From: Candidatus Bathyarchaeia archaeon
GTDB taxonomy: Archaea; Thermoproteota; Bathyarchaeia; Bathyarchaeales; Bathycorpusculaceae
Assembly: GCA_041447175.1 (NCBI GenBank)
Contig: CP166960.1
Coordinates: 2,310,519 to 2,374,518, forward strand
Direction: 5' to 3'
DNA length: 64,000 nucleotides
Shown: positions 1-64,000 of the stretch, in pieces
Numbering within the stretch: position 1 is the first letter of the stretch
Layout: each line of letters starts with the position of its first letter
Made by a program: the position numbers and the translations under genes
Notes under the pieces: model-generated
The model's input: only the letters and a program-made list of their open reading frames with translations
Told to the model about the DNA's origin: nothing
Database searches by the model: none

Positions 1-2
1 CT

Positions 3-329
3 CCGTTAGGTTTCAGCTGGCAGATTGTCTCCTCACTGGTCTTTGCTTTCCTAGCCAAAGAGTTAGTGGTGGAATCTTTGGGCGTAATCTACGGTGTAGG
101 CGGCGAAGCCAGCATACAAGCTGCTTTGGTTGCTTCGATAACTCCTGTTAGCGCTTTTGCGTTGATGGTGTTTACCCTGCTGTACGTTCCCTGCTTAGCC
201 ACGGTTGGCGTCATAAAGAAGGAAACTGGCTCATGGAAGTGGACCCTGTTTGCAGTTATATCTGAAATGGTCATCGCATACCTCGCAGCACTGGTAATTG
301 TTGGAGTTGGAGGGCTATTCTTAGGTTAG
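3..329 (+). CDS. feoB: FeoB ferrous iron transporter, C-terminal fragment
   Basis: This is the C-terminal 108 residues of a FeoB-type Fe(II) permease; the reading frame is open from base 3, so the gene starts upstream of the window. Seen: hydrophobic segments and the family's conserved end region, with TPVSAFALMVFTLLYVPC followed by a GSWKW motif and a last membrane helix. In the family this part forms the gate/core membrane domain behind the N-terminal G-domain, which is not visible here. The stop at 327-329 lies 10 bases before the next gene, and a FeoC-like gene follows, which supports the call. Confidence 0.88.
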   Translation, partial: PLGFSWQIVSSLVFAFLAKELVVESLGVIYGVGGEASIQAALVASITPVSAFALMVFTLLYVPCLATVGVIKKETGSWKWTLFAVISEMVIAYLAALVIVGVGGLFLG

Positions 330-339
330 GTGATGCAAA

Positions 340-831
340 ATGGAAATGAACACAAAACTCGGAAAAGAACTATCCATCTACTCGCTTGGCATAGGCTTAG
401 TTTACATCGTCTTAGGGTTGCTTGAACTCCTCCGCGGACTCAGCGAAGCCTTCGGTCTTGAATGGGCCCTCATGCAAATCAGCACTGTCCTTGTCTACCC
501 TGACATATTCAGCGGCATCACGCTTTCCATAATTGGTTTTGTTTTCCTGTTCGGAGTCATGCCGCAATGGAAAGCCAGCAAAGACGCTACTTCATACCTC
601 GTAGTGGGAACCCTCCTGTCGGCGGTGTTCTTCGGGGTGTACTTGGCGATTATGGGAGCCCATGCCCTTGGGTCGGGCGTTTACCTAATTGCCCCCGAAG
701 CGTACGCCGACATCTTTGCTGACTGGGCTGAATGGAGTTGGCTGGGCGATATGCGAGCAGGAATTTGGCTATTTGCCTTTGTGCTTCCCGGGCTTTACTT
801 AACGTTGAAGCTTTGGAGGGTGAAAAAGTAG
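340..831 (+). CDS. Four-helix membrane protein of unknown function in feo locus
   Basis: I do not recognise this 163-residue protein. It shows four hydrophobic segments, at about residues 12-32, 50-73, 85-108 and 136-158, separated by short polar loops, and a basic C-terminus (LWRVKK). A purine-rich GGTGAT element sits about 7 bases before the ATG. It lies between feoB and a FeoC-like gene with gaps of 10 bases and 1 base, so it is probably co-transcribed with them and may assist iron uptake. That role is inferred from position only. Confidence 0.7.
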   Translation: MEMNTKLGKELSIYSLGIGLVYIVLGLLELLRGLSEAFGLEWALMQISTVLVYPDIFSGITLSIIGFVFLFGVMPQWKASKDATSYLVVGTLLSAVFFGVYLAIMGAHALGSGVYLIAPEAYADIFADWAEWSWLGDMRAGIWLFAFVLPGLYLTLKLWRVKK

Positions 832-832
832 C

Positions 833-1129
833 ATGTTGCAAGATGTACTGCGGTTAATCAGCGAATCTGGTATGGTTAGCATGTCTGAGCTTGCTGAGAA
901 AACAGACACTACTGAAGCAATGGTTGAACAAATGATCTCTCTGCTGGTCTCCAAAGGATACTTGGCTCTCATAAACATGGACCACAACTGCAGCGAATCT
1001 CACTGTAGTGGCTGCCACATCCACTGTAAAGCTGGCTCTAAAAACGCCGAGAAAACGTACTTCATAACTGAGAAAGGACGCAAATACCTTGGACTGCCTG
1101 ATGCTGAACCAAACGTACACCAACCTTGA
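833..1129 (+). CDS. FeoC-like winged-helix regulator with Cys cluster
   Basis: A 98-residue protein. Residues 1-48 form a winged-helix/DeoR-like DNA-binding domain (MLQDVLRLISESGMVSMSEL start). Residues about 54-68 carry a C-x4-C-x2-C-x3-C cluster rich in His, followed by a wing-like YFITEKGRKYLG segment. FeoC proteins have this layout, and the cysteines are thought to bind an Fe-S cluster or metal. It begins one base after the preceding stop, in the feo transcription unit. Likely role: iron- or redox-responsive control or stabilisation of FeoB. Confidence 0.75.
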   Translation: MLQDVLRLISESGMVSMSELAEKTDTTEAMVEQMISLLVSKGYLALINMDHNCSESHCSGCHIHCKAGSKNAEKTYFITEKGRKYLGLPDAEPNVHQP

Positions 1130-1250
1130 CTGGCTCGTCAAGGGTACCGTGTCGCCTTTTCCCTTTTTCTTAACTGAAGAGGACGCTACAACAAGCTTCT
1201 CTCTTTTGTGCTGAAATAACAAGTTAACTGTTTATTGAGGTGATTTTGTT

Positions 1251-1994
1251 ATGGATTTGATTTGGGTTGGGTTTCTTGCTAGTTTGCTGGCTGGACTGGC
1301 AACTGGTGCAGGAGCATTGCCCGTGTTATTCACCAAAGGGGTCTCGGACAAACTACTGGATGTTCTGCTTGGCTTCTCAGCAGGGGTTATGCTTGCGGCT
1401 ACCTGCTTTAGCCTCATAGTGCCCTCCTTAGACTTGGGTGGTCCACTGATTGTAGTCATCGGCATAATTCTTGGAGCTCTGACACTTCACTTGGTGGACC
1501 GTTTCGTGCCCCATTTTCATCCCATCGCGGGACCCGAAGGTCCATCCTCCCACCTGTCCAAAGTCTGGCTATTCGCGCTTGCAATGACCATCCACAACTT
1601 TCCCGAGGGCCTGGCAGTGGGCGTGAGTTTTGGCAGCGGTGATGCGGCTGCCGGGCTCGTGGTGGCTATGGCGATTGGGCTGCAGAATATGCCTGAAGGG
1701 CTCGCTGTTGCTTTGCCTTTAGTTCGGGAAGGTTACAGCCGCCGCAAATCCCTATGGTACGGAACCTTGACTGGTCTTGTTGAGCCTTTGGGAGGGTTGC
1801 TTGGGCTTGCACTGATTTCGGTTTTCCTGCCGATTCTGCCTTGGGGGCTCGCTTTTGCGGCTGGTGCGATGCTGTTTGTGGTGAGTGATGAGATGATTCC
1901 TGAAAGCCACCGAAAAGGCTTCGAAAGAGAAGCCACGTTTGGGTTAATCGCAGGGTTTGTTCTTATGATGTTTTTGGACTGCGCCCTGTCTTAA
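1251..1994 (+). CDS. ZIP-family metal transporter
   Basis: A 247-residue integral membrane protein of the ZIP/GufA family, which moves Zn(II), Fe(II) or related divalent metals into the cytoplasm. Seen: about eight hydrophobic helices, the helix-4 motif HNFPEGLAVG and the paired helix-5 motif QNMPEGLAVA that build the binuclear metal site, and a His-containing loop (VPHFHP) before them. An AGGTGAT element lies about 9 bases before the ATG. It stands between the feo genes and a DtxR-type repressor, consistent with a metal-homeostasis block. Which metal it carries cannot be told from sequence. Confidence 0.9.
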   Translation: MDLIWVGFLASLLAGLATGAGALPVLFTKGVSDKLLDVLLGFSAGVMLAATCFSLIVPSLDLGGPLIVVIGIILGALTLHLVDRFVPHFHPIAGPEGPSSHLSKVWLFALAMTIHNFPEGLAVGVSFGSGDAAAGLVVAMAIGLQNMPEGLAVALPLVREGYSRRKSLWYGTLTGLVEPLGGLLGLALISVFLPILPWGLAFAAGAMLFVVSDEMIPESHRKGFEREATFGLIAGFVLMMFLDCALS

Positions 1995-2110
1995 CCCCCT
2001 TAATGTTTTGCTGCAAACTAGTGTGCCTTGCTCTGAATTGTTGTTTTAGACGGGGTGAGAGGAGCACATGTTTTATAACCGCTAAAAAGCAGAGTATCTT
2101 GGGATACATA

Positions 2111-2617
2111 GTGACCGAGAAAGAACACGTGGCAAGGCTCAACACTACCGAGGAAACATACGTCGAAACCATTGATTTTCTTCTTAGAAAACTGGGCTAC
2201 GCTGTGGTAACCGACATCGCCAAAGAACTTGATGTTAAATCCCCAAGCGTAACAAGTATGTTAAAAAAACTTGACTCGTTGGGTTTTGTGAAGTATACTC
2301 CTTACCGTAATGTCATTCTTACCAAGAAGGGTAAAGACCTTGCTTCCTTCCTCAAGAAGAGGCAAACCTCACTGCAAGCTTTTCTAAATCTGCTTGGCGT
2401 TGATGAAAAAATTGCTGAAGAAGACGCCTGCGCCGTGGAGCACATCGTTCACAGTCTAACTTTGGAGAAACTCTCAAAGTTTGTGGAGTTTGTGCAGAAT
2501 ACTCCTCAAGGCAATAACTGGCTTTCCTGTTTTAAGAACTACGAAAAAGTTGGAAGTTGCCCTTTTGAGAAGTGTCTCTTCCTTCAAAGTAAAGAGGTGT
2601 CTGACGCTTCCACTTGA
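2111..2617 (+). CDS. DtxR/MntR-type metal-dependent transcriptional repressor
   Basis: With the GTG start at 2111 the protein has 168 residues. The N-terminal winged helix (TTEETYVETIDFLLRKLG, then a KSPSVTSMLKKL recognition helix) and the following dimerisation/metal region (CAVEHIVHSLT) are typical of DtxR/MntR. The C-terminus carries several cysteines (SCF, SCPFEKC). An in-frame ATG at 2003 exists, but a TATA-like ttttataac at about 2071-2079 predicts transcription starting near 2100, making the GTG nearly leaderless. It probably controls the neighbouring feo, ZIP or ABC-importer genes; that link is inferred. Confidence 0.85.
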   Translation: MTEKEHVARLNTTEETYVETIDFLLRKLGYAVVTDIAKELDVKSPSVTSMLKKLDSLGFVKYTPYRNVILTKKGKDLASFLKKRQTSLQAFLNLLGVDEKIAEEDACAVEHIVHSLTLEKLSKFVEFVQNTPQGNNWLSCFKNYEKVGSCPFEKCLFLQSKEVSDAST

Positions 2618-2695
2618 TTGTTTCCTGTTTGCGGTTGCTCCTCAAGATAGATTAGCCTCCAAGTGCTTTCTACTATCCTCTCATGGTGAGTAAGT

Positions 2696-2896
2696 ATGGA
2701 GATATCTAAAAAACTTGAAGATGCCTATATTCAACGTATGCCTGAGGATTTGAAAGCAAAATTTTGCGCCCTCTCCGCAGAAGAGCGTGCAGCAATTTTA
2801 CGAGCGCTGGTGCGGTTTCATCAGGTTATTGAAGAAGAAACCTTCCAGCTGGTTTCGGGGCTAGTTAACGTTTACTCAAGCTGCAAAAAGGAGTAA
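2696..2896 (+). CDS. Small hypothetical protein, helical
   Basis: A 66-residue, charged, predicted mostly helical protein that I do not recognise. The ATG is preceded by a GGTGAG element at about 5 bases. It contains two cysteines (KFCALS and SSCKKE) and lies 78 bases after the DtxR-type gene in the same direction, so it may be co-transcribed with it. No function can be assigned. Confidence 0.55.
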   Translation: MEISKKLEDAYIQRMPEDLKAKFCALSAEERAAILRALVRFHQVIEEETFQLVSGLVNVYSSCKKE

Positions 2897-3056
2897 CTTG
2901 CAAGAATAATTCGGCGGTTCTGCACTAAATCAAGCTTGCAGCGCCATAGAACTGTTTCTTTTTTCGTCCATTTTTGTCTTTTTTGCTTGATTTTTTATGT
3001 TTTTGTGTTCTTCAGTTTGCTTTTTATACATTTGTTCTGTTTTTGATGGGCGATAA

Positions 3057-3100
3057 TTATATATTCACTAAATAGGCGTTATGAATCTAACGTCATAACG
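3057..3100 (+). promoter_or_regulatory. TATA box and palindromic operator of the ABC-importer operon
   Basis: A TATA-like ttatatat at 3057-3064 is followed by a perfect 8-bp inverted repeat, CGTTATGA (3077-3084) and TCATAACG (3093-3100), with an 8-base spacer. The repeat would cover the expected transcription start (about 3085) and ends 10 bases before the ATG of the binding-protein gene. That placement is typical of an archaeal repressor operator. The nearby DtxR-type protein is a candidate ligand, which is inference. Confidence 0.6.
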
Positions 3101-3109
3101 GTGGCTTAA

Positions 3110-4132
3110 ATGAACACTAAAATAATCTTTGGCATAGCTCTAATAGCAATAATTGCGGTCGGTTCGGGATGGTACCTCTACAGTGCAGATTCCCCAATCG
3201 ACGAGACCCCAAAAACCAAAACTGTTGTTGACTCAAGAGGGCAAAGCGTCACAATTCCTGCTGACGTGCAGCGTGTAATCGCCCTCCGTTCAGGAATCAT
3301 CGAAACCATGTTTGCTTTAGGTGCACAGGACAAAATTGTCGGCATCGATGAGTCAACAAAAACAGGCGAAGGCTACGGCGAATTCCCCGCTAGACTTCAA
3401 CCTAGCATAGTGGATTTGCCTTGTCCAGTGAACCAAGATCCTAACATCGAAGAAATAATTGCGCTCAACCCCGACGTTATCTTAATTGGCGGATACGGCA
3501 GACTGCGCTGGGTTAGCCAACTTGAAGACTACAACCTAACCGTTGTGGTGACACACTTTGAGGAAATTGGCAACTTCACCCGAGACCTAAAGATAGTGGG
3601 CGAAGTCGTTAACGAGCAGCAAAAAGCTGATGAACTTGCCTCATATGTTGACAGCTACCTAGCTGATCTGGAGTCCAAAGTGGCAGCTGTTACCCCTGAA
3701 CAAGTTGTTCACGCCTACTTCGTAGGACATGATGTCTATCACGTCTATGGCTCCACAACTTTTGAGCATTCGCAGATTGTGACGGCAGGCGGCGTAAACG
3801 TAGCTGAAGGCATAACCACTTGGCTTCCTCAAGTCTCTCCTGAGCAATTAATTGCTTGGAACCCAGACATAATTTTCACTTTGAACGGCGTAGATACAGC
3901 AGCAATTCTTAACGACGAACAAATACAAGTTGTTTCAGCAATCAAAGACGGTCGCGTGTATGCGTTGCCTGAGAGCGGCATGGACTACGGAACTTTCAGG
4001 GCAATCTTTGCAATCGAATGGATCGCGTCAAAGCAGTATCCTGACCTATATGCAGGCGTAAACCTAACTGACGAGGCAAATAGTTTCTACCAAACGTTCT
4101 GGGGAATCAACTACGGCGGGCCAGCTCTCTAA
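3110..4132 (+). CDS. ABC importer substrate-binding protein (Fe-siderophore/corrinoid type)
   Basis: A 340-residue extracytoplasmic binding protein of the BtuF/FepB class. Residues 5-23 form a hydrophobic signal or membrane anchor; no lipobox Cys is seen. The mature part shows class features: DSRGQSVTIPADVQRVIAL near the N-terminus, EEIIALNPDVILIGG in the first lobe and PEQLIAWNPDIIFTLNG in the second. It heads an operon with permease and ATPase genes. Ligands of this class are ferric chelates, haem or corrinoids, and the sequence alone does not choose among them. Confidence 0.88.
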   Translation: MNTKIIFGIALIAIIAVGSGWYLYSADSPIDETPKTKTVVDSRGQSVTIPADVQRVIALRSGIIETMFALGAQDKIVGIDESTKTGEGYGEFPARLQPSIVDLPCPVNQDPNIEEIIALNPDVILIGGYGRLRWVSQLEDYNLTVVVTHFEEIGNFTRDLKIVGEVVNEQQKADELASYVDSYLADLESKVAAVTPEQVVHAYFVGHDVYHVYGSTTFEHSQIVTAGGVNVAEGITTWLPQVSPEQLIAWNPDIIFTLNGVDTAAILNDEQIQVVSAIKDGRVYALPESGMDYGTFRAIFAIEWIASKQYPDLYAGVNLTDEANSFYQTFWGINYGGPAL

Positions 4133-4184
4133 GACAACCGCCAACCGCAACCTTATCGATTGGCATGAAACTTGGAAAGACACG

Positions 4185-4976
4185 ATGACCCGCTGCAACC
4201 TGTTCGCTTTGGATAGAGAGGGGCATCCAAAACAGTGGACGGCAGCTGAAGCTGAGCGGTTCATCAAAAAAGCAAACCCCCAATACACCCTTTTTTTGTT
4301 AAACCAACTTAACATCACTGCCTCCGATAACGTGCTTGAATTAGGCTGCGGACCAGGAACCCTGACGATTCCTGTGGCGAAAAAAGCCAAACAAGTCACG
4401 GCGGTGGACTCCTCCGCTGGCATGTTTGAAGTCCTCAAAGAGTCTGCTGAAGCGGAGGGGCTGCAAAACATTGTTTATGTGAATAAAATTTGGCGCGAAG
4501 TAGATTTACAGTCGGATTTGTCGGCGCCGTTTGATGTAGCTTTTGCTTCTAACGCGATTAATCTAATGGGGTTAAAAGAGCTTCAAGACGGCAAGGGCGC
4601 TCCAGTTTTGGACTGGGACTTGGAGGACGCAGTGCTTAGGCTTAACTCCGTGGCTAAACGGGTTTATTTGACCATGCCTTTGATGCGGCATAATGTTCCT
4701 GAAGCCTTCAAAGTTGTTGGGCACCCCTGTTACTCCTTTCCCAGTTACATACTGGTGTATAATGTGCTTAGCCAGCTGGGCTTAGACGTTGCGATTCAAT
4801 ACTTTGTGGTCCACGAGCAGGTTAATCACGAGTCTACCCGAATGCTGGAGCGGATTGAGTGGATTTTGAATTTAGACCATGATGAAGTGCTTAAGTTCAA
4901 GGACAAAATCTTGGGCAGCCTGGACGACTCTGAGAAAGGGCTTCAGGTTTGGGCGCTTATGTGGTGGAAAAACTAG
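4185..4976 (+). CDS. Class I SAM-dependent methyltransferase in ABC-importer operon
   Basis: A 263-residue Rossmann methyltransferase. Motif I is VLELGCGPGTLTIP (about residue 44), followed by the acidic end of strand 2 (VTAVDSS) and a motif IV-like PFDVAFASNAIN. The C-terminal part is not one I recognise. It lies between the binding protein and the permease; its stop (4974-4976) overlaps the start of the permease gene, so the two are translationally coupled. That coupling suggests it acts on the imported ligand, such as a metal chelate or corrinoid precursor, but its substrate is unknown. Confidence 0.8.
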   Translation: MTRCNLFALDREGHPKQWTAAEAERFIKKANPQYTLFLLNQLNITASDNVLELGCGPGTLTIPVAKKAKQVTAVDSSAGMFEVLKESAEAEGLQNIVYVNKIWREVDLQSDLSAPFDVAFASNAINLMGLKELQDGKGAPVLDWDLEDAVLRLNSVAKRVYLTMPLMRHNVPEAFKVVGHPCYSFPSYILVYNVLSQLGLDVAIQYFVVHEQVNHESTRMLERIEWILNLDHDEVLKFKDKILGSLDDSEKGLQVWALMWWKN

Positions 4977-5989
4977 GAGATTCGATTGCCCTGCGAAAAG
5001 CAACTTTTGCCCAAGTCATGTTTATTCTCATAGGCATAACCATCATCTTATTCTTCTTCTCGCTGGGCATTGGTAGATACTCGATTTCCTTAGATACAAC
5101 CGTGCGTTGTTTACTGATGCAGGGCAACGTTGACCCCACCGTCAAAACCGTCATCTTTCAAATCAGAGTTCCACGAGTCCTAGCGGCTTTGCTTGTTGGG
5201 GCGGTTTTGTCCTCTTCCGGTTCTGCTTTTCAAGGCGTGTTTAAAAACCCGCTTGTGTCCGCCCAGCTATTAGGCGTCTCCGCAGGCGCTGGTTTTGGGG
5301 CAGCCATGGCGATAATAATGAACTGGGGCATCTCGGCAATTCAGCTTTGCGCTTTCGTCTTCGGGGTAATTGCAGTTGTCGCCACTTACAGTCTTAGCCG
5401 CGTGTACAAAAGCTCTTCTACGTTGGGGCTGGTGCTTTCAGGAATAATCATCGGCAGTTTCTTCTCTGCCTTGGTTTCCCTTATCCAGTATCAGGCTGAC
5501 CCGCGGGGAACTTTGTCGGGAATCGTTTTTTGGCTTATGGGTTCGCTGGCGACAATAAAGGGCAGTACTCTGCTGCAGGTGGCGCCGGTGATGTTGGCGG
5601 GGCTTGTGGGACTTTTGCTGATTCGGTGGCGCATTAACATCTTAGCCATGGGCGAAGAGGAAGCGCAGTCTCTTGGAACTGACTTGAGGAAAACACGGGG
5701 CTTAGTGATTTTGTTCAGCACGTTGGCGACCGCGGCTGCGGTTTCTGTAAGTGGCGTAATCGGCTGGATTGGCTTAGTCATACCCCACATTAGCCGAATG
5801 ATTGTAGGTCCCGACTACAAGAAGCTTCTTCCTGTAACCATGCTGCTGGGCGCCATTTACCTGCTGATAATCGATAACATTGCACGGACAATGACTGAAG
5901 GCGAAATCCCCATAGGCATATTAACGGCGCTTATTGGAACTCCGTTCTTTGCGTATGTGCTTTGGAAAACAAAGGTAGGTGGAGCTTAA
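4961..5989 (+). CDS. ABC importer permease, FecCD/BtuC family
   Basis: A polytopic permease of about 342 residues with the usual FecCD pattern: VPRVLAALLVGAVLSSSGSAFQGVFKNPLVSAQLLGVSAGAGFGA near the N-terminus, the coupling-helix region GEEEAQSLGTDL, and the VIGWIGLVIPHISRMIVGPDYK signature. I prefer the GTG at 4961 to the TTG at 4949; both lie inside the end of the methyltransferase gene. The stop overlaps the ATPase start by one base (taATG). With the genes on both sides it forms a complete importer: binding protein, permease and ATPase. Confidence 0.92.
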   Translation: MVEKLGDSIALRKATFAQVMFILIGITIILFFFSLGIGRYSISLDTTVRCLLMQGNVDPTVKTVIFQIRVPRVLAALLVGAVLSSSGSAFQGVFKNPLVSAQLLGVSAGAGFGAAMAIIMNWGISAIQLCAFVFGVIAVVATYSLSRVYKSSSTLGLVLSGIIIGSFFSALVSLIQYQADPRGTLSGIVFWLMGSLATIKGSTLLQVAPVMLAGLVGLLLIRWRINILAMGEEEAQSLGTDLRKTRGLVILFSTLATAAAVSVSGVIGWIGLVIPHISRMIVGPDYKKLLPVTMLLGAIYLLIIDNIARTMTEGEIPIGILTALIGTPFFAYVLWKTKVGGA

Positions 5990-6780
5990 TGCTGCGAGTG
6001 GAAAACGCCTCTTTTTCCTATGACAAAGAAAAAACCATTTTCGAAAATGTTTCCTTCTCGGTGGGTAAAGGCGAGGTTTTTGGGGTCTTGGGACCTAACG
6101 GTTCAGGCAAAACCACCCTGCTCAAATGCATCGCAAACATCTTGCCGCTCAAAGCAGGCGCAGTATTGTTTGATGGGAAAGACTTGCGGACGTTCAGTCG
6201 CCAAAGCCTTTCTAAGCATATTGGGTTTCTGCCGCAGATGCATGTTTCCAGTTATCCTTTTTCAGTGCTGGATGTGGCGGTTATGGGTCGCGCGCCTCAT
6301 TTGAGTTTGGTTTCTTCCCCCTCAGAAAAAGACTATCGCGCCGCTGAAGCTAACCTCAAATCTCTTGGAATTCTCGAATTGGCTGACCGACCTTACACCA
6401 AACTCAGCGGCGGACAACGGCAGCTGGTGCTTATCGCGATGGTTTTGACGCAGGAGCCTGCTTTGCTTCTTTTGGATGAACCCACTTCGCATTTGGATTT
6501 TGGCAACCAAGTGCACATAGTTGAGACGATGCAGACGCTTTCCAAGCGTGGGTTATCCGTGATTTTCACCACCCACTTCCCAAACCACGTTTTCCAGTTA
6601 TCCTGCAAAAGCGCCCTTATGAATCAAGGCAAACTTATCACGGTGGGTCAAGCCGATGAAGTGGTAACTGAAGAGCGCCTCAAAGAAATCTATGGCGTAG
6701 ACGTAAAGATATTCTACGCCGAGAACGTTGCCCAAAAAGTCTGCATCCCCGTAAAGATGAGCTCTTCTGGTTCGCTATAA
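5989..6780 (+). CDS. ABC importer ATPase, FepC/BtuD type
   Basis: A 263-residue ATP-binding subunit that powers the preceding permease. Walker A is GPNGSGKTTL, the Q-loop is GFLPQMH, the ABC signature is LSGGQRQ, Walker B is LLLLDEPTSHLD, and the switch His lies in TTHFPNH. The start is set by the taATG overlap with the permease stop; an upstream in-frame ATG at 5962 would lie well inside the permease gene. Length is normal for the family. Confidence 0.93.
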   Translation: MLRVENASFSYDKEKTIFENVSFSVGKGEVFGVLGPNGSGKTTLLKCIANILPLKAGAVLFDGKDLRTFSRQSLSKHIGFLPQMHVSSYPFSVLDVAVMGRAPHLSLVSSPSEKDYRAAEANLKSLGILELADRPYTKLSGGQRQLVLIAMVLTQEPALLLLDEPTSHLDFGNQVHIVETMQTLSKRGLSVIFTTHFPNHVFQLSCKSALMNQGKLITVGQADEVVTEERLKEIYGVDVKIFYAENVAQKVCIPVKMSSSGSL

Positions 6781-6937
6781 CCAAATGCGCTCTTTTTTCT
6801 GTGGCAAAGGCTGGTTTGGGTTGCTTTTTTGTTTCAAGACCTTATTTTGGTTTTTCTTGCGTCCAGAAAAGTCACAAAAAGGTTAGGTAAGGCGGGGATT
6901 GGCTTAATTTGTTGGGGCTTTATTGTGAGACTTTTAG

Positions 6938-8257
6938 TTATCCGCCGCTTAATGCTTGAATGTTCGCCACTTCACCGTTGTCTGCCCACACTCCCACTGC
7001 AATGACGGTGAAGCCTCCAGGGTAGGTTTTGTCTAGATGCAACGTAACATACCAGTACGGGTACAGGGTCAAGGAAACGTCGGGGCGGGTGTGCGGATAG
7101 AACTCTGCTGAAGCGGGTGAATCAAGGATTTCAAAGTCTGAAATCATGGTTCCGCTTGCGTTTATCGTGTAGCTTCTCGCGGCGTTCTTGGCGATTTGTA
7201 TCGCTTGTTCCTGGTTTACGTTAACGTGTAAGTCTCCGATTTCGTAAAGGAACCAGTCATCACTTAACTCAACTATAACGTTGTTTAGGAAAGAAACGTG
7301 GATTCTTTTTCCTGCAAAGTCATTGCCGTTATCCGTGAAGAGCAGGTTGATTTGTGCGTTAGGTCCATAATTTGGGATGTCCAGTTTTGTGTTTCCCAAG
7401 GTTTCGCCACTGCTGCTTGCCCCGTTTGCTGTCGCTAAAAGCTCCGTCATTTCGCCAACATAAGTGGCGTTCATGATGACTTGGTATCGGTCGAGAAGTC
7501 CCTTGGTTGCCTCAAGCGTGTCGGTGGGTTGCGAACGAGAATAAATAAGCGGATAATTAGGATAGCCCTCACGCTGAGTCAGTTGAAAAAGCGAGAAGTG
7601 TCCATTTCTAAATATTATGGTCAACTCAAACCTGCTTGCGGTGTTTACAAATGAATATTGGATAACTTCTTCAATTATGTTCCCTAAATCCGCGCGGTCT
7701 TCCACAGTGTTGCTTTCTAGTGTCGTTTGGTATTTGGATAGGTCTATTTGCATTACGTCGCGGATAATCGTCATGGCTTGGGTGGCTGATGTGCTCCAGG
7801 ACGATAATTGTTGAATCTGCTGCTGTGCCTTGTCGTAGTCGCTTTTCAAAGTGTCATACTGACTATTCAGTGAGCTGATGGCGTTGTTTTGAACAAACGA
7901 CATGCTTGCCAAAACTATGATGGCTATCAATAAGATGGCGTACAAGGATTTCCATCTCAAGGGCAACGCCGAGAACCGTTTAGCTTGAATGTCGGGAACT
8001 TCTTCAGCGCCCTTCATCATGGACACAGATGCCTTGCCAAAACTGGACAGCTTATATTTTCCGTCGTCGTCCTTGATTACTAATTCACCCAAGTTCTCAA
8101 GGTGATATGTCAGGTGTGAACTGGGGATTGCAAGTTCTTCAAGCATCTGCGAGAATGTCATTTTCCTTTCTGAGAGCAGCCGAAGAATTTTGCGGCGCGC
8201 CGGATGCCTCAGGGAACTGAACATGATTGAGTAGGTCTCTTCCTCGGAACCTGACAT
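6938..8257 (-). CDS. Membrane-anchored winged-helix regulator with extracytoplasmic PepSY-like domain
   Basis: A 439-residue protein with an ArsR-like winged helix at residues 1-80 (LRHPARRKILRLLSE, SSHLTYHLENLGEL), one membrane helix at about 104-123, a coiled-coil segment rich in Gln at about 125-160, and a large extracytoplasmic domain. The last 100 residues look PepSY-like (NQEQAIQIAKNAARSY, then YWYVTLHL and VWADNGEVANIQAL). The layout suggests a one-component sensor that reads an outside signal and acts on DNA directly. Ligand and targets are unknown. The gene stands alone, facing away from its right-hand neighbour. Confidence 0.75.
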   Translation of the reverse strand: MSGSEEETYSIMFSSLRHPARRKILRLLSERKMTFSQMLEELAIPSSHLTYHLENLGELVIKDDDGKYKLSSFGKASVSMMKGAEEVPDIQAKRFSALPLRWKSLYAILLIAIIVLASMSFVQNNAISSLNSQYDTLKSDYDKAQQQIQQLSSWSTSATQAMTIIRDVMQIDLSKYQTTLESNTVEDRADLGNIIEEVIQYSFVNTASRFELTIIFRNGHFSLFQLTQREGYPNYPLIYSRSQPTDTLEATKGLLDRYQVIMNATYVGEMTELLATANGASSSGETLGNTKLDIPNYGPNAQINLLFTDNGNDFAGKRIHVSFLNNVIVELSDDWFLYEIGDLHVNVNQEQAIQIAKNAARSYTINASGTMISDFEILDSPASAEFYPHTRPDVSLTLYPYWYVTLHLDKTYPGGFTVIAVGVWADNGEVANIQALSGG

Positions 8258-8439
8258 TCCAAATCCCTCTACAAATATTGCACGTAACTGCTTTAGAACT
8301 TATCTCCCAAGTCAGATTTGTTTTGGTAAAGAAATCTGAGCAGATTCTTGTTTAGTAGGTTTTTCTTTACACAAGAAATCTTTACAAAAACCGTTTTATC
8401 CAAAAAACGACCCAATGGTACCTGTCTGAGGCTTAGGAA

Positions 8440-8811
8440 ATGAAGAAAGTGGCTACCCGACAAAAATGCGAACTCATGCAGCCCTCGACGTTGGCTGTTG
8501 ATTCTAAAATCAAATACGTCTCGATGATGATGTTTGAGGAAGCAGGAAAAACAATCCTGCAGCCACTTGTAACTAACCAAGAAGCCCAGAGAATCAAGAA
8601 GTTGCTTCATCACAAAACCCTCGAAGTCTGGCTTCCAAACGGTCAATCTGACCCCGAACAATTCGACGTGAACATCCTCAAATACAAACAACAGATGCAG
8701 CCGCTTACCCTGTGTAGTAAAGCGAAACATCGCGTCTGCCTCAAAAACCACTTCGACACAATCGTTTCATGTGAACAGTGTCCTCTTAACACTTACGGAG
8801 TTGACAAGTAG
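8440..8811 (+). CDS. Cys-containing hypothetical protein upstream of radical SAM gene
   Basis: A 123-residue protein I do not recognise. Its C-terminal third has four cysteines spaced C-x7-C-x10-C-x2-C, which could bind a metal or Fe-S cluster. I prefer this strand to the overlapping 152-residue minus-strand frame (8293-8751) because of the ordered Cys motif, an AGGA element just before the ATG, and a TATA-like gttttatcc about 45 bases upstream. It lies 90 bases before a radical SAM/SPASM gene in the same direction. Confidence 0.55.
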   Translation: MKKVATRQKCELMQPSTLAVDSKIKYVSMMMFEEAGKTILQPLVTNQEAQRIKKLLHHKTLEVWLPNGQSDPEQFDVNILKYKQQMQPLTLCSKAKHRVCLKNHFDTIVSCEQCPLNTYGVDK

Positions 8812-8826
8812 TATGGCCAAGGACAC

Positions 8827-8872
8827 TAGCCCAGCTTCCCAGCTTTCCTCTCCGGCTGTGGAGGCTGGGCTA
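8827..8872 (+). terminator. Inverted repeat between 8440 gene and radical SAM gene
   Basis: A perfect 9-bp inverted repeat, TAGCCCAGC at 8827-8835 and GCTGGGCTA at 8864-8872, encloses 28 bases that can pair further (CTCC with GGAG). It sits in the short gap between two co-directional genes. It could be an attenuator, a processing site or a leader structure for the radical SAM mRNA. There is no T-run directly after it, so a simple terminator is not proven. Confidence 0.45.
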
Positions 8873-8897
8873 GGTTTAGCGTTTTTGGTTCGGGGGG

Positions 8898-9956
8898 TTG
8901 TTGGTGAATAAGGCCCCTTTGTATATGGTTACTTGGCGTTGTACCCGGCGATGTGTAGGTAACTGTTTGTATTGTAGTTATACGCCCCCTGTTAAGCCTG
9001 AAGAGGCTGAGGTTAACACAAAGCTTGGCTACAAAATTGTGGACGAGGTTTATGATTTTGGTTCTCCGTGGTTTGGCATAAGCGGCGGGGAGCCTCTTGT
9101 TCGTGAAGATATCTTTGACATTATTGAGTATGCCCGACGAATTGGGTTTGAAATCAGTCTGATAACCAGCGGGTTTGCTTTTGACGAAAAACGGCTGAAT
9201 CGCCTCATCAAAAACGAGGTGCACACTGCTGTGAGTATCGACGGGACCCCCGAGTCAAATGACATCATCAGAGGCAAAGGCAGCTACGATAAGGCTCTTT
9301 TTGCAATGAAGAAACTCTCAGAGAACGGTCTGCTGGATTGCGTCGTCACAACCATGACAAAATACAACATCAACGACATGGCGCACCCCGCCAAAGTCGC
9401 TGCTGAGCTCGGTGCACGCATGATTGTTTACCACAACTTGGTGCCCGTAGGACGCGCCGGAACAAACATGCCTGACTTGGCGCCCACCGCCGACCAATAC
9501 GAAGAAGCCTTCAACGAAATTTATGACTTGCAAGTCAAATACGCTGGTAAACTCAAGGTTAATGTTTACTCTCCTTTCTACGCCCGAATCGTTAGGCAAA
9601 AGAACCCCGTAGACTTTTGGGATTGGTTCCGTAACGGCTACTTGGGCAAATGTAGTATAGGCGGCAACTATGTGAGTGTGACCGAAAACGGCGACTACAG
9701 GGCATGTGGTTTCCATGAAGGATACCGCGTAGGAAACGTAAAACATAAGTCCTTAACTTCAGCTTGGAACGACCTGCAACACAACGAGCTATATCTGAAG
9801 CTGCGTGACAAAAGCAACATCAAAGGCAAATGCGGAGTTTGCGAGTACAGAGAGATCTGCGGCGGATGCAGAACACGCGCCGAATACTACACTGGCGACA
9901 TCTTCGAATCCGACCCAGCTTGCAACTATATACCAAAAGTACTGCGAGGGGAATAG
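8898..9956 (+). CDS. Radical SAM protein with SPASM domain
   Basis: A 352-residue radical SAM enzyme. The SAM-binding [4Fe-4S] motif is C-x3-C-x2-C at about residues 19-26, with an extra Cys four residues earlier. The GGEP-type motif is SGGEPLVREDIF. The C-terminal SPASM part carries many cysteines (GKCSIGG, YRACGF, GKCGVCEYREICGGCRTRA, DPACNY) for auxiliary clusters. Relatives modify peptides or, as AhbD/NirJ, tetrapyrroles. No precursor peptide is evident nearby, so the substrate is open. The start codon is TTG at 8898 or GTG at 8904. Confidence 0.85.
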   Translation: MLVNKAPLYMVTWRCTRRCVGNCLYCSYTPPVKPEEAEVNTKLGYKIVDEVYDFGSPWFGISGGEPLVREDIFDIIEYARRIGFEISLITSGFAFDEKRLNRLIKNEVHTAVSIDGTPESNDIIRGKGSYDKALFAMKKLSENGLLDCVVTTMTKYNINDMAHPAKVAAELGARMIVYHNLVPVGRAGTNMPDLAPTADQYEEAFNEIYDLQVKYAGKLKVNVYSPFYARIVRQKNPVDFWDWFRNGYLGKCSIGGNYVSVTENGDYRACGFHEGYRVGNVKHKSLTSAWNDLQHNELYLKLRDKSNIKGKCGVCEYREICGGCRTRAEYYTGDIFESDPACNYIPKVLRGE

Positions 9957-10144
9957 CCCGGTTACATCATCTTTCTCTCTCCTATGTTTCCGTGTCGTGG
10001 GGCCAGTTCCCACCCCCTTGCACCACTAACTCCCTTTACATTTTACCTTTCTTTTCGAGTTTTTGACCAACCTTTATAGGAACCGCAAGATAATGGCAAC
10101 CTGCAGAACGCTCAAGGAAAACTGGGCATGACGGCATCCGTTAC

Positions 10145-11038
10145 ATGTTTACGATGGGGAGTCAGGTGTTGGCAGAGGTCATTTTAACCCAGAACCTGAC
10201 AAAAAAATACAGAAACGTCTGTGCAGTGGAAGACCTAAACCTGCGAGTACATTCGGGGGAAATCTTTGGTTTTTTAGGTCCCAACGGGGCAGGTAAAACC
10301 ACCACAATTCGTGTGTTCACCACTTTGTCTAAACCGACCTTGGGCGAGGTCAGCGTGGCGGGGTTTGATGTTGTCAAGGAGCCTGACAAAGTTAAGAAAG
10401 TTATCGGCGTGGTTCAGCAGCATTTAACTTTGGATTTGGATTTGACGGTCAAAGAGAACATGGAGCTGCATGCACGTCTACACCACATCGGTGGCTCGGA
10501 GCGTCGGCAACGCATCAATGAACTTCTGGACTACGTCGGGTTAACCCAGCAGAGTAACCGCATGGTGCCTGAGCTTTCGGGAGGCATGAAGAAAGCCGCT
10601 ATGATTGCCCGCGCCCTTATTCATCATCCGAAAGTGTTGTTTTTGGATGAACCCACGGTGGGGCTGGATGTGCAGATGCGTCGGCGTATGTGGGATTTGA
10701 TTCGCAACCTCAACAGCATGGGCACCACCATTTTCCTAACGACGCACTACATTGAGGAAGCAGAAGCCCTTTGTCACCGCGTCGGGATAGTCAATCAAGG
10801 GCACCTTATTGCTTTGGGTAAACCCGTGGAGCTTCGGCAAAAAGTCGGTTTGGTCGCAGTGGAGACCTTAGAGGAGGGTAAGCCCACCTGTTACCAGTAC
10901 TTCCCCGACCGAGAAGCCGCCACCCAGTATGTGCAGACGGTTCCAGCTGAGGCTAAGACCATAATTATTCGGGACTCAAACTTGGAGGATGTTTTTGTGG
11001 AGTTAACCGGCAAAAAAGTAGGTGACAACCAACGTTAG
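10145..11038 (+). CDS. ABC-2 type exporter ATPase (DrrA-like)
   Basis: A 297-residue ATPase of the drug/polysaccharide exporter class. Walker A is GPNGAGKTTTIR, the signature is LSGGMKK, Walker B is VLFLDEPTVGLD and the switch His is in TTHYIEEAE. The C-terminal extension of about 70 residues is usual for DrrA-like proteins. A TATA-like ctttatagg at about 10072-10080 lies upstream. The exact start is uncertain: ATGs at 10145 and 10154 and GTG at 10166 are all possible. It pairs with the permease that follows after 14 bases. Confidence 0.9.
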   Translation: MFTMGSQVLAEVILTQNLTKKYRNVCAVEDLNLRVHSGEIFGFLGPNGAGKTTTIRVFTTLSKPTLGEVSVAGFDVVKEPDKVKKVIGVVQQHLTLDLDLTVKENMELHARLHHIGGSERRQRINELLDYVGLTQQSNRMVPELSGGMKKAAMIARALIHHPKVLFLDEPTVGLDVQMRRRMWDLIRNLNSMGTTIFLTTHYIEEAEALCHRVGIVNQGHLIALGKPVELRQKVGLVAVETLEEGKPTCYQYFPDREAATQYVQTVPAEAKTIIIRDSNLEDVFVELTGKKVGDNQR

Positions 11039-11052
11039 ACACCCTGCGGGAT

Positions 11053-11781
11053 GTGTATTCGATTTTGTGGGTGGACCTACGTTTTCTAAGCCGTAACTGG
11101 CTAAAAACCCTTGTCACCACGCTGATTACGCCGGTGTTGTACCTTTTGGCTTTCGGCTACGGCTTAGGGCAAGGCATCACCGTTGAGGGCTACAGCTACC
11201 TTCAATTTGTCATCCCCGGCATTGCCGCGCTTACTGCCATGACAACCAGCTTCAACGCGGCAGGCATGAAGCTGCATGTGGATCGCCTCTTCTACCGATG
11301 CTTTGACGAAACCCTCATGTCGCCGGTGAGCTTCTTCTCCATAATCTTAGGTAAAACCCTCATAGGCGTGGTTCGCGGCTTAATGAGCACCGTCGCCCTG
11401 TTGGTGGCGTGTTTTGTCTTTTCGCCTTTAACCTCAGTTGGGGTGCTCTTCTGGTTAACTCTGGTCTCTACTTGTTTTGTGTTCTCCTTTCTAGGCGTGC
11501 TGGTTGCGTTGATAGCCAAAAGCCATCAGGATATGAATGTGTTTATGAGTCTGGTCATTTTGCCCATGTCTTTTTTAAGCGGCACCTTTTTTTCCCTAAG
11601 CCAAGTGCCCGAAGCGTTGCGGGTGGTTCTTTCTCTCTCGCCGCTGACCCATGCAAGCTTTTGCCTTCGTGCTTCCGCCTTGGGGCAGCCCTACCCTTGG
11701 CTGTCTTTAGGTGTGCTCCTCGGTTTTGGCGTGGGCTTTTTTGCGTTGTGTTTTGCTGCGTTGCGACGGCGTAACCTGTAG
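11053..11781 (+). CDS. ABC-2 type exporter permease (DrrB-like)
   Basis: A 242-residue polytopic membrane protein with about six helices and the ABC-2 permease signature region MSLVILPMSFLSGTFFSLSQVP. It begins with GTG 14 bases after the ATPase stop, so the two form a simple two-gene exporter. The substrate is not indicated; homologues move lipids, antibiotics, glycans or ions. Confidence 0.88.
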   Translation: MYSILWVDLRFLSRNWLKTLVTTLITPVLYLLAFGYGLGQGITVEGYSYLQFVIPGIAALTAMTTSFNAAGMKLHVDRLFYRCFDETLMSPVSFFSIILGKTLIGVVRGLMSTVALLVACFVFSPLTSVGVLFWLTLVSTCFVFSFLGVLVALIAKSHQDMNVFMSLVILPMSFLSGTFFSLSQVPEALRVVLSLSPLTHASFCLRASALGQPYPWLSLGVLLGFGVGFFALCFAALRRRNL

Positions 11782-11862
11782 CTCCATTGAGAAAAAATAA
11801 AAAGCCACCTCCTCCTTTTTGACATGAGAACCTGTTGGAAACTGCCTTTTAGGAGGTTGCAT

Positions 11863-12264
11863 ATGGCTGGCTTGGATTTGAGTAACGTTCTGGAGGCTTC
11901 TTGTGCTTCAACCCGAAAGGAGTGCCTAAACTGTCAAAAGCGTTTCATGGCGCTGCGTCCATTGCTTTCTGCTGTTGTGGTCACGGAGCGTTTTTTGAGG
12001 GACTTTAAAGATGACCCAACTGCCAAAGCAGTCGTGTCCGAGGTGCTTGCCTGCTCCACTGTGGGGTATTCTGAGCTGCACCAGTTCGAGGGGACAGCGG
12101 ATGGTGTCTTGGTTTTTCGCGCCAAGAAGGCGGGGGTGCACTCGGTTTACGTGGTGGACAAGAAGCTGCGGGTGATTTTTCTGCGGGCGTTTCGGAATTT
12201 TGGTGAGTACGGCAGGTTTTTGGCGGACAAAAAGGCGCTTAAGAAAATGCTTTTGCATGTTTAG
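11863..12264 (+). CDS. Hypothetical protein, 133 residues
   Basis: The start is fixed by a strong AGGAGGT at 11851-11857, five bases before the ATG at 11863; the upstream ATG at 11824 has no such site. The N-terminal part has a C-x7-C-x2-C arrangement (ASCASTRKECLNCQKRF). The C-terminal half alternates strand-like and basic segments (VYVVDKKLRVIFLRAFRNFGEY). I do not recognise the family. It stands alone, with an AT-rich gap before the hydrogenase operon. Confidence 0.6.
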   Translation: MAGLDLSNVLEASCASTRKECLNCQKRFMALRPLLSAVVVTERFLRDFKDDPTAKAVVSEVLACSTVGYSELHQFEGTADGVLVFRAKKAGVHSVYVVDKKLRVIFLRAFRNFGEYGRFLADKKALKKMLLHV

Positions 12265-12353
12265 CTGTTTGCGCGGGCAGGTGGAGTTGAGTGTTTGGTG
12301 GCTTGAACGGTTCTGTTTTGTTTACGTATGCTGGATGTTTTTCTGTTGGAAAC

Positions 12354-12487
12354 GTCTATGTATAGACTGAACATTTGCCTTCTGTTTTTTCCGTTAAAAT
12401 AATTGTTTTCCGCCTCAAGTTATTGTTTTGTTAAGCTTGTAAATATGTCTCGGGGGTAGGTTGTTTTTTCCATTTACTCTTATATAC
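12354..12487 (+). promoter_or_regulatory. Promoter region of the hydrogenase operon
   Basis: The 294-base gap 12265-12558 holds a TATA box ttatatac at 12480-12487, about 72 bases before the first hydrogenase gene. About 115 bases upstream of that box is an inverted repeat with 6-bp arms and a 2-base centre, GTCTAT-gt-ATAGAC (12354-12367). The TATA context (atttactcttatatac) is almost identical to that before the GCS2 gene at 28.06 kb. Otherwise the gap is AT-rich and I see no gene in it. Confidence 0.5.
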
Positions 12488-12558
12488 TAAGAACACCATT
12501 GTTTTTCTGCCGCAAGAACCTCTTGCCTTGTTAAACTTGGTACACGGAGAATGCAAGC

Positions 12559-13047
12559 ATGTTAAAAGATGATAACCGCAAAATGATGCTTGACAAAGTG
12601 ATAAAAAAATTTGATTATGAAGCCAGTTCCCTGCTGGAAATCCTTCATAAAGCCCAAGAATTTTACGGCTATCTTGACAAGAACCTGATGACCTACATCG
12701 CCAACGCGTTGCGTTTGCCGCCCAGCCACGTAGTCGGCGTCGCAACCTTCTACAGCTTCTTCAAACTTAAAGCCCCTGGCGAGCATGTGGTCACAGGCTG
12801 CTTAGGCACCGCCTGCTACGTGAAAGCGGTGGACGAAATCATGACAGCCATCGAACAAGAATTCCACTTAAAACGGGGCGGCTCCACGTCTGACGGCAAG
12901 CTCTCCCTGTTTACGACGCGGTGCATAGGGGCATGTGCCATGGCACCCAACATAATCGTTGATGATGAAGTCATAGGCAAAGCCACAAAAGAAGTCGTGC
13001 TTGAACGTGTACGCCTTACCTTAGCTGGCGGAGGGCGAAGAAGTTGA
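12559..13047 (+). CDS. hoxE: Hydrogenase diaphorase subunit HoxE/NuoE type
   Basis: A 162-residue [2Fe-2S] subunit, homologous to complex I NuoE and to HydC/HndA. A helical N-terminal domain (LLEILHKAQEFYGYL, ATFYSFFKL) is followed by a thioredoxin-like domain whose four cluster ligands are in GCLGTAC and RCIGAC. It passes electrons between the FMN subunit (HoxF, next gene) and the rest of the enzyme. The next start overlaps this stop (TTGA), so the genes are translationally coupled. Confidence 0.92.
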   Translation: MLKDDNRKMMLDKVIKKFDYEASSLLEILHKAQEFYGYLDKNLMTYIANALRLPPSHVVGVATFYSFFKLKAPGEHVVTGCLGTACYVKAVDEIMTAIEQEFHLKRGGSTSDGKLSLFTTRCIGACAMAPNIIVDDEVIGKATKEVVLERVRLTLAGGGRRS

Positions 13048-14702
13048 AGCTGGACGACCTGCAAAAAATCGCCGAACACGAAGTTGACTTCCAAAGAGCC
13101 TACAAACACCGCATCAACGTTTGCTGCTCCAGCGGCTGTGTCCCCTTCGGCGCCCTAAAAGTTCTCAAAGCCTTCCAAGAAGCAGTACGCGAATTCGGCG
13201 TGGAAAAAGAATGCAAAGTCGCCCGCACAGGATGCGTCGGAACCTGCTCCGTGGGTCCCGCCGTAATCATAGACCCCGGCGACTACCTTTACCAAAGCGT
13301 CACCCCCGAAAAAGTCCGCGAAATCGTCCGCGACCACATCGTTTTGGGGCTCCCCGTCAAAGACATGCTTTACCACGGAGAGGCATTCTTCAAAAAACAA
13401 CGCCGTCTGGTCTTGCGTAACGCGGGAAAAATTGACCCCTCCCGAATTGAAGATTACATCGCCATGGGCGGGTACTCCGCTATCGGCAAATGCTTGGCCA
13501 CCATGACCCCTCAAGGGGTAATCTACGAAGTCAGCCGCAGTGGCCTGCGAGGCAGAGGTGGGGCAGGGTTCCCCACGGGGCAAAAATGGAGCCTTGTAGC
13601 CCGAACCCATACAACCCCAAAATACATAGTCGCCAACTTGGATGAAGGCGACCCCGGCGTCTTCGCTAACCGTACCTTGGCAGAAGCTGACCCGCACGCC
13701 ATCATCGAAGGTATGCTCATAGCAGCGTATGCCGTGGGCGCCGAGAAAGGCTACATCTACATCCGCGCCGAATACCCCCTTGCCATCCAGACACTGCAAA
13801 AAGCCATAGCACAAGCAAAAGGCATGTCTCTGCTTGGCGACAACGTGCTTGAGACGGGCTTCAAGTTTGACTTGGAGCTGCGTTTTGGTGCAGGCGCGTT
13901 TGTTGCAGGAGAGGAAACCGCGATTCTTGCATCGGTTGAAGGACGCAGAGCCATGCCTCGCCCCCGCCCGCCTTACCCCGCTAACTCTGGGCTGTGGGGC
14001 AAACCAACGCTGATTCAAAACGTGGAAACCTTAGCAAACATACCCGTAATCATACAGAACGGCGGCGAATGGTTCTCCAAAGTGGGCACCGCAAAATGTT
14101 CAGGCACCAAATGCTTCTCGCTAACTGGGCAAATCAACAATCCCGGCTTAATCGAGGTTCCCATGGGCATCACCCTGCGCGAGGTCGTTTATGACATAGG
14201 CGGCGGCATGCAGGACAATCGTCCCTTCAAAGCCGTTTTGGTGGGTGGACCCTCAGGTGGCTGCTTGCCAGAAGCCCTTCTGGACTTGCCAATCGACTAC
14301 GACTCCTTAACCAAAGTTGGCGCCATCATGGGCAGCGGCGGCATCGTCGTCATCGATGACCAATCCTGCATGGTGGACACAGCCAAGTTCTTCACCGACT
14401 TCTGTGTTGAAGAATCCTGCGGCAAATGTGTTCCTTGCCGAGCGGGGTTGGTGAAGATAAAGGAAACTTTTGAGAACATCACGCAGGGAACGGGCAAACT
14501 GGACGACATTGCAGCTTTGGATAAAGCTGGTCAATACATCAAGGAGGCAAGCCTTTGTGGATTGGGGCAGACCGCTCCTAATCCTGTGTTGACTACGTTG
14601 CGGTACTTCCGCGACGAGTACGTGGAGCATATTGTGGAGAAGAAGTGCCGTGCGGGTAAGTGTTTTAGGAACCTGAAAAAAGAGGAGGATGATGCACAAT
14701 GA
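13044..14702 (+). CDS. hoxF: Hydrogenase diaphorase subunit HoxF/NuoF type, FMN and NAD(P) site
   Basis: A 552-residue flavoprotein that oxidises or reduces NAD(P)(H). Domains in order: a thioredoxin-like [2Fe-2S] domain (about 20-110), an FMN/NADH-binding Rossmann-like domain with GRGGAGFPTGQKW at about 170, an SLBB domain, and a [4Fe-4S] domain with ESCGKCVPCR plus a later Cys (ASLCGLGQ). The C-terminus ends soon after H-x4-C-x3-C (HIVEKKCRAGKC). The extra two-cluster ferredoxin domain found in HydB and in the paralogue at 39732 is therefore absent. The start is TTG at 13044, inside the hoxE stop. Confidence 0.93.
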   Translation: MKLDDLQKIAEHEVDFQRAYKHRINVCCSSGCVPFGALKVLKAFQEAVREFGVEKECKVARTGCVGTCSVGPAVIIDPGDYLYQSVTPEKVREIVRDHIVLGLPVKDMLYHGEAFFKKQRRLVLRNAGKIDPSRIEDYIAMGGYSAIGKCLATMTPQGVIYEVSRSGLRGRGGAGFPTGQKWSLVARTHTTPKYIVANLDEGDPGVFANRTLAEADPHAIIEGMLIAAYAVGAEKGYIYIRAEYPLAIQTLQKAIAQAKGMSLLGDNVLETGFKFDLELRFGAGAFVAGEETAILASVEGRRAMPRPRPPYPANSGLWGKPTLIQNVETLANIPVIIQNGGEWFSKVGTAKCSGTKCFSLTGQINNPGLIEVPMGITLREVVYDIGGGMQDNRPFKAVLVGGPSGGCLPEALLDLPIDYDSLTKVGAIMGSGGIVVIDDQSCMVDTAKFFTDFCVEESCGKCVPCRAGLVKIKETFENITQGTGKLDDIAALDKAGQYIKEASLCGLGQTAPNPVLTTLRYFRDEYVEHIVEKKCRAGKCFRNLKKEEDDAQ

Positions 14703-15406
14703 CCGTTGGGACAGTTAAACTGAAAATTGACAACGTTGAAGTGGCGGTGCCCGAAGGCACAACCATCCTGGAAGCCGCAAAAAGCAACGGCATAGACATC
14801 CCCACCCTGTGCAATTTGGAAGGTTTAAGCGGTTATGGCGGCTGCCGCTTGTGCATGGTGGAAATTCATGGTTCACCTAAACTGTTTGCTGCCTGCGTTA
14901 CCCCCGTGGGCATGGGCATGGAGGTCATTACTCAATCCGACAAACTCAGAGAATACCGCAAAATGGCAATTCAGTTTATCCTCTCTGAGCGAACCCACAT
15001 ATGTGCCGTGTGCGTTGCCAACAACGCTTGCGAGCTGCAAAAGCTCGCCAACGACTTAGGCGTGGACCACGTGATGTTTGAACGTGAATGGACCCGCCTG
15101 CCTGTGGACAGCACCCACGACTTTCTGGTGCTGGACCGTAACCGATGCATACTCTGCACTCGATGCCTACGCGTCTGCGACGAAATCGAAGGTGTCCACA
15201 CTTTGGACCTGAAGATGCGCGGCAAAGACGCTCAAGTCATAATTGACCTTGACGAAGACTGGGCCAACTCGTCTTCCTGCACTTCCTGTCGTAAATGCGC
15301 GAAAGTCTGTCCGGTGGGCGCGATTTATGTGGAAAGTGTCGCTTTGGAAGAGACCAAGGACAAGGGTATAGCTGAATTCGTATTATCCCGGAGGAATCGC
15401 AAATGA
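14699..15406 (+). CDS. hoxU: Hydrogenase Fe-S subunit HoxU/HydA N-domain type
   Basis: A 235-residue electron-wire subunit. The N-terminal plant-type [2Fe-2S] domain (Cys in TLCNLEGLSGYGGCRLC and AACVTP) is followed by the His-Cys3 [4Fe-4S] motif (HICAVCVANNACEL) and two [4Fe-4S] ferredoxin motifs (CILCTRCLRVCD; CTSCRKCAKVCPVG). This matches HoxU and the front half of NuoG. It links the diaphorase HoxEF to the hydrogenase HoxYH. Overlaps of the ATGA type at both ends show tight coupling. Confidence 0.92.
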   Translation: MTVGTVKLKIDNVEVAVPEGTTILEAAKSNGIDIPTLCNLEGLSGYGGCRLCMVEIHGSPKLFAACVTPVGMGMEVITQSDKLREYRKMAIQFILSERTHICAVCVANNACELQKLANDLGVDHVMFEREWTRLPVDSTHDFLVLDRNRCILCTRCLRVCDEIEGVHTLDLKMRGKDAQVIIDLDEDWANSSSCTSCRKCAKVCPVGAIYVESVALEETKDKGIAEFVLSRRNRK

Positions 15407-15945
15407 CATCAACAAGTAAAGTTCGTGTTGCCACCGTCTGGCTCAGTGGCTGCTCAGGATGCCACATGTCTTTCCTAGACCAAGACGAAGCCCTGATAGA
15501 CTTAGCTCAACAAATACAGTTGGTCTACAGCCCCATAATGGACGTGAAGGTATTCCCCGAAAACGTCGACGTAACCCTGATTGAAGGCGCCGTGGCAAAC
15601 GAAGACCAAGAAGAACTTCTCAAATTCGCCCGCGAACGAACCAAAATCCTAATCTCTCTAGGTGACTGCGCCGTCACAGGCAACGTGCCAGGGCTCCGAA
15701 ACGGCATAACCAACAGCGCCGACGCCGTGCTCAAACGCGCCTTCGTGGAGACCGCAGACATGAACCCCCAGATTCCAACCGACGTACCCACGTTGCTGCC
15801 CAAAGCGCTTCCACTGCATGAAGTGGTTAAAGTGGACTTTTACATCCCCGGTTGCCCGCCGCCAGCCGACCTCATCAACTGGGTTATCTCGCGACTCATG
15901 CGTGGGTTACCCGTCAACATGGAAGGGAGATCCAAATTCGGATAA
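15403..15945 (+). CDS. hoxY: [NiFe] hydrogenase small subunit HoxY type
   Basis: A 180-residue small subunit carrying the [4Fe-4S] cluster nearest the active site. Ligand motifs are LSGCSGCHMSFLD, GDCAVTGN and PGCPPPADLI. There is no Tat signal, so it is cytoplasmic, as in group 3 enzymes. It lacks the extra C-terminal cluster domain of group 1 small subunits. It overlaps hoxU by four bases and is followed by the catalytic subunit. Confidence 0.92.
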   Translation: MTSTSKVRVATVWLSGCSGCHMSFLDQDEALIDLAQQIQLVYSPIMDVKVFPENVDVTLIEGAVANEDQEELLKFARERTKILISLGDCAVTGNVPGLRNGITNSADAVLKRAFVETADMNPQIPTDVPTLLPKALPLHEVVKVDFYIPGCPPPADLINWVISRLMRGLPVNMEGRSKFG

Positions 15946-15960
15946 TATGGAGGCATGAAA

Positions 15961-17394
15961 ATGAAGGAAATCGTAATCAACCCAATTACGCGAATTGAAG
16001 GACACGCAAAAGTCGTCATACACCTCAACGATGATGCATCCGTCAGAGACGCAAGGTTCCAAGTTACCGATTTTCGGGGTTTTGAGAAATTCTGCGAAGG
16101 CAGACCCTACTACGAGATGCCCAGCATAACCTCCCGCTCCTGCGGAATTTGCCCCGTCAGTCACCTGCTTGCCTCAGTTAAAGCCTGCGACCAAATCGTA
16201 GCCGTAAACGTGCCCACAACCGCAGTACTTCTTCGCCGCCTCATGCATATGGGTCAGATAATTCAGTCACATGCCCTAAACTTCTTTCACCTGTCTGCCC
16301 CAGACTTCCTTTTGGGCATGGACGCCGACCCCGCCACCAGAAACATCTTTGGTTTAATTGCCAAAGAACCCGAGATTGCCCGCCAAGGAATCAGACTGCG
16401 TAAGTTTGGACAGGAAATCATCGAAAATGTTGCAGGTAAAAAGATTCATAGTAGCGAGTGGGTGGTTCCAGGAGGCGCCAAGTGGCCCCTAACTAAGCAA
16501 CGCGCCGACTACTTGTTGTCAAATTTGCCTGAAGCCTTAACCATAACCCTCAAAACCATCGCCATGTTCAAGGAGTGGCTTTCTAGCTGCACTGAAGAAG
16601 TGGAAACCTACGGAGACTTCCCCTCCCTCTACATGGGGCTAGTGACCGCAGACGGCGGATTGGAACTGTACGATGGCAACCTGCGCATCGTTGACAACGA
16701 CGGCAAAACCGCTGTTGACCACGTTAACCCCGACAAATACTACGACGACATCGGCGAAGCGGTTGAACCCTACAGCTACATGAAGTTCCCCTACTACAAA
16801 CCGCTGGGGTACCCAGACGGCATGTACCGCGTTGGGCCTCTGGCTAGACTAAACGTGTGCAGCCACTGCGACACACCTTTAGCCGACCAAGAACTGAAGG
16901 AGTTTAAGAAGCTGGGCAAAAACGGCATCGTCCAAAGCACCTTCCACTACCACTACGCTCGACTAATTGAAGCCTTGTTCTGCGTAGAGAAAACCAAAGA
17001 GTTGCTTAGCGACCCCGAGATTTTGTCGGAGCGGGTCTGCCGCAGAGTCTACGTCAACAACTATGAAGGCGTAGGCATCGCAGAAGCCCCCCGAGGCACC
17101 CTGATTCACCACTACAAAGTTGACCCGCAGGGTATGATACAGAAAGTCAACATGATAATCGCCACGGAACACAACAACCTCGCTTACAACAAAGCCGTCA
17201 CGCAAGTCGCCCAGAAATACGTCAAAGCCGAAAGCCTCCAAGAAGGCATGCTAAACCGCGTCGAAGCCGTCATACGCTCCTTTGACCCCTGCTTAAGCTG
17301 TGCTACGCATGCTGTTGGGCAGATGCCGCTGGAAGTGCAGTTGATTGATAGCCACGGGAAACTGTTGGACCGCAAAATCCGCTCTCCCCTCTAA
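15961..17394 (+). CDS. hoxH: [NiFe] hydrogenase large subunit HoxH type, unprocessed precursor
   Basis: The catalytic subunit. Nickel-iron ligands are in RSCGICPVSH near the N-terminus and FDPCLSCATH near the C-terminus. The 27 residues after that His form an extension that a maturation protease would normally remove; neither that protease nor hyp genes are in the window. I choose the ATG at 15961 because GGAGG at 15949-15953 is seven bases away, while the ATG at 15955 is too close. Gene order E-F-U-Y-H is that of NAD(P)-reducing group 3d hydrogenases; this assignment is by order and motifs only. Confidence 0.92.
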   Translation: MKEIVINPITRIEGHAKVVIHLNDDASVRDARFQVTDFRGFEKFCEGRPYYEMPSITSRSCGICPVSHLLASVKACDQIVAVNVPTTAVLLRRLMHMGQIIQSHALNFFHLSAPDFLLGMDADPATRNIFGLIAKEPEIARQGIRLRKFGQEIIENVAGKKIHSSEWVVPGGAKWPLTKQRADYLLSNLPEALTITLKTIAMFKEWLSSCTEEVETYGDFPSLYMGLVTADGGLELYDGNLRIVDNDGKTAVDHVNPDKYYDDIGEAVEPYSYMKFPYYKPLGYPDGMYRVGPLARLNVCSHCDTPLADQELKEFKKLGKNGIVQSTFHYHYARLIEALFCVEKTKELLSDPEILSERVCRRVYVNNYEGVGIAEAPRGTLIHHYKVDPQGMIQKVNMIIATEHNNLAYNKAVTQVAQKYVKAESLQEGMLNRVEAVIRSFDPCLSCATHAVGQMPLEVQLIDSHGKLLDRKIRSPL

Positions 17395-17470
17395 CCTCCC
17401 TTTCTTCCTTTGTTCCTAAGAGAATCCGCTTTTACGAATTTGAACTCAAACAAATCTTTAGGGTATTCCC

Positions 17471-19414
17471 CTACATTTTTTGTGGCGCTGTAATCCCAAT
17501 CAGGTTCAAAGCGTTACTCAGCACGATGCGTATGGCGTCAGTTAAGGCAAGGCGCGCGTCGGTGAGCTCCTGCGATTCCGCCTTAATCACAGGCAAAGCG
17601 TTGTAGAAGGTGTTGAATTTGTCTGTCAACGCATTGGAGTAGTCGGCAATCATGTTGGGTTTAAGGTACTCGGCGCATTCGATGAATACGTCGGGGAAGC
17701 TGGCGACTGCTAAAACCAACTCATGCTCCAAACTCTCGCTAAGCAGGTTGTAGGCGGGTTTCTCGGGTTCTTTAGCGGCTTTGCGTAGGATGCTACACGC
17801 TCTGGCGTGTGTGTATTGCACGTATGGGGCGCTGTTGGTTTCGAAGTTCAAGACGCGGTCCCACGTGAAAACCACCGGTTTGCCTGGGTCAACGTCTACC
17901 AGTGCGTAGCGGACGGCGCCGATGCCTACAAAGCTGGCGATGTCGTGTTTCTCCTCTTCGGTCAGTTGGGGGGAGCGCTTCGAGACTTCTTCGAATGCCC
18001 GTTGAACCGCTTCGTCCAAAACTTGGTCGAACGTGATGTAGTGTCCTCGGCGGCTGCTCATTTTGTACCCTGGCAATGTTACCAGGTTGTAGGCGAAGTG
18101 CACAAACTGTTGTGCTTGCTGCTCAAAACCCAAAGCGTACAGTGCAATTTTTAGCTGCAGCTGCGCCAAGGATTGCTCCATGCCAATCACGTTTATGACG
18201 CGTTGGGCGTTGGTGAATTTCCAAAGTGTGTAAGCTACATCTCGTGTGGTGTAAAGGGTGGTGCCGTCGGCTCGAACCAACGTCAGGGGCGGAACCTCCT
18301 GCTCTTTGCGTAGCCCCAGCTTTACCCGCAGGTCTTGGGTGTCGACGACTTTTTTTGCGTCAAACTCCAGCACGCCGCCTTCGCTGAAAACGTAGCCTGA
18401 CTCCTGCAGCTGCTGCATGACCTTGCTGACTTGGCTGCTCCATACAAAGTCGCTTTCCCAATCCCAAGAATCATACAAAACCTGAACCCGCGCTTGGGTT
18501 TGGCGGAAACCTTCAAGGCATAGGTCGCTGACTTCGCGGATGAGTTGCTTGGCGTTGGGTTCGCCGTCTTCGTAGGCGCGGTTTAGGCGGCTGATTTCCT
18601 CTTCAGGGTTGGCGTCTTGGCTGATTTTCTCTGAAAGCGCCGCAAAAAGGTCGGGGTGTTTTTGTTCTAGTTCCGCAGCGATGGTTACCCACTCCTCAAG
18701 GTCCTTACCGATTTTTGCGGCGTCCTCGCTTGCGGCTGCTTTTGCTTGTTCAAGTTGCCGTTTAAGGCGGTTAATCTCCACCAAGCATGCGGTTATGGTG
18801 TATATTTTGCCCACGAAAAGGTCGGCTTTTTCGGTAGGTGCAGGTTTGCCCAGTTTATCGTATCCGTAGGCGACTACGCTGCTTTGGCGTCCCACATCGT
18901 CAATGTAGTAGTGTCTCGAAACCTCATGCCCCCTCTGCGCGAGCAGCCGCGCCAATGCATCGCCCAGCATGGGGTTGCGGGCTTGCCCAATATGAATCGG
19001 ATGCAGTGGGTTGACGCTGGTGTGCTCCACGATGATTTTGGTTGGCGTGTCGGTTTTGATAAATCCATATTCGCCGCCAAGCTGCCGTATCGACTCCAAG
19101 GTCAACGCTGAAAACTTGGCAAAGTCCACATAAAAGTTCACGTAGCCACCTGCGGGCTCCACCTTCGCAACCAACGTGAACATGGTTTTGTCTGTGGCTT
19201 GGGCGACTTTTGCGGCGAGGTCAGCGGGTTTCTGCTTGTGTTTCTTGGCAAGTTCGAAGCAGACGGAGGATGCCAGTTGTCCAAAGTTGGGGTTCGAGGG
19301 CTTATTCATGGGTAGTGTTTCAAAGGTGGCCTGAGGAAACTCCTTTTTTAAAGCGTGAGCTAAGATGGTTTGGCATTCTTGTCGAAAGTCGGCAAAGGGG
19401 TTTAGGCAGACCAT
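17471..19414 (-). CDS. argS: Arginyl-tRNA synthetase
   Basis: A 647-residue class I synthetase that charges tRNA-Arg. The N-terminal additional domain (FGQLASSVCFELAKK) is followed by the HIGH signature as HPIHIGQARN, a long insert rich in Glu and Lys at about 220-300, the KMSKS region as GYKMSSRRG, and a DALR anticodon-binding domain ending in LNLIGITAPQKM. Length fits the family. It is convergent with the hydrogenase operon and divergent from the next gene. Confidence 0.95.
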   Translation of the reverse strand: MVCLNPFADFRQECQTILAHALKKEFPQATFETLPMNKPSNPNFGQLASSVCFELAKKHKQKPADLAAKVAQATDKTMFTLVAKVEPAGGYVNFYVDFAKFSALTLESIRQLGGEYGFIKTDTPTKIIVEHTSVNPLHPIHIGQARNPMLGDALARLLAQRGHEVSRHYYIDDVGRQSSVVAYGYDKLGKPAPTEKADLFVGKIYTITACLVEINRLKRQLEQAKAAASEDAAKIGKDLEEWVTIAAELEQKHPDLFAALSEKISQDANPEEEISRLNRAYEDGEPNAKQLIREVSDLCLEGFRQTQARVQVLYDSWDWESDFVWSSQVSKVMQQLQESGYVFSEGGVLEFDAKKVVDTQDLRVKLGLRKEQEVPPLTLVRADGTTLYTTRDVAYTLWKFTNAQRVINVIGMEQSLAQLQLKIALYALGFEQQAQQFVHFAYNLVTLPGYKMSSRRGHYITFDQVLDEAVQRAFEEVSKRSPQLTEEEKHDIASFVGIGAVRYALVDVDPGKPVVFTWDRVLNFETNSAPYVQYTHARACSILRKAAKEPEKPAYNLLSESLEHELVLAVASFPDVFIECAEYLKPNMIADYSNALTDKFNTFYNALPVIKAESQELTDARLALTDAIRIVLSNALNLIGITAPQKM

Positions 19415-19494
19415 GCGTTTTCCTCAGGGAATTTACTTTAAGCTTTTATTTGGATGCGGTATTTTTAACTTAAACCTCACTTATCTACGTATGG

Positions 19495-20373
19495 ATGCAC
19501 CTCGCCATGAAAACCCCCATTGTCTACTCCGAGAATTGCCTGGGCTACGGCACTTGGCACATTGAAGGGCCTCAACGCATCAAAACCGCCCAAGAAATCC
19601 TCCAAGCCAAAGACTACACGTTTTTGGAGCCCCAACCTATACCCGAGGATGACCTGTTTGAAGTGCACGACGCTGACTATCTCTGGAACCTAAAAAAAGG
19701 CTTAGTTGACGACCCCGACACCCCCGCATACGCAAACATCTACGAGTTTGCCCGCTTAAGCGCAGGCGGCGCATGTTTAGCCGCTAAGGTGGGCGGTTTT
19801 TCGCTTATGCGTCCCCCTGGGCATCATGCGGGAAGAAATGGTCCTGCTTTAGGCGCCATGACCCGTGGGTTCTGCTACCTAAACAACATCGCCCTTGCCG
19901 TGAAGTCTCTTGGCAAACCCACGCTGATTTTGGATGTGGATGGGCATCACGGTAACGGGACTCAGGAAATTTTCTTGGGGAACTCTGATGTGTGGTATGT
20001 TTCTGTTCATCGGCATCCTCATTTTCCAGGCACAGGTATGTTCACCGAAGGCAACTGCATCAACTTTTCCCTAAAAGCAGACTGTGGAGAACGGGTGTAC
20101 TTGGAGGCGCTGGACCAAGCTTTGGGCAAAATGGATTTAGCAAGATTTGAGGCGGTGGCGGTTTCAGTTGGGTTTGACACTCACCTGGGAGACTTGGCGT
20201 CGCTGGGCTTAACTGAAAGCTCCTACAGGCAGATAGGGCGACGAATCGGCGCTTTAGGTAAGCCGACGTTTTTTGTCATGGAGGGCGGCTACCGCGGCGA
20301 AAACAACGGCGCCGACATTGACCAGCTTCTGTCGGGCTTTGAAGAACAAAACAGCCTTCTAAAAACACCTTAA
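19495..20373 (+). CDS. HDAC-family deacetylase/amidohydrolase
   Basis: A 292-residue arginase-fold zinc hydrolase of the histone deacetylase/AcuC/acetylpolyamine amidohydrolase family. Seen: PPGHHAGR (active-site His pair), the zinc ligands in LDVDGHHGNGTQ and VGFDTHLGD, and the catalytic Tyr in EGGYRGE. All key residues are present, so it is probably active. Substrate choice (protein lysine, polyamine, other) cannot be told. Start is ATG 19495 or 19507; a TATA-like tttttaac lies about 30 bases upstream, suggesting little or no leader. Confidence 0.9.
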   Translation: MHLAMKTPIVYSENCLGYGTWHIEGPQRIKTAQEILQAKDYTFLEPQPIPEDDLFEVHDADYLWNLKKGLVDDPDTPAYANIYEFARLSAGGACLAAKVGGFSLMRPPGHHAGRNGPALGAMTRGFCYLNNIALAVKSLGKPTLILDVDGHHGNGTQEIFLGNSDVWYVSVHRHPHFPGTGMFTEGNCINFSLKADCGERVYLEALDQALGKMDLARFEAVAVSVGFDTHLGDLASLGLTESSYRQIGRRIGALGKPTFFVMEGGYRGENNGADIDQLLSGFEEQNSLLKTP

Positions 20374-20437
20374 ACCTTCAGGGTATAAACTAGTGGGAAG
20401 AGGCAAAAGCCCCTGAAATTCTGAATTTTCGACTCCG

Positions 20438-21046
20438 CTACTTTATCTTTTTATCTTTAGATTTCTTGTTGAGCGCTTCGAGTTTCTCGGCGACTTTGAG
20501 GCTTCGCTGCTCTGCTTCAGCAAGCAGGGGCTTCCAGTTTTTGTCCCTGACGGTGTTGGATAACTCTTCGCATTGAGCAGGCATCTTTTCAACTGCAGCA
20601 TTGAATCGTCCTTCCGCTTCCTCGTCAGTGGAAACCAACTCTAAGGCATCTTCGGGGCAGAACTCAACACATTGAGGTTCACCGCCGCAGAGGTCACAGA
20701 CTATGGCCAAACCTGATTCGGAGCTAATGGTGACTCCACCGTATTCGCAGGCTTGAACACACCAGTCGCATCCTTTGCATTTATTTTCATTAACCATGAT
20801 TAGACCAGTGTCTTCAGCTTGGCTAAGGGCTTTTTCAGGGCAGGAAGTTACGCATTTGGGGTCTTCGCAGCTTCGACATGCTAAGGCAAAATTGAACAGG
20901 GGCTTCATGCGGACAACGCGGATTCTTGCCTGCAACGGGGTGGATTGACCTTTTTCTATGCTGCAGGCGTACTCGCAGATTCCGCAACCGGTGCATTTGG
21001 AGGGGTCAACGGAGACGAATTTTCTTTGAGTGAACTTGGGTGGCAT
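20438..21046 (-). CDS. Poly-ferredoxin of the HycB/CooF family
   Basis: A 202-residue protein with four [4Fe-4S] motifs: CTGCGICEYACS, CRSCEDPKCVTSCP, CKGCDWCVQACE and CDLCGGEPQCVEFCP. The last 55 residues are charged and helical. Such subunits carry electrons for CODH (CooF), formate dehydrogenase, aldehyde oxidoreductase or hydrogenases. No partner gene is adjacent; candidates in this window are CODH and the aldehyde oxidoreductase at 56 kb. The partner is therefore unknown. Confidence 0.85.
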   Translation of the reverse strand: MPPKFTQRKFVSVDPSKCTGCGICEYACSIEKGQSTPLQARIRVVRMKPLFNFALACRSCEDPKCVTSCPEKALSQAEDTGLIMVNENKCKGCDWCVQACEYGGVTISSESGLAIVCDLCGGEPQCVEFCPEDALELVSTDEEAEGRFNAAVEKMPAQCEELSNTVRDKNWKPLLAEAEQRSLKVAEKLEALNKKSKDKKIK

Positions 21047-21276
21047 TTCTGTAATCAGATTAATTTGCGCTATCTAAATATTTCGTTAAAAACCCCGCTA
21101 AACAAACGTCTAACCACCTCGTGTTTTTCGAATCACAAGTGTGTTATGCCCTCGTAGAGCACTTTTATGCTGAACGCTTTCTGCAGCGGCAGATGCGAGT
21201 GCACCGGTTTCTCAACTTTACTGCATCACACGCCGTCCGCTCATCGTTGTCTGCCGCTGGAGCTGGGGGAGCGTTT

Positions 21277-22326
21277 CTATTTTTCATTGAAGAATTGTCT
21301 TGCTCGGCTCGCCAACTCTTCGGGTTGCTCCACTGCTTCGCCGTCCCAAAGCAGGTATGGGGCTGCCCACGCGTCGGTGTAGTTCCATTGCTGAATTCCG
21401 GGGCGGCTGATGATTCGCAAATTCACGTCAAAATAGTCCAGATGCTCATCCATCGGTCCTGAGGCAATGATGATGTTAAAGCAGCCGTAGCCCTGTGCAT
21501 GGTAAAACTGCAGCACCTGCGAGATGCCCTCTGCCAACCCCCGCCACTCCGCTTCGCCAAGCTCCATGAAATTGGCTTTTTTGGGCACAACCGCCTGTAC
21601 TTCATTCATGCCTCGCAGCGGCGCAAACGGCACCAACCACTCCACGCCTTCCCTGCTGAACAGGTAGCGTTCGCCGTCTTTCTCTGCCGCCAAAAGGTCA
21701 CTCCAAAAACTGTGCCCTCTATACTCAAAGTATGTTTTGCTTTTCTGCAGCATCAGGTCAACGAGGTAGAAGGGGCGGTCGCGGGCAAGAATTTGCATGT
21801 GGGGATGGAAGATACTGGAGCCTGCAGGAGGCAAAAAGTTAAACGCAAAGGCTGGGAACCGCGCGGAGGGGTCAACTTCGCTTAGCCGCTTTAGGTACTG
21901 CATGGCGCCCAAGAAGCCGTCAAAGAGCAGTTGGGGCGTGAACTCGTCTAGCCGCAGGCTGTGGCTTTGGGACAGAATTGCCAGAATGCTTTGTTCTGCG
22001 TGTCCCAGCAGGTTAGGAATTATTGTGGCTTGTCCGCTGACGATTCTGCCCTCCGGAAGAAAATCCTGCGTAAACATTGGGGTTTTGGAACGCACGCTTT
22101 GGGGGCAGAAGGGACAAGTGGCTTTGGTTTTCTCCACAAGCGCCTCCAGCAGCTGGGGCTCAGAGGGCTGGAATTTGCTGACGTAGTTGAGCATACCCGC
22201 AATGACGGTGGTGTTTCTGCCCGTCAACGGGTCAGTGCGGTACTCAAAAGTGATGGTTTCTTCCTCAAAATTCTTCAAGGGACTGCGAATCTTGGATTGT
22301 TTAACGACTTTTTGGAACTCAATCAA
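21277..22326 (-). CDS. Galactose-1-phosphate uridylyltransferase-like HIT-family enzyme
   Basis: A 349-residue nucleotidyltransferase of the GalT branch. The active-site motif is FHPHMQ (GalT: HPHxQ), with the nucleophilic His in the middle. CPFCP near residue 70 resembles the structural metal site, and the second half has the HIT-like duplicated fold (VPFAPLRGMNEVQAVVP). GalT swaps UMP between hexose-1-phosphates, while relatives act on ADP-sugars or Ap4A. Substrate is uncertain, and no other galactose gene is nearby. Confidence 0.75.
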   Translation of the reverse strand: MIEFQKVVKQSKIRSPLKNFEEETITFEYRTDPLTGRNTTVIAGMLNYVSKFQPSEPQLLEALVEKTKATCPFCPQSVRSKTPMFTQDFLPEGRIVSGQATIIPNLLGHAEQSILAILSQSHSLRLDEFTPQLLFDGFLGAMQYLKRLSEVDPSARFPAFAFNFLPPAGSSIFHPHMQILARDRPFYLVDLMLQKSKTYFEYRGHSFWSDLLAAEKDGERYLFSREGVEWLVPFAPLRGMNEVQAVVPKKANFMELGEAEWRGLAEGISQVLQFYHAQGYGCFNIIIASGPMDEHLDYFDVNLRIISRPGIQQWNYTDAWAAPYLLWDGEAVEQPEELASRARQFFNEK

Positions 22327-22404
22327 GGCGGAACCCCGATTGCTATGCTGTCAGCTAAGGCTTAATGCTTTTCTCTTCTAACCAGCGGAGTGGCTGCTGC
22401 GTGG

Positions 22405-22710
22405 TTATTCGATGGTGATTTTTTGCTCTTTCTGGTCTTTTTTAAGCGGAATTTCTATGCTTAGCAAGCCGTTGTCAAATTTGGCTTTGGTCACGTCGGT
22501 GTCGGCAGGGTGCGCCAGCAGGTAGCAGCCCAGAAATTCGATGTCGCCTCGGGGCGCGCGCACACAGAAGCTCTGGTCAGAAACCGACAAATCCACATCC
22601 TCCTTCTTGACGCCGGGCAGCTCAACCTGGATGTAGTAGAATTTTTTGTCGTGGTCCATAAACGCGTTGGGCGTAAGAGTGGGCTTCTTTTCTCTCTTGG
22701 GTTTGGACAT
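22405..22710 (-). CDS. Hsp20/alpha-crystallin small heat shock protein
   Basis: A small chaperone of 101 residues from the ATG at 22710; the longer frame to 22749 adds 13 residues with no support. The alpha-crystallin domain is seen as YYIQVELPGVKKEDVDLSVSD and the conserved end FDNGLLSIEIPL. It holds unfolded proteins without ATP and forms oligomers. The upstream strand has tatatt-like boxes at about 22734-22745, which suggests its own promoter. Confidence 0.88.
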   Translation of the reverse strand: MSKPKREKKPTLTPNAFMDHDKKFYYIQVELPGVKKEDVDLSVSDQSFCVRAPRGDIEFLGCYLLAHPADTDVTKAKFDNGLLSIEIPLKKDQKEQKITIE

Positions 22711-22953
22711 AACAAAATTAGCCTCACAAAAATATACTGAATATATCAATGGAGATACTGCCTTTTAAATTCCTTTTGATCTTACTTATGTTTTTTTGGA
22801 GACTCCCTTTCCACCTGATGTTTTGTCGCTGAGTGCTAGTCTAAACAGTACGATGTCATTGTGAGATCGATGAATCCCAAAATTTAAAAGTTAGAAATTG
22901 TGAAAACTTCTACAGGGCTCTTGGGAAAAATATCGACTGATAGGTGTGATAGA

Positions 22954-23490
22954 ATGGGGATATTTTATGAAAATCTCGACGAACGAACGCGTGAATTTAT
23001 GGTTAAGGAAGTAGAGACTGACGTTTCAAATGGGGACTTGTACCTAAGTTCTCGTCTTACTTCTGAAGGGCAATTGAATTGGGCAACTCTTCTGAAAGAA
23101 GCAATCTGCAATTATGATGATGATTGGCTTGCAAATGAACTTCTTAACCGAGGGTATATTCGGAGTCATGAATCCCGAAGGACGCGTTCTGGAGGTACAA
23201 GTCTCGTTAAAGTCCCCGTAACTGCCCATGAAACGCTTGCTGAAGGTGAATTCAATCGCTATTATGCTAGAGGCCTCTGTGCAAGGGCACTTGCTGACGG
23301 AATGTTTGATGTGGAAGTATGTAGAGGCAAGGTTGTCCAAACTCCGAGACCGGAATCGCAAGCAAAAATTGGCAGAAAAATTAACGCCAAAACTTTGAGA
23401 GAAGATTTGAGCCACTCGATTGGTGTGGAACCGGCGCTCGGGATTCCGCCAGGACCTAATTCTGGACTTACAATTCGCCTGCCAAAATAG
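22954..23490 (+). CDS. Conserved hypothetical protein (DERTREFM... / PPGPNSGL... family)
   Basis: A protein of 178 residues from ATG 22954 (GTG 22900 would give 196). It opens with FYENLDERTREFM, has LYLSSRLTSEGQLNW in the middle and ends in GIPPGPNSGLTIRLPK. I recall similar hypothetical proteins in bacteria and archaea but can name no function. It has no membrane segment. The Ser/Thr/Arg-rich centre and lack of operon partners are compatible with horizontal spread, which is inference. Confidence 0.6.
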   Translation: MGIFYENLDERTREFMVKEVETDVSNGDLYLSSRLTSEGQLNWATLLKEAICNYDDDWLANELLNRGYIRSHESRRTRSGGTSLVKVPVTAHETLAEGEFNRYYARGLCARALADGMFDVEVCRGKVVQTPRPESQAKIGRKINAKTLREDLSHSIGVEPALGIPPGPNSGLTIRLPK

Positions 23491-23586
23491 CTCTTTATAT
23501 TTTTCTTTCTTTGAAGCTCCTTTTTTGCGGGATAACAAATTTCAAATATTACCCCCTTTATCACTTCTAAGAAAAGGTGCACATTA

Positions 23587-24651
23587 ATGAGTGACTCATA
23601 CTTCCAAAAGAAGCTTCAACCCATCCACGTGAAGCCCAAAACCGTCAACGAGCTCCTCACTGAGATGGCAAAAACCGCCTACCAAGGCAGAAAGCTGGGC
23701 GAAGCTGTGGACATCTGGGAAAAGATGGTCAAAGACGAAAACCTCACCATCGTGATGGGGTACGCGGGCAGCATGGGCACCGCAGGGCAATGGACCATCG
23801 TGAACTGGCTTATCGAAAACCGCTTCATAGACGTGCTGGTCAGCACCGGCGCAAACGTGAGTGAAGACATCGTGGACGCCATGGGCTTGGGGTACTGGCA
23901 GGGCAACCACATGGTCAATGACCAGGAACTTCTGGAAGCCGACGTGAACCGCTACTACGACGTGTTTGGCAAAGAAACCGACTACCGCAAAATGGAGGAG
24001 TTAGTCACCGACTTTGTTATGACCCTCAAAACCGATTACCCCTACAGCAGTGCCGAATTCTTTTACCTGCTGGGCAAGTACCTGAGCGAAAAGAACATCC
24101 CCGCCATAGCCGCCAAAGCCTACGAAAACGGCGTCCCCATTTTCAGCCCCGCGTTTTTGGATAGCGCCTACGGCGAGACCATTCTTATGGCAAAAAACAA
24201 CGGGCACCCAATCGTTGTGGATTCCGCCAAAGAGTTTGAGCAGTTTGTCACCATCGGAACCAAAACCAAAGACGTAGCCGTAGTGTACATCGGCGGAGGC
24301 GTCCCCAAAGACCTCACCCAACTCATCGCAATTTCGGTTTCTCCCATGACTAAAGACCAAGGCGTGGACGGCAGAAAAGGCGGCCTGCGCAAAAGCCTAC
24401 AGGAATACTACTACCCGCACAAGTACGCCATCCAAATCACCACCGATGCACCACAGTGGGGAGGCTTAAGCGGCTGCACCCTAGAAGAAGCCATCAGCTG
24501 GGGCAAAATCAACAACCAAGACAACACCCGCGCCGTCTGCTACAGCGACGCCACCATCGCACTGCCCCTGATAACCCACGCACTCTGCGAACGGGTACAG
24601 ACAAAACGGAAAGGCCCCGACTTTAGCTGGATTTTCCAAGGCGTCCAATAA
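23587..24651 (+). CDS. Deoxyhypusine synthase-like protein (divergent paralogue)
   Basis: A 354-residue homologue of deoxyhypusine synthase, the NAD-dependent enzyme that moves a 4-aminobutyl group from spermidine to a lysine of aIF5A. The SWGK motif with the catalytic Lys (LEEAISWGKINNQ) is present, as is VYIGGGVPK. However, it is longer than the canonical copy at 25303-26253, and the motif before SWGK reads GGLSGCTLEE instead of SGARPREA. It may use a different acceptor, as in homospermidine-type enzymes. The exact reaction is unknown. Confidence 0.82.
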   Translation: MSDSYFQKKLQPIHVKPKTVNELLTEMAKTAYQGRKLGEAVDIWEKMVKDENLTIVMGYAGSMGTAGQWTIVNWLIENRFIDVLVSTGANVSEDIVDAMGLGYWQGNHMVNDQELLEADVNRYYDVFGKETDYRKMEELVTDFVMTLKTDYPYSSAEFFYLLGKYLSEKNIPAIAAKAYENGVPIFSPAFLDSAYGETILMAKNNGHPIVVDSAKEFEQFVTIGTKTKDVAVVYIGGGVPKDLTQLIAISVSPMTKDQGVDGRKGGLRKSLQEYYYPHKYAIQITTDAPQWGGLSGCTLEEAISWGKINNQDNTRAVCYSDATIALPLITHALCERVQTKRKGPDFSWIFQGVQ

Positions 24652-24665
24652 CGCCTCTTTTCCTT

Positions 24666-25226
24666 TCATGTTGCTTGAAAGAATCTGCTTTCTATTCGCC
24701 GCAGCCAAGCAGGTGCTTTTCGAAGGGAATAGATAAGGGTTGCCAACACGGCTATTTCTATTGCTAACCCGAAGGGCAAAAACCAAACCATAACGGCAGG
24801 AACACCCCCTTGAATCAAAGCCATGGCAAGCAAACTGCATAATGCGCCCGTAACAGCAATAGAAACCACTATTCCAATGATTATGAAGGCTTTAACTGTG
24901 GGCTCCAGTGAAGTTTTTTGTTTGTGCTTTGCTATGGTTGCGTATTTTTTGTCTTCTTCGGTGACTTCCAACTCTAAACGCCCTATTTGGCGAAATGCCT
25001 TTTTCCCTAAGGAGGTCAAAACGTAGTGGCGGTCTCCGTTTTTCTCTATTAACCCCTCTAACTGTTCGAGGTGGTAGTTCATTTTGCCTGTTGAAAGCCC
25101 AAGCTGGTTAATCAACTCTGTATAAGAAACGCCGTTATTGTCTTCTAAAATCTTGATTATTCTGCGTCTCATCGGATTTGAGAGTGCTTGAAACACAACT
25201 GATTCAATTTCGTCGTGTTCTTTCAT
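24666..25226 (-). CDS. ArsR-like winged-helix protein with two membrane helices
   Basis: A 186-residue protein. Residues 1-80 are an ArsR-like winged helix (LSNPMRRRIIKILED, STGKMNYHLEQLEGLIEK). Two hydrophobic helices follow at about residues 112-138 and 143-166, then a basic tail. The DNA-binding domain is thus held at the membrane. Its start codon lies directly beside a 9-bp inverted repeat, which suggests self-control. The signal is unknown. Confidence 0.75.
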   Translation of the reverse strand: MKEHDEIESVVFQALSNPMRRRIIKILEDNNGVSYTELINQLGLSTGKMNYHLEQLEGLIEKNGDRHYVLTSLGKKAFRQIGRLELEVTEEDKKYATIAKHKQKTSLEPTVKAFIIIGIVVSIAVTGALCSLLAMALIQGGVPAVMVWFLPFGLAIEIAVLATLIYSLRKAPAWLRRIESRFFQAT

Positions 25227-25306
25227 TTTAACCCCGCTGTTTGTTAGGGGGGGTTTGGGGTTAAATCATTTTTTGACAAGTTTTCCTTGACAAATAATTC
25301 TGTCAA
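25227..25306 (-). promoter_or_regulatory. Inverted and repeated operator-like sites before the membrane ArsR gene
   Basis: A perfect 9-bp inverted repeat, TTTAACCCC (25227-25235) and GGGGTTAAA (25257-25265), touches the start codon of the ArsR-like gene. Behind it are TTGACAA at 25273-25279 and 25287-25293 and the inverted TGTCAA at 25301-25306, the last overlapping the end of the deoxyhypusine synthase gene. Several half-sites in 80 bases fit an autoregulated promoter. The first repeat could instead be an mRNA hairpin over the ribosome site. Confidence 0.5.
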
Positions 25307-26253
25307 GGCAGGGTTTGTTTCTGGCCAAGTCGACTCAGCAGCGAACCCAACATTAGAGGCATTACCATGGTGATGTCGCCCTCTATCATTGTGCGTTTGG
25401 CTTTTTCGCTGATTTTTCCCCATGAAACCGCTTCCCGCGGTCTGGCGCCACTGAGGCTGCCGTCCCACTCGTCCGCCGTGCTCACGTAAACCACGTAGTC
25501 TAAGCCGTCCTTGAACTGGTTCCACCAAATCGTGTGATGCTTGCTGATGCCTCCGCCCAAAATTAGGGCACCCGTTTTCTCTGCATCAAAAATGGTGTTG
25601 CTCAGGTCGCCTTCGTCTTTGAGCAGGTTGATGCGGAAGTCTTTGTGGTCCTGGCTGAAGAACCAGAGTTGGTAGCCGACTGCGCCGTCGGTTATGCCCG
25701 GCACGTAGACGGGGATGTTGTTTTTGGCTGCCCAGTAAAGAATGGAGGTTTCGTCACAGCAGCGTAACCCGATTTCGCGGCAAAGCTCAGCCGTTGAAAG
25801 TTCACGTTTGCCTTCCTTGTAAAGCTCAGCGAGCATGGCTTGAATTTTCTGTTCCAGAATTATGCCGTAGCTGTCGTTGGGAACCAAAACGTTGCCCAGA
25901 CGGTTGACGCCTTCACGGTGCAGTTTGGAGTCGCGCATCATGAAGCTGCCTTTGTAGTAGTCTTTCCAGCAGCGTGCCACGTCATGGTCCAGAGTGCCGC
26001 AGGTGGTGATTACGATGTCAACAAGTTTGCGTTTAACCAGTTCTTTGATGACGCCGCGGGTGCCTGTGGCGATTATGTCTGCGGGGAAGGAGAGGAACTT
26101 GACACAGCCCTTCTCTTTAATCATGTCCTCCAAAATGCTTACGCCAGTTGCGAGCTTGCCCGCCGTGAAACCCCACGCAGCCTCCATTTGGTTGACAAGC
26201 TCGTCTACGCTCATGTTTTCGGTGATTTGGTAATCTTTAACAGCTTCCTTCAT
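25303..26253 (-). CDS. dys: Deoxyhypusine synthase
   Basis: A 316-residue canonical deoxyhypusine synthase that makes the first step of hypusine formation on aIF5A using spermidine and NAD. Seen: FLSFPADIIATGTRG near residue 55, the DHDVARCW motif, VYVPGITDGAVGYQ, LILGGGISKHH and the catalytic Lys in SGARPREAVSWGKI. It is transcribed away from the ATP-grasp genes and towards the ArsR-like gene. A divergent paralogue lies 1 kb away on the other strand. Confidence 0.93.
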   Translation of the reverse strand: MKEAVKDYQITENMSVDELVNQMEAAWGFTAGKLATGVSILEDMIKEKGCVKFLSFPADIIATGTRGVIKELVKRKLVDIVITTCGTLDHDVARCWKDYYKGSFMMRDSKLHREGVNRLGNVLVPNDSYGIILEQKIQAMLAELYKEGKRELSTAELCREIGLRCCDETSILYWAAKNNIPVYVPGITDGAVGYQLWFFSQDHKDFRINLLKDEGDLSNTIFDAEKTGALILGGGISKHHTIWWNQFKDGLDYVVYVSTADEWDGSLSGARPREAVSWGKISEKAKRTMIEGDITMVMPLMLGSLLSRLGQKQTLP

Positions 26254-26331
26254 GAAACATCAACCTTCGCTGATGGTATTGCAGTGTCTGAGTTAGGATA
26301 AATACGTGTCGAAAACGAAAAGGAAGCTGGG

Positions 26332-27222
26332 TTATTGGGTGAGGTAGTTGATTATGCGGCTGTAGAGGTCTTTTTCCCGCGCATCTTCGTATCCTGCGTA
26401 TATGCTGGGATTGTCGTTAATTTCCACGGCAACAAAGTCGCCGTCTACCTCTTTTAGGTCCACCCCATAAAGCCCTTTGCCCACCACGCTGCATGCCTTC
26501 AAAGCCACTTCCCGCAGCCGCGGCGGGATGGTTTCTTTCTTGAGCGCAACCGTTCTGCCCCACGTGAACGTCGGCTTGCCGCGTAATTTGGCGCCATGTT
26601 TCCATCTGCCTTTAGGAATCATGTACTTGCACACATACAAGACATCATCATTAAGTACGCCTACTCGCCAATCAAACGCTGTCGGCGTAAACTTTTGCAC
26701 TGCCAACACGTCGCTTTTCTTAAAGAACCGCTTAGCCACCGTGCGGAAGCTGGTTTCACAGGCAGCTTTCTCCACGTACTTGCTAAAACTTGTATAGGGC
26801 GCTTTGATGACTACGGGTTTTCCGAGTTCCGCGAAGATACTGTTGATTCTTTTATGATGCAGCTCGTCTCGGCTTAGAAAAACGGTGGGTATGTGGGGCA
26901 CATTAAACCTTTCGAAAAGCGCGTACTGGTGAATTTTGTTGCCGCAGATGGTTATCGATTCAGGGTCATCAATGACTCTTAAGCCCAGCTCCCACGCGGT
27001 TTTAGAAACCACATACGCTGCGTTAAGCGGGTCAGTTGTCGCCCGAATAAAGACCGCGTCAAACTTGGACACGTCCGAGATGTTATTTCGAAACAGGAAC
27101 TGAAATTCTTGCCCCTGCTTTTCAGCTGTGGCTTTAAAGTTTTCCAGCGCAGTTTTCTCTCGCGGATCAGAGAAGTTATATTTTTCTACAAAACAGGCAA
27201 TCTTAGACACCGAAGGGTTCAC
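26332..27222 (-). CDS. RimK-like ATP-grasp ligase
   Basis: A 296-residue ATP-grasp protein that would join a carboxylate to an amine through an acyl-phosphate. Seen: an N-terminal substrate domain, then the ATP-grasp core with PVVIKAPYTSFSKYVEK, AVQKFTPTAFDWRVGVLN and the metal-binding end LYGVDLKEVDGDFVAVEINDNPSI. It starts with GTG inside the end of the upstream RLAN gene (20-base overlap). In many genomes the RLAN and ATP-grasp parts are one protein; here they are split. The substrate is not known. Confidence 0.85.
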   Translation of the reverse strand: MNPSVSKIACFVEKYNFSDPREKTALENFKATAEKQGQEFQFLFRNNISDVSKFDAVFIRATTDPLNAAYVVSKTAWELGLRVIDDPESITICGNKIHQYALFERFNVPHIPTVFLSRDELHHKRINSIFAELGKPVVIKAPYTSFSKYVEKAACETSFRTVAKRFFKKSDVLAVQKFTPTAFDWRVGVLNDDVLYVCKYMIPKGRWKHGAKLRGKPTFTWGRTVALKKETIPPRLREVALKACSVVGKGLYGVDLKEVDGDFVAVEINDNPSIYAGYEDAREKDLYSRIINYLTQ

Positions 27223-27898
27223 CTTGCTCCAAAAGGAGCGAGACCTCTTTGGATATTCTTTCTATATCTTGTTTTGAAAGCTCCTCTTTATCAAGAGCTT
27301 GGAGTCCACACAGGTAAGTGTTGTCGGGGGTTTTCTGAACATGCAGTTTACAGAGCGGAATCTTGAATAAGTCGTAAACTTGCTGGCTTATGCGTTGGGT
27401 CTGCTGGTCCTGGTCGGGGCATTTGCCAAAAAAGCTTTTGATAGTTACGATTTGACCTTTAAGAGGTTGAGCGCAGACTGCGAACTTGTAGTTCATGCCC
27501 AAGCTTTTCACAGCTCGGTAAAGAGCGCTTTTGTTGTTAGCAGTTTTGTAGCCTTCGTGGATGAAGGGGTTGACCGCGAAGAGCACCAGCGGGAAGCCAA
27601 GTTCAGCGGCGATTTTTGTAACCAAATCCGTCACGATGAAGGGTAGCGTTGGAATCCCTGCTTTTGAGGCTCTTAGAAGCAGCAGCGGAGTGCGGTTTGA
27701 ATCAAGAATGTTTTCACAAGATGGAATCACTCTGTTTCCTAAAACTTCAGCGTGAAGCGAAACATAGTATCCTGTTTTTAGGTAGCGGTAGTCGTTGTTT
27801 AAGTTAAGGACTGGTTCTTTTGTATCTGCACTTAGAAATATCGCGGGCTTCATTATTTGCGAATCCGCTGTTAGGTCGATGTTAGAGACGACCAACAC
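27203..27898 (-). CDS. RLAN domain protein (RimK-like ATP-grasp N-terminal)
   Basis: A 231-residue protein matching the RLAN domain that normally precedes a RimK-like ATP-grasp domain. The marker region is NDYRYLKTGYYVSLHAEVLGNRVIPS, preceded by a first strand VVSNIDL, which supports the GTG start at 27898 over the ATG at 27853. A TATA-like box on this strand lies at about 27943-27953. It overlaps the ATP-grasp gene by 20 bases, so the two products probably work as one enzyme. Confidence 0.78.
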   Translation of the reverse strand: MLVVSNIDLTADSQIMKPAIFLSADTKEPVLNLNNDYRYLKTGYYVSLHAEVLGNRVIPSCENILDSNRTPLLLLRASKAGIPTLPFIVTDLVTKIAAELGFPLVLFAVNPFIHEGYKTANNKSALYRAVKSLGMNYKFAVCAQPLKGQIVTIKSFFGKCPDQDQQTQRISQQVYDLFKIPLCKLHVQKTPDNTYLCGLQALDKEELSKQDIERISKEVSLLLEQGEPFGV

Positions 27899-28057
27899 TC
27901 ATGTGACACCAGATAATCAAGTGGTCGATACTCGCAAGGTATATTTAAAATTAACTGTGCACTTTGATGCAGCCAACATCACAACCTCTTCCAATGCTCT
28001 GATGAAACCCACATCGCGATTAAACTCGCAACCCTAACCAACCCGTTTTGATTTACT

Positions 28058-28097
28058 CTTTATATACCTGACAATTAGTGTCTAATATCAAAGAGGA
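28058..28097 (+). promoter_or_regulatory. Promoter and ribosome site of the GCS2 gene
   Basis: A TATA box tttatatac at about 28059-28067 predicts transcription from about 28092. A GAGG element lies at 28094-28097. The only in-frame standard start, ATG 28125, is 27 bases further on, which is far for this element. The TATA context matches that of the hydrogenase operon almost base for base. Confidence 0.5.
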
Positions 28098-28124
28098 ACT
28101 GCCACGTACAAAACGCTCGAAGTC

Positions 28125-29294
28125 ATGGGGCCCGAACATGAATTCTCCATAGTAAACGGCGACCTCAAAGCCTTACCCATAACGGACCAAATTATCAAAC
28201 GCTACTGCGGTAAACTCCTCAACTTTGTTGAGTTGCCTAACTTCACGTTTGGCAAAGAAATGCAGCTGCACGTTATGGAGCTGAAAGCAAACAAGCCTTT
28301 TCCATCGTCCCAGCTTTTTGAAGAAACCATGCAAACCGCCGTAACCACCCTTTCTGGTTTTCTGGAAAAACAGTTCAGTGCGCATCTTCTTGGCACGGGT
28401 ATGCATCCCTTACTGAACCTTGACGGAACTGGCATATGGCCTCATAGGCACCGAAAAATCTACGAGGCATACGGCAAAGTCTTTAACCTGAAACAGCATG
28501 GCTGGCTTAACATCCAAAGTTTCCACCTCAACTTACCCTACCAGAAACAACCCGATGGCGTTCTTTTGCATAACTTGCTCGCAAACATGTGTCCGTATTT
28601 ACCGGCGGTTTCGGCGTCTTCCCCCATCTACGAGGGGGTTTTACGGGAGAAGGTAGACAACCGGTTGACGTTTTACAAAGCAAACCAGCATGAGGTCGCG
28701 GCGGTTTCTGGAGATGTGGTTCCCGAGTACGTTTCATCGTTTAACATGTACCGCACCGACGTGATTGGTCGTTACTCGCGGGATTTAGCTAACGCGGGCG
28801 CCCCTGCAACGTTGCTGTATAAGGAGTGGGTTAACTCGCGGGGTGTGATTTTCCGTTTTGACCGCTGCGCCCTTGAAGTGCGGGTGATGGATGAGCAGGA
28901 ATGCATAAAATCTGATGTTGCTCTAAGCTGCTTTGTCCGCGCTGCCCTGCGGGGAATGCTTTTGGAGTCACCCCAGTTTTTGCCCCATGACCTTCTGGTT
29001 GAGGACTTTAACTTGGTTCTTGCTGAGGGTTTGAATGCTCAGGTTCGGCATCCACGGGGTCCAACTGCCCGTAGTGTCTGTCAACACCTGTACACTGTTG
29101 CATGGGCTAATGCAACTGCTGAAGAGAAAACCTATCTGCCCCTTGTCAAAAAACGTATTGAGCAGGGTAACTTATCAGATGTCATCAGAAAAGATGTGTT
29201 GAAACGTGCTCAACACACGGATTTCATGGACGCAATAATAACCGTATATTCAAAGCTTATAAGATGCCTTGCAACTAACCAACCCTACTTCTAA
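28125..29294 (+). CDS. GCS2-family glutamate-cysteine-ligase-like amidoligase
   Basis: A 389-residue member of the carboxylate-amine ligase family GCS2 (YbdK type). Seen: GPEHEFSIVNG at the very start, KEMQLHVMELKANKP with the acidic metal ligands, LLGTGMHP and a His-rich region (WPHRHRKIYEAYG), and RFDRCALEVRVMDEQE. The frame stays open 39 bases upstream, reading YKTLEV before the ATG, which resembles the family N-terminus, yet no ATG/GTG/TTG is there. It diverges from the RLAN/ATP-grasp pair, suggesting joint synthesis of a gamma-glutamyl or similar peptide. Confidence 0.82.
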   Translation: MGPEHEFSIVNGDLKALPITDQIIKRYCGKLLNFVELPNFTFGKEMQLHVMELKANKPFPSSQLFEETMQTAVTTLSGFLEKQFSAHLLGTGMHPLLNLDGTGIWPHRHRKIYEAYGKVFNLKQHGWLNIQSFHLNLPYQKQPDGVLLHNLLANMCPYLPAVSASSPIYEGVLREKVDNRLTFYKANQHEVAAVSGDVVPEYVSSFNMYRTDVIGRYSRDLANAGAPATLLYKEWVNSRGVIFRFDRCALEVRVMDEQECIKSDVALSCFVRAALRGMLLESPQFLPHDLLVEDFNLVLAEGLNAQVRHPRGPTARSVCQHLYTVAWANATAEEKTYLPLVKKRIEQGNLSDVIRKDVLKRAQHTDFMDAIITVYSKLIRCLATNQPYF

Positions 29295-29311
29295 CCTCAG
29301 GAGAAAAAACA

Positions 29312-29860
29312 ATGTCGGAAGACCAAAACGGGAAAACCTATTCTTTCGATGTATGCTCTCAGTGCAGCATGATTTGCTGCCAAGACGCTAATCCCCCCCT
29401 AACTTCTAACCGCAGAAAAATCTTGACTGAATACGTAAAAGCACAAAATCTTTCAGTCACCGAACTCTTTGCGGGAACAGACTATTCTCATCCCGCAACT
29501 GATTCGGATGGTGTCTGCGTGTTTTACAACAAGAAAACTCGAAGGTGCATGGTGCATCCGGTTAAGCCTGAAACCTGTCGCGCGGGCCCTATAACTTTTG
29601 ACATAAACCTGCAAACACGCAAAGTTGAATTTTACCTGAAGGAGGGTAAAATTTGTGCTTTTGCGCAGTTTTTGTTTGAGAATGAGGAAAATCTTAAGCA
29701 ACATTTAGAAGGGGCTAAGCCAGAGATTATGAGGTTAATTTGTGAATTGGATGTTGATGAATTGAAAGCCATTTTAATGATTCCTGAGCCTGAAACTTTC
29801 AAGGTTGACGAGAATGAATTGCCCAAAGAAGTTGCAGAGAAACTTGGAATCGAGCATTAA
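29312..29860 (+). CDS. YkgJ-family cysteine cluster protein
   Basis: A 182-residue protein of the YkgJ/UPF0153 class, predicted to bind zinc or an Fe-S cluster. The Cys pattern is CSQCSMICCQD near the N-terminus, then GVCVFYNKKTRRCMVH and PETCRAGP. The C-terminal part is acidic and helical. It begins 17 bases after the GCS2 stop behind a CAGGAG element and is probably in the same operon. Homologues are often annotated as zinc/iron-chelating; the biochemical role is not settled. Confidence 0.82.
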   Translation: MSEDQNGKTYSFDVCSQCSMICCQDANPPLTSNRRKILTEYVKAQNLSVTELFAGTDYSHPATDSDGVCVFYNKKTRRCMVHPVKPETCRAGPITFDINLQTRKVEFYLKEGKICAFAQFLFENEENLKQHLEGAKPEIMRLICELDVDELKAILMIPEPETFKVDENELPKEVAEKLGIEH

Positions 29861-29923
29861 ACGTGGGCTGTTTTGCATCAAGTTAATAAGTATAGGCGTG
29901 GTTAAAACAACGGAGAGAGAAAA

Positions 29924-30469
29924 ATGGTCCTAAAAGATGTAGAGCGCAAAATGCTCTCAGAACTGATTAAAAATTCGAGACGAAGCGACCGAGAATTAGC
30001 GAAAGCCATTGGAATTTCACAACCCACCGCTACCCGAATCCGAACAAAACTAGAAAAGGAAGGCTACATTAAAGAGTACACCACAATCCCCAACCTGAGT
30101 AAAACCGGTTTCGGATTACTTGCTCTAACCTTCCTCAAACTGGACGTCAAACACACTTTGCAATCAAGGGAGATTGGCGATTTCAAGCGAGTACATTATG
30201 AGGCCGTATCAAAAACTCCAAGCGCATTGATGTTTATCAAGCGCGGCATGGGTTTAGGGTATGACGCTGTGATTATGTCTCTTCATCAAGATTACCCTTC
30301 ATGCGATAAATTCCGAACCTTCGTGAGACAAAGCATGATGGAGCGGATAATAAGCATGGACACTTTTTTGGTAAATCTTGAAGAGGAGCAAAACAGCCTC
30401 CCCTTTAGTTTTAACCTGTTAGCCAGCCAAATGTTAGCTTCGGTGGATAAAAAAAGTGCCGAGCAATAA
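29924..30469 (+). CDS. Lrp/AsnC-type transcriptional regulator
   Basis: A 181-residue regulator. The N-terminal helix-turn-helix is clear (DVERKMLSELIKNSRRSDRELAKAIGISQPTATRIRTKLEKEGYI). The C-terminal part is diverged from the standard RAM ligand domain and I cannot define its ligand. A gagagaga ribosome-site-like stretch precedes the ATG. It stands alone between the YkgJ gene and the convergent SCP2 gene. Confidence 0.82.
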   Translation: MVLKDVERKMLSELIKNSRRSDRELAKAIGISQPTATRIRTKLEKEGYIKEYTTIPNLSKTGFGLLALTFLKLDVKHTLQSREIGDFKRVHYEAVSKTPSALMFIKRGMGLGYDAVIMSLHQDYPSCDKFRTFVRQSMMERIISMDTFLVNLEEEQNSLPFSFNLLASQMLASVDKKSAEQ

Positions 30470-30484
30470 CCCGGGGCTCCTTTT

Positions 30485-30814
30485 TCAGAGAAACCCTGCT
30501 TCCTTAAGCTTTAGTGCCAAGGCGATGTTGCCCTTAAACTGCACCTTCCCCGTGAAAAACGCTTTCTCAGCGCTAATTCTGTCGTTCACTAAATCCAAGT
30601 AATCCTTCTCCGCCATCCTCAACGACAAGTTAGGCGAAGGATGAACGCCTTCTTTGATGTCTATTTTTTGGTCTTTGATGACGACAATCCAGTCTCCTCC
30701 GTTCTCGCCCTTGATGCTTACCTGAACGACAACGTCTACCCCGGCAGCTTTGCTTGCGTCAAATCTTTCGGGTAGGGTTTTTTCAAAAAACTCTCTTGCT
30801 GTATTTACTTGCAT
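30485..30814 (-). CDS. SCP2 sterol-carrier-like protein
   Basis: A 109-residue SCP2-fold protein. The core is seen as VVVQVSIKGENGGDWIVVIKDQKIDIKEG, then DYLDLVNDRISAEKAFFTGKVQFKGNIALALKL. These proteins bind fatty acyl or other hydrophobic ligands in a small cavity. It lies 12 bases downstream of cofE in the same direction, so it is probably co-transcribed. No direct link to F420 chemistry is known to me. Confidence 0.83.
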   Translation of the reverse strand: MQVNTAREFFEKTLPERFDASKAAGVDVVVQVSIKGENGGDWIVVIKDQKIDIKEGVHPSPNLSLRMAEKDYLDLVNDRISAEKAFFTGKVQFKGNIALALKLKEAGFL

Positions 30815-30826
30815 TTTAAATCTCCA

Positions 30827-31585
30827 TTACCTGAACATGTCTTTTTCTTTGGGGCGAGTCAAATTTTGCACAGAAACATCCTCAGCGGCCTGATACCTGT
30901 ATCCTCTGATTATAGCCACGGGGATTCCCTCGTTTGCTTGTCCCATGACCAACTCTGCTGCCGAGGCAAGCTCGTCCGCTATGCATGTTTGCTTCACATT
31001 AAGAACGTAGCCAAAGAGGTCTTTTTCGCCTCTGCGGTCACGGATGGGCTTAATCCCTGCTACGCCTATAGCAACGTTGATTTCCCCCATACGCAAAGGG
31101 CGCCCATGGGTATCTGAAATAATCACTGCAACACTGCAGCCCGTAATCCTCTTTATTTCATGCCTTATGTTTCGCGCTGACGCATCAGGGTCAACAGGAA
31201 GCAAAGCCACGCTTCGGTCGCCATTCACGTTAGACCGGTCTAATCCCGCGTTCGCTGAGATAATGCCGCTTTTTGTCTCCGTTATCAGGCTGTTGGGGCC
31301 CATGCGCACAATTTCTTTGGTTTCCCGAAGAATAACCTCCACCATAGCTGGCTCCTTGCCGACTTTTGCTGCAATCTCCACGGCGCGTTCTGAGGGCACA
31401 ACCTCATCAAGGTTAACGATGCTTCCTTCGGCTTTAGAAACCGCAACATGCGTCACGACCACCACATCGCCTTCTTGGATTGGAGTGCCCTGTTTTTCTG
31501 CAGCTTCAACGATAAACTGTCCTATGTTGTCACCTTTTTGAAACAGCGGCAATTTTTCGACGGCAACAATTCTTACAGTATCCAC
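30827..31585 (-). CDS. cofE: Coenzyme F420-0:L-glutamate ligase
   Basis: A 252-residue GTP-dependent ligase that adds the glutamate tail to F420-0. Seen: GDVVVVTHVAVSKAEG near the N-terminus, GIISANAGLDRSNV, LLPVDPDASARNI and IISDTHGRPLRMGEINVAIGVAGIKPIRDRRG, which carry the metal and GTP contacts. It is a good marker that this organism makes F420. That bears on the FrhB-like proteins at 32681 and 37834. Confidence 0.93.
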   Translation of the reverse strand: MDTVRIVAVEKLPLFQKGDNIGQFIVEAAEKQGTPIQEGDVVVVTHVAVSKAEGSIVNLDEVVPSERAVEIAAKVGKEPAMVEVILRETKEIVRMGPNSLITETKSGIISANAGLDRSNVNGDRSVALLPVDPDASARNIRHEIKRITGCSVAVIISDTHGRPLRMGEINVAIGVAGIKPIRDRRGEKDLFGYVLNVKQTCIADELASAAELVMGQANEGIPVAIIRGYRYQAAEDVSVQNLTRPKEKDMFR

Positions 31586-31639
31586 TTAGTGGGTTCCCTT
31601 CAATGAATGCAATTGACTAGCTACCACAAGAACGCATTA

Positions 31640-31775
31640 AAGCTTATCTGAAGTAGCAAAAACGTGTATTCATGCCACAACCGCCCAGAAAAAACAAACC
31701 GTCCCCTGCCCAAGATTTCCTGCTACAAAAAGGTGAAAAATTTTGGGTGAGACGACGCTGCGTCTCAGTTTTTTT
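31640..31775 (+). ncRNA. Possible small transcript ending in a hairpin and T-run
   Basis: Between cofE and the metF-like gene the plus strand has a weak AT-rich box (about 31636-31645) and ends in a perfect 7-bp hairpin, TGAGACG-acgctg-CGTCTCA (31748-31767), followed by seven or more T (31768-31775). This would give an RNA of about 100 bases. A 61-codon frame from 31672 passes through the hairpin into the antisense of the next gene, so it is not convincing as protein. The hairpin may instead serve the minus-strand gene ending at 31784. Confidence 0.35.
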
Positions 31776-31783
31776 AGCTCTTA

Positions 31784-32509
31784 TTAGGTTCGGAATTTCT
31801 GCAGCTTCTGCAGCATTTCTTTGTCGCCTTCAGCGTCACCAGCGCATGTGGCGATAATACCGTCGACTAAACCTTCCAGCCTTGCTGCTTTCTCTTCAAC
31901 TGTGTCCATGGTTGCGGCAACTGGCCAGCCAATCATCTTGACTGTTTCCACGTTCTTTGGTGTGCCCACAAGGAAGTATGCGTAGATGGGTTTGTTCATT
32001 TTCTTGCATTCTTTGGCGACCTGTTCTAGGACTGGGAAGGATTGGTCTTCAAGCCTCATGAAGTAGATAAAGTCCCAGTCGCCCTTGGCGCGTTCGATGG
32101 TTTCTTCGACGGAGCGGCGTGCGGTCAGCAAGCAGCCAAGCTTTAGGTTCTTCAGCTTCACGTTTGCTTTCAGGAAGTCTCTTGCCGCTTCAGAGGAAGG
32201 CAGCATCTTTATGGGTTCGCCAAAGTGGGGTTTGTCGCCCATGGTGACTGCTAAGCCGTCAAGACCGATGATGTCAGAGGCTAAAGCTAAACCGCCAACT
32301 TCCACTGGACCCTTATAGTGTAGAATAAAGATGGGGCAGACATACTTGTCTGGGTACTTGTTTTTGAGGATGCAGCTTACAACGACGCCGCTGGGAGCTG
32401 GAAAACCGGCAGCGCTGTCGGTTACGTTCCATCCGTCAACTAAGTCTTTGATTTCATCTGCGAGCTTGAGGAATTTACGTGTTGGTACAAACTCGTTTAG
32501 TATTTTCAT
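31784..32509 (-). CDS. Methylenetetrahydrofolate reductase (MetF)-like protein
   Basis: A short TIM-barrel protein of 241 residues from ATG 32509. Similarity to MetF: the EFVPTR start (family EFFPPR), the strand NVTDSAAG, then LDGLAVTMGDKPHFGEP, where the Asp corresponds to the family's flavin-contacting GD(x)P motif. It would reduce methylene- to methyl-tetrahydropterin, the last step of the methyl branch. The upstream neighbour on the same strand is an FrhB-like F420 protein, a possible electron partner. The frame continues to 32575, but the extra 22 residues lack support. Confidence 0.72.
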   Translation of the reverse strand: MKILNEFVPTRKFLKLADEIKDLVDGWNVTDSAAGFPAPSGVVVSCILKNKYPDKYVCPIFILHYKGPVEVGGLALASDIIGLDGLAVTMGDKPHFGEPIKMLPSSEAARDFLKANVKLKNLKLGCLLTARRSVEETIERAKGDWDFIYFMRLEDQSFPVLEQVAKECKKMNKPIYAYFLVGTPKNVETVKMIGWPVAATMDTVEEKAARLEGLVDGIIATCAGDAEGDKEMLQKLQKFRT

Positions 32510-32680
32510 AGAGGCATCATCTTGGCTAAACGTAGATGGGTTTGGCTTAAAAAGGCTTTTGTAGCCGATAAACAAGGCGTTCTAGCGCTGCCGACAACAA
32601 ATCTGCTTAAAATGTGGTTAACTGGGTAAGACAAGCTTTTTTCGGCTCTGATTTTTCCTTTTGTTTTCGTGATTGTTTGT

Positions 32681-33541
32681 CTAAACGTCGGTTTTCTGTG
32701 GTTGGGTTGGCGTCTTGTTGATACGGCTCAAGTTTTTGTTGGAATGCGCTTTTTTTAGCTTGCATAATTTTGTGATTTCCTCTTTATTTGCCTCTGCTCT
32801 GCATATGCCCAAGTTTTCTATCAGCTTTTTACCTGCGTCTGTTCGAACAATAACCGTTGAGTACCCGCTTGGGCTGCCCACTGAACCCGCCGAGACATCT
32901 GCGTGCCACGCCGGAAAATCGTCGCAGAACCTGCATCCCCCCGCAACTGCCCCCTCAAGGTCTCCCACCCTGCAGCTGTACTCTCGCTGGTCGAGGTAAG
33001 CGGTGAATTTGCCTTGCCGTATCTGGGTCTTTTGGGCTTCATCGATGTTCATGCCCAGAAGCTTCTGCGTCTGCGTTTTAAGTTTGGCGTAGTTGAATGC
33101 TTCAAAACAAAACAACCCAACTATTGTGATTTCTGCGTCGGGCACTTGCTGCTTTAGGTTTTTTTGGATTGCTCTGGCGGCTTTAGCTTGACAAGGCGTG
33201 CCAACCACCGCGATTCTCTTTCTCCCCTTAGCAACAAGCTCCCTCAGCTTAGGCGCAGTCAGTACCCTGAGGTATTTGGTTCCCTTTGCCGCCTCCACTT
33301 CCGCCACGTTCTCGGCAGCTACCGCCTCCGCTCGGTAGCCTTCTTTGCGTGCAACAACCACCGCCACATCAAACAAGCCCCTCTGCAAGCCCTCCACCAG
33401 CAGCGCAGAAACCACCCCGCCATCTTGACCTTCAATGCTGCTTTTGGCTGAAAACAGTTCATTGTAACTGCCCAAGTTTCCGTCTTCTATCTGCGTACCA
33501 GTTTGGGTTTTGTCTGCCCCTTTTTCCGCGGTGTTTGCCAT
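32681..33541 (-). CDS. FrhB/FdhB-family F420-linked flavo-Fe-S protein
   Basis: A 286-residue member of the coenzyme F420 hydrogenase/dehydrogenase beta-subunit family. Four cysteines fit the [4Fe-4S] site: VGTPCQAKA, GLFCFEAF and the pair in CRFCDDFPAWHADVSAGSVG. The start QDGGVVSALLVEGL is also typical. It uses FAD to pass electrons between F420 and Fe-S clusters. It lies upstream of the metF-like gene on the same strand and is a clear paralogue of the C-terminal half of the protein at 37834-39258. The last 35 residues are basic and low in complexity. Confidence 0.82.
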   Translation of the reverse strand: MANTAEKGADKTQTGTQIEDGNLGSYNELFSAKSSIEGQDGGVVSALLVEGLQRGLFDVAVVVARKEGYRAEAVAAENVAEVEAAKGTKYLRVLTAPKLRELVAKGRKRIAVVGTPCQAKAARAIQKNLKQQVPDAEITIVGLFCFEAFNYAKLKTQTQKLLGMNIDEAQKTQIRQGKFTAYLDQREYSCRVGDLEGAVAGGCRFCDDFPAWHADVSAGSVGSPSGYSTVIVRTDAGKKLIENLGICRAEANKEEITKLCKLKKAHSNKNLSRINKTPTQPQKTDV

Positions 33542-33591
33542 TTTGACCGTGCCTTTATTGAGTAGTGTTTTTTCTTCAGATAAGTTTTCGC

Positions 33592-33648
33592 CAACCTATT
33601 TGGATGCTAATATTGATTCGATGCAGAACCTATAGAGGGGTCTACCCG
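33592..33648. repeat. Intergenic repeat family C, copy 1
   Basis: About 55 bases matching the copy at 49671-49727. Shared blocks are CCTATTTGGATGCTA, ATTCGATGCAGAA, ATAGA and GGGGTCTAC; the other copy has an extra GGGGA. Overall identity by eye is about 80 percent. Neither copy lies in a gene, and the contexts differ (here between divergent genes, there between convergent genes). It could be a small RNA or a mobile-element remnant. Confidence 0.6.
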
Positions 33649-33772
33649 CTAAGTTATTGTCAAGACCCTGTTGTGACTGCGTTGTTTGCCCACATGCATA
33701 TTCCTTCGCTCCTTTTTTTTAGGAAACGTAAATTAATCCTTCAACGCGAAAAGTTATGGTTGTGGTGAAATT

Positions 33773-34552
33773 ATGAAGGTTGCAGTTTCTGGAAAAGGTG
33801 GCGTAGGCAAAACCCTCATTGCAGGTGGCTTAGCCAAAGGGTTTGCTGACCGCGGCTTTAAATCAATGGCTATAGATGCTGACTCCTCCCCAAACCTTGC
33901 TTTGACGTTGGGGTTGACGGCGGAGCAAGCTCGAAAAATTTTGCCTTTGACCGAGAACAAGGAGCTTGTGGACTCCAAAACAAGCACTGGTTACTCGGGC
34001 GTCTACAACCTGAACTTTAAGGTAGATGATATAATTCGGGATTATGCCATGAAGACCCCGCTTGGCGTTGAACTCATTGTTATGGGCACCGTGAAAGCAA
34101 TGGGTTCTGGCTGCATGTGCGCCCCCAATGCCATCGTGCGGGCAATGCTGCGGCATCTGATGGTGGAACGCAACGAAGCCGTCGTTTTAGACCTCGAAGC
34201 GGGCGTGGAACACATTGGCAGAGGAACAGCAAAAGCCGTAGACGTGTTGCTTATTGTGGCAGATTCTAATTTGAAGTCGCTGGAAATTGCCAAACACATT
34301 CACGACATGACTGCAGCAGCTGAAATGAAGCATGTTTACTTGGTTGGCAACCGCGTGATGAATCCAGCTCAGGAAGAAGCCATCAAAAGTTTCGCAAAGG
34401 AAAACCGTTTGGAGATTCTGGCGTTGGTGCCGTTTGACCAAAAAGTCATCGAAGCCGACATGCTTGGACAAACCCCGCTGAAAAATAAGGAAATGGCGGC
34501 AGTGCAGACCATAGACAATATATGCGACACGCTGCTTAAGAAAACCAATTAG
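33773..34552 (+). CDS. cooC: CooC-type nickel-insertion ATPase 1
   Basis: A 259-residue MinD/CooC ATPase for maturation of CODH. The deviant Walker A is SGKGGVGKTLIAGG with the signature Lys, the Walker B region is AVVLDLEAGVEHIGRG, and a C-x-C motif (GSGCMCAPN) matches the metal-binding pair of CooC dimers. The ATG follows GGTGAAATT. It begins a block leading into the CODH/ACS operon and lies 7 bases before a second CooC-like gene. Confidence 0.92.
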   Translation: MKVAVSGKGGVGKTLIAGGLAKGFADRGFKSMAIDADSSPNLALTLGLTAEQARKILPLTENKELVDSKTSTGYSGVYNLNFKVDDIIRDYAMKTPLGVELIVMGTVKAMGSGCMCAPNAIVRAMLRHLMVERNEAVVLDLEAGVEHIGRGTAKAVDVLLIVADSNLKSLEIAKHIHDMTAAAEMKHVYLVGNRVMNPAQEEAIKSFAKENRLEILALVPFDQKVIEADMLGQTPLKNKEMAAVQTIDNICDTLLKKTN

Positions 34553-34559
34553 TTTTGGG

Positions 34560-35339
34560 GTGAATTGTTTGAAAACCATTGTTACCATAGGGCGCGGCGG
34601 AACAGGCAAATCCAGCTTCACCGCCATGATGACAAAAGCGTTTGTGGAAGCAGGCAACACGCCGTTGCTGCTAGTGGACGCCGACCCCGACCAGAACCTC
34701 GCCGAAATGCTCGGCGTTGACCTTAAAGAGGCTGGCAAATCCACGTTGGCTGACCTTATTGTGGACACGTTCATCCAGAAGGGTGGAACCACGGTGGGGG
34801 TTTCGCCGACAGACCGCATTGAAAGCAGCATTTGGGCAAGGGGGCTTTACGAAAGCGACACTTTCGACTTTATATCTGTAGGCACCAAGTGGGTTGAAGG
34901 CTGCTATTGCATGCCTAACTCTGCGTTGAAAGCGGCGTTGGAGCATTTAACCAAGACCTACGAGTACGTGATTATTGATTCGCCTGCGGGGCTGGAGCAC
35001 TTGAACCGACGTATAGCCTCCAAAGTCACCGACATCTTTGAAATGTTGGATCACTCCAAGAAGAGTGTGGACCACGCGAAACGTGCTTTCCGTATTGCTA
35101 AAGAAGTGAACATGCAGTTTGACAACTTTTACTTGGTGGGTGGCTACCGTTTTCCCGCTGAACGCGGCAAAATAGCGGAGCAGGAGTTAAACTTTAAGTA
35201 CTTAGGCAAAATCCTTGCCGATGAGCAGGTAGATGATTACGTTCTTACTGGAAAGTCGCTTTTAGAGTTACCTTCTGACAACGCTGCGTTCGCTTCTGTA
35301 AAGGCAATTATGAAGGAAACAGGTTACATACAGCAATAA
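34560..35339 (+). CDS. CooC-type ATPase 2, variant P-loop
   Basis: A 259-residue paralogue of the preceding CooC. The C-x-C pair is kept (EGCYCMPN), as is Walker B (YVIIDSPAGLEHLNRR). However, the P-loop reads TIGRGGTGKSS: the signature Lys of the deviant Walker A (KGGxGK) is Arg. This may alter dimer-dependent ATP hydrolysis. It starts with GTG 7 bases after cooC1 and is about 130 bases before cdhA. It may serve the second nickel site (A-cluster), which is inference. Confidence 0.88.
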   Translation: MNCLKTIVTIGRGGTGKSSFTAMMTKAFVEAGNTPLLLVDADPDQNLAEMLGVDLKEAGKSTLADLIVDTFIQKGGTTVGVSPTDRIESSIWARGLYESDTFDFISVGTKWVEGCYCMPNSALKAALEHLTKTYEYVIIDSPAGLEHLNRRIASKVTDIFEMLDHSKKSVDHAKRAFRIAKEVNMQFDNFYLVGGYRFPAERGKIAEQELNFKYLGKILADEQVDDYVLTGKSLLELPSDNAAFASVKAIMKETGYIQQ

Positions 35340-35447
35340 CCCCCCACATTTTTGTCCAAAAAACGCCTTTTCACGCTTACATTCATTCGCCGCAACATTA
35401 CTTTTCAGGGTGAACGCTGGAAAGGTTTAAAACAGGGCGTTTGAAGG

Positions 35448-35476
35448 TATATTCAAAACCTTTACTGAGGTTTGAA
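35448..35476 (+). promoter_or_regulatory. CODH/ACS operon promoter with inverted repeat
   Basis: A TATA-like tatatt at 35448-35453 runs into an inverted repeat, TTCAAAACCT (35452-35461) and AGGTTTGAA (35468-35476), pairing 9 bases with one extra A and a 6-base spacer. It fills the space between the TATA box and the start of cdhA, so a bound factor would block transcription. The expected start of transcription is close to the TTG start codon at 35478. Confidence 0.5.
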
Positions 35477-35477
35477 C

Positions 35478-37826
35478 TTGACCACCAAAAACGTGCGCAT
35501 GAAAATTGGCGAATTAAAGACCAATAATGGTCTAATTAAAAACCTCGACTTATCCATAGGGAAAATTGTTGATGATTCATGGGCTGAACCCATGGGGCCT
35601 ACACCTTTTCCATCCATTGCATCCCTGAGAGACTGGGACCTGAAGCTTCTCAACAGATACAAGCCCTTTTATATGCCTGCTTGTGACCTCTGTTGCCTTT
35701 GCACTTATGGAAAATGTGACCTAACCGCAGGCAAACGCGGCGCTTGCGGCCTTGACATGGCGGCTCAGTCATCACGTATTGTGCTTCTGTCTTGCTGTAT
35801 TGGCGCAGCAACCCACACTGCACACGCCCGACACGTAGTTCACCATTTAATCGAAACATACGGGCGCAGATACCCGCTTGACGTCGGCGGCTTAAACATC
35901 AAAGTAGAAGCCCCAATCACAAGACTTGTCTGCGGCATTAAACCCGAAACCATCGGCGACTTGGAAGAAGCCCTAGACTACGCAGAAGAACAAGTCACCC
36001 AATGTCTAGCATCCGTCCACACAGGACAAGAAGGCAACAACCTTGACTTCGAATCCAAAGCCTTCCACGTCGGCATGATTGACCACCTCGGCATGGAAAT
36101 CGCCGATATCGCCCAAATTTCCGTTTACGATTTTCCTAAAGCCAACCCTGAAGCACCCCTAATTCAGATGGGCATCGGAACAGTTGACCAAACTAAACCC
36201 GTAATCATGTGCATCGGACACAACGTCGTTCCATCCGTAGGCATCATCGACTACATGCAAGACACTGGCGTAGCCGAAAACATCGAAGTCGTCGGCTTAT
36301 GCTGCACCGCAATCGACAACACACGATACTACGACCGAGGCAAAATCGTCGGGCCTATCTCATGGCAACTCCGCTTCATACGTAGCGGCTTTGCCGACGT
36401 CGTCGTCTTAGACGAACAATGTGTCCGAACCGACGCTTACCTCGAAGCACAAGCCGTCAAAGCCCCAGTAATTGCGGCTTCCGAAAAGAACTGCTTGGGC
36501 TTTAAGAATCGAACAAACGACCCAGCAGACGAAATCGTCGCTGACCTCGTAAACGCCAAAGTCCCTGGTGTCCTAATTCTTGACCCTGAAAAAGTCGGCG
36601 AAGTCGCAGTGAAAACTGCACAAAAAGTTGCACCCCTACGAAAGAAGTTCAAGATTCTACCCTCCAACGAAGAAATCGTCCAGTTATCTTCCACTTGCCG
36701 CCAATGCAGCCTCTGCCAACGCTCCTGCCCTCAAAACCTCAAAATCCCTGAAGCTCTCAAAGCGGCATCTGAAGGCGACCTCTCCCTGCTAACTGAAATC
36801 TACGAAGCATGCATCGGATGCGGAAGATGCGAAGAAGTCTGCCCCGTTAAACTCCCAATTCACAGCTTCATCGTGAAATCTGCTGAACGCGAAATGTTTG
36901 AAGAGAAAAACTATTGCCGCTCTGGCCGAGGCGCAGTTCAAGACGTTGAAATCCGAAGTGTCGGTGGACCCCTCGTTTTGGGTGAAATCCCAGGCATTCT
37001 TGCCGTAGTCGGATGCGCTAACTATCCACGCGGCGGCAAAGACGTCTATGACATCTGCAGAGAATTCGCAAGCAGACGCTTCATCGTTGTCACCACTGGT
37101 TGCTCCGCTATGTCCGCTGGCTCCTACAAGAACGAAGACGGCCTGACCCTCTACGAAGAGTTCCCAGGCGACTTCGCAGCAGGCGGCGTAGTCAACATCG
37201 GCTCATGCGTTGCAAACTCCCACATATCTGGTGCAGCCATCAAAGTTGCAAACATCTTCGCTAAACGACCCCTACGCGGCAACTACGAAGAAATCGCAGA
37301 TTACATCTACAACCGTGTAGGCGCAGTTGGTTTGGCCTGGGGCGCCTTCTCACAGAAAGCCTCCTCCATCGCAGCTGGCTTTTGGCGGTTAGGTGTTCCA
37401 GTGCTTGTTGGTCCACACGGAAACAAATACCGACGTATGCTCCTAGGCAGAAGCGATAAACCCGAAGATTGGTACACAATTGACGCCCGTACCGGCGAAC
37501 AAGTCTACACTGGACCCGCGCCCGAACATCTGTTTCAATCGGTCGAAACCAAAGAAGAAGCCATGGTTGCTATCGCAAAATTGACGCTTAGACCAAACGA
37601 CACTTGGAAGGGACGCTCAGGAAAACTATCCCACTACATAGACCTGCACAAACGCCACTACGGCTCAATGCCCCAAGACCTACACCTGTACATTCGCACG
37701 TTGGCTGATGTTCCAATCACCATGAAAGACGAAATCCTCAAGGTATTGAAGGAGAAAGACTGGAAAGAAAATCAAATCCCCGACCCCACAATTCTTCCAA
37801 GAATGGTCAGAACAATGAAACAGTAG
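35478..37826 (+). CDS. cdhA: CODH/ACS alpha subunit, Ni-Fe-S CO dehydrogenase
   Basis: The CO dehydrogenase catalytic subunit (about 782 residues), interconverting CO2 and CO at the C-cluster. Seen: N-terminal B/D-cluster cysteines (CDLCCLCTYGKCDLTAGKRGACG region), the His motif GHNVVPSVG, GLCCTAIDNTR, two ferredoxin-type motifs of the archaeal form (CRQCSLCQRSCP; CIGCGRCEEVCPV), then VGCANYPRGG, TTGCSAM and GSCVANSH for C-cluster ligands. Start options are TTG 35472, TTG 35478 or ATG 35499; GAGG at 35467-35470 favours 35478. It heads the seven-gene operon that runs to cdhE. Confidence 0.95.
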   Translation: MTTKNVRMKIGELKTNNGLIKNLDLSIGKIVDDSWAEPMGPTPFPSIASLRDWDLKLLNRYKPFYMPACDLCCLCTYGKCDLTAGKRGACGLDMAAQSSRIVLLSCCIGAATHTAHARHVVHHLIETYGRRYPLDVGGLNIKVEAPITRLVCGIKPETIGDLEEALDYAEEQVTQCLASVHTGQEGNNLDFESKAFHVGMIDHLGMEIADIAQISVYDFPKANPEAPLIQMGIGTVDQTKPVIMCIGHNVVPSVGIIDYMQDTGVAENIEVVGLCCTAIDNTRYYDRGKIVGPISWQLRFIRSGFADVVVLDEQCVRTDAYLEAQAVKAPVIAASEKNCLGFKNRTNDPADEIVADLVNAKVPGVLILDPEKVGEVAVKTAQKVAPLRKKFKILPSNEEIVQLSSTCRQCSLCQRSCPQNLKIPEALKAASEGDLSLLTEIYEACIGCGRCEEVCPVKLPIHSFIVKSAEREMFEEKNYCRSGRGAVQDVEIRSVGGPLVLGEIPGILAVVGCANYPRGGKDVYDICREFASRRFIVVTTGCSAMSAGSYKNEDGLTLYEEFPGDFAAGGVVNIGSCVANSHISGAAIKVANIFAKRPLRGNYEEIADYIYNRVGAVGLAWGAFSQKASSIAAGFWRLGVPVLVGPHGNKYRRMLLGRSDKPEDWYTIDARTGEQVYTGPAPEHLFQSVETKEEAMVAIAKLTLRPNDTWKGRSGKLSHYIDLHKRHYGSMPQDLHLYIRTLADVPITMKDEILKVLKEKDWKENQIPDPTILPRMVRTMKQ

Positions 37827-37833
37827 GTGGAAC

Positions 37834-39258
37834 ATGATGTTGAAACAAACAACCCAAGAAGTAACCCTAACAATTGATGGGCAAGAAGTAAAAGCCCCCG
37901 AAGGCGCAACACTCCTTAACGTCGCAAGACAAATCGGCATTGACATCCCAACCCTATGCTACCACGCCGAAGTTTCTCCCTTCGGCGCCTGCCGTCTCTG
38001 CTCCGTGGAAGTAACCAAAAACGGTCGAACCAAAGTCGTAACCTCCTGTAACTACCCTATCGAAGAAGGCATAGTTGTCCAGACAAACTCCGAAAAAATC
38101 CAGAAAGTTCGCAAAGGCATCTTAGCACTTTTGATGGCGCGGTGCCCCAAGTCCGTCAAACTGAAAAACTTAGGCAAAGCCTACGGCTTAGAGGAACACG
38201 GGCTGTGGGAATCAGACCCTGAGGAAGACTGTATCCTCTGCGGTTTATGTGTGCGTGTTTGTAAAGAATTAGTTGGTGTTTCTGCCATAAACTTTGCTCA
38301 ACGCGGTGTTGAACGCGAAGTAACCGCTCCCTACCACAAATTCTCTGACGACTGCATCGGATGCGGTGCATGTGCCCTGGTTTGCCCCACTGGCTCAAAG
38401 AAAATCCGAACCTACACCTACGCAACCATGGCTCCCCTGAAAGGAACCCGCGACGACATCTTTGGCGTCCACACCGAAATGTTCTCAGCCAAAGCTGCTG
38501 ACGCAGAAGGTAACTTGGTGAAAGCACTGCTGACTGCCGGCTTTAGAAGTGGCTTATTTGACACTGCAGTTTTTGCACAACGCAAAGAAGGCAGCGAATA
38601 TGCCGCCGAAGCAGTTATTGTTGAAAACGCTGGCGACGCTGCGAAGGCAAAAGAGGCTCCTCTGCTGAGAGTTAAAACAATGTCTACCTTGCTGGACGCA
38701 GTTGAAATGGGTAAACGCAAGATTGCCTTTGTCGGCTTACCCTGCCAAGTGCGTGCAGTGCGCAAAATGCAAACAAGCATGCAGCAGGAGATGCCTGATT
38801 TGGACATAACCTCCATAGGCTTATTCTGTAGACAATCTTTTGACCCTAAGAAACTCAAAGAAGAAGTCAAGAAACTCTTCAATGTTGACTTGGGTCAAGC
38901 TGAGAGCGTTCAGATAAGCGGAGACAAATTCGTGATGAAAGCGAATGGTCAAGAATACTCCTGTGACCTAACTCAACTTGACAACGCTATAGAAGTAGGC
39001 TGCACCTACTGCAACGACTTCCCCGCGATGTTTGCTGACTTGGCGGTTGGCGCTGCAGGAAGCCGCGCAGAATGCCCCACAGTGATTGTGCGAACTGAGA
39101 AAGGCAAAGCATTACTGGACACCACAAACCTAACCAAAGGCGACGTTAAGAAAGACGAAATTGCGGCGTTGTCGGAATCCAAGAAGAACCGTGCAAAAGA
39201 GCACACAGCACCTATCCTTAAGGAGATACTTGCACAACGTGCAAAGAAGGTGGAGTAA
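37834..39258 (+). CDS. HydA/HoxU-type Fe-S domain fused to FrhB domain
   Basis: A 474-residue fusion. Residues 1-100 are a plant-type [2Fe-2S] domain (TLCYHAEVSPFGACRLC, TSCNYP); about 125-200 hold two [4Fe-4S] motifs (CILCGLCVRVCK; CIGCGACALVCP). The His-Cys3 motif of HoxU/HydA is missing. Residues about 210-474 are an FrhB domain with GLPCQVRAV, GLFCRQSF and CTYCNDFPAMFADLAVG. It should connect F420/FAD chemistry to the NuoEF-like proteins that follow. It starts 7 bases after cdhA behind AGGTGG, and its stop abuts the next start. Confidence 0.88.
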   Translation: MMLKQTTQEVTLTIDGQEVKAPEGATLLNVARQIGIDIPTLCYHAEVSPFGACRLCSVEVTKNGRTKVVTSCNYPIEEGIVVQTNSEKIQKVRKGILALLMARCPKSVKLKNLGKAYGLEEHGLWESDPEEDCILCGLCVRVCKELVGVSAINFAQRGVEREVTAPYHKFSDDCIGCGACALVCPTGSKKIRTYTYATMAPLKGTRDDIFGVHTEMFSAKAADAEGNLVKALLTAGFRSGLFDTAVFAQRKEGSEYAAEAVIVENAGDAAKAKEAPLLRVKTMSTLLDAVEMGKRKIAFVGLPCQVRAVRKMQTSMQQEMPDLDITSIGLFCRQSFDPKKLKEEVKKLFNVDLGQAESVQISGDKFVMKANGQEYSCDLTQLDNAIEVGCTYCNDFPAMFADLAVGAAGSRAECPTVIVRTEKGKALLDTTNLTKGDVKKDEIAALSESKKNRAKEHTAPILKEILAQRAKKVE

Positions 39259-39729
39259 ATGGCAACAAACGTAACAAACGAGCAATTAGACAAAATAATA
39301 GACAAATACGAGGGTAAAGAAGGCGTCCTAATTCAGCTCCTCTTGGACATCCAACGCGCCGTAAACTGGATACCCAAAGAAGCCATCACCCGAATAAACG
39401 AGCGTCTGGGCATACCTGTAAGCGAAATCTACCGCGTTGCAAGCTTCTACACCGCCATCAGCCTCAAACCCCGCGGCAAACACCTAGTGCGCGTCTGCGC
39501 TGGAACTGCCTGCTACGTTCGCGGCGGACAAAGAATCTTGGACGCTGCCGAACAAGCCATCGGAATAAAAGCAGGTGAAACTTCAAGCGACCTGAAATTC
39601 ACGCTTGAAACAGTGAACTGCTTAGGCTGCTGTGCATTGGGACCAGTTGTAGAAATCAACGGAAAATACTACGGAACCACCACCCCCAAACAGATTAAAA
39701 AAATTATTGAAAACAAACGGAGTGCCTAA
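39259..39729 (+). CDS. NuoE/HydC-type [2Fe-2S] subunit in CODH/ACS operon
   Basis: A 156-residue thioredoxin-like [2Fe-2S] protein. The helical front part (LLDIQRAVNWIPKEAI, ASFYTAISL) precedes the ligand motifs VCAGTAC and NCLGCC. It is a paralogue of the hydrogenase subunit at 12559. It starts on the base after the preceding stop, with GGTGGAG overlapping that end, and ends two bases before the NuoF-CdhB fusion gene. Its expected role is one-electron storage next to the FMN subunit. Confidence 0.92.
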   Translation: MATNVTNEQLDKIIDKYEGKEGVLIQLLLDIQRAVNWIPKEAITRINERLGIPVSEIYRVASFYTAISLKPRGKHLVRVCAGTACYVRGGQRILDAAEQAIGIKAGETSSDLKFTLETVNCLGCCALGPVVEINGKYYGTTTPKQIKKIIENKRSA

Positions 39730-39731
39730 CC

Positions 39732-42179
39732 ATGACACACCTTAACTCTCCAGCTGAACTGGAACAACTTCAAAAACAAATTCTTGCAAGCAAAGACCCC
39801 AATCAGGTAATCGTTTCGATTTGCACAAGCACCGGCTGTGAAGCTTTAGGCGCACAAGACGTCCTTGAAACCCTAAAGGCTGAACTCAAAAAACACGGCT
39901 TGGAAGGCAAAGTTAAGATTCGCGAAACTGGCTGTTTGGGCTTCTGTGAGCAAGGTCCAAGACTTGTCATTTACCCACAAGGCGTCTACTACTTCAAAGT
40001 GCAAGCTTCTGATGTGCCTGACATAGTCGAAAAAACCCTCCTCAAAAATGAAGTCGTAAAACGCATCCTCTACAAAGACAACGTCACCGAAAGAATCACT
40101 GAGAAACTCTCTGATGTGCCCTTCTACAAGTACCAAAACCGGCTGCTGCTGGAAAACAACGCCAAAGTTGACCCTAAGAAAATTGACGACTACATCGCCT
40201 TAGGCGGCTACTCTGCATTAGCTAAATCCATCTCCAAGATGACTCCCGAAGGCGTGCTTGAAGAAATCAAGAAATCCAAGCTTCGAGGTCGCGGAGGCGG
40301 CGGTTTCCCCACTGGACGCAAATGGGAATCAACCCGCAAAGCCGAAGGTGAACCCAAATACGTCATTGTAAACTGTGACGAGGGCGACCCAGGCGCTTTC
40401 ATGAACCGCGCGTTGATGGAAGGCAACCCCCACAGCATCCTTGAAGGATTAATCATCGCTGCATACGCGGTTGGCGCAAGCGAAGGCTTCCTTTACGTCC
40501 GTCAAGAGTACCCTCTGGCAGTAGAAAACATGCAGCTGGCCATCGAAGAAGCAGAGAAACACGGCTTGCTCGGCAGCAACATTCTGGGCTCCACCTTTAA
40601 CTTCAAAGTATCCATCCACAGAGGCGCAGGCGCCTTCGTTTCAGGCGAATCCACTGCACTCATGAACGCCATTGAAGGCAAAGTGGGTGAACCAAGACCA
40701 AAATACGTGCACACCTCCGACAAGGGTCTCTACGACAAACCAAGCGTCCTCAACAACGTAGAAACCTACGCTAACGTTCCCATGATCATAAACAACGGCG
40801 CGGAATGGTTCCAGAAAATCGGCACCGAAGGTAGCAAAGGCACCAAGATATTTGCCCTTGCAGGCAAAGTCAACAACACAGGCTTGGTTGAAGTTCCCTT
40901 CGGCGTGACCCTGCGAGACATCATCTTCAAGATCGGCGGCGGTATCCGCAACAACAAGAAATTCAAAGCTGTCCAGACTGGTGGTCCTTCCGGCGGAGTT
41001 ATCCCCAAACAGTACTTGGATTACCCAGTTGACTTTGATGAGCTCTCTAAGCTTGGCTCCATGATGGGTTCAGGCGGCATGATTGTGCTGGACTCAGACA
41101 CCTGCATGGTTGACGTAGCTCGATACTTCATCAACTTCCTCTGCGACGAATCTTGTGGTCAATGTGTCCCCTGCCGTGAAGGTCTAAAGCAAGCCCGTAA
41201 AATCCTTGATGACATCGTAACTGGCAACGGTAAACCCGGCGACTTTGAGAAACTGCAGCAGATTGCTGAAACCATGAGTGTTGCATCGCTTTGTGCGTTG
41301 GGTCAAACTGCAGCAAACCCCATGCTAACAACGCTTCGCCACTTCAAAAAAGAATACCTTGCCCACCTCGAAGAGAAACGTTGCCCCGCCTTGGTCTGCA
41401 AGCCGCTGCTTACCTTCTACATTGACCCCGAGAAATGCACTGGCTGCCAATACTGCGCTATGAGCTGCCCTGAACACGCAATTGAAGGTGCAATGGATAA
41501 AATCCACGTGATTAACCAAGACAAATGCACCAAATGTGGAACCTGCTTTGACATGTGTCCACCTGAATACTCTTCAGTAAAGAAGCTCTCTGGAGAACCC
41601 GCGCCTTCACCGATTCCTGAAGACCACCGTTGGATTAAACGACCTTGGGCTCTTGCTGAGGTTTCAGGAACCAAGAAAGCTCACATAATCTCCAACGCCA
41701 AAGTTGCAGCTGAACTTGTCTCGAAGGCTACCCACCCGCTTCTCATCGTGGGCTCTAACGCCGTTGAGAACGAGTACGAAGGCAAGAACCTGATTGATTA
41801 CATGATAGAGTTTGCAAAGAAAGTCAACATGCCCGTTGTCGCTACAGCACAGACCGTCAATGAATTCCTAAAGCGAGGCTACACTCCTGCTGGCGCAATG
41901 TCTGCTACTGAAATCGGCTGCCGACTAGTTGACCCTGAATGGAACGGCATCGACTCTAAAGGTCCACATGACATGGCAATCTTCGTTGGCGTACCAATGG
42001 TGACTGCTGTTGAAGTCTTATCTGGGCTGAAGAACTTCGCTCCCAAGCTTAAGACTTTAAACTTGGACAACATGTATAATCAGCATGCAAGCTGGTCTTT
42101 GCCTAGCTCAACGGTGAAAGATTGGGTTGCTACCCTCACAGTCATGACTTCAAAATTAGAAGAAGATGGAGGAAACTGA
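39732..42179 (+). CDS. NuoF/HydB - ferredoxin - CdhB (CODH epsilon) fusion protein
   Basis: An 815-residue fusion. Residues 20-110: thioredoxin-like [2Fe-2S] domain (SICTSTGCEALG, ETGCLGFCEQGP). About 125-545: FMN/NADH module with LRGRGGGGFPTGRKW, SLBB region, [4Fe-4S] motif DESCGQCVPCR and ASLCALGQ. About 550-560: H-x4-C-x3-C as in HydB. About 565-615: two-cluster ferredoxin (CTGCQYCAMSCPE; CTKCGTCFDMCPP). About 634-815: CODH epsilon domain (VAAELVSKATHPLLIVGS, MPVVATAQT, VDPEWNGIDSKGPHDMAIFVG, SGLKNFAPKLKTLNLDN, ASWSLPSS). No separate cdhB is seen in the window. Confidence 0.92.
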   Translation: MTHLNSPAELEQLQKQILASKDPNQVIVSICTSTGCEALGAQDVLETLKAELKKHGLEGKVKIRETGCLGFCEQGPRLVIYPQGVYYFKVQASDVPDIVEKTLLKNEVVKRILYKDNVTERITEKLSDVPFYKYQNRLLLENNAKVDPKKIDDYIALGGYSALAKSISKMTPEGVLEEIKKSKLRGRGGGGFPTGRKWESTRKAEGEPKYVIVNCDEGDPGAFMNRALMEGNPHSILEGLIIAAYAVGASEGFLYVRQEYPLAVENMQLAIEEAEKHGLLGSNILGSTFNFKVSIHRGAGAFVSGESTALMNAIEGKVGEPRPKYVHTSDKGLYDKPSVLNNVETYANVPMIINNGAEWFQKIGTEGSKGTKIFALAGKVNNTGLVEVPFGVTLRDIIFKIGGGIRNNKKFKAVQTGGPSGGVIPKQYLDYPVDFDELSKLGSMMGSGGMIVLDSDTCMVDVARYFINFLCDESCGQCVPCREGLKQARKILDDIVTGNGKPGDFEKLQQIAETMSVASLCALGQTAANPMLTTLRHFKKEYLAHLEEKRCPALVCKPLLTFYIDPEKCTGCQYCAMSCPEHAIEGAMDKIHVINQDKCTKCGTCFDMCPPEYSSVKKLSGEPAPSPIPEDHRWIKRPWALAEVSGTKKAHIISNAKVAAELVSKATHPLLIVGSNAVENEYEGKNLIDYMIEFAKKVNMPVVATAQTVNEFLKRGYTPAGAMSATEIGCRLVDPEWNGIDSKGPHDMAIFVGVPMVTAVEVLSGLKNFAPKLKTLNLDNMYNQHASWSLPSSTVKDWVATLTVMTSKLEEDGGN

Positions 42180-42183
42180 GAAA

Positions 42184-43584
42184 ATGTCAATGTTTGAAGA
42201 TATACCCGTAGAAGTTGGCGTAATCTACGAAGGAGAACGCATACGCAAAAACGACATGCAAGTCGAACTCGGCGGACCCAAAGTCAAAGAAAAATTTGAA
42301 CTCGCAAAAGTCAGGCCCATGGACCAAATCGAAGACGGAAAAATCACCATCATCGGACCCGACCTAAAAGACATAGCAGAAGGCAGCGCCGTCCCCTTCG
42401 GCATTCTTGTCGAAGCCGCAGGCGCAACCCTTGATGCAGGTCTTGAAGGTGTAATCGAGCGACGCATCCACGGCTACCTCAACTACATCGAAGGCTTCAT
42501 GCACCTAAACCAGCGCTACGACATCTGGATGAGACTTGGCAAGAAATCCTTCCAAAAAGGCATGAACAGCTTCGAATACGCCGGTAAAGTTCTTTACCGC
42601 CTATTTAAAAGCGAGCTGTCTATCATCGAAAAACTACAGATAACCTTCGTTACGGACCCCAACAAAATCAGTGAAATGTACCCTGCAGCCGTTGCAGACT
42701 ATGAAGCCCGCGACGCAAAAGCTCGGGGGCTTAAAGATGAGGAAGTTGACAAATTCTATGGCTGTGTTCTGTGCCAATCTTTCGCACCCAGCCACGTTTG
42801 TGTCATTACTCCTCAACGCTACAGCAACTGCGGTGCCATCAGCTGGTTTGACGGCAAAGCCTCAGCAAGCATCGACCCCAAGGGTCCAGTGTTTGCAATC
42901 GAACGCGGCGAACTTTTGAACGCTGAGAAAGGCGAATTTAGCGGTGTCAACGAAACCGTCAAGAAACGCACCATGGGCGATGTTAACCAAGTTTGGCTCT
43001 ACACTGCCTTTGACCACCCACACACTTCCTGCGGATGCTTTGAAGCAGTCGCTTTCTACATCCCCGAAGTTGACGGGTTAGGCGTGGTTCATCGTAGCTT
43101 CAAAGGCGCAACCGTAAACGGCTTGCCTTTCAGCACCATCGCAGACTCTGCAGCAGGCGGACGACAAGTAGACGGCTTCCACGGCATGTCCATCGAATAC
43201 ATGCGTAGCAAGAAATTCTTCGCTGCTGACGGCGGATGGAACCGCATCGTTTGGCTGCCTAAAGAAATCAAGGAACGCGTAAAAGACTTCATCCCTGCAG
43301 ACGTGATTGACAAAATCGCCACTGAAGAAAACGCAACCAACATCGACGACTTGAAGGCTTTCCTGAAAGAAAAGAACCATCCAGTGGTTGCACAGTGGGA
43401 AAAAGAAGAAACCGCAGTTGAAGAAGCACCCGCAGAAGAAGCAGTTGAAGGACAAATGATGCCAGTGATGACTGCATCCTCGCTACCTATAACGGCTGGC
43501 GGCTTTAAGATAATCCTTAAGGATGCAAAGATATACGCCAACAAAGTCATAATTAAAACGGTTAAGGACGAAAAAACCAAATAA
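42184..43584 (+). CDS. cdhC: CODH/ACS beta subunit, acetyl-CoA synthase
   Basis: The acetyl-CoA synthase subunit (466 residues), joining CO, a methyl group and CoA at the Ni-Ni-[4Fe-4S] A-cluster. A-cluster cysteines are in GCVLCQSFAPSHVCVITPQR, YSNCGAISW and HTSCGCFEA. It lacks the N-terminal domain of bacterial ACS, as archaeal forms do, and has an acidic linker (EETAVEEAPAEEAVE) before a small C-terminal segment. Start 42184 is chosen because GGAGG at 42169-42173 precedes it; ATG 42166 overlaps the previous gene. Confidence 0.95.
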   Translation: MSMFEDIPVEVGVIYEGERIRKNDMQVELGGPKVKEKFELAKVRPMDQIEDGKITIIGPDLKDIAEGSAVPFGILVEAAGATLDAGLEGVIERRIHGYLNYIEGFMHLNQRYDIWMRLGKKSFQKGMNSFEYAGKVLYRLFKSELSIIEKLQITFVTDPNKISEMYPAAVADYEARDAKARGLKDEEVDKFYGCVLCQSFAPSHVCVITPQRYSNCGAISWFDGKASASIDPKGPVFAIERGELLNAEKGEFSGVNETVKKRTMGDVNQVWLYTAFDHPHTSCGCFEAVAFYIPEVDGLGVVHRSFKGATVNGLPFSTIADSAAGGRQVDGFHGMSIEYMRSKKFFAADGGWNRIVWLPKEIKERVKDFIPADVIDKIATEENATNIDDLKAFLKEKNHPVVAQWEKEETAVEEAPAEEAVEGQMMPVMTASSLPITAGGFKIILKDAKIYANKVIIKTVKDEKTK

Positions 43585-43587
43585 GCG

Positions 43588-44832
43588 GTGACAAATTTGC
43601 CTCACCACGAAAGAAAAGACTACAAAAAAGAAGACAGTGGCTCAGGTTTGGGGCTAAGCCCCGAACTTCTTGACCTTCTGGCCAAGTTCCAAGAAATCGA
43701 ACTTGAAGACTTCCAGATGGACGCCAGCGAGATAGAGTTGTCCTTCACGCCAGGTATGTTGGCTGGGCAAGCAATGCCTACGCTAAAGTTGCCTCCAGCT
43801 TTGAAGGCTAAACCTGTTTCGATGCTGCAGGCCGCATTTGTGCCTCCAGTCGAGACTTACCCCGGCAAAATTGCTGAGGTGAAATTGGGCGGCACTAAAG
43901 GCGAAGGTGGCACACGCGGCAAATCCATAACCATCGGTGGAGAAATCTCTCCAGCTTTCTACACCTTTGAGAAGCCCGTGGTTCACTCCCCCATCGTGAC
44001 TTTGGACGTTTTTGACATGGCTGTTCCCCTGTCAAAAGCCGTAAAAATGCACGTGAAGGATGTTGTGGGTGACCCTGCGGCGTGGGCGAAACTTGCAGTG
44101 GACAAGTTCGGTGCAGACATGGTTACCGTACACCTCATTAGCATTGACCCCTTGCTCAAAGACGCCACTCCTAAAGATGCTGTGAAGACGGTTGAGAACA
44201 TTTTGCAGGCTGTCGATGTTCCGCTGGTTATCGGCGGATGCGGTGACCCCGTGAAAGACGCAAATGTCTTTGCAGAAATAACTGAGACCTTCAAAGGTGA
44301 ACGTTTCCTCATAAGCTCGCTGACACGCGACATGGACGTTGAACGATGCGCTAAATTCGTCAAGAACAATGGGCACGCCGCATTATCCTTCACTCCAATG
44401 GATCTTAACTTGGCACGTGAACTTAACCGCAGACTCTACGACTTCTTGGGCAAAGAAGACATAGTTATGGACTTAACCACGGCGGCTTTGGGCTACGGTT
44501 TGGATTATGCTTTCACAAACATGGAACGCGCTAGGCTCGCAGGTTTGATGGGCGACGTTGAATTGGCTCACCCGATGTCTTCAGGAACCACCAACGCTTG
44601 GGCAGCCAGAGAAGCTTGGCTCAAGATGGCTCCTGAATGGGAACCCCGCGAACTTCGAGGTCCCCTCTGGGAAGTCACCACCGCTCTGACGCTTCTGCTA
44701 GCAGGTGTGGACCTGTTCATGATGATGCATCCAGCCGCAGTAAAAACCCTCAAAGACGTAACTAAAAACTTGGTAAACGGCGGAAAAGTCGACGCAAGCA
44801 AATTTGCCGACTGGCTTTCCGTCAAGGCATAA
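43588..44832 (+). CDS. cdhD: CODH/ACS delta subunit (corrinoid protein small subunit)
   Basis: A 414-residue TIM-barrel protein, partner of CdhE in the corrinoid Fe-S protein that carries the methyl group to acetyl-CoA synthase. Seen: KLGGTKGEGGTRGKSITIGGE, VVHSPIVTLDVFD, VPLVIGGCGDPVKD, HAALSFTPMDLNLARELNR and YGLDYAFTNMERARLAGL. It starts with GTG three bases after the cdhC stop and runs close to cdhE. Length is typical. Confidence 0.94.
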   Translation: MTNLPHHERKDYKKEDSGSGLGLSPELLDLLAKFQEIELEDFQMDASEIELSFTPGMLAGQAMPTLKLPPALKAKPVSMLQAAFVPPVETYPGKIAEVKLGGTKGEGGTRGKSITIGGEISPAFYTFEKPVVHSPIVTLDVFDMAVPLSKAVKMHVKDVVGDPAAWAKLAVDKFGADMVTVHLISIDPLLKDATPKDAVKTVENILQAVDVPLVIGGCGDPVKDANVFAEITETFKGERFLISSLTRDMDVERCAKFVKNNGHAALSFTPMDLNLARELNRRLYDFLGKEDIVMDLTTAALGYGLDYAFTNMERARLAGLMGDVELAHPMSSGTTNAWAAREAWLKMAPEWEPRELRGPLWEVTTALTLLLAGVDLFMMMHPAAVKTLKDVTKNLVNGGKVDASKFADWLSVKA

Positions 44833-44845
44833 GGAGATGCAAACG

Positions 44846-46264
44846 ATGAGCAAAAAAGCTTCAATAAAAGAACTCAGCCCAATAGACGTATACAAACTCC
44901 TGCCAAAAACCAACTGCAAAGAATGCGGCCAAGAAAACTGCATGGCTTTCGCCACAAAAATGGTCAACCGCGAAGTAACCTTAGACGCCTGCAAACCCCT
45001 GCTAAAGAAAGAAAACGAGAAATCCTACCTCAAACTCAAAGACCTGCTTAAACCCGCAGTTAAAGAAGTCATTGTTGGCGTTGGCGAGAAAGCCAAGAAA
45101 CTCGGCGGCAAACTCGTCATGTACCGACACGAATTCACCTACACAAACCCCACCGCCCTTGCCATCGACGTAACTGACGAAATGCCTGAAGCCGAAGTCA
45201 TCAAACGCGTCCAAAGCACCGAGAACTTCAGTTTCGAATACATCGGCAACACTCTAAAACTTGACATGATTGCCATCCGATGCACCTCTGGCGACGCAGA
45301 AAAATTCAAAGCCACCGTCAAGAAAGTCTCCGAAACCACCGCCCTGCCCTACATCATCTGTACTCTTAGCGCTAACATCGCCGAAGCAGGCTTAATGGCT
45401 GCTCCCAAAGCTAACCCGCTTCTGTACGCAGCAAACAGCGAAAACTGGAAAGACATGGCTGAACTCGCGATGATGTACCATTGCCCGCTGGTTGTCTCCG
45501 CACCAAACGACCTGAACATGCTTGTCTCTTTGGTGAATACCCTCACTAACTACGGCGTAACTGACTTGGTCTTAGACCCCGGAACCTTTGCAAATGAAGG
45601 CTTAGCCACCACTATTAACAACTTTACAATGCTGCGCAGAGCCGCGTGTAAAGCAGGTGAAGCCCTCGCTGGGTACCCCATGATTGGAGTTCCAATGGTT
45701 GCTTGGGTTGGCAAAGACGGCGCCGCAGACGAAATCATCAAGTGGAAAGAAGCATACTTGGCTTCCATGTTGGTGGTTCGCTACGCCGATGTAGTCGTAA
45801 TGCATGGCAACGACGGCTGGTCTCTGCTGCCTACTACAGTGCTGCGTCAAAACATCTACACCGACCCACGCAAACCCGTCGCAGTCGCACCGGGCCTTAA
45901 GGTGTTCGGCACCCCCGACGAGAACTCGCCAGTGATGTTCACCAGCAACTTTGCCCTGACCTACTACACTGTTGCCTCAGACATTGAAAGCAGCAAGCTC
46001 AACGCTTACCTTATCGTCGTGGAAAGCGAAGGCTCAGCCATTGACAGCGGAGTCGCAGGACGCAAACTCACCGCCGACCGCGTAGCCGAAGCCCTCAAAG
46101 AATCAGGCGTCGAAAACAAAGTCAAACACAAGAAACTCATCATCCCTGGCAAAGCATCCAGAATCAGCGGCGAAATCGAAGAGCTCACAGGCTGGAAAGT
46201 GCAGGTCGGACCACGCGACAGCAGCGAAATCCCCAAGTACCTCACAGAAAAATGGCAACCCTAA
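44846..46264 (+). CDS. cdhE: CODH/ACS gamma subunit (corrinoid protein large subunit)
   Basis: A 472-residue corrinoid/[4Fe-4S] subunit. The N-terminal cluster motif is TNCKECGQENC with a fourth Cys about 16 residues later. A TIM barrel (LVVSAPNDLNML, DLVLDPGTFANEG) and a C-terminal cobamide-binding part (GVAGRKLTADRVAEALKES, KLIIPGKASRISGEIEELTGWKV) follow. The start at 44846 is supported by AGGAGAT at 44830-44836; the longer frame would overlap cdhD by 29 bases. It is the last gene of the operon. Confidence 0.95.
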   Translation: MSKKASIKELSPIDVYKLLPKTNCKECGQENCMAFATKMVNREVTLDACKPLLKKENEKSYLKLKDLLKPAVKEVIVGVGEKAKKLGGKLVMYRHEFTYTNPTALAIDVTDEMPEAEVIKRVQSTENFSFEYIGNTLKLDMIAIRCTSGDAEKFKATVKKVSETTALPYIICTLSANIAEAGLMAAPKANPLLYAANSENWKDMAELAMMYHCPLVVSAPNDLNMLVSLVNTLTNYGVTDLVLDPGTFANEGLATTINNFTMLRRAACKAGEALAGYPMIGVPMVAWVGKDGAADEIIKWKEAYLASMLVVRYADVVVMHGNDGWSLLPTTVLRQNIYTDPRKPVAVAPGLKVFGTPDENSPVMFTSNFALTYYTVASDIESSKLNAYLIVVESEGSAIDSGVAGRKLTADRVAEALKESGVENKVKHKKLIIPGKASRISGEIEELTGWKVQVGPRDSSEIPKYLTEKWQP

Positions 46265-46272
46265 GCCATCTC

Positions 46273-46292
46273 ACCTTTCCTTTTTGTTTTTG
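46273..46292 (+). terminator. T-rich terminator after the CODH/ACS operon
   Basis: Right after the cdhE stop the plus strand carries clustered T-runs (cctttcctttttgtttttg) without a strong hairpin. Archaeal polymerases commonly end on such runs. It fits the end of the seven-gene operon. Confidence 0.5.
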
Positions 46293-46508
46293 TTACTTGT
46301 TTGCAGTTTTCAGTTGTTTTTTTCCAACAGATTTAACCGAAATGCGTCCAGTACGGTTGTTTGATGATATGTGCAGCCTTAAAACCGTAAACCTTTTCTT
46401 TCTCTGTCTTTAGCGTTCTGCTCTGTAACCTGCTTCTTTTGGTTTGGTGTGCCCCCGATGGTTAATTCACTTTGGTTGGCTAACCTTGATTATTTTTCAA
46501 AATGCCGA

Positions 46509-46584
46509 ATGAATATGTTATTCATGCCAAGTGTTAAATTTCTATTACGTTGAATTGTAGTCATCGAAAAATAATTGTCGATGA
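46509..46584 (+). promoter_or_regulatory. Promoter region of surface protein with two inverted repeats
   Basis: The 344-base gap 46265-46608 holds, besides the T-rich end of the cdh operon, two perfect inverted repeats: ATGAATA-tgt-TATTCAT (46509-46525), and TCATCGA (46561-46567) with TCGATGA (46578-46584). An AT-rich stretch between them (about 46532-46545) may be the TATA box. The second repeat would cover the transcription start or form a leader hairpin. A GAGAGAG stretch precedes the ATG at 46609. Confidence 0.5.
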
Positions 46585-46608
46585 TTTACTGAAGAGAGAG
46601 ATACTTAA

Positions 46609-49449
46609 ATGAACATAAATAATTTTAGAAAACTGTTGGTGGCGGCAGTAACGGTGTTACTGTTGTCATCAATGTTTGTATTCGCAGCAGACCTAAAGAC
46701 GGCAAACGCAAGCGACCCGCCACAGAGTATCCAAACATGGACGTTCGTTGCAGTCACAAACGACCCCATCGGTATCGGCCAACAGATGGACATAGTCTTC
46801 TGGCTCAACGCTTACCCACCAACCGCTGTAGGACAATCAGGTGACCGCTGGACCTTCAACGTGGACGTCACAAAACCAGACGGTTCAAAGACAACCCTTG
46901 GGCCAATCATTTCTGATCCTGTAGGTTCAGGATACGCACACTTTACCCCTGATCAGGTAGGCACATATTCCGTGGTGGCTAGATTTGCAGAAAAAACGAT
47001 AGATGGAACACCAAACGGCTTTGCACCTGGCTACAACCCAATGAGTTTTGGCTATTCAAGCATAAACGACACCTACCTTGCTAGCACCAGCGACCCCGCA
47101 ACCTTCGTTTGTCAAGAAGAAGCAATCCAGCCATGGCAGGAACCTCCAATTCCCACTGGCTACTGGACTACACCCGTTAACGCCATGAACCGCGGCTGGG
47201 AATCCATAGTCGCCAACTGGCTAGGTGGAGCAGCACAAAACAACGGGCCAACCGCTAACTTTGGCTGGGGCAAAGCGCCTGAAAGCGCCCACGTCCTCTG
47301 GACAACACCCATGTGGTCAGGCGGAATTATGGACGCAAGATTTGGCGACTCCATGAACTACGAGACAATCCACTACGAAGGCTTAAGCTTCAGCCCAATC
47401 ATCCTAGACGGCAGAATCTACTACAACGTACAGTCACTACCCCGAGAAGGCTGGTACTGCCTAAATCTCTACACTGGCGAGACAGAATACTTCCAGAACA
47501 CCACAGGACCAATAAGCGGAGTAGGCGGAGGATTCGAACTCACAGGAGCAATCCAAGAAGGAGCACTGAGTTTCGGTCAAATACTCAACTATCAGTCGCC
47601 AAACCAGATGGGTGGCTACCCATACTTATGGAGCACTCCTTCGTCCAACTCCTTCGGAGGTGCCACCAGCCAAACGGACTGGAGAATGTATGACGCTTAC
47701 TCTGGTAACTACATCTGCAGCATAGCCAACATTACATCACCACTTATAGTCGACGGACAACCAGTAATGACCATGGGAATGATGGGTCCCACACCAGTAA
47801 TGGTTGGAGCAACAGGTTTCCAAGTTTACGGCAGTGATGGAAGTATCTGCTACTACAACATCGTCAACGCTGGAACTGCGGCTGAACCACAATACCTCCT
47901 GCAAGTCTGGAACAGCACCAAAGCTATCTCGTACAAAGCAGACCAAGATGCACTAGAAAGCGCCAACAACGCGTATTGGATGTGGCGACCGTTCCTTAAC
48001 TACACCTTCGACGGGTCCCAAGGCTTCACTTTGAACGTACCAACAGTTGATTTGACTGGTGCAGGAAGCTTACAAACAGTCCGTGAAGGCAAATACGTTA
48101 TAGGCGGAACCGCGGGGATGAACAACGGCACATTCGTTCAGGAAGGACAAATGTGGGCGATAAGCCTTACGCCAGGCGAGGAAGGCAAACTGCTCTGGAA
48201 CGTAACCTTCACTCCACCAGTGAGCAGCGTACCCTCTAGTGCTACCGGCATGTTCGGAGGTGGTGTCATGTCCCTGGCAGGTGGAGGATTGTTCGGAGGC
48301 GCTTCAGGAGTGGACCCCGAAGACGGCGTGTTCCTGTTCCAGCAGACAATGACTAGACAATGGTGGGGCTACAGCCTCGAAACAGGTGAAGAGCTTTGGC
48401 ATAGTGAACCTGAAGACCAATGGAGCTACTACGGCATGAGTTTTGACATCTACAACGGCATGTTGCTTTCTTCAGGAGGCGGCATGGCTGGCTCAGAACT
48501 TAGAGCCTACAACATAACCACCGGCGAAGTTCTTTGGACATATGTACCTCACCAAGTCGGCTTCGAATCACCCTACGGTCTGTACCCAATCAGCATCTCA
48601 TGCATCGCTGACGGCAAAATTTACCTCTATTCCCGTGAACACCACCAAATCGGCAACCTCTGGAGAGGCACAACCCTACGATGCATCAACGCCACCGACG
48701 GGGCAGAACTTTGGCAACTGGCAAGCTGGGGAAGCGGATACGTCTTATCCAACGGCTACCTAGTAGGATGGAACGCCTATGACAATCAAATCTACTGCGT
48801 CGGCATTGGACCTAGCGCCACCACAGTCAACGTACAAAACGACGTCGTAAACAAAGGCGCCACAGCCTTCATCAAAGGTACAGTGACAGACCAAAGCCCT
48901 GGCGCCGTAAAGGCAGCAACAACATTCGGCTACCTAAATGGCGTCCCAGCAGTTTCCGACGCTGACCAGCAAGGATGGATGGAGTACCTCTACGAGCAAC
49001 AGGCTTTGCCCGCAGATGCTAAAGGCGTTAAGGTGCACTTGACGGCAATTGACCCCAACGGCAACACCCAAGACATCGGCTACGCAACAACTGACCTCGG
49101 CGGCAGCTTCGGCTTCCCGTGGGTTCCCCCAGTGGAAGGCACCTACCAAGTCATGGCAACCTTTGAAGGCAGCAAATCCTACGGTGGTTCATATGCCACA
49201 ACTCAGTTTGAGGTGTTACCCGCCACTGTTTCGCCAGCAGTCACTGTACAGCCAACACCAACTATGCCTACTCAACCAACTTCAGCACCTACCTCAGCGC
49301 CTACACAGCAAACTTCGCCTTCGCCCAGTGAAGCTCCACAACCCGCAACTATCGCAAGCACCCCAACCCTGACCTACATCGCCATCGGCGCAGCAGTCAT
49401 CATCGTTGTTGCAGCCGCAGCAGTGCTGGTCTTAAGACGCCGAAAATAA
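46609..49449 (+). CDS. Large cell-surface protein with PQQ-like beta-propeller
   Basis: A 946-residue secreted, membrane-anchored protein. Residues about 8-28 form a signal peptide. The middle has repeated PQQ/quinoprotein-like blade motifs (WYCLNLYTGETEYF, WWGYSLETGEELWHSE, LRAYNITTGEVLWTY, LRCINATDGAELWQLA). An Ig-like region (VKVHLTAIDPNGNTQDIGYA) and a Thr/Pro/Ser-rich stalk (about 870-915) lead to a C-terminal membrane helix and RRRK. It is probably a surface-layer or sensory protein. No catalytic site is visible. It is one of the largest genes here, with its own promoter. Confidence 0.82.
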   Translation: MNINNFRKLLVAAVTVLLLSSMFVFAADLKTANASDPPQSIQTWTFVAVTNDPIGIGQQMDIVFWLNAYPPTAVGQSGDRWTFNVDVTKPDGSKTTLGPIISDPVGSGYAHFTPDQVGTYSVVARFAEKTIDGTPNGFAPGYNPMSFGYSSINDTYLASTSDPATFVCQEEAIQPWQEPPIPTGYWTTPVNAMNRGWESIVANWLGGAAQNNGPTANFGWGKAPESAHVLWTTPMWSGGIMDARFGDSMNYETIHYEGLSFSPIILDGRIYYNVQSLPREGWYCLNLYTGETEYFQNTTGPISGVGGGFELTGAIQEGALSFGQILNYQSPNQMGGYPYLWSTPSSNSFGGATSQTDWRMYDAYSGNYICSIANITSPLIVDGQPVMTMGMMGPTPVMVGATGFQVYGSDGSICYYNIVNAGTAAEPQYLLQVWNSTKAISYKADQDALESANNAYWMWRPFLNYTFDGSQGFTLNVPTVDLTGAGSLQTVREGKYVIGGTAGMNNGTFVQEGQMWAISLTPGEEGKLLWNVTFTPPVSSVPSSATGMFGGGVMSLAGGGLFGGASGVDPEDGVFLFQQTMTRQWWGYSLETGEELWHSEPEDQWSYYGMSFDIYNGMLLSSGGGMAGSELRAYNITTGEVLWTYVPHQVGFESPYGLYPISISCIADGKIYLYSREHHQIGNLWRGTTLRCINATDGAELWQLASWGSGYVLSNGYLVGWNAYDNQIYCVGIGPSATTVNVQNDVVNKGATAFIKGTVTDQSPGAVKAATTFGYLNGVPAVSDADQQGWMEYLYEQQALPADAKGVKVHLTAIDPNGNTQDIGYATTDLGGSFGFPWVPPVEGTYQVMATFEGSKSYGGSYATTQFEVLPATVSPAVTVQPTPTMPTQPTSAPTSAPTQQTSPSPSEAPQPATIASTPTLTYIAIGAAVIIVVAAAAVLVLRRRK

Positions 49450-49509
49450 ACGGTAAAACAAACAACTTCCCTTCTTTCCTTTTTGAAAACATCATTTGTG
49501 TCTGATAAA

Positions 49510-49600
49510 GGGGCTGAGTAGACTCTGGAAAATATTTTCCCATTTGCTTGTTGGGTCTTCACTCTTCTCTTCTAAATTGTTCCAGAGCCCCAGCAACCCC
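49510..49600. ncRNA. Structured intergenic repeat family A/B, copy 1
   Basis: About 90 bases that align with 60521-60608. A layered stem forms: GGG (49510-49512) with CCC (49597-49599), GCTG (49513-49516) with CAGC (49591-49594), and GACTCTGG (49521-49528) with CCAGAGCC (49582-49589), with bulges between. The apical part shares the block TGCTTGTtGGGTcTTCAcTCT (lower-case bases differ). Strand is not decided. It lies between convergent genes, in a 306-base gap without a gene. Confidence 0.55.
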
Positions 49601-49670
49601 TCTTCAAACTTCCACTATGCATACTTCGACAGAAAAACTGCGGTGTAGAAGGTAGACGAATCTATTTGCC

Positions 49671-49727
49671 GCCTATTTGGATGCTATTAGTAATTCGATG
49701 CAGAAACGATAGAGGGGAGGGGTCTAC
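49671..49727. repeat. Intergenic repeat family C, copy 2
   Basis: The second copy of the element at 33592-33648, with a five-base GGGGA insertion in the GGGG block. Here it is also flanked by GTAGAC (about 49652-49657) and GTCTAC (49722-49727), an inverted pair missing at the other copy. It lies 70 bases after the A/B-family element in the gap between the surface protein and a convergent membrane gene. Confidence 0.6.
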
Positions 49728-49755
49728 GCTACTGACAAAGCCACAACAGATGGGG

Positions 49756-50604
49756 TTATTTGATTTTGTCGCCGATTCTGGTGCGCAGCATAGCTAGACC
49801 CAGTCCGATGAAGGGCAGGGTCCAGACGTCAATCTGCATCGCCGAATCCAAGTTGCCGCTGGTAAACGAGTAAGCCACATAAACTGCATAGTAGACTCCA
49901 ATCATTACCAAAGACAACCCAAACCACCAAACGGACTCACCCTTGTTTTTAGCCAGAAAATACGCCCCTGGAACCGCAAACACAACTGCCAAAGACATAG
50001 CCGTTAACGAAACCAGAAAACCCCACGACGTTGCGCCTCGCAAAAGGAATTCGCTGCCGATTACGGCGATTTGGTCAAACCAGCGAAACACGCTGTTAAA
50101 CCACAACGCCGCAATGTATGCTACGCCTGCGATGCCTATCCACTTGAGCATCTGGGTGCCTTTGCTGTAGTCGCGAACCTTAAAACTCAAAATCAGCAAC
50201 GCTGACCCCGCAAACGCTGCCTCCAACAGGTACGCCGCGCCCAGAAAGTTCCAGCCTAACCCCAGCCACCACAACCCCGACGGAAACAGCAAAATAAAAT
50301 ATGTTCCCTCCAGGAACAGGGCTGCTTCCACTAGGCGTTCAAGCTGGACCTGTGATAAGTTGATGCCGCCGCCCCAAACTGTGAAGCCGACAGCCATGGC
50401 GAAGATAACGGCGCAGAAACGAGAAATGAGCCCTGCAAAGGAGGATATGAACATGCCTAGGTTGCCGTTGTAGATGTCGGGTTTTCCTAAGAGGACATTG
50501 TAGAGGTGTTCAAAGTTTGAGGGCAACAGGAAAACCACCCAGATAAGCAGGGAACAAAAGCTTGCGAAGACAAGAATTTTGAGGTTACGGCTTGCGGTGA
50601 CCAC
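49756..50604 (-). CDS. Polytopic membrane protein of unknown function
   Basis: A 282-residue protein with about eight hydrophobic segments and few charged residues inside them. I do not recognise the family. The start region reads MVTASRNLKILVFASF and the end is basic (RTRIGDKIK). It lies 34 bases downstream of a ferredoxin-like gene on the same strand and may form a unit with it, for example as the membrane part of a redox complex. That is only positional inference. Confidence 0.65.
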   Translation of the reverse strand: MVTASRNLKILVFASFCSLLIWVVFLLPSNFEHLYNVLLGKPDIYNGNLGMFISSFAGLISRFCAVIFAMAVGFTVWGGGINLSQVQLERLVEAALFLEGTYFILLFPSGLWWLGLGWNFLGAAYLLEAAFAGSALLILSFKVRDYSKGTQMLKWIGIAGVAYIAALWFNSVFRWFDQIAVIGSEFLLRGATSWGFLVSLTAMSLAVVFAVPGAYFLAKNKGESVWWFGLSLVMIGVYYAVYVAYSFTSGNLDSAMQIDVWTLPFIGLGLAMLRTRIGDKIK

Positions 50605-50638
50605 TGGTTAGGTTCTCCAAGTTGTTTATGGTTTTGGG

Positions 50639-51127
50639 TTATTTTTTGTTTCCGTACCTCTGACAAAAAGCGTCACCAGACGGAAAAACCGAGCATACGC
50701 GTTGGGCACGTTTTTTGGCGTTTGCCCCATTAACCAAAACCATAATGTCTCGGATTTTGCTAAACGACTCTGTTTTTCCGTCTTCCCGTTTCCGCGTAAC
50801 CTTAATGCAGTCATCGACCATGCAGCTTAAAACGCACGCGTCACAGTGCAGGCATAGGTCTTCGATTACTTCCACGCCGCTGTTGCTCCAGTAAAGCGCG
50901 TTTGTGGGGCACACTTTTATGCACAGTTTGCATTGACCGCCCACACAGGTGTATTTGTTGATGGTTATGGTGCCTTCGGGGTAGCGGTCTTGGTCTTTGT
51001 ATTTGGTGGTTTCCAACAGTTCTTGGCGTTGGGTTTTCTGTGGCGTTTGCGGTTTTTCTTCTTCCTTGGCTGGTGTGCTTTCGGAAAGCATGTCAAATAT
51101 GTCTATGGTGGAAGAATCTTTCGGCAT
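50639..51127 (-). CDS. Two-cluster ferredoxin-like protein
   Basis: A 162-residue protein. An acidic, low-complexity N-terminus of about 45 residues precedes two [4Fe-4S] motifs: CVGGQCKLCIKVCP, where the first spacing is expanded, and CLHCDACVLSCMVDDC. A basic C-terminal part has two more Cys (RVCSVFPSGDAFC). It probably carries electrons. The neighbouring membrane gene at 49756 is a possible partner. Confidence 0.78.
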   Translation of the reverse strand: MPKDSSTIDIFDMLSESTPAKEEEKPQTPQKTQRQELLETTKYKDQDRYPEGTITINKYTCVGGQCKLCIKVCPTNALYWSNSGVEVIEDLCLHCDACVLSCMVDDCIKVTRKREDGKTESFSKIRDIMVLVNGANAKKRAQRVCSVFPSGDAFCQRYGNKK

Positions 51128-51267
51128 CTTGGTTAATCCTTAGGCTTATCCGTGGTTAGAGTTTATGCGTTTGCCGAATTATAATTACTTATCCCAACAA
51201 ACTCTTAGGAATCTTCGTGCAAAGCCCTTATACAGCCGTTCGTCCAAATCTAAACGTGGTGAACCTC

Positions 51268-51450
51268 ATGTGCGAGTTTAATGTAGTCCTAAATGGAAAA
51301 ACCGAGTTTAAAGATGTGGTTTACGCCAAATCTGAAGGCAACAACGTTGTAGTCAAAAACGTGTTAGGCGAAGCCAAAGAATTCCAAAACTGCGTCATAA
51401 CCGAAGTGGACGTGAACCAAACAAAACTGGTTTTAACCCCAACTCCTTAA
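51268..51450 (+). CDS. cooT: CooT-family nickel-binding CODH accessory protein
   Basis: A 60-residue protein from ATG 51268. CooT proteins begin MCE-, and the Cys at position 2 helps bind nickel; the longer frame from 51217 would bury this motif, so the ATG at 51268 is preferred. A GGTGA element at 51258-51262 lies 5 bases upstream. The rest matches the family's small beta fold (FKDVVYAK, GNNVVVKNVLGEAKEFQNCVITEVD). It probably aids nickel supply to the CODH 5-16 kb upstream. Confidence 0.78.
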   Translation: MCEFNVVLNGKTEFKDVVYAKSEGNNVVVKNVLGEAKEFQNCVITEVDVNQTKLVLTPTP

Positions 51451-51503
51451 AACACTTTTTACCTTTAGCTCAAATCCACGTTTTCTGTTTATTGCTCGTT
51501 CGT

Positions 51504-52118
51504 TCAAAGGGTCTTCTTTAGTGTACTCAAGTTGAAAACGGTGTTGGAGCAACCATTCTTCAACAGCGGAACTGATTGACCCGTCACATCCATACTTGTC
51601 AATAACTCCATCGACATCTTCACCTCTTCTCCACACGCCACACCCACAACACCTTCATACTTATGTGTCTTTAGAATTTTGGGCACACAGGAACCCCCAG
51701 GCAAAACATAAACGTCGTAGCCTTTCTCCTTGGCGATTTGGCTGGCTTGGTTTACGTCGCAGTCTGGGCTGCATTGTGCACAGACGTAACTGGGTATGCT
51801 GCTGTCAAAAGTGGCTTTGCAGCGGCTATCCATGTATTTACGGCTGCAATGCGGTAGGAAAAGTGCCCTCTTTTTAGTTTGAAGAAACTTGGTTCTTTGC
51901 ATCAGGTTCAATGCTTGAATGTCAATGAGGTCCTGAATGAGAACCAGTGAGTCTTGAAAGTCAAGCCCCGTTGCTTCTTGGATTTTAAATTTGCCGATGA
52001 TATCTTTGAGGGTATTGATGAAAACCTTGTGAACCCCTCGCTCATAGCTGGCTAAGGCTATTTCTGCAAAAAAGCGATGTGGCGTTTTTGAGATGTCAAA
52101 AGTGAACTTGTAGGGCAT
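51504..52118 (-). CDS. DUF116 family protein
   Basis: A 204-residue protein of the DUF116 family. Conserved parts are LFLPHCSRKYMDSRCKA, YVCAQCSPDCDVNQAS, YDVYVLPGGSCVPKIL and VVGVACGEEVKMS. The ordered cysteines suggest metal or Fe-S binding, and the Rossmann-like pattern suggests an enzyme. Its function is not known to me. It starts next to a coiled-coil gene on the same strand. Confidence 0.8.
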   Translation of the reverse strand: MPYKFTFDISKTPHRFFAEIALASYERGVHKVFINTLKDIIGKFKIQEATGLDFQDSLVLIQDLIDIQALNLMQRTKFLQTKKRALFLPHCSRKYMDSRCKATFDSSIPSYVCAQCSPDCDVNQASQIAKEKGYDVYVLPGGSCVPKILKTHKYEGVVGVACGEEVKMSMELLTSMDVTGQSVPLLKNGCSNTVFNLSTLKKTL

Positions 52119-52169
52119 ATTTAAAGAATGATTTCTCGGGTTTAAAAATATCTCTGTAGCTTTGTGTTC

Positions 52170-52409
52170 TTAATTTGGATTCGTTGAAAGCTGCGTTTTC
52201 TGCACATTTTGTAGGGAAACTTTTTCTTTTGGGAGGTCCTCTAAAAGTTCATGCAGTGCCTTTGCTTCTTCCCGCATTTGACCAACTTCCATTTCTAAGG
52301 TTGCGAGGCGTGATTCGGCAGTTTTGCGCATTCCTTCAATTTCAACCATTAAACGTGCCCTTTCCGCTTCTAACGCCTTAATTTTTTCCCTCAAATCCCT
52401 CAGTGTCAA
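52170..52409 (-). CDS. Small coiled-coil protein
   Basis: A 79-residue, highly charged protein whose residues 1-62 show heptad-like spacing of Leu, Met and Ile (LREKIKALEAERARLMVEIEGM and on), typical of a coiled coil. It has no membrane segment or Cys. It lies 51 bases upstream of the DUF116 gene on the same strand. Function unknown. Confidence 0.55.
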   Translation of the reverse strand: MTLRDLREKIKALEAERARLMVEIEGMRKTAESRLATLEMEVGQMREEAKALHELLEDLPKEKVSLQNVQKTQLSTNPN

Positions 52410-52575
52410 CTTGAGCTCCTCTCTTATGCGTTCTATTCGTTCTATTCGGTTTTTAACGTTTGCTGCTGGCGTTGCTAAAAATCCCCGTTCTTTATGCTTC
52501 TTTAGTTTAGGTGGGTTTTAAAATTTGGGGTTTTTCTGCACAAAAGTAATGAACCTGATTTCTGTTTGTTTATGT

Positions 52576-53190
52576 ATGGCTACTATGCCTGTAGACCTAA
52601 GCATTCTTGAAATTGATGGCGTCTGGTTTGCGGCGGCACTGGACAGGCAGCATGTTTTAGCCACAAGCTTTAGCCACGACAAAACCAAGACCCTGCAAAA
52701 ATTGGCTCAAAGTTTACCCAAAAGCACGCAGCTGCACGTTACCTCTGGCGTTTGTGGGTTGGCAGGAAAAGTCTTGGCAGCCATGGAGCAGGTCTACGAC
52801 GGTAAATCAACCGCAGAAGACCTTGCTTTGTCGTTGGAGCGTTTGCCCGAATACACGCAACGTGTGCTTCGAGCCGTTAACCGAATTCCCGCGGGGTATG
52901 TTGCTTCTTATGGTGGTGTGGCTGAGGCTGTGGGTGGAGGTGCACGCGCTGTTGGAAACGTTATGGCTTCAAACCCCTTTGCGCCTCTTATTCCCTGCCA
53001 CAGAGTTGTAACCTCAAGTTTGGGGCTTGGTGGTTATGGAGGAGGTTTGCGGGCGAAAGTGGAGCTTTTGATGCGGGAAAGGCGCGGGTTTGCCCAGCCG
53101 GCTGAGGTTGTGGTTGATGGTGGTGGGGTTTTGAGGGTTTTTCCTGTAGAGTTTGTGCTCCGAAAACTCGAGAAGCAAACTCTTGTTTAA
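52576..53190 (+). CDS. ogt: Methylated-DNA--protein-cysteine methyltransferase
   Basis: A DNA-repair protein of about 204 residues that takes the alkyl group from O6-alkylguanine onto its own Cys. The active-site motif is LIPCHRVV. The helix-turn-helix part is seen as VLRAVNRIPAGYVASYGGVAEAVGGGARAVGNVMASNP. The N-terminal ribonuclease-H-like domain is poorly conserved, as usual. The start is uncertain among ATG 52549, 52576 and 52585; a TATA-like ttttaaaat at about 52515 suggests a very short leader. Confidence 0.9.
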   Translation: MATMPVDLSILEIDGVWFAAALDRQHVLATSFSHDKTKTLQKLAQSLPKSTQLHVTSGVCGLAGKVLAAMEQVYDGKSTAEDLALSLERLPEYTQRVLRAVNRIPAGYVASYGGVAEAVGGGARAVGNVMASNPFAPLIPCHRVVTSSLGLGGYGGGLRAKVELLMRERRGFAQPAEVVVDGGGVLRVFPVEFVLRKLEKQTLV

Positions 53191-53275
53191 GACTCAACAA
53201 CCATGCCCCAGAGTTATAGGTTGGTTGGGTCAAAATGGTTAAAAGTTAACTTGCAAATCTTCAAGTGAGCAACAG

Positions 53276-54388
53276 ATGCGTATAGGCTTTATCGTAAACC
53301 CCATTGCGGGTATGGGCGGCAGAGTCGGCTTGAAAGGCACCGACGGGGTTCTTCAAAAAGCGCTCGCTAAGGGGGCTCAGCCTGTTGCACCTCAACGGGC
53401 AAAGGAGTTTTTGGAGGCGCTCAAACAGCGCATGGGCAACTACCAAATTGATGTGTTCTGCTGTCCCGCAAACATGGGCGCAGACGAAGCTCAAGCCGCA
53501 GACTTGTCCTTTCAAATTTTACCTATGACTCTTGGTGAAGAGACCAATGCATGTGACACGGAAACCGCGGTCAAACAGCTACACCTGGCAAACGTAGACC
53601 TCATTGTTTTTGTTGGTGGAGACGGAACAGCCCGAGACATCCTAAACGCCTCTCACAACACAGTTCCCGTGCTGGGCGTTCCTTCGGGCGTGAAAATGTA
53701 CAGCGGCATATTCGCCGTAAACCCAAAAGACGCGGCAGAAGCCGTTGTGGCGTTTGTAGAGCACCGCGCCGAACTTGTGGATTTTGAGATCATGGATGCC
53801 GACGAGGAAGCTATCCGCAATGATGTTTTTGACGTGAAACTGTACGGTTATCTGAAGGGGCTTTCGATTCCTGCATTAGTGCAGGGCAGTAAAGAGGTTT
53901 CGCCCGAAACGGTTGATGAAAAGGCGCAGCAAAAAGCCATAGCCCGATACATCGCCGAGGAAATGCCCAAAGACGCCATCTTAATTCTTGGACCAGGAAC
54001 AACCGTGGAATCCATCGCCCAAGAGTTAGGTGTGAAAAAGACGGTTCTGGGCGTAGACATTTACCATGATGGCAAGGTTGTTTTGGATGCTGACGAGAAA
54101 ACCCTGCTGGAAGCCGTCCCTGATTGGGATAAAACTTGGCTTGTTTTGTCGCCAATAGGGCATCAAGGCATCTTGCTGGGCAGGGGCAACCAGCAAATCA
54201 GCCCCCAAGTAATCAAAAAGGTTGGCAAGAACAAGATGCTCGTAGTGGCAACAATAGGCAAATTGCGGGGCATCGAAGGCAAGGCGCTTAGAGTTGACAC
54301 GGGCAACACAGAAGTGGACAGCCTGCTCAAGGGCAACATTCGCGTGATAACCGATTACCAGATGGGCGTACAAATCCCAATCCAATAA
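53276..54388 (+). CDS. ATP-NAD/AcoX-type kinase
   Basis: A 370-residue protein of the ATP-NAD kinase superfamily, AcoX-like branch. The nucleotide motif is FVGGDGTARDIL, preceded by IGFIVNPIAGMGGRVGLKG; GPGTTVESIAQELG and SPIGHQGILLGRGNQQISP follow later. It is longer than true NAD kinases and may phosphorylate a different substrate. A start ATG at 53276 has no clear ribosome site, consistent with a leaderless transcript. The next gene is proS. Confidence 0.82.
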   Translation: MRIGFIVNPIAGMGGRVGLKGTDGVLQKALAKGAQPVAPQRAKEFLEALKQRMGNYQIDVFCCPANMGADEAQAADLSFQILPMTLGEETNACDTETAVKQLHLANVDLIVFVGGDGTARDILNASHNTVPVLGVPSGVKMYSGIFAVNPKDAAEAVVAFVEHRAELVDFEIMDADEEAIRNDVFDVKLYGYLKGLSIPALVQGSKEVSPETVDEKAQQKAIARYIAEEMPKDAILILGPGTTVESIAQELGVKKTVLGVDIYHDGKVVLDADEKTLLEAVPDWDKTWLVLSPIGHQGILLGRGNQQISPQVIKKVGKNKMLVVATIGKLRGIEGKALRVDTGNTEVDSLLKGNIRVITDYQMGVQIPIQ

Positions 54389-54462
54389 CTTATGGCAGCA
54401 GTTTGGAGTGTTGCTGCGTTAGGGTTATATTGCTGCTAAACGAATCAACTCTGAGACCTAAA

Positions 54463-55905
54463 ATGTCAGACGTTGGAGTTACAGTCAAAAAAAGCGAAGA
54501 CTTCTCAGAATGGTACACAGAAGTCATTCTAAAGTCAGGCTTAGCTGACTACGCCCCCATCAAGGGCTGCATGATTATCCGCGAAGACGCCATCGCCATG
54601 TGGGAGAACATCCAAGAAATCCTCAACAAAAAAATCCGCGCCACAGGGCACCGCAACGTGTACTTCCCCCTGTTCATCCCTGAGGGCTTCCTTAAAAAAG
54701 AAGCCGAACACTTCGAAGGCTTCACACCCGAAGTTGCTTGGGTCACGCAAGGCGGCGACAGCCCACTGGAGGAGAAGCTGGCAGTGCGACCCACGTCTGA
54801 AACCATCATGTACGCAACCTTCGCCAAGTGGATCCGTAGCTGGCGTGACCTGCCTCTCAAAATTAATCAATGGTGTAATATTGTGCGGTGGGAAACCAAA
54901 GCCACCAAACTGTTTCTGCGCACCCGCGAGTTTCTCTGGCAAGAAGGCCACACTGCCCACGCCAGCAAAGAGGAAGCCGAAGCCGAAGTCCTGTATGCCC
55001 TCCAAGAATACCGCGACATCATGGAAAACTACCTTGCAATCCCCGTGCTTGTCGGAGTGAAAAGTGAAAGCGAAAAATTTGCCGGTGCCGACTACACCAC
55101 CGCATTAGAAGCTATGATGCCCGACGGCAAAGCGTTGCAGATGGGAACCAGCCACAACCTTGGACAGCATTTCGCGCACGTTTTCGACATCAAATACATC
55201 GGCGAGGACGAAAACGACCACTTGGTCTGGCAGACTAGCTGGGGCATCACTACTCGAACCATCGGTGCCTTGGTCATGATTCACGGTGATGACCGTGGAC
55301 TGGTGCTCCCGCCCAAAATCGCCCCTATTCATGTGGTTGTTGTGCCTATCCCCTACAAGGGCGCTGAACCTGCCGCGATAGTGGCTAAAGCCAAAGAAGT
55401 CGCCGACAAACTTACCCAAGCTGGCTTAACGGTAATTGTGGATGACCGACAGGAGTACACGCCGGGCTGGAAATTCAACCAGTGGGAACTTAAAGGCGTA
55501 CCCGTCCGCATCGAGATTGGTCCCCGCGACCTCAAACAAGGCCAAGTTACTCTGGCAAGGCGCGACACCTACCAAAAAAGCTTTGTCAAAGAAGCCGAAG
55601 CCATCTCAGCCGTGCAAACCCTGCTACAGGACATCCAGCAAAACCTCTTCGAAAAAGCTCAGGCAAATCTTAAGCAGCAAACCACCGCCGTCAAAACCTA
55701 CGAGGAATTCAAAGCCACGGTCGCTGGCAAAGGCGGTTTTGTTAAGGCGGCGTGGTGTGGCAACGCAAACTGCGAAGCAAAAATCAAGGAGGAAACAGGC
55801 GCCACGGTCAGGGTGATTCCCTTCGAGAAAGAAACGCCCCAGACGGACTGCATATACTGCGGGCAGAAAGCCAAAGATGTAGCTTACTTTGCCCGAAGCT
55901 ACTAA
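54463..55905 (+). CDS. proS: Prolyl-tRNA synthetase, archaeal/eukaryotic type
   Basis: A 480-residue class II synthetase from ATG 54463 (the frame reaches 54403, but those 20 residues are not family-like). Motif 2 is RWETKATKLFLRTREFLWQEGHTAH and motif 3 lies near GALVMIHGDDRGLVLPP. It has the C-terminal zinc-type domain (GNANCEAKIKE, DCIYCGQKA) and the terminal Tyr (YFARSY) typical of the archaeal type, and lacks the bacterial editing insertion. Confidence 0.94.
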   Translation: MSDVGVTVKKSEDFSEWYTEVILKSGLADYAPIKGCMIIREDAIAMWENIQEILNKKIRATGHRNVYFPLFIPEGFLKKEAEHFEGFTPEVAWVTQGGDSPLEEKLAVRPTSETIMYATFAKWIRSWRDLPLKINQWCNIVRWETKATKLFLRTREFLWQEGHTAHASKEEAEAEVLYALQEYRDIMENYLAIPVLVGVKSESEKFAGADYTTALEAMMPDGKALQMGTSHNLGQHFAHVFDIKYIGEDENDHLVWQTSWGITTRTIGALVMIHGDDRGLVLPPKIAPIHVVVVPIPYKGAEPAAIVAKAKEVADKLTQAGLTVIVDDRQEYTPGWKFNQWELKGVPVRIEIGPRDLKQGQVTLARRDTYQKSFVKEAEAISAVQTLLQDIQQNLFEKAQANLKQQTTAVKTYEEFKATVAGKGGFVKAAWCGNANCEAKIKEETGATVRVIPFEKETPQTDCIYCGQKAKDVAYFARSY

Positions 55906-55912
55906 AACCCTT

Positions 55913-57724
55913 TTAATGGGTGAGTTGCTGGGCTACCTCCGACAAACCCAGCCTCTCCAAAGTCGCCTCTTTCGGAACCCCCTTTTCGTTCCAGCCCCGT
56001 TTGGCATAGTAGTTTTGCAGCAGTGCATCATATTTTTGTCGGTTCAGCTTTTCGCCCGCCAGTTCACCTTCTGTCAAGGCTTCCTCGAACCACCTTGCAG
56101 GCGGAACATCCATCTGGCTTGACCATTCCCCGTTGTGTTCGCGTATCCAAAAAGCCCGAACCAAGTTAAAAACCCGCTCCGAAATCAAAATGAACTTCTC
56201 CCATGAGTAGTCTTGCCCTGTGGCGGAGTGAAGGAATTTGGGGTACCATTCGCGGTCAAGCCCCAAGTTAATCATCGGAAAACGGCAAACGCCAAGGCAC
56301 TCAAAGATACCTCGCAGGTTCTGGGTGGCAACTAAATGTTCAGCTTTCTCTTCCCCATAACCCAAACGGTCATGTTGCGTCTCCCAAGCCAAAACCCAAG
56401 CGTCCTTGTGGTGCGCTCCGATGGGGCTGGTTCCGTACGCTAAAGCCATCTCAGGCGCGGCGCGGCAGTCATATGCGCTCACTTCTAACCCCTTCACATG
56501 CATCGCCCACCGCGCGGAGTCTCCGCCGATTTTTGCTGCGGCTGCCCGCACGCCTTCAGCCAGAACCTCTCCTAAGCCGCGCCGAAATGCTATGTCTTCG
56601 CAGAGGGTTTTTGCGTGCTCAAAGTTGCCCCACCTATAATTCTGGGGGATTAAGCCTTTCTGTGAGGCTTCCATGGCAAACCCAATTACGCTGCCCAAAG
56701 AAATCGTGTCTAACCCAAACTCATCTGCGATGCGGTTTAAGGCGGAAACCTGCGCCAAGTTGCCTAAACCGATGTTGCTACCCAGCATCGCAATGTTCTC
56801 GTAATCCAGCTCGGACTCGCAGTTTTGGGCGTCTTTGACGACGTTGCCACAAGTCATGTTACAATTGGGGCACCCACGATTCGCTACCTTAATTGCTTCA
56901 GCGGCGTAACCGTTGATTTTCTCAGCTTCAGCAAACGTGCCCTTTTGGTAGTTGCGGGTTGGCAAGGCACTGTTGATGTTTGCCCAATCCATCGTGCCCA
57001 ACGTTCCCACGCGTTTCCACGTTTTATAGTTGGGTCTGGTGAGAATTTCCTTAAACCCCGCCCTCCCCTGAGCCTTAAGCTCATCAGGATAAGCCGCCTG
57101 AAGCGTCCTTGAGCCTTCTATGACCAGTGCTTTAAGGTTTTTTGAACCCATAACCGCGCCGATGCCCGGTCTGCCGCCAGCCCTGCCCTCCTGCGAAACA
57201 ACACAGGCAAACTTGACAAGGTTCTCTCCGCCCTGACCAATCGAAACAATGCCCCCTGTCCTACCGTAAGTCTGCCTTAGCTGACCTTCGGTTTCAAAAC
57301 TGTTCTTTCCCCAAAGCTCTGCGGCATCTAAAAACTCCACATCGTCATCACAGACGTGCAGGATGGTGGGTTTTTCGGCTTTACCCTCGGCGATGATGGC
57401 GTCGTAGCCTGCCTTGCGAATTTGAACTGCGGCAAATGTGCCCAAGTTGCCATCGCCGTACCCGCCTGTCAAAGGGCTTTTTGATGCTACAATCAGTTTG
57501 CCGCTGTTGGGCAACGGAAACCCCGTTAGGGGTCCAGTGGCGAAGATGAGTTTGTTTGTGGGTGAGAGGGGTGGTGTTCCGGGGGGAAGGGTGTCCCAAA
57601 GGATTTTGGCTGCAAAGCCTCTGCCGCCCATGTAGTCAGAAGCAAAGCTGTTGCTGTAAGTTTCCACTAAGTGGGTACTGTTACTTAGGTTGACGCGTAG
57701 GAATTTGCCGTTCCATCCAAACAT
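55913..57724 (-). CDS. aor: Tungsten-containing aldehyde ferredoxin oxidoreductase
   Basis: A tungstopterin enzyme of about 603 residues oxidising aldehydes to acids with ferredoxin. Seen: FGWNGKFLRVNLSNS at the start, DYMGGRGFAAKILWD, GRAGGRPGIGAVMGSKNLKALV, the [4Fe-4S] motif CPNCNMTC and its distant fourth Cys (FECLGVCRFPM), and pterin-contacting DCRAAPEMALAYG. I choose ATG 57724 because GAGG lies seven bases before it and family proteins begin with this motif; the frame runs on to 57850. The stop is 7 bases from the convergent proS stop. Confidence 0.93.
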   Translation of the reverse strand: MFGWNGKFLRVNLSNSTHLVETYSNSFASDYMGGRGFAAKILWDTLPPGTPPLSPTNKLIFATGPLTGFPLPNSGKLIVASKSPLTGGYGDGNLGTFAAVQIRKAGYDAIIAEGKAEKPTILHVCDDDVEFLDAAELWGKNSFETEGQLRQTYGRTGGIVSIGQGGENLVKFACVVSQEGRAGGRPGIGAVMGSKNLKALVIEGSRTLQAAYPDELKAQGRAGFKEILTRPNYKTWKRVGTLGTMDWANINSALPTRNYQKGTFAEAEKINGYAAEAIKVANRGCPNCNMTCGNVVKDAQNCESELDYENIAMLGSNIGLGNLAQVSALNRIADEFGLDTISLGSVIGFAMEASQKGLIPQNYRWGNFEHAKTLCEDIAFRRGLGEVLAEGVRAAAAKIGGDSARWAMHVKGLEVSAYDCRAAPEMALAYGTSPIGAHHKDAWVLAWETQHDRLGYGEEKAEHLVATQNLRGIFECLGVCRFPMINLGLDREWYPKFLHSATGQDYSWEKFILISERVFNLVRAFWIREHNGEWSSQMDVPPARWFEEALTEGELAGEKLNRQKYDALLQNYYAKRGWNEKGVPKEATLERLGLSEVAQQLTH

Positions 57725-57925
57725 GTACGTTGCCTCAAAAGGTCCCTTGACAGTTAAGGGATGTGGGGAAATAAAAGTGTGCTGAATAACAAAGCGGGTT
57801 TCCCCAAAGGGACTCGCTACTTGTCCTTCCACAAACAAGGCATATCTCATGGTGTTTTGTGCTGTTTACGTATTGCTGCCTTAGGAAGTTTGCCGAAACA
57901 ACAATTGAGTTTACAGCTAAAGTTA

Positions 57926-57934
57926 AGTATATGA
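57926..57934 (+). promoter_or_regulatory. TATA box of the NAC gene
   Basis: An agtatatga element lies 34 bases before the ATG of the NAC gene in an otherwise plain 117-base gap. Spacing fits a short leader. It is between divergent genes, so the other direction may have its own promoter that I cannot define. Confidence 0.45.
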
Positions 57935-57967
57935 ATATCCAAAATACACTTCTGTTGAGGCAACTAT

Positions 57968-58321
57968 ATGCAGCGACGCATGAACCCTAGAGACACAAAA
58001 CGCATGATGCAACGCATGGGCATGAACATGCAGGGTGTCGAAGACGTTGAAGAAGTAATCATCCGTACCCCCTCAAAAGAAATCGTTATCGAAGCCCCGG
58101 AAGTTGCCATAGTAAACCTGCAGGGACAAAAAATCTTCCAAGTAGCCGGCGGAAAAGTCTCTGAACGTGCACCCCAACACCAAACCCAAGCTGCTGTAGT
58201 CTCTGAAGAAGACGTGCAGCTGGTCTCAGGACAAACGGGCAAAAGCCTTGAGGAAGCCCGCAAAGCCCTCATAGAAAGCGAAGGTGACTTGGCAAAAGCC
58301 ATACTGCTGCTGCAGTCCTAA
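57968..58321 (+). CDS. nac: Nascent polypeptide-associated complex protein (NAC alpha)
   Basis: A 117-residue ribosome-associated chaperone. After a Met/Arg-rich start (NPRDTKRMMQRMGM) comes the NAC domain (EEVIIRTPSKEIVIEAPEVAIVNLQGQKIFQVAG), and residues about 80-117 are a UBA domain (DVQLVSGQTGKSLEEARKALIESEGDLAKAILLLQ). Domain order and length are as in other archaea, where the protein acts as a homodimer at the peptide exit. Confidence 0.94.
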   Translation: MQRRMNPRDTKRMMQRMGMNMQGVEDVEEVIIRTPSKEIVIEAPEVAIVNLQGQKIFQVAGGKVSERAPQHQTQAAVVSEEDVQLVSGQTGKSLEEARKALIESEGDLAKAILLLQS

Positions 58322-58372
58322 CCGCTAACGCGGTTTTATCCACAAGCACACGCTGCAAATTTAGGCGAAAAC

Positions 58373-59308
58373 ATGACCACAAACAAACCTGAACTTGCAG
58401 TTGTTGGACACTTCTCAAACGACCTTCTCAAGCTTCCCTCCAGACTGGAACCTTACACCGTGCTAGGCGGCGCTGTTGCTTACTCTTCTATTGTGGCTCA
58501 ACGATTAGGCACACAGGTTTTGGTGATTTCTAAGGTAGGCTCAGATTTTCCTCCTGCATATCAAAGCCAACTTCTTAGCGAAGGCATAGACCTCTCAGGA
58601 GTCACCACTGCAGAAGAGGCGCGCACAACAAGTTTTGAGCTCACCTACAATGCAGACTTGTCAAGCCGAACGCTAAAACTAACCCGCCAAGGACCCCCCA
58701 TCACCCTCAATGACCTCCCCCGCGCCTTATACGCGAAAGTGATTCACTTAGCACCCATAGCCGCAGAAATCTCCTACCCCGTCGTGGCGCATCTGAGGCA
58801 ATGCTGTACCTGCCTATCCATTGACCCGCAAGGCATGACCCGACGCTTTGACCAAAACGGAAACGTCACCTGCGCCGCACAGATAGACCCGCGCATCCTG
58901 CCCCTAGTTGATGTTTACAAGTCATCTTTTGAGGAGCTTACGGCTTTGACCCAAGAATCCGACCTTGTAGCCGCCGTAAAAAAGATGCATACCTTAGGTC
59001 CCGAACTGGTCGTTGTTACTTTGGGTTCGCAGGGCGCAGTGCTATCAGTACACGGCAGAATCTCGTCTGTTGCAGCGTATGGGTCAAAGTCGGCAGTGGA
59101 CCCGACAGGAGCGGGAGATGCCTTCATTGGCGCCTTTCTCTCGCAGCACATCCGACAAAAAACCCCGTTTTGGAGCGCATCTGTGGGTTCTGCTGCGTCT
59201 TCGCTGGTGGTTGAAGGCGTTGGAACAAACTTTTCCTTAGACCCGACTCAGGTAAATCAACGAGTTCACACAATTCAAGAAAAGAGACCTGCACGTAGTG
59301 CCCTGTAA
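58373..59308 (+). CDS. PfkB-family carbohydrate kinase
   Basis: A 311-residue ribokinase-fold kinase. The anion-hole and catalytic-base motif is DPTGAGDAFIGAFL, and the N-terminal GGAVAYSSIVAQRLG matches the substrate lid region of the family. Possible substrates include ribose, inositol, fructose or a nucleoside; sequence alone does not decide. It follows the NAC gene by 51 bases and converges on the tandem Lrp gene. Confidence 0.88.
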   Translation: MTTNKPELAVVGHFSNDLLKLPSRLEPYTVLGGAVAYSSIVAQRLGTQVLVISKVGSDFPPAYQSQLLSEGIDLSGVTTAEEARTTSFELTYNADLSSRTLKLTRQGPPITLNDLPRALYAKVIHLAPIAAEISYPVVAHLRQCCTCLSIDPQGMTRRFDQNGNVTCAAQIDPRILPLVDVYKSSFEELTALTQESDLVAAVKKMHTLGPELVVVTLGSQGAVLSVHGRISSVAAYGSKSAVDPTGAGDAFIGAFLSQHIRQKTPFWSASVGSAASSLVVEGVGTNFSLDPTQVNQRVHTIQEKRPARSAL

Positions 59309-59331
59309 GCTCAATACTGCTTTTATGCGGT

Positions 59332-60306
59332 TTAGAAGGTTGATATATGTTGCCCGCTTGTTGGCCACTTCGGCGGAACCCGGCGTGTTGCAGTTTCCAT
59401 TTTGGCGATGTTGGGGATTTTGGCAATTTCTTCTTGGATTTCAAACTGCTGTTTGGTGTCTCTGACCATGGCGGTTACGTGGAGGTCAAAGTCTCCGCTT
59501 GTCTTTATGATTATGATAACATCGGGAATTTTAGTTAAGATGTCTATCACGTCGGCGTTTTGTTTTTGGAAGGCAAAGGCTATGCTGAAATCAAGGTTTG
59601 CCTGATACCCCAACTTTTCAGGGTTTATCTGGATTGAAACCTTCATGGCTCCGCTTTCAACTAGCTTTTGGTATCTTCGAATTACCGTGTCGGTGGAAAG
59701 CCCCAGCGATTGGGCGATTTTTCTAAACGACATTCGGCCGTCTTGAGAAAGTTTGTCTGTTATCTGCTTGTCTATATCGTCAGCGACAAAGGATTTCTGA
59801 TTGTGGGGGATTTCTTGTGGTGGAGACTCAAAAACGGGTTGCCCCTCCTTTGGGGTGTATAACCGCAGGTTTTCAGGGTTGTTTTTCACATCTAACCAAA
59901 GGTCTGAACGCAGTTCAATAACTGAACTATGGAGCCTAACCGTTTCCTTGATTTGGTCTAAATCTTTGAGGTTTTTTAAGCTTGCAATAAGCCTTATGTT
60001 ATATCTTGAATTATACTGTCGAATGGGCGCCAAATTAGGGATTTTTCTAACCCGCTCAAAAATACTTTCAACATGCTGCGATTCAACATTTAGCAGCACC
60101 GTCGTAACTGCGAGGTTTCCAAAAGCCGCAGAGTCAACTTGCGTTGTTGCCCCCGCAATGATGCCTGCTTTCTCCATTTTTGTGTAACATTTCCAAATTT
60201 TGTTTTTTGAAACGTCACATTCTTGGGCTATTTCGTCAAAGCTTTTCCGTCCGTCCCTGAGCAGGTCTTTGAGAATTTTGGCGTCTATGTCGTCAATTTT
60301 TAACAA
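59332..60306 (-). CDS. Tandem Lrp/AsnC-type regulator
   Basis: A 324-residue regulator made of two Lrp units. The first helix-turn-helix is DDIDAKILKDLLRDGRKSFDEIAQECDVSKNKIW (residues 4-40) and the second is DDIDKQITDKLSQDGRMSFRKIAQSLGLSTDTVIRRY (about 175-210). Each is followed by a RAM-like domain. A single chain can therefore bind two half-sites. Similar double-Lrp proteins exist in archaea; ligand and targets are unknown. It is divergent from the structured RNA candidate at 60.45 kb. Confidence 0.85.
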   Translation of the reverse strand: MLKIDDIDAKILKDLLRDGRKSFDEIAQECDVSKNKIWKCYTKMEKAGIIAGATTQVDSAAFGNLAVTTVLLNVESQHVESIFERVRKIPNLAPIRQYNSRYNIRLIASLKNLKDLDQIKETVRLHSSVIELRSDLWLDVKNNPENLRLYTPKEGQPVFESPPQEIPHNQKSFVADDIDKQITDKLSQDGRMSFRKIAQSLGLSTDTVIRRYQKLVESGAMKVSIQINPEKLGYQANLDFSIAFAFQKQNADVIDILTKIPDVIIIIKTSGDFDLHVTAMVRDTKQQFEIQEEIAKIPNIAKMETATRRVPPKWPTSGQHISTF

Positions 60307-60420
60307 AGCTCATCTGGTTAGAAATTTATGTGCACTTGCGATTTAAGCTTTCCGACAATTTAGCCATTTTTGGCTTGATTTTAAACATTTTGTCGGCTAC
60401 CTGAGTTTTTCTTCACAACC

Positions 60421-60660
60421 CTTATATTCAAAATTTTATTCATTTTCATTCCACCAAATTTGGAGAGAGACGAGGTGAAAGTCTCCTTTTTTGGCGTAAT
60501 GCCAGAAAGGGAGACCTAACAGGGGCTGAGTGGGCTCTGGGAGCGGTTACCTGATCTTGCTTGTCGGGTTTTCAATCTCCTATTTAGGGCAGAGCCCCAG
60601 CAGACCCTCCATTAGGTTCCAACAAAGAGTCGGGATTCGTCTTCATATCTTTTTGCTTAA
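60421..60660 (+). ncRNA. Structured RNA candidate with own promoter, family A/B copy 2
   Basis: A TATA-like cttatattc at 60421-60429 predicts an RNA starting near 60450. First hairpin: GTCTCC (60481-60486) with GGAGAC (60510-60515), with an inner GGC-gtaat-GCC. Second, shared with 49510-49600: AGGG with CCCT, GCTG (60525-60528) with CAGC (60598-60601), and GGGCTCTG (60532-60539) with CAGAGCCC (60590-60597). The end is not defined; T-rich sequence begins near 60640. The 501-base gap 60307-60807 holds no convincing protein gene. Confidence 0.55.
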
Positions 60661-60762
60661 AAATTTTAACTATTTATTAGAGTATTCATTGTTTTCCATT
60701 TGCCGTGTTTTTTTATCCTGCTTTGGGCGCGGTGGATTCGCAAGACCTATTAGGATTATGGC

Positions 60763-60768
60763 TATATT
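60763..60768 (+). promoter_or_regulatory. TATA box before the small Cys protein and thrS
   Basis: A tatatt within ggctatattgg lies about 40 bases before the TTG start of the small gene at 60808, a usual distance for archaeal promoters. It probably drives that gene and thrS, which follows after 14 bases. Confidence 0.4.
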
Positions 60769-60807
60769 GGTAAACAGTCTCACTTATGTTGAGCTAGGTG
60801 TTAAACG

Positions 60808-61017
60808 TTGGGTCGTATCGATAAAGGCATGAAATGCAGCATTGGCGGCTGCAGCCGAGACGCAGAGAGGTCAATTCCGGTTGATAAAGCCAAGTCTGCA
60901 GGCTTAAAGGTGAATACAGCCGAAAAACGCGCTTACCTTTGCCACGAACACTATAAAGAATACAAGAAAAAATCAAAGAAAGATAAGACTCTTGAAAAAT
61001 GGCGCTATGGCGCATAA
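60808..61017 (+). CDS. Small Cys/His basic protein upstream of thrS
   Basis: A 69-residue, very basic protein. Two Cys (KCSIGGC) and a later C-H-x2-H (YLCHEHYKEYKKK) could form a zinc finger. The TTG start at 60808 gives MGRIDKGMKC, which looks like the natural N-terminus; ATG 60829 would remove it. It precedes thrS by 14 bases. The basic character suggests RNA or ribosome binding, which is inference. Confidence 0.7.
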   Translation: MGRIDKGMKCSIGGCSRDAERSIPVDKAKSAGLKVNTAEKRAYLCHEHYKEYKKKSKKDKTLEKWRYGA

Positions 61018-61031
61018 GGACGTGAACAAAA

Positions 61032-62933
61032 ATGCGCATTTTGCAGTTGCACTCTAATTTTATTACTTACACTCCTGTTCAAAAAGAAATCCAGACCGCT
61101 GAAGAAGCTGAAAAAAAAGAAAGCCGCGTGGAAGAAGTCGTAGTGCTTTTCACTGCCATCGAAGAAGGCGACACAGTTGACCTTGGGCAAAAAGCAATCG
61201 ATGATGTCCGCGCGTTTTTGGGAAAACAGAAAACCAACCGCATCCTGATTTATCCGTTTGCGCACTTAAGCAGCAACTTAAGTAACCCCAACGAAGCCCT
61301 CAAAATCATAAAAGCCATGGAAGCCAACGCCAAAGAAAAAGGCATTGAAACTTATCGGGCTCCTTTTGGCTGGAACAAACAATTCACCATCTCAATCAAA
61401 GGGCATCCCCTAGCGGAGATGGCGCGGACATACAAAACAACCCCCGCTACGGTGCAAATGCAGCCTGAGAGCGCCCCCGCAACGAAGAAAGAGGAACCCG
61501 TTTCAGCAGCGTTGAAAGCCGAAGACAAAATGCAGTCCTTCTGGCATGTTCTCTTGACAGATGGCTCCTTGGTGCCCGTTGAAGAGTTCAAATTCAAAGG
61601 ACACGCAAACTTGCAAAAATTTGCCACATACGAAATCAAGAAAGCCCGTGCTGTTAGCCAGATGCCTCCTCATGTACCGTTGATGAAGAGGCTGGAAATT
61701 GCCGACTATGAGCCAGGCAGTGACCCCGGCAACATCCGCTGGTACCCGAAAGGGCGCATGATAAAGTCACTGTTGGAGATGTACGTGACTCAGCGTGTGG
61801 CTGCTTACGGTGGAATGGAAGTGGAAACTCCAATAATGTATGACCTCAACCACCCAAGCCTCGCGAGTTACTTGAACCGTTTCCCCGCCCGCCAGTACAT
61901 ACTCAAATCTGAAGACAAAGAGCTCTTCCTGCGGTTCGCCGCCTGCTTTGGTCAATTCCTCATGGCGCATGACGCCCAGTTCAGCTACAAACAGCTCCCC
62001 ATCAAACTCTATGAGTTAACTCGCTACAGCTTCCGCCGAGAAAAAAGCGGCGAAATCGTCGGCTTAAAACGCCTCCGAGCCTTCACCATGCCCGACTGTC
62101 ACGCCATTTGCGCCGACCTCGAGCAAGCCAAACAGGAATTCAAAATCCGCTTTGACTTATGCATGAGCGTGCTAGAAAACATTGGTCTGGTCAAGGACGA
62201 CTACGAGATCGCCATGCGCTTCACCAAGGACTTCTACGCCGAACACAAAGACTTCATAGCCGAAATCGCCGCTAAGTTCGGCAAACCCATGTTGGCAGAG
62301 GTTTGGAACGAGCGGTTCTTCTATTTCGCCCTCAAATGGGACCTCAACTTCGTGGATAATCAAGACAAAGCCGCCGCACTATCCACCGACCAAATCGACG
62401 TAGAAAACGCCAAACGCTACGGCATCACTTACGTTGACGAGAAAGGCGAAAAACAGTTCCCGCTGATTTTGCACTGCAGCCCAAGCGGCGCCATCGAACG
62501 CGACATCTACGCACTGCTGGAGAAAGCTTACCGCGAACAAATGAAAGGCAAAGCCCCAATGCTGCCCGTGTGGCTATCACCAACACAGGTAAGAATAATC
62601 CCCATATCCGACAAGTTCTTAGACAAGGTTGAGGAACTTGCCCAGAAAATCGAAGCAGCCAACGTCCGCGTAGACATTGATGATAGCGCTTCGACGCTGC
62701 AGAAGAAAATCCGCGCGGCAGAGCAGGAATGGGTGCCTTACATCGTTGTCGTTGGCGAGAAAGAAGTGGAGTCTGGAAACCTTTCAGTCCGGGACCGCGA
62801 AGTGCGGGGCTCCCAGCAGACCTTGACGGTTGAGGAGCTTATCGCAAAAGTTTCGGCGAAGACTACGGATAAGCCGTTTAAGCCTTTGCCGTTGCCACGA
62901 AACCTTAGCAAGCGTCCACTGTTTCACGGTTAA
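61032..62933 (+). CDS. thrS: Threonyl-tRNA synthetase, archaeal type
   Basis: A 633-residue class II synthetase. The N-terminal domain (residues 1-140, MRILQLHSNFITYTP and IYPFAHLSSNLSNP) is the archaeal D-aminoacyl-tRNA-deacylase-like editing domain, unlike the bacterial TGS/N2 editing domains. The catalytic core has motif 2 near YELTRYSFRREKSGEIVGLKRLRAFTMPDCH, and an anticodon-binding domain ends the protein (WVPYIVVVGEKEVESGNLSVRDRE). Confidence 0.95.
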   Translation: MRILQLHSNFITYTPVQKEIQTAEEAEKKESRVEEVVVLFTAIEEGDTVDLGQKAIDDVRAFLGKQKTNRILIYPFAHLSSNLSNPNEALKIIKAMEANAKEKGIETYRAPFGWNKQFTISIKGHPLAEMARTYKTTPATVQMQPESAPATKKEEPVSAALKAEDKMQSFWHVLLTDGSLVPVEEFKFKGHANLQKFATYEIKKARAVSQMPPHVPLMKRLEIADYEPGSDPGNIRWYPKGRMIKSLLEMYVTQRVAAYGGMEVETPIMYDLNHPSLASYLNRFPARQYILKSEDKELFLRFAACFGQFLMAHDAQFSYKQLPIKLYELTRYSFRREKSGEIVGLKRLRAFTMPDCHAICADLEQAKQEFKIRFDLCMSVLENIGLVKDDYEIAMRFTKDFYAEHKDFIAEIAAKFGKPMLAEVWNERFFYFALKWDLNFVDNQDKAAALSTDQIDVENAKRYGITYVDEKGEKQFPLILHCSPSGAIERDIYALLEKAYREQMKGKAPMLPVWLSPTQVRIIPISDKFLDKVEELAQKIEAANVRVDIDDSASTLQKKIRAAEQEWVPYIVVVGEKEVESGNLSVRDREVRGSQQTLTVEELIAKVSAKTTDKPFKPLPLPRNLSKRPLFHG

Positions 62934-62964
62934 GTAAACGATTTCTATAGTTCATTGACAAAAG

Positions 62965-62992
62965 CTATAAGAAATCAGTATCCCATATGGGA
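62965..62992 (+). promoter_or_regulatory. Promoter and palindrome before the branched-chain aminotransferase gene
   Basis: A ctataag element at 62965-62971 is followed by a perfect 12-bp palindrome, TCCCATATGGGA (62981-62992), which covers the expected transcription start 25 bases before the ATG. The position suits a repressor of the Lrp or MarR type. It is short enough that chance is not excluded. Confidence 0.4.
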
Positions 62993-63017
62993 AACCCCCA
63001 GTTCCGAGTGAACAACA

Positions 63018-63905
63018 ATGGAGCAAGAATTGCAAATCTACATAGACGGAAAATACTACCCAAAATCCCAAGCAAAAGTCAGCGTCTACGACCACGGCTT
63101 CCTCTACGGCGACGGCGTCTTCGAAGGCATCCGCGTCTACAACGGTGTAGTCTTTAAACTAACCGAACACATCCAACGGCTATACGATTCCGCCCACGCC
63201 CTCATGTTAAACATTCCGCTATCGCCCCAAGAGATGACGCAAGGAGTGGTTGAGACGGTGCGCAAAAACCAGCTAAAAGACTCCTACATACGGCTGGTCG
63301 TCACCCGTGGTATAGGCGACTTAGGCTTAGACCCCCGCAAATGCCCCCACGCCTCTGTAGTAATCATAGCTGACCGTATCGTGCTCCACGACGGCGAAGC
63401 CAAAACCAAAGGCATCACAACCATGGCTTCCTGGGTCCGAAGAAACCCCATTGATGGCGCCTCTCACGAAGCAAAATCCCTCAACTACCTCAACAGCATC
63501 ATGGCCAAAATCGAAGCTAACATGAGCGGAGCCGACGAAGCCATCTGTATCGCTCCCAATGGTTGCGTCGCCGAAGGTGTAGGTGAAAACCTGTTTGTCG
63601 TCAAAAACGGCAAAATCTCCACACCCCCCACATCAACTGGTGCATTGGAGGGTATCACAGCAAAAGTTGTTGTGGAGTTGGCTAAAAAACTCGGTTACAC
63701 CGTAACGGAGGAAAACCTCACGCTTTTTATGCTGTTTAATGCTGACGAGCTGTTCTTCACGGGCACCGCTGCAGAAATCGTACCCATCAGGCAAGTGAAC
63801 TGGCGCCAAATCGGCAACGGAACCCGCGGCCCAGTCACAGAGAAACTGATGAATGAATTCCGCAACGTAACTCGTGACCCAGCACAGGGCGTAGCCGTCT
63901 ACTAA
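63018..63905 (+). CDS. ilvE: Branched-chain amino acid aminotransferase
   Basis: A 295-residue fold-type IV PLP enzyme that transaminates Leu, Ile and Val. Seen: YDHGFLYGDGVFEGIRVYNG, RLYDSAHALMLNIPLS, the PLP Lys in HEAKSLNYLNSIMAK, GVGENLFVVKNGKI and FFTGTAAEIVPIRQV. All key residues are present. The ATG at 63018 follows an inverted repeat and TATA element. Confidence 0.94.
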   Translation: MEQELQIYIDGKYYPKSQAKVSVYDHGFLYGDGVFEGIRVYNGVVFKLTEHIQRLYDSAHALMLNIPLSPQEMTQGVVETVRKNQLKDSYIRLVVTRGIGDLGLDPRKCPHASVVIIADRIVLHDGEAKTKGITTMASWVRRNPIDGASHEAKSLNYLNSIMAKIEANMSGADEAICIAPNGCVAEGVGENLFVVKNGKISTPPTSTGALEGITAKVVVELAKKLGYTVTEENLTLFMLFNADELFFTGTAAEIVPIRQVNWRQIGNGTRGPVTEKLMNEFRNVTRDPAQGVAVY

Positions 63906-63937
63906 ACGCTAAATCCACTTCGACAAGCGCAGTTTCT

Positions 63938-64000
63938 TTATTTCTTCTTTTTCATGAACCGCTCTAACTCGTTAAACGCAAACTCAAGCGTCTCAAGGGG
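63938..64000 (-). CDS. C-terminal end of a minus-strand gene cut by the window edge
   Basis: Read on the minus strand, the frame from the window edge is open for 20 codons (PLETLEFAFNELERFMKKKK) to a TAA at 63938-63940. The charged helical end and the convergent position beside ilvE support a real C-terminus. Too little is visible to identify the protein. Confidence 0.4.
   Translation of the reverse strand, partial: PLETLEFAFNELERFMKKKK

Follow-up and report, generated by a model that had tools for sequence, protein, structure and literature searches.

A Bathyarchaeial CODH/ACS operon encodes a bifurcating-type NuoF fused to CdhB and a partner subunit with an eroded FrhB-like F420 site

The usual assumption is that archaeal CODH/ACS passes electrons to and from free ferredoxin. 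In 2024 one exception was demonstrated: ethane oxidisers use F420 (PMC11493965). In a 64,000-nucleotide stretch of DNA (the window) from the 2.73-Mb, single-contig genome of a Candidatus Bathyarchaeia archaeon, a member of a widespread class of sediment archaea, the sequences suggest another such route, in which a bifurcating core wires CODH/ACS directly to NAD+ and ferredoxin. In the reading that we lean towards, the CO-oxidising part, CdhA and CdhB, would form one physical assembly with an NAD+/ferredoxin bifurcating core of the Bfu type, with an FrhB-like domain acting as an iron-sulfur relay or a docking scaffold. The protein carrying this domain, encoded at 37834-39258, was originally predicted to link the diaphorase core to F420 in place of H2. 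That prediction overlooked the position of the gene inside a CODH/ACS operon, the fusion of its partner NuoF to CdhB, and the F420-Bfu enzymes already put forward in 2022 (PMC9304861).

The operon has the order cdhA, 37834 gene, nuoE, nuoF::cdhB, cdhC, cdhD, and cdhE, with intergenic gaps of 7, 0, 2, -14, 3, and -29 bp, respectively. The 37834 gene comes second, separated from cdhA by 7 bp and directly abutting nuoE. The genes of the operon, and the two that precede it, are as follows:

33773-34552 (+): CooC-like P-loop NTPase 1, probably a nickel-insertion factor for CODH (PF01656/NifH-like); kept upstream of CdhA in relatives
34560-35339 (+): CooC-like P-loop NTPase 2 (AAA_31/CbiA); conserved in relatives
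35472-37826 (+): CdhA, CODH alpha subunit with the C-cluster (TIGR00314, 1157 bits, cut-off 781)
37834-39258 (+): BfuA-like subunit with [2Fe-2S], 2x[4Fe-4S], and an FrhB-fold domain with an eroded FAD/F420 site (profile matches, alignments)
39259-39729 (+): NuoE/HydC-like subunit (BfuC), [2Fe-2S] (PF01257, 177 bits)
39732-42179 (+): NuoF/HydB-like subunit (BfuB) fused to CdhB, CODH epsilon, at about residues 636-802 (PF01512, PF10589, PF01257, Fer4, PF02552; TIGR00315, 103 bits, over cut-off)
42166-43584 (+): CdhC, acetyl-CoA synthase beta subunit (TIGR00316, 640 bits)
43588-44832 (+): CdhD, corrinoid Fe-S protein delta subunit (TIGR00381, 444 bits)
44804-46264 (+): CdhE, corrinoid Fe-S protein gamma subunit (NF003195, 593 bits)

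All five CODH/ACS subunits (alpha, beta, gamma, delta, and epsilon) pass curated NCBIfam cut-offs, with epsilon present as a fusion domain, and a search of the host genome found no CdhB match other than the one fused to NuoF. The closest relative of CdhA with a solved structure is 8riu_A, the alpha subunit of the F420-reducing CODH of Ethanoperedens. Searches for RNA families and tRNAs found none in the window.

The NuoF::CdhB protein consists of an N-terminal [2Fe-2S] domain, an FMN/NAD domain, and a C-terminal pair of [4Fe-4S] clusters, followed by CdhB. PF01512 (156 bits), PF10589 (108 bits), and Fer4 match the NuoF part, while SLBB scores 23.2 bits, under its cut-off of 27, in a region covered by TIGR01959 (472 bits). 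In alignments, the ligands of the unusual cluster B2 (Cys, His, Cys, Cys) and those of clusters B3 and B4, which non-bifurcating homologs lack, are present as DTC, H-x5-C-x4-C, and two CxxCxxCxxxCP motifs. The best PDB relatives of the NuoF core are bifurcating HydB/BfuB subunits, and the domain set of BfuB in the Bfu family (51K FMN/NAD, SLBB, NADH_4Fe-4S, and 4Fe-4S dicluster) is found here together with those of BfuC (thioredoxin-like [2Fe-2S], PF01257) and BfuA (2Fe-2S and 4Fe-4S, PF13510 and Fer4). Judged by these motifs, none of the cofactors typical of the electron-bifurcating Bfu/HydB family is missing from this NuoF, and we infer that it bifurcates electrons. The other NuoF in the window (13044-14702), from a HoxEFUYH-type hydrogenase operon, keeps the H-x5-C-x4-C of B2 and lacks the C-terminal 2x[4Fe-4S]. 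The B2 histidine was rejected as a sole marker of bifurcating NuoF because this Hox-type copy has the same residue; from the motifs, it is the C-terminal cluster pair that separates the bifurcating from the non-bifurcating type here. In the embedded forms CdhB follows on just where the stand-alone NuoF ends, and NuoF::CdhB is most simply explained by an in-frame fusion.

The 37834 gene is an open reading frame with no internal stops, and its product of 474 residues is a fusion of a [2Fe-2S] domain, two [4Fe-4S] motifs, and an FrhB-like domain. Pfam places Fer2_4 at residues 8-86, an Fer4 dicluster at about 130-188, and FrhB_FdhB_C at 295-431 (107.6 bits). The N-terminal motifs that had been proposed are borne out by these matches and by the cysteines themselves, C42/C53/C56/C72 for [2Fe-2S] and C133/136/139/143 and C174/177/180/184 for the two [4Fe-4S] clusters. 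The proposed absence of a His-Cys3 motif also holds, as a profile search with PF10588 gave no match to this protein and 49.9 bits for the hydrogenase copy at 14699. All four FrhB cluster cysteines (C304, C332, C390, and C393) are present, as predicted, and are invariant in every aligned relative, and the view that FrhB occupies the place of the HydA H-cluster domain describes the domain swap correctly. Among PDB entries, the N-terminal half is closest to 9mqx_A, BfuA from a bifurcating tungsten aldehyde oxidoreductase. The protein as a whole matches the fold of 8riu_B best (E 2.8e-21, 349 columns), which is zeta in the F420-reducing CODH of Ethanoperedens; FrhB and Fsr come next. In an AlphaFold2 model from a 16-sequence alignment, the FrhB domain has pLDDT values mostly of 80-94 and the ferredoxin-domain clusters are poorly modelled (pLDDT <50).

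The full-length domain fusion is present in 19 of the 257 class genomes, so it is not a chance event. Eight of these, the window, L057-L062, and L149, have the gene embedded in a CODH operon with NuoF::CdhB; operon order and fusion are conserved across these eight genomes from two families, and the fusion is in frame in all eight. The other 11 (L063-L070, L147, L148, and L150) have stand-alone nuoE-nuoF-fusion operons without CdhB, with the L065 contig ending inside nuoF. Most of the stand-alone operons lie away from CODH, and that of L067 is directly upstream of cooC-cdhA-cdhB. Grouping of all CODH-embedded operons as one clade has a support of 62/20. A single-sequence scan of named genomes found the same operon in Candidatus Bathyarchaeota SKW11, the only named relative recovered.

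In structures of FrhB, FAD packs against loops at residues 23-30 (QDGG), 71-77 (K75-Y76), and 131-138 (with cluster Cys134), and F420 was placed near S209/V210; the F420 density was withdrawn in the later paper, which upheld the conserved access channel (eLife 00218, eLife 01963). We compared these sites between a canonical set of 16 Bathyarchaeial sequences, which includes a stand-alone FrhB of the window, and an eroded clade consisting of the window protein and L057-L060. The FAD/F420 motifs are intact in 16 of 16 canonical sequences, as they are in F420 enzymes of known structure, while none of the five eroded sequences retains the Gln-Asp of QDGG, the Tyr, the Glu of CxExF, or the F420-side loop Ser. 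In the window protein the substitutions are Q224A, D225E, Y277L, E334Q, and S404A, and L057-L060 have non-canonical letters at the same positions. The alignment also places a two-residue deletion before the QDGG site in the eroded clade, and the letters of the former FAD loop differ among its members (AEGN, AEGD, PSEG, GTDN, and SLDG). The two regions concerned are:

38500-38514 (+): place of the FAD loop (G)QDGG, here D223-A224-E225-G226-N227; GQDGG is present in all 16 canonical relatives and in none of the five window-clade members
38743-39012 (+): span of the four retained FrhB-type [4Fe-4S] cysteines C304, C332, C390, and C393 (alignment)

The losses are concentrated in the FrhB part of the protein. 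Of the 52 C-domain positions that never vary among the canonical sequences, the eroded five have all lost 10 and all kept 24; the N-part has 73 such positions, with 1 lost and 64 kept (Fisher tests, p 0.0007 for lost and p 9e-7 for kept). At two of the ten, positions 289 and 302, most structurally solved F420 enzymes carry the same letter as the eroded sequences, which means that some of the losses have no bearing on the pocket. PF04422, the N-terminal half of FrhB, scores 14.6 bits in the window protein, at most 19.9 bits in the eroded five with no match in L059, and 51-60 bits in five canonical sequences, against a cut-off of 22. The eroded five form a single clade with a support of 99/99 in a tree built without the FrhB columns. 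For pairs that include the window protein, the C-domain dN/dS is 0.13-0.16, about twice that of the N part and far below 1 (NG86, near pairs only, with YN00 mostly saturated), which indicates that the gene is not a pseudogene and that the domain is under purifying selection.

Set against F420 enzymes of known structure, the window protein has lost its pocket residues and kept only the Fe-S cysteines, an outcome named beforehand as one that would refute the original prediction. With the flavin- and F420-holding residues lost and the cluster kept, F420 is probably not the partner of this protein in this organism, contrary to what had been predicted for it. The prediction remains the best reading for the 11 stand-alone operons and for the embedded operons L061, L062, and L149, in which the FAD and F420 contact residues are intact. 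By their sequences, these 14 operons are good candidates for F420-Bfu, or Type 1 Bfu, a system predicted in Methanosaetaceae by Schut et al (2022; PMC9304861). The window copy has the FrhB fold and cluster cysteines on BfuA that characterise F420-Bfu, and neither it nor its clade has the intact contact residues. The loss of the pocket is judged by motifs, and a flavin might still be held by the domain in some other way.

The host probably uses F420 somewhere, given that it encodes both CofD (G000:C1:2158701) and CofE. Two genes of the window are relevant here:

30827-31585 (-): CofE, F420-0:gamma-glutamyl ligase, F420 maturation (TIGR01916, 295.7 bits, cut-off 180.65)
32681-33541 (-): stand-alone FrhB-like protein with intact QDGG/KY/CxExF, a possible F420 handler (profiles, alignment)

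A 263-residue protein encoded beside the CofE, FrhB, and CooC genes (31784-32575, -) is 83-89% identical in relatives, and Pfam and NCBIfam searches with it gave no matches. PF01933 was rejected as evidence for CofD on its own, as it also matches E. coli, and CofD was confirmed with TIGR01819. Of the 91 family genomes, 86 encode CofE and only one encodes CofH (FO synthase), so FO may be scavenged or made by another route; missing CofH was rejected as a disproof of F420 use, since CofE is so common in the family and some of its genomes have the F420-dependent Mtd. Mtd, or Mer above its curated cut-off, is found in six of eight genomes with a stand-alone operon and in none of the seven CODH-embedded genomes searched (Fisher p 0.007, relatedness ignored), a distribution that fits a role for F420 in the stand-alone enzyme and its dispensability for the embedded one.

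This evidence bears on two alternatives in which the embedded enzyme would still reduce F420. The first, which follows the original prediction and which we consider unlikely, is that the FrhB domain continues to bind FAD and F420, so that the complex couples CO, NAD+, and ferredoxin to F420. The well-modelled FrhB fold, the best fold match to an F420 reductase, the retained cluster cysteines, CofD and CofE in the host, and the intact motifs of the three sister embedded operons are all consistent with it, but all five sequences have lost residues in three FAD loops and in the F420-side loop and carry the two-residue deletion, PF04422 falls below its cut-off, and Mtd and above-cut-off Mer are missing from the embedded genomes searched. 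The second, to which we give still less weight, is that F420 is reduced in trans, the eroded domain forming one half of a site that is completed by the intact stand-alone FrhB. That protein has all of the motifs and is encoded ~4 kb from the fusion gene, and the Ethanoperedens zeta subunit dimerises on CODH (PMC11493965). However, three of the five eroded genomes, G344 (88% complete), G249, and G350 (85% complete), have no close stand-alone FrhB.

In the arrangement that we favour, the join between CODH/ACS and the bifurcating core would be covalent through NuoF::CdhB and electronic through the 37834 protein. Electrons from CO could pass from the C-cluster of CdhA to its ferredoxin-like clusters, and from there to the two [4Fe-4S] clusters and the [2Fe-2S] cluster of the 37834 protein, before the FMN of NuoF divides them between NAD+ and ferredoxin; the reverse direction is also conceivable. 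The FrhB domain would descend from a working F420 reductase and, in the eroded clade, would no longer hold FAD or F420, probably surviving as an Fe-S relay or docking scaffold comparable to zeta on the CODH of Ethanoperedens. The matches of the 37834 protein to 8riu_B and of CdhA to 8riu_A point to the zeta docking site as its likely position. Schut et al note that it is not obvious why a low-potential donor such as CO should need bifurcation, which counts against this scheme, and also suggest that bifurcation may permit the use of very low CO (PMC9304861). It is improbable that NuoEF and the 37834 protein form an independent NADH:ferredoxin oxidoreductase that is merely co-transcribed with CODH/ACS. 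The same genes do form a separate operon in the 11 relatives, most of them away from CODH, yet in all eight embedded operons NuoF is fused in frame to CdhB, the window's own genome gave no other CdhB match, and the 37834 gene sits between cdhA and nuoE/nuoF::cdhB. Least probable of all is that the FrhB domain has been re-purposed for another flavin or substrate, as persisting purifying selection and FrhB-fold proteins with other electron partners (HCAR, 5dqr) might suggest, because the variable former FAD loop looks like relaxed constraint and not like a new site.

The window operon combines features of several known systems. F420-Bfu shares the BfuB/BfuC core and a BfuA with an FrhB-like F420-reducing catalytic domain, which is the architecture of the 11 stand-alone operons; the window operon differs in lying inside CODH/ACS, in the CdhB carried by its BfuB, and in its eroded FAD/F420 site. 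As FrhB on a HydA/HoxU-like subunit has been published as F420-Bfu (Schut et al, 2022; PMC9304861), the replacement of H2 by F420 is not in itself new. Codh-Bfu (Type 2, Firmicutes), which like F420-Bfu was published as a prediction (PMC9304861), also has CODH subunit genes within the Bfu cluster and a BfuA without the A3 cluster, where equating A3 with His-Cys3 is our own mapping. Unlike Codh-Bfu, the window has a CODH of the archaeal Cdh type set within a complete ACS operon, its BfuB is fused to epsilon, and its BfuA carries an FrhB-fold domain. The zeta subunit of Ca. Ethanoperedens thermophilum (8riu; PMC11493965) and FrhB7 of ANME-1 (PMC9012536) are likewise FrhB-family proteins with 2x[4Fe-4S] encoded with archaeal CODH alpha and epsilon. 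In contrast to the 37834 protein, whose pocket residues are lost and whose association with CODH is predicted from its operon and partner, zeta has intact FAD/F420 function, no [2Fe-2S] domain, and no NuoE or NuoF in its complex. ANME archaea have been described with FrhB alongside CODH (FrhB7) and alongside NuoF (FrhB8); in the FrhB8 clusters, compared here by description, FrhB adjoins NuoF-like and thioredoxin-like genes and CODH is absent (PMC9012536). The Wor-Bfu BfuA (9mqx_A) also lacks His-Cys3 but has no FrhB domain and an aldehyde oxidoreductase as its partner.

In a search of open-access literature, we found no description of a NuoF::CdhB fusion, of this combination with CODH/ACS, or of the eroded F420 site. 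We propose, tentatively, an undescribed kind of CODH/ACS in which epsilon is fused to a bifurcating flavoprotein: its ancestor would have joined CO, F420, NAD, and ferredoxin, and in the window clade the F420 arm would be switched off, with its cluster retained to serve as a wire or scaffold, which would leave an archaeal CODH linked to NAD+ and ferredoxin. For the stand-alone operons, the reaction proposed by Schut et al, NADH + reduced ferredoxin <-> F420H2, is plausible from the potentials that they list (NADH ~-280, Fd ~-500, and F420 -360 mV; PMC9304861). The source of F420H2 in Bathyarchaeia was called unclear by Loh et al (2021; PMC7886697), and these operons are a concrete candidate for it. 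With this series of gene arrangements, one can also test directly how modules were gained and fused and how a redox arm was lost.

Other loci in the class carry related modules. In a third arrangement (L074:4415-8999, L075, and L076), NuoE, a Bfu-like NuoF, and a HoxU without FrhB are encoded with a glutamate-synthase-like protein (PF01645), possibly a bifurcating-type glutamate synthase. CdhC is split over two ORFs in the L067 draft genome (L067:2530-3963), through a frameshift or an assembly error. An intact stand-alone FrhB directly follows a HoxEFUYH-type hydrogenase operon at L071:9965-10837 (G066), which suggests an F420 link to the hydrogenase. Proteins of 700-750 residues at L080:5659-7815 (-) and in L081, L082, and L083 are candidate F420-linked Rnf/Nqr-like pump subunits: in them, a membrane domain of the NqrB/RnfD type (PF03116) is fused to 2x[4Fe-4S] and to an intact FrhB domain that closely resembles the one in the 37834-type fusion. 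Finally, L072:7630-9147 (+; genome 2702629-2704146) encodes a 506-residue protein with ferredoxin, FrhB N and C domains, and two CBS domains, and homologs of ~500 residues occur in many Bathyarchaeia.
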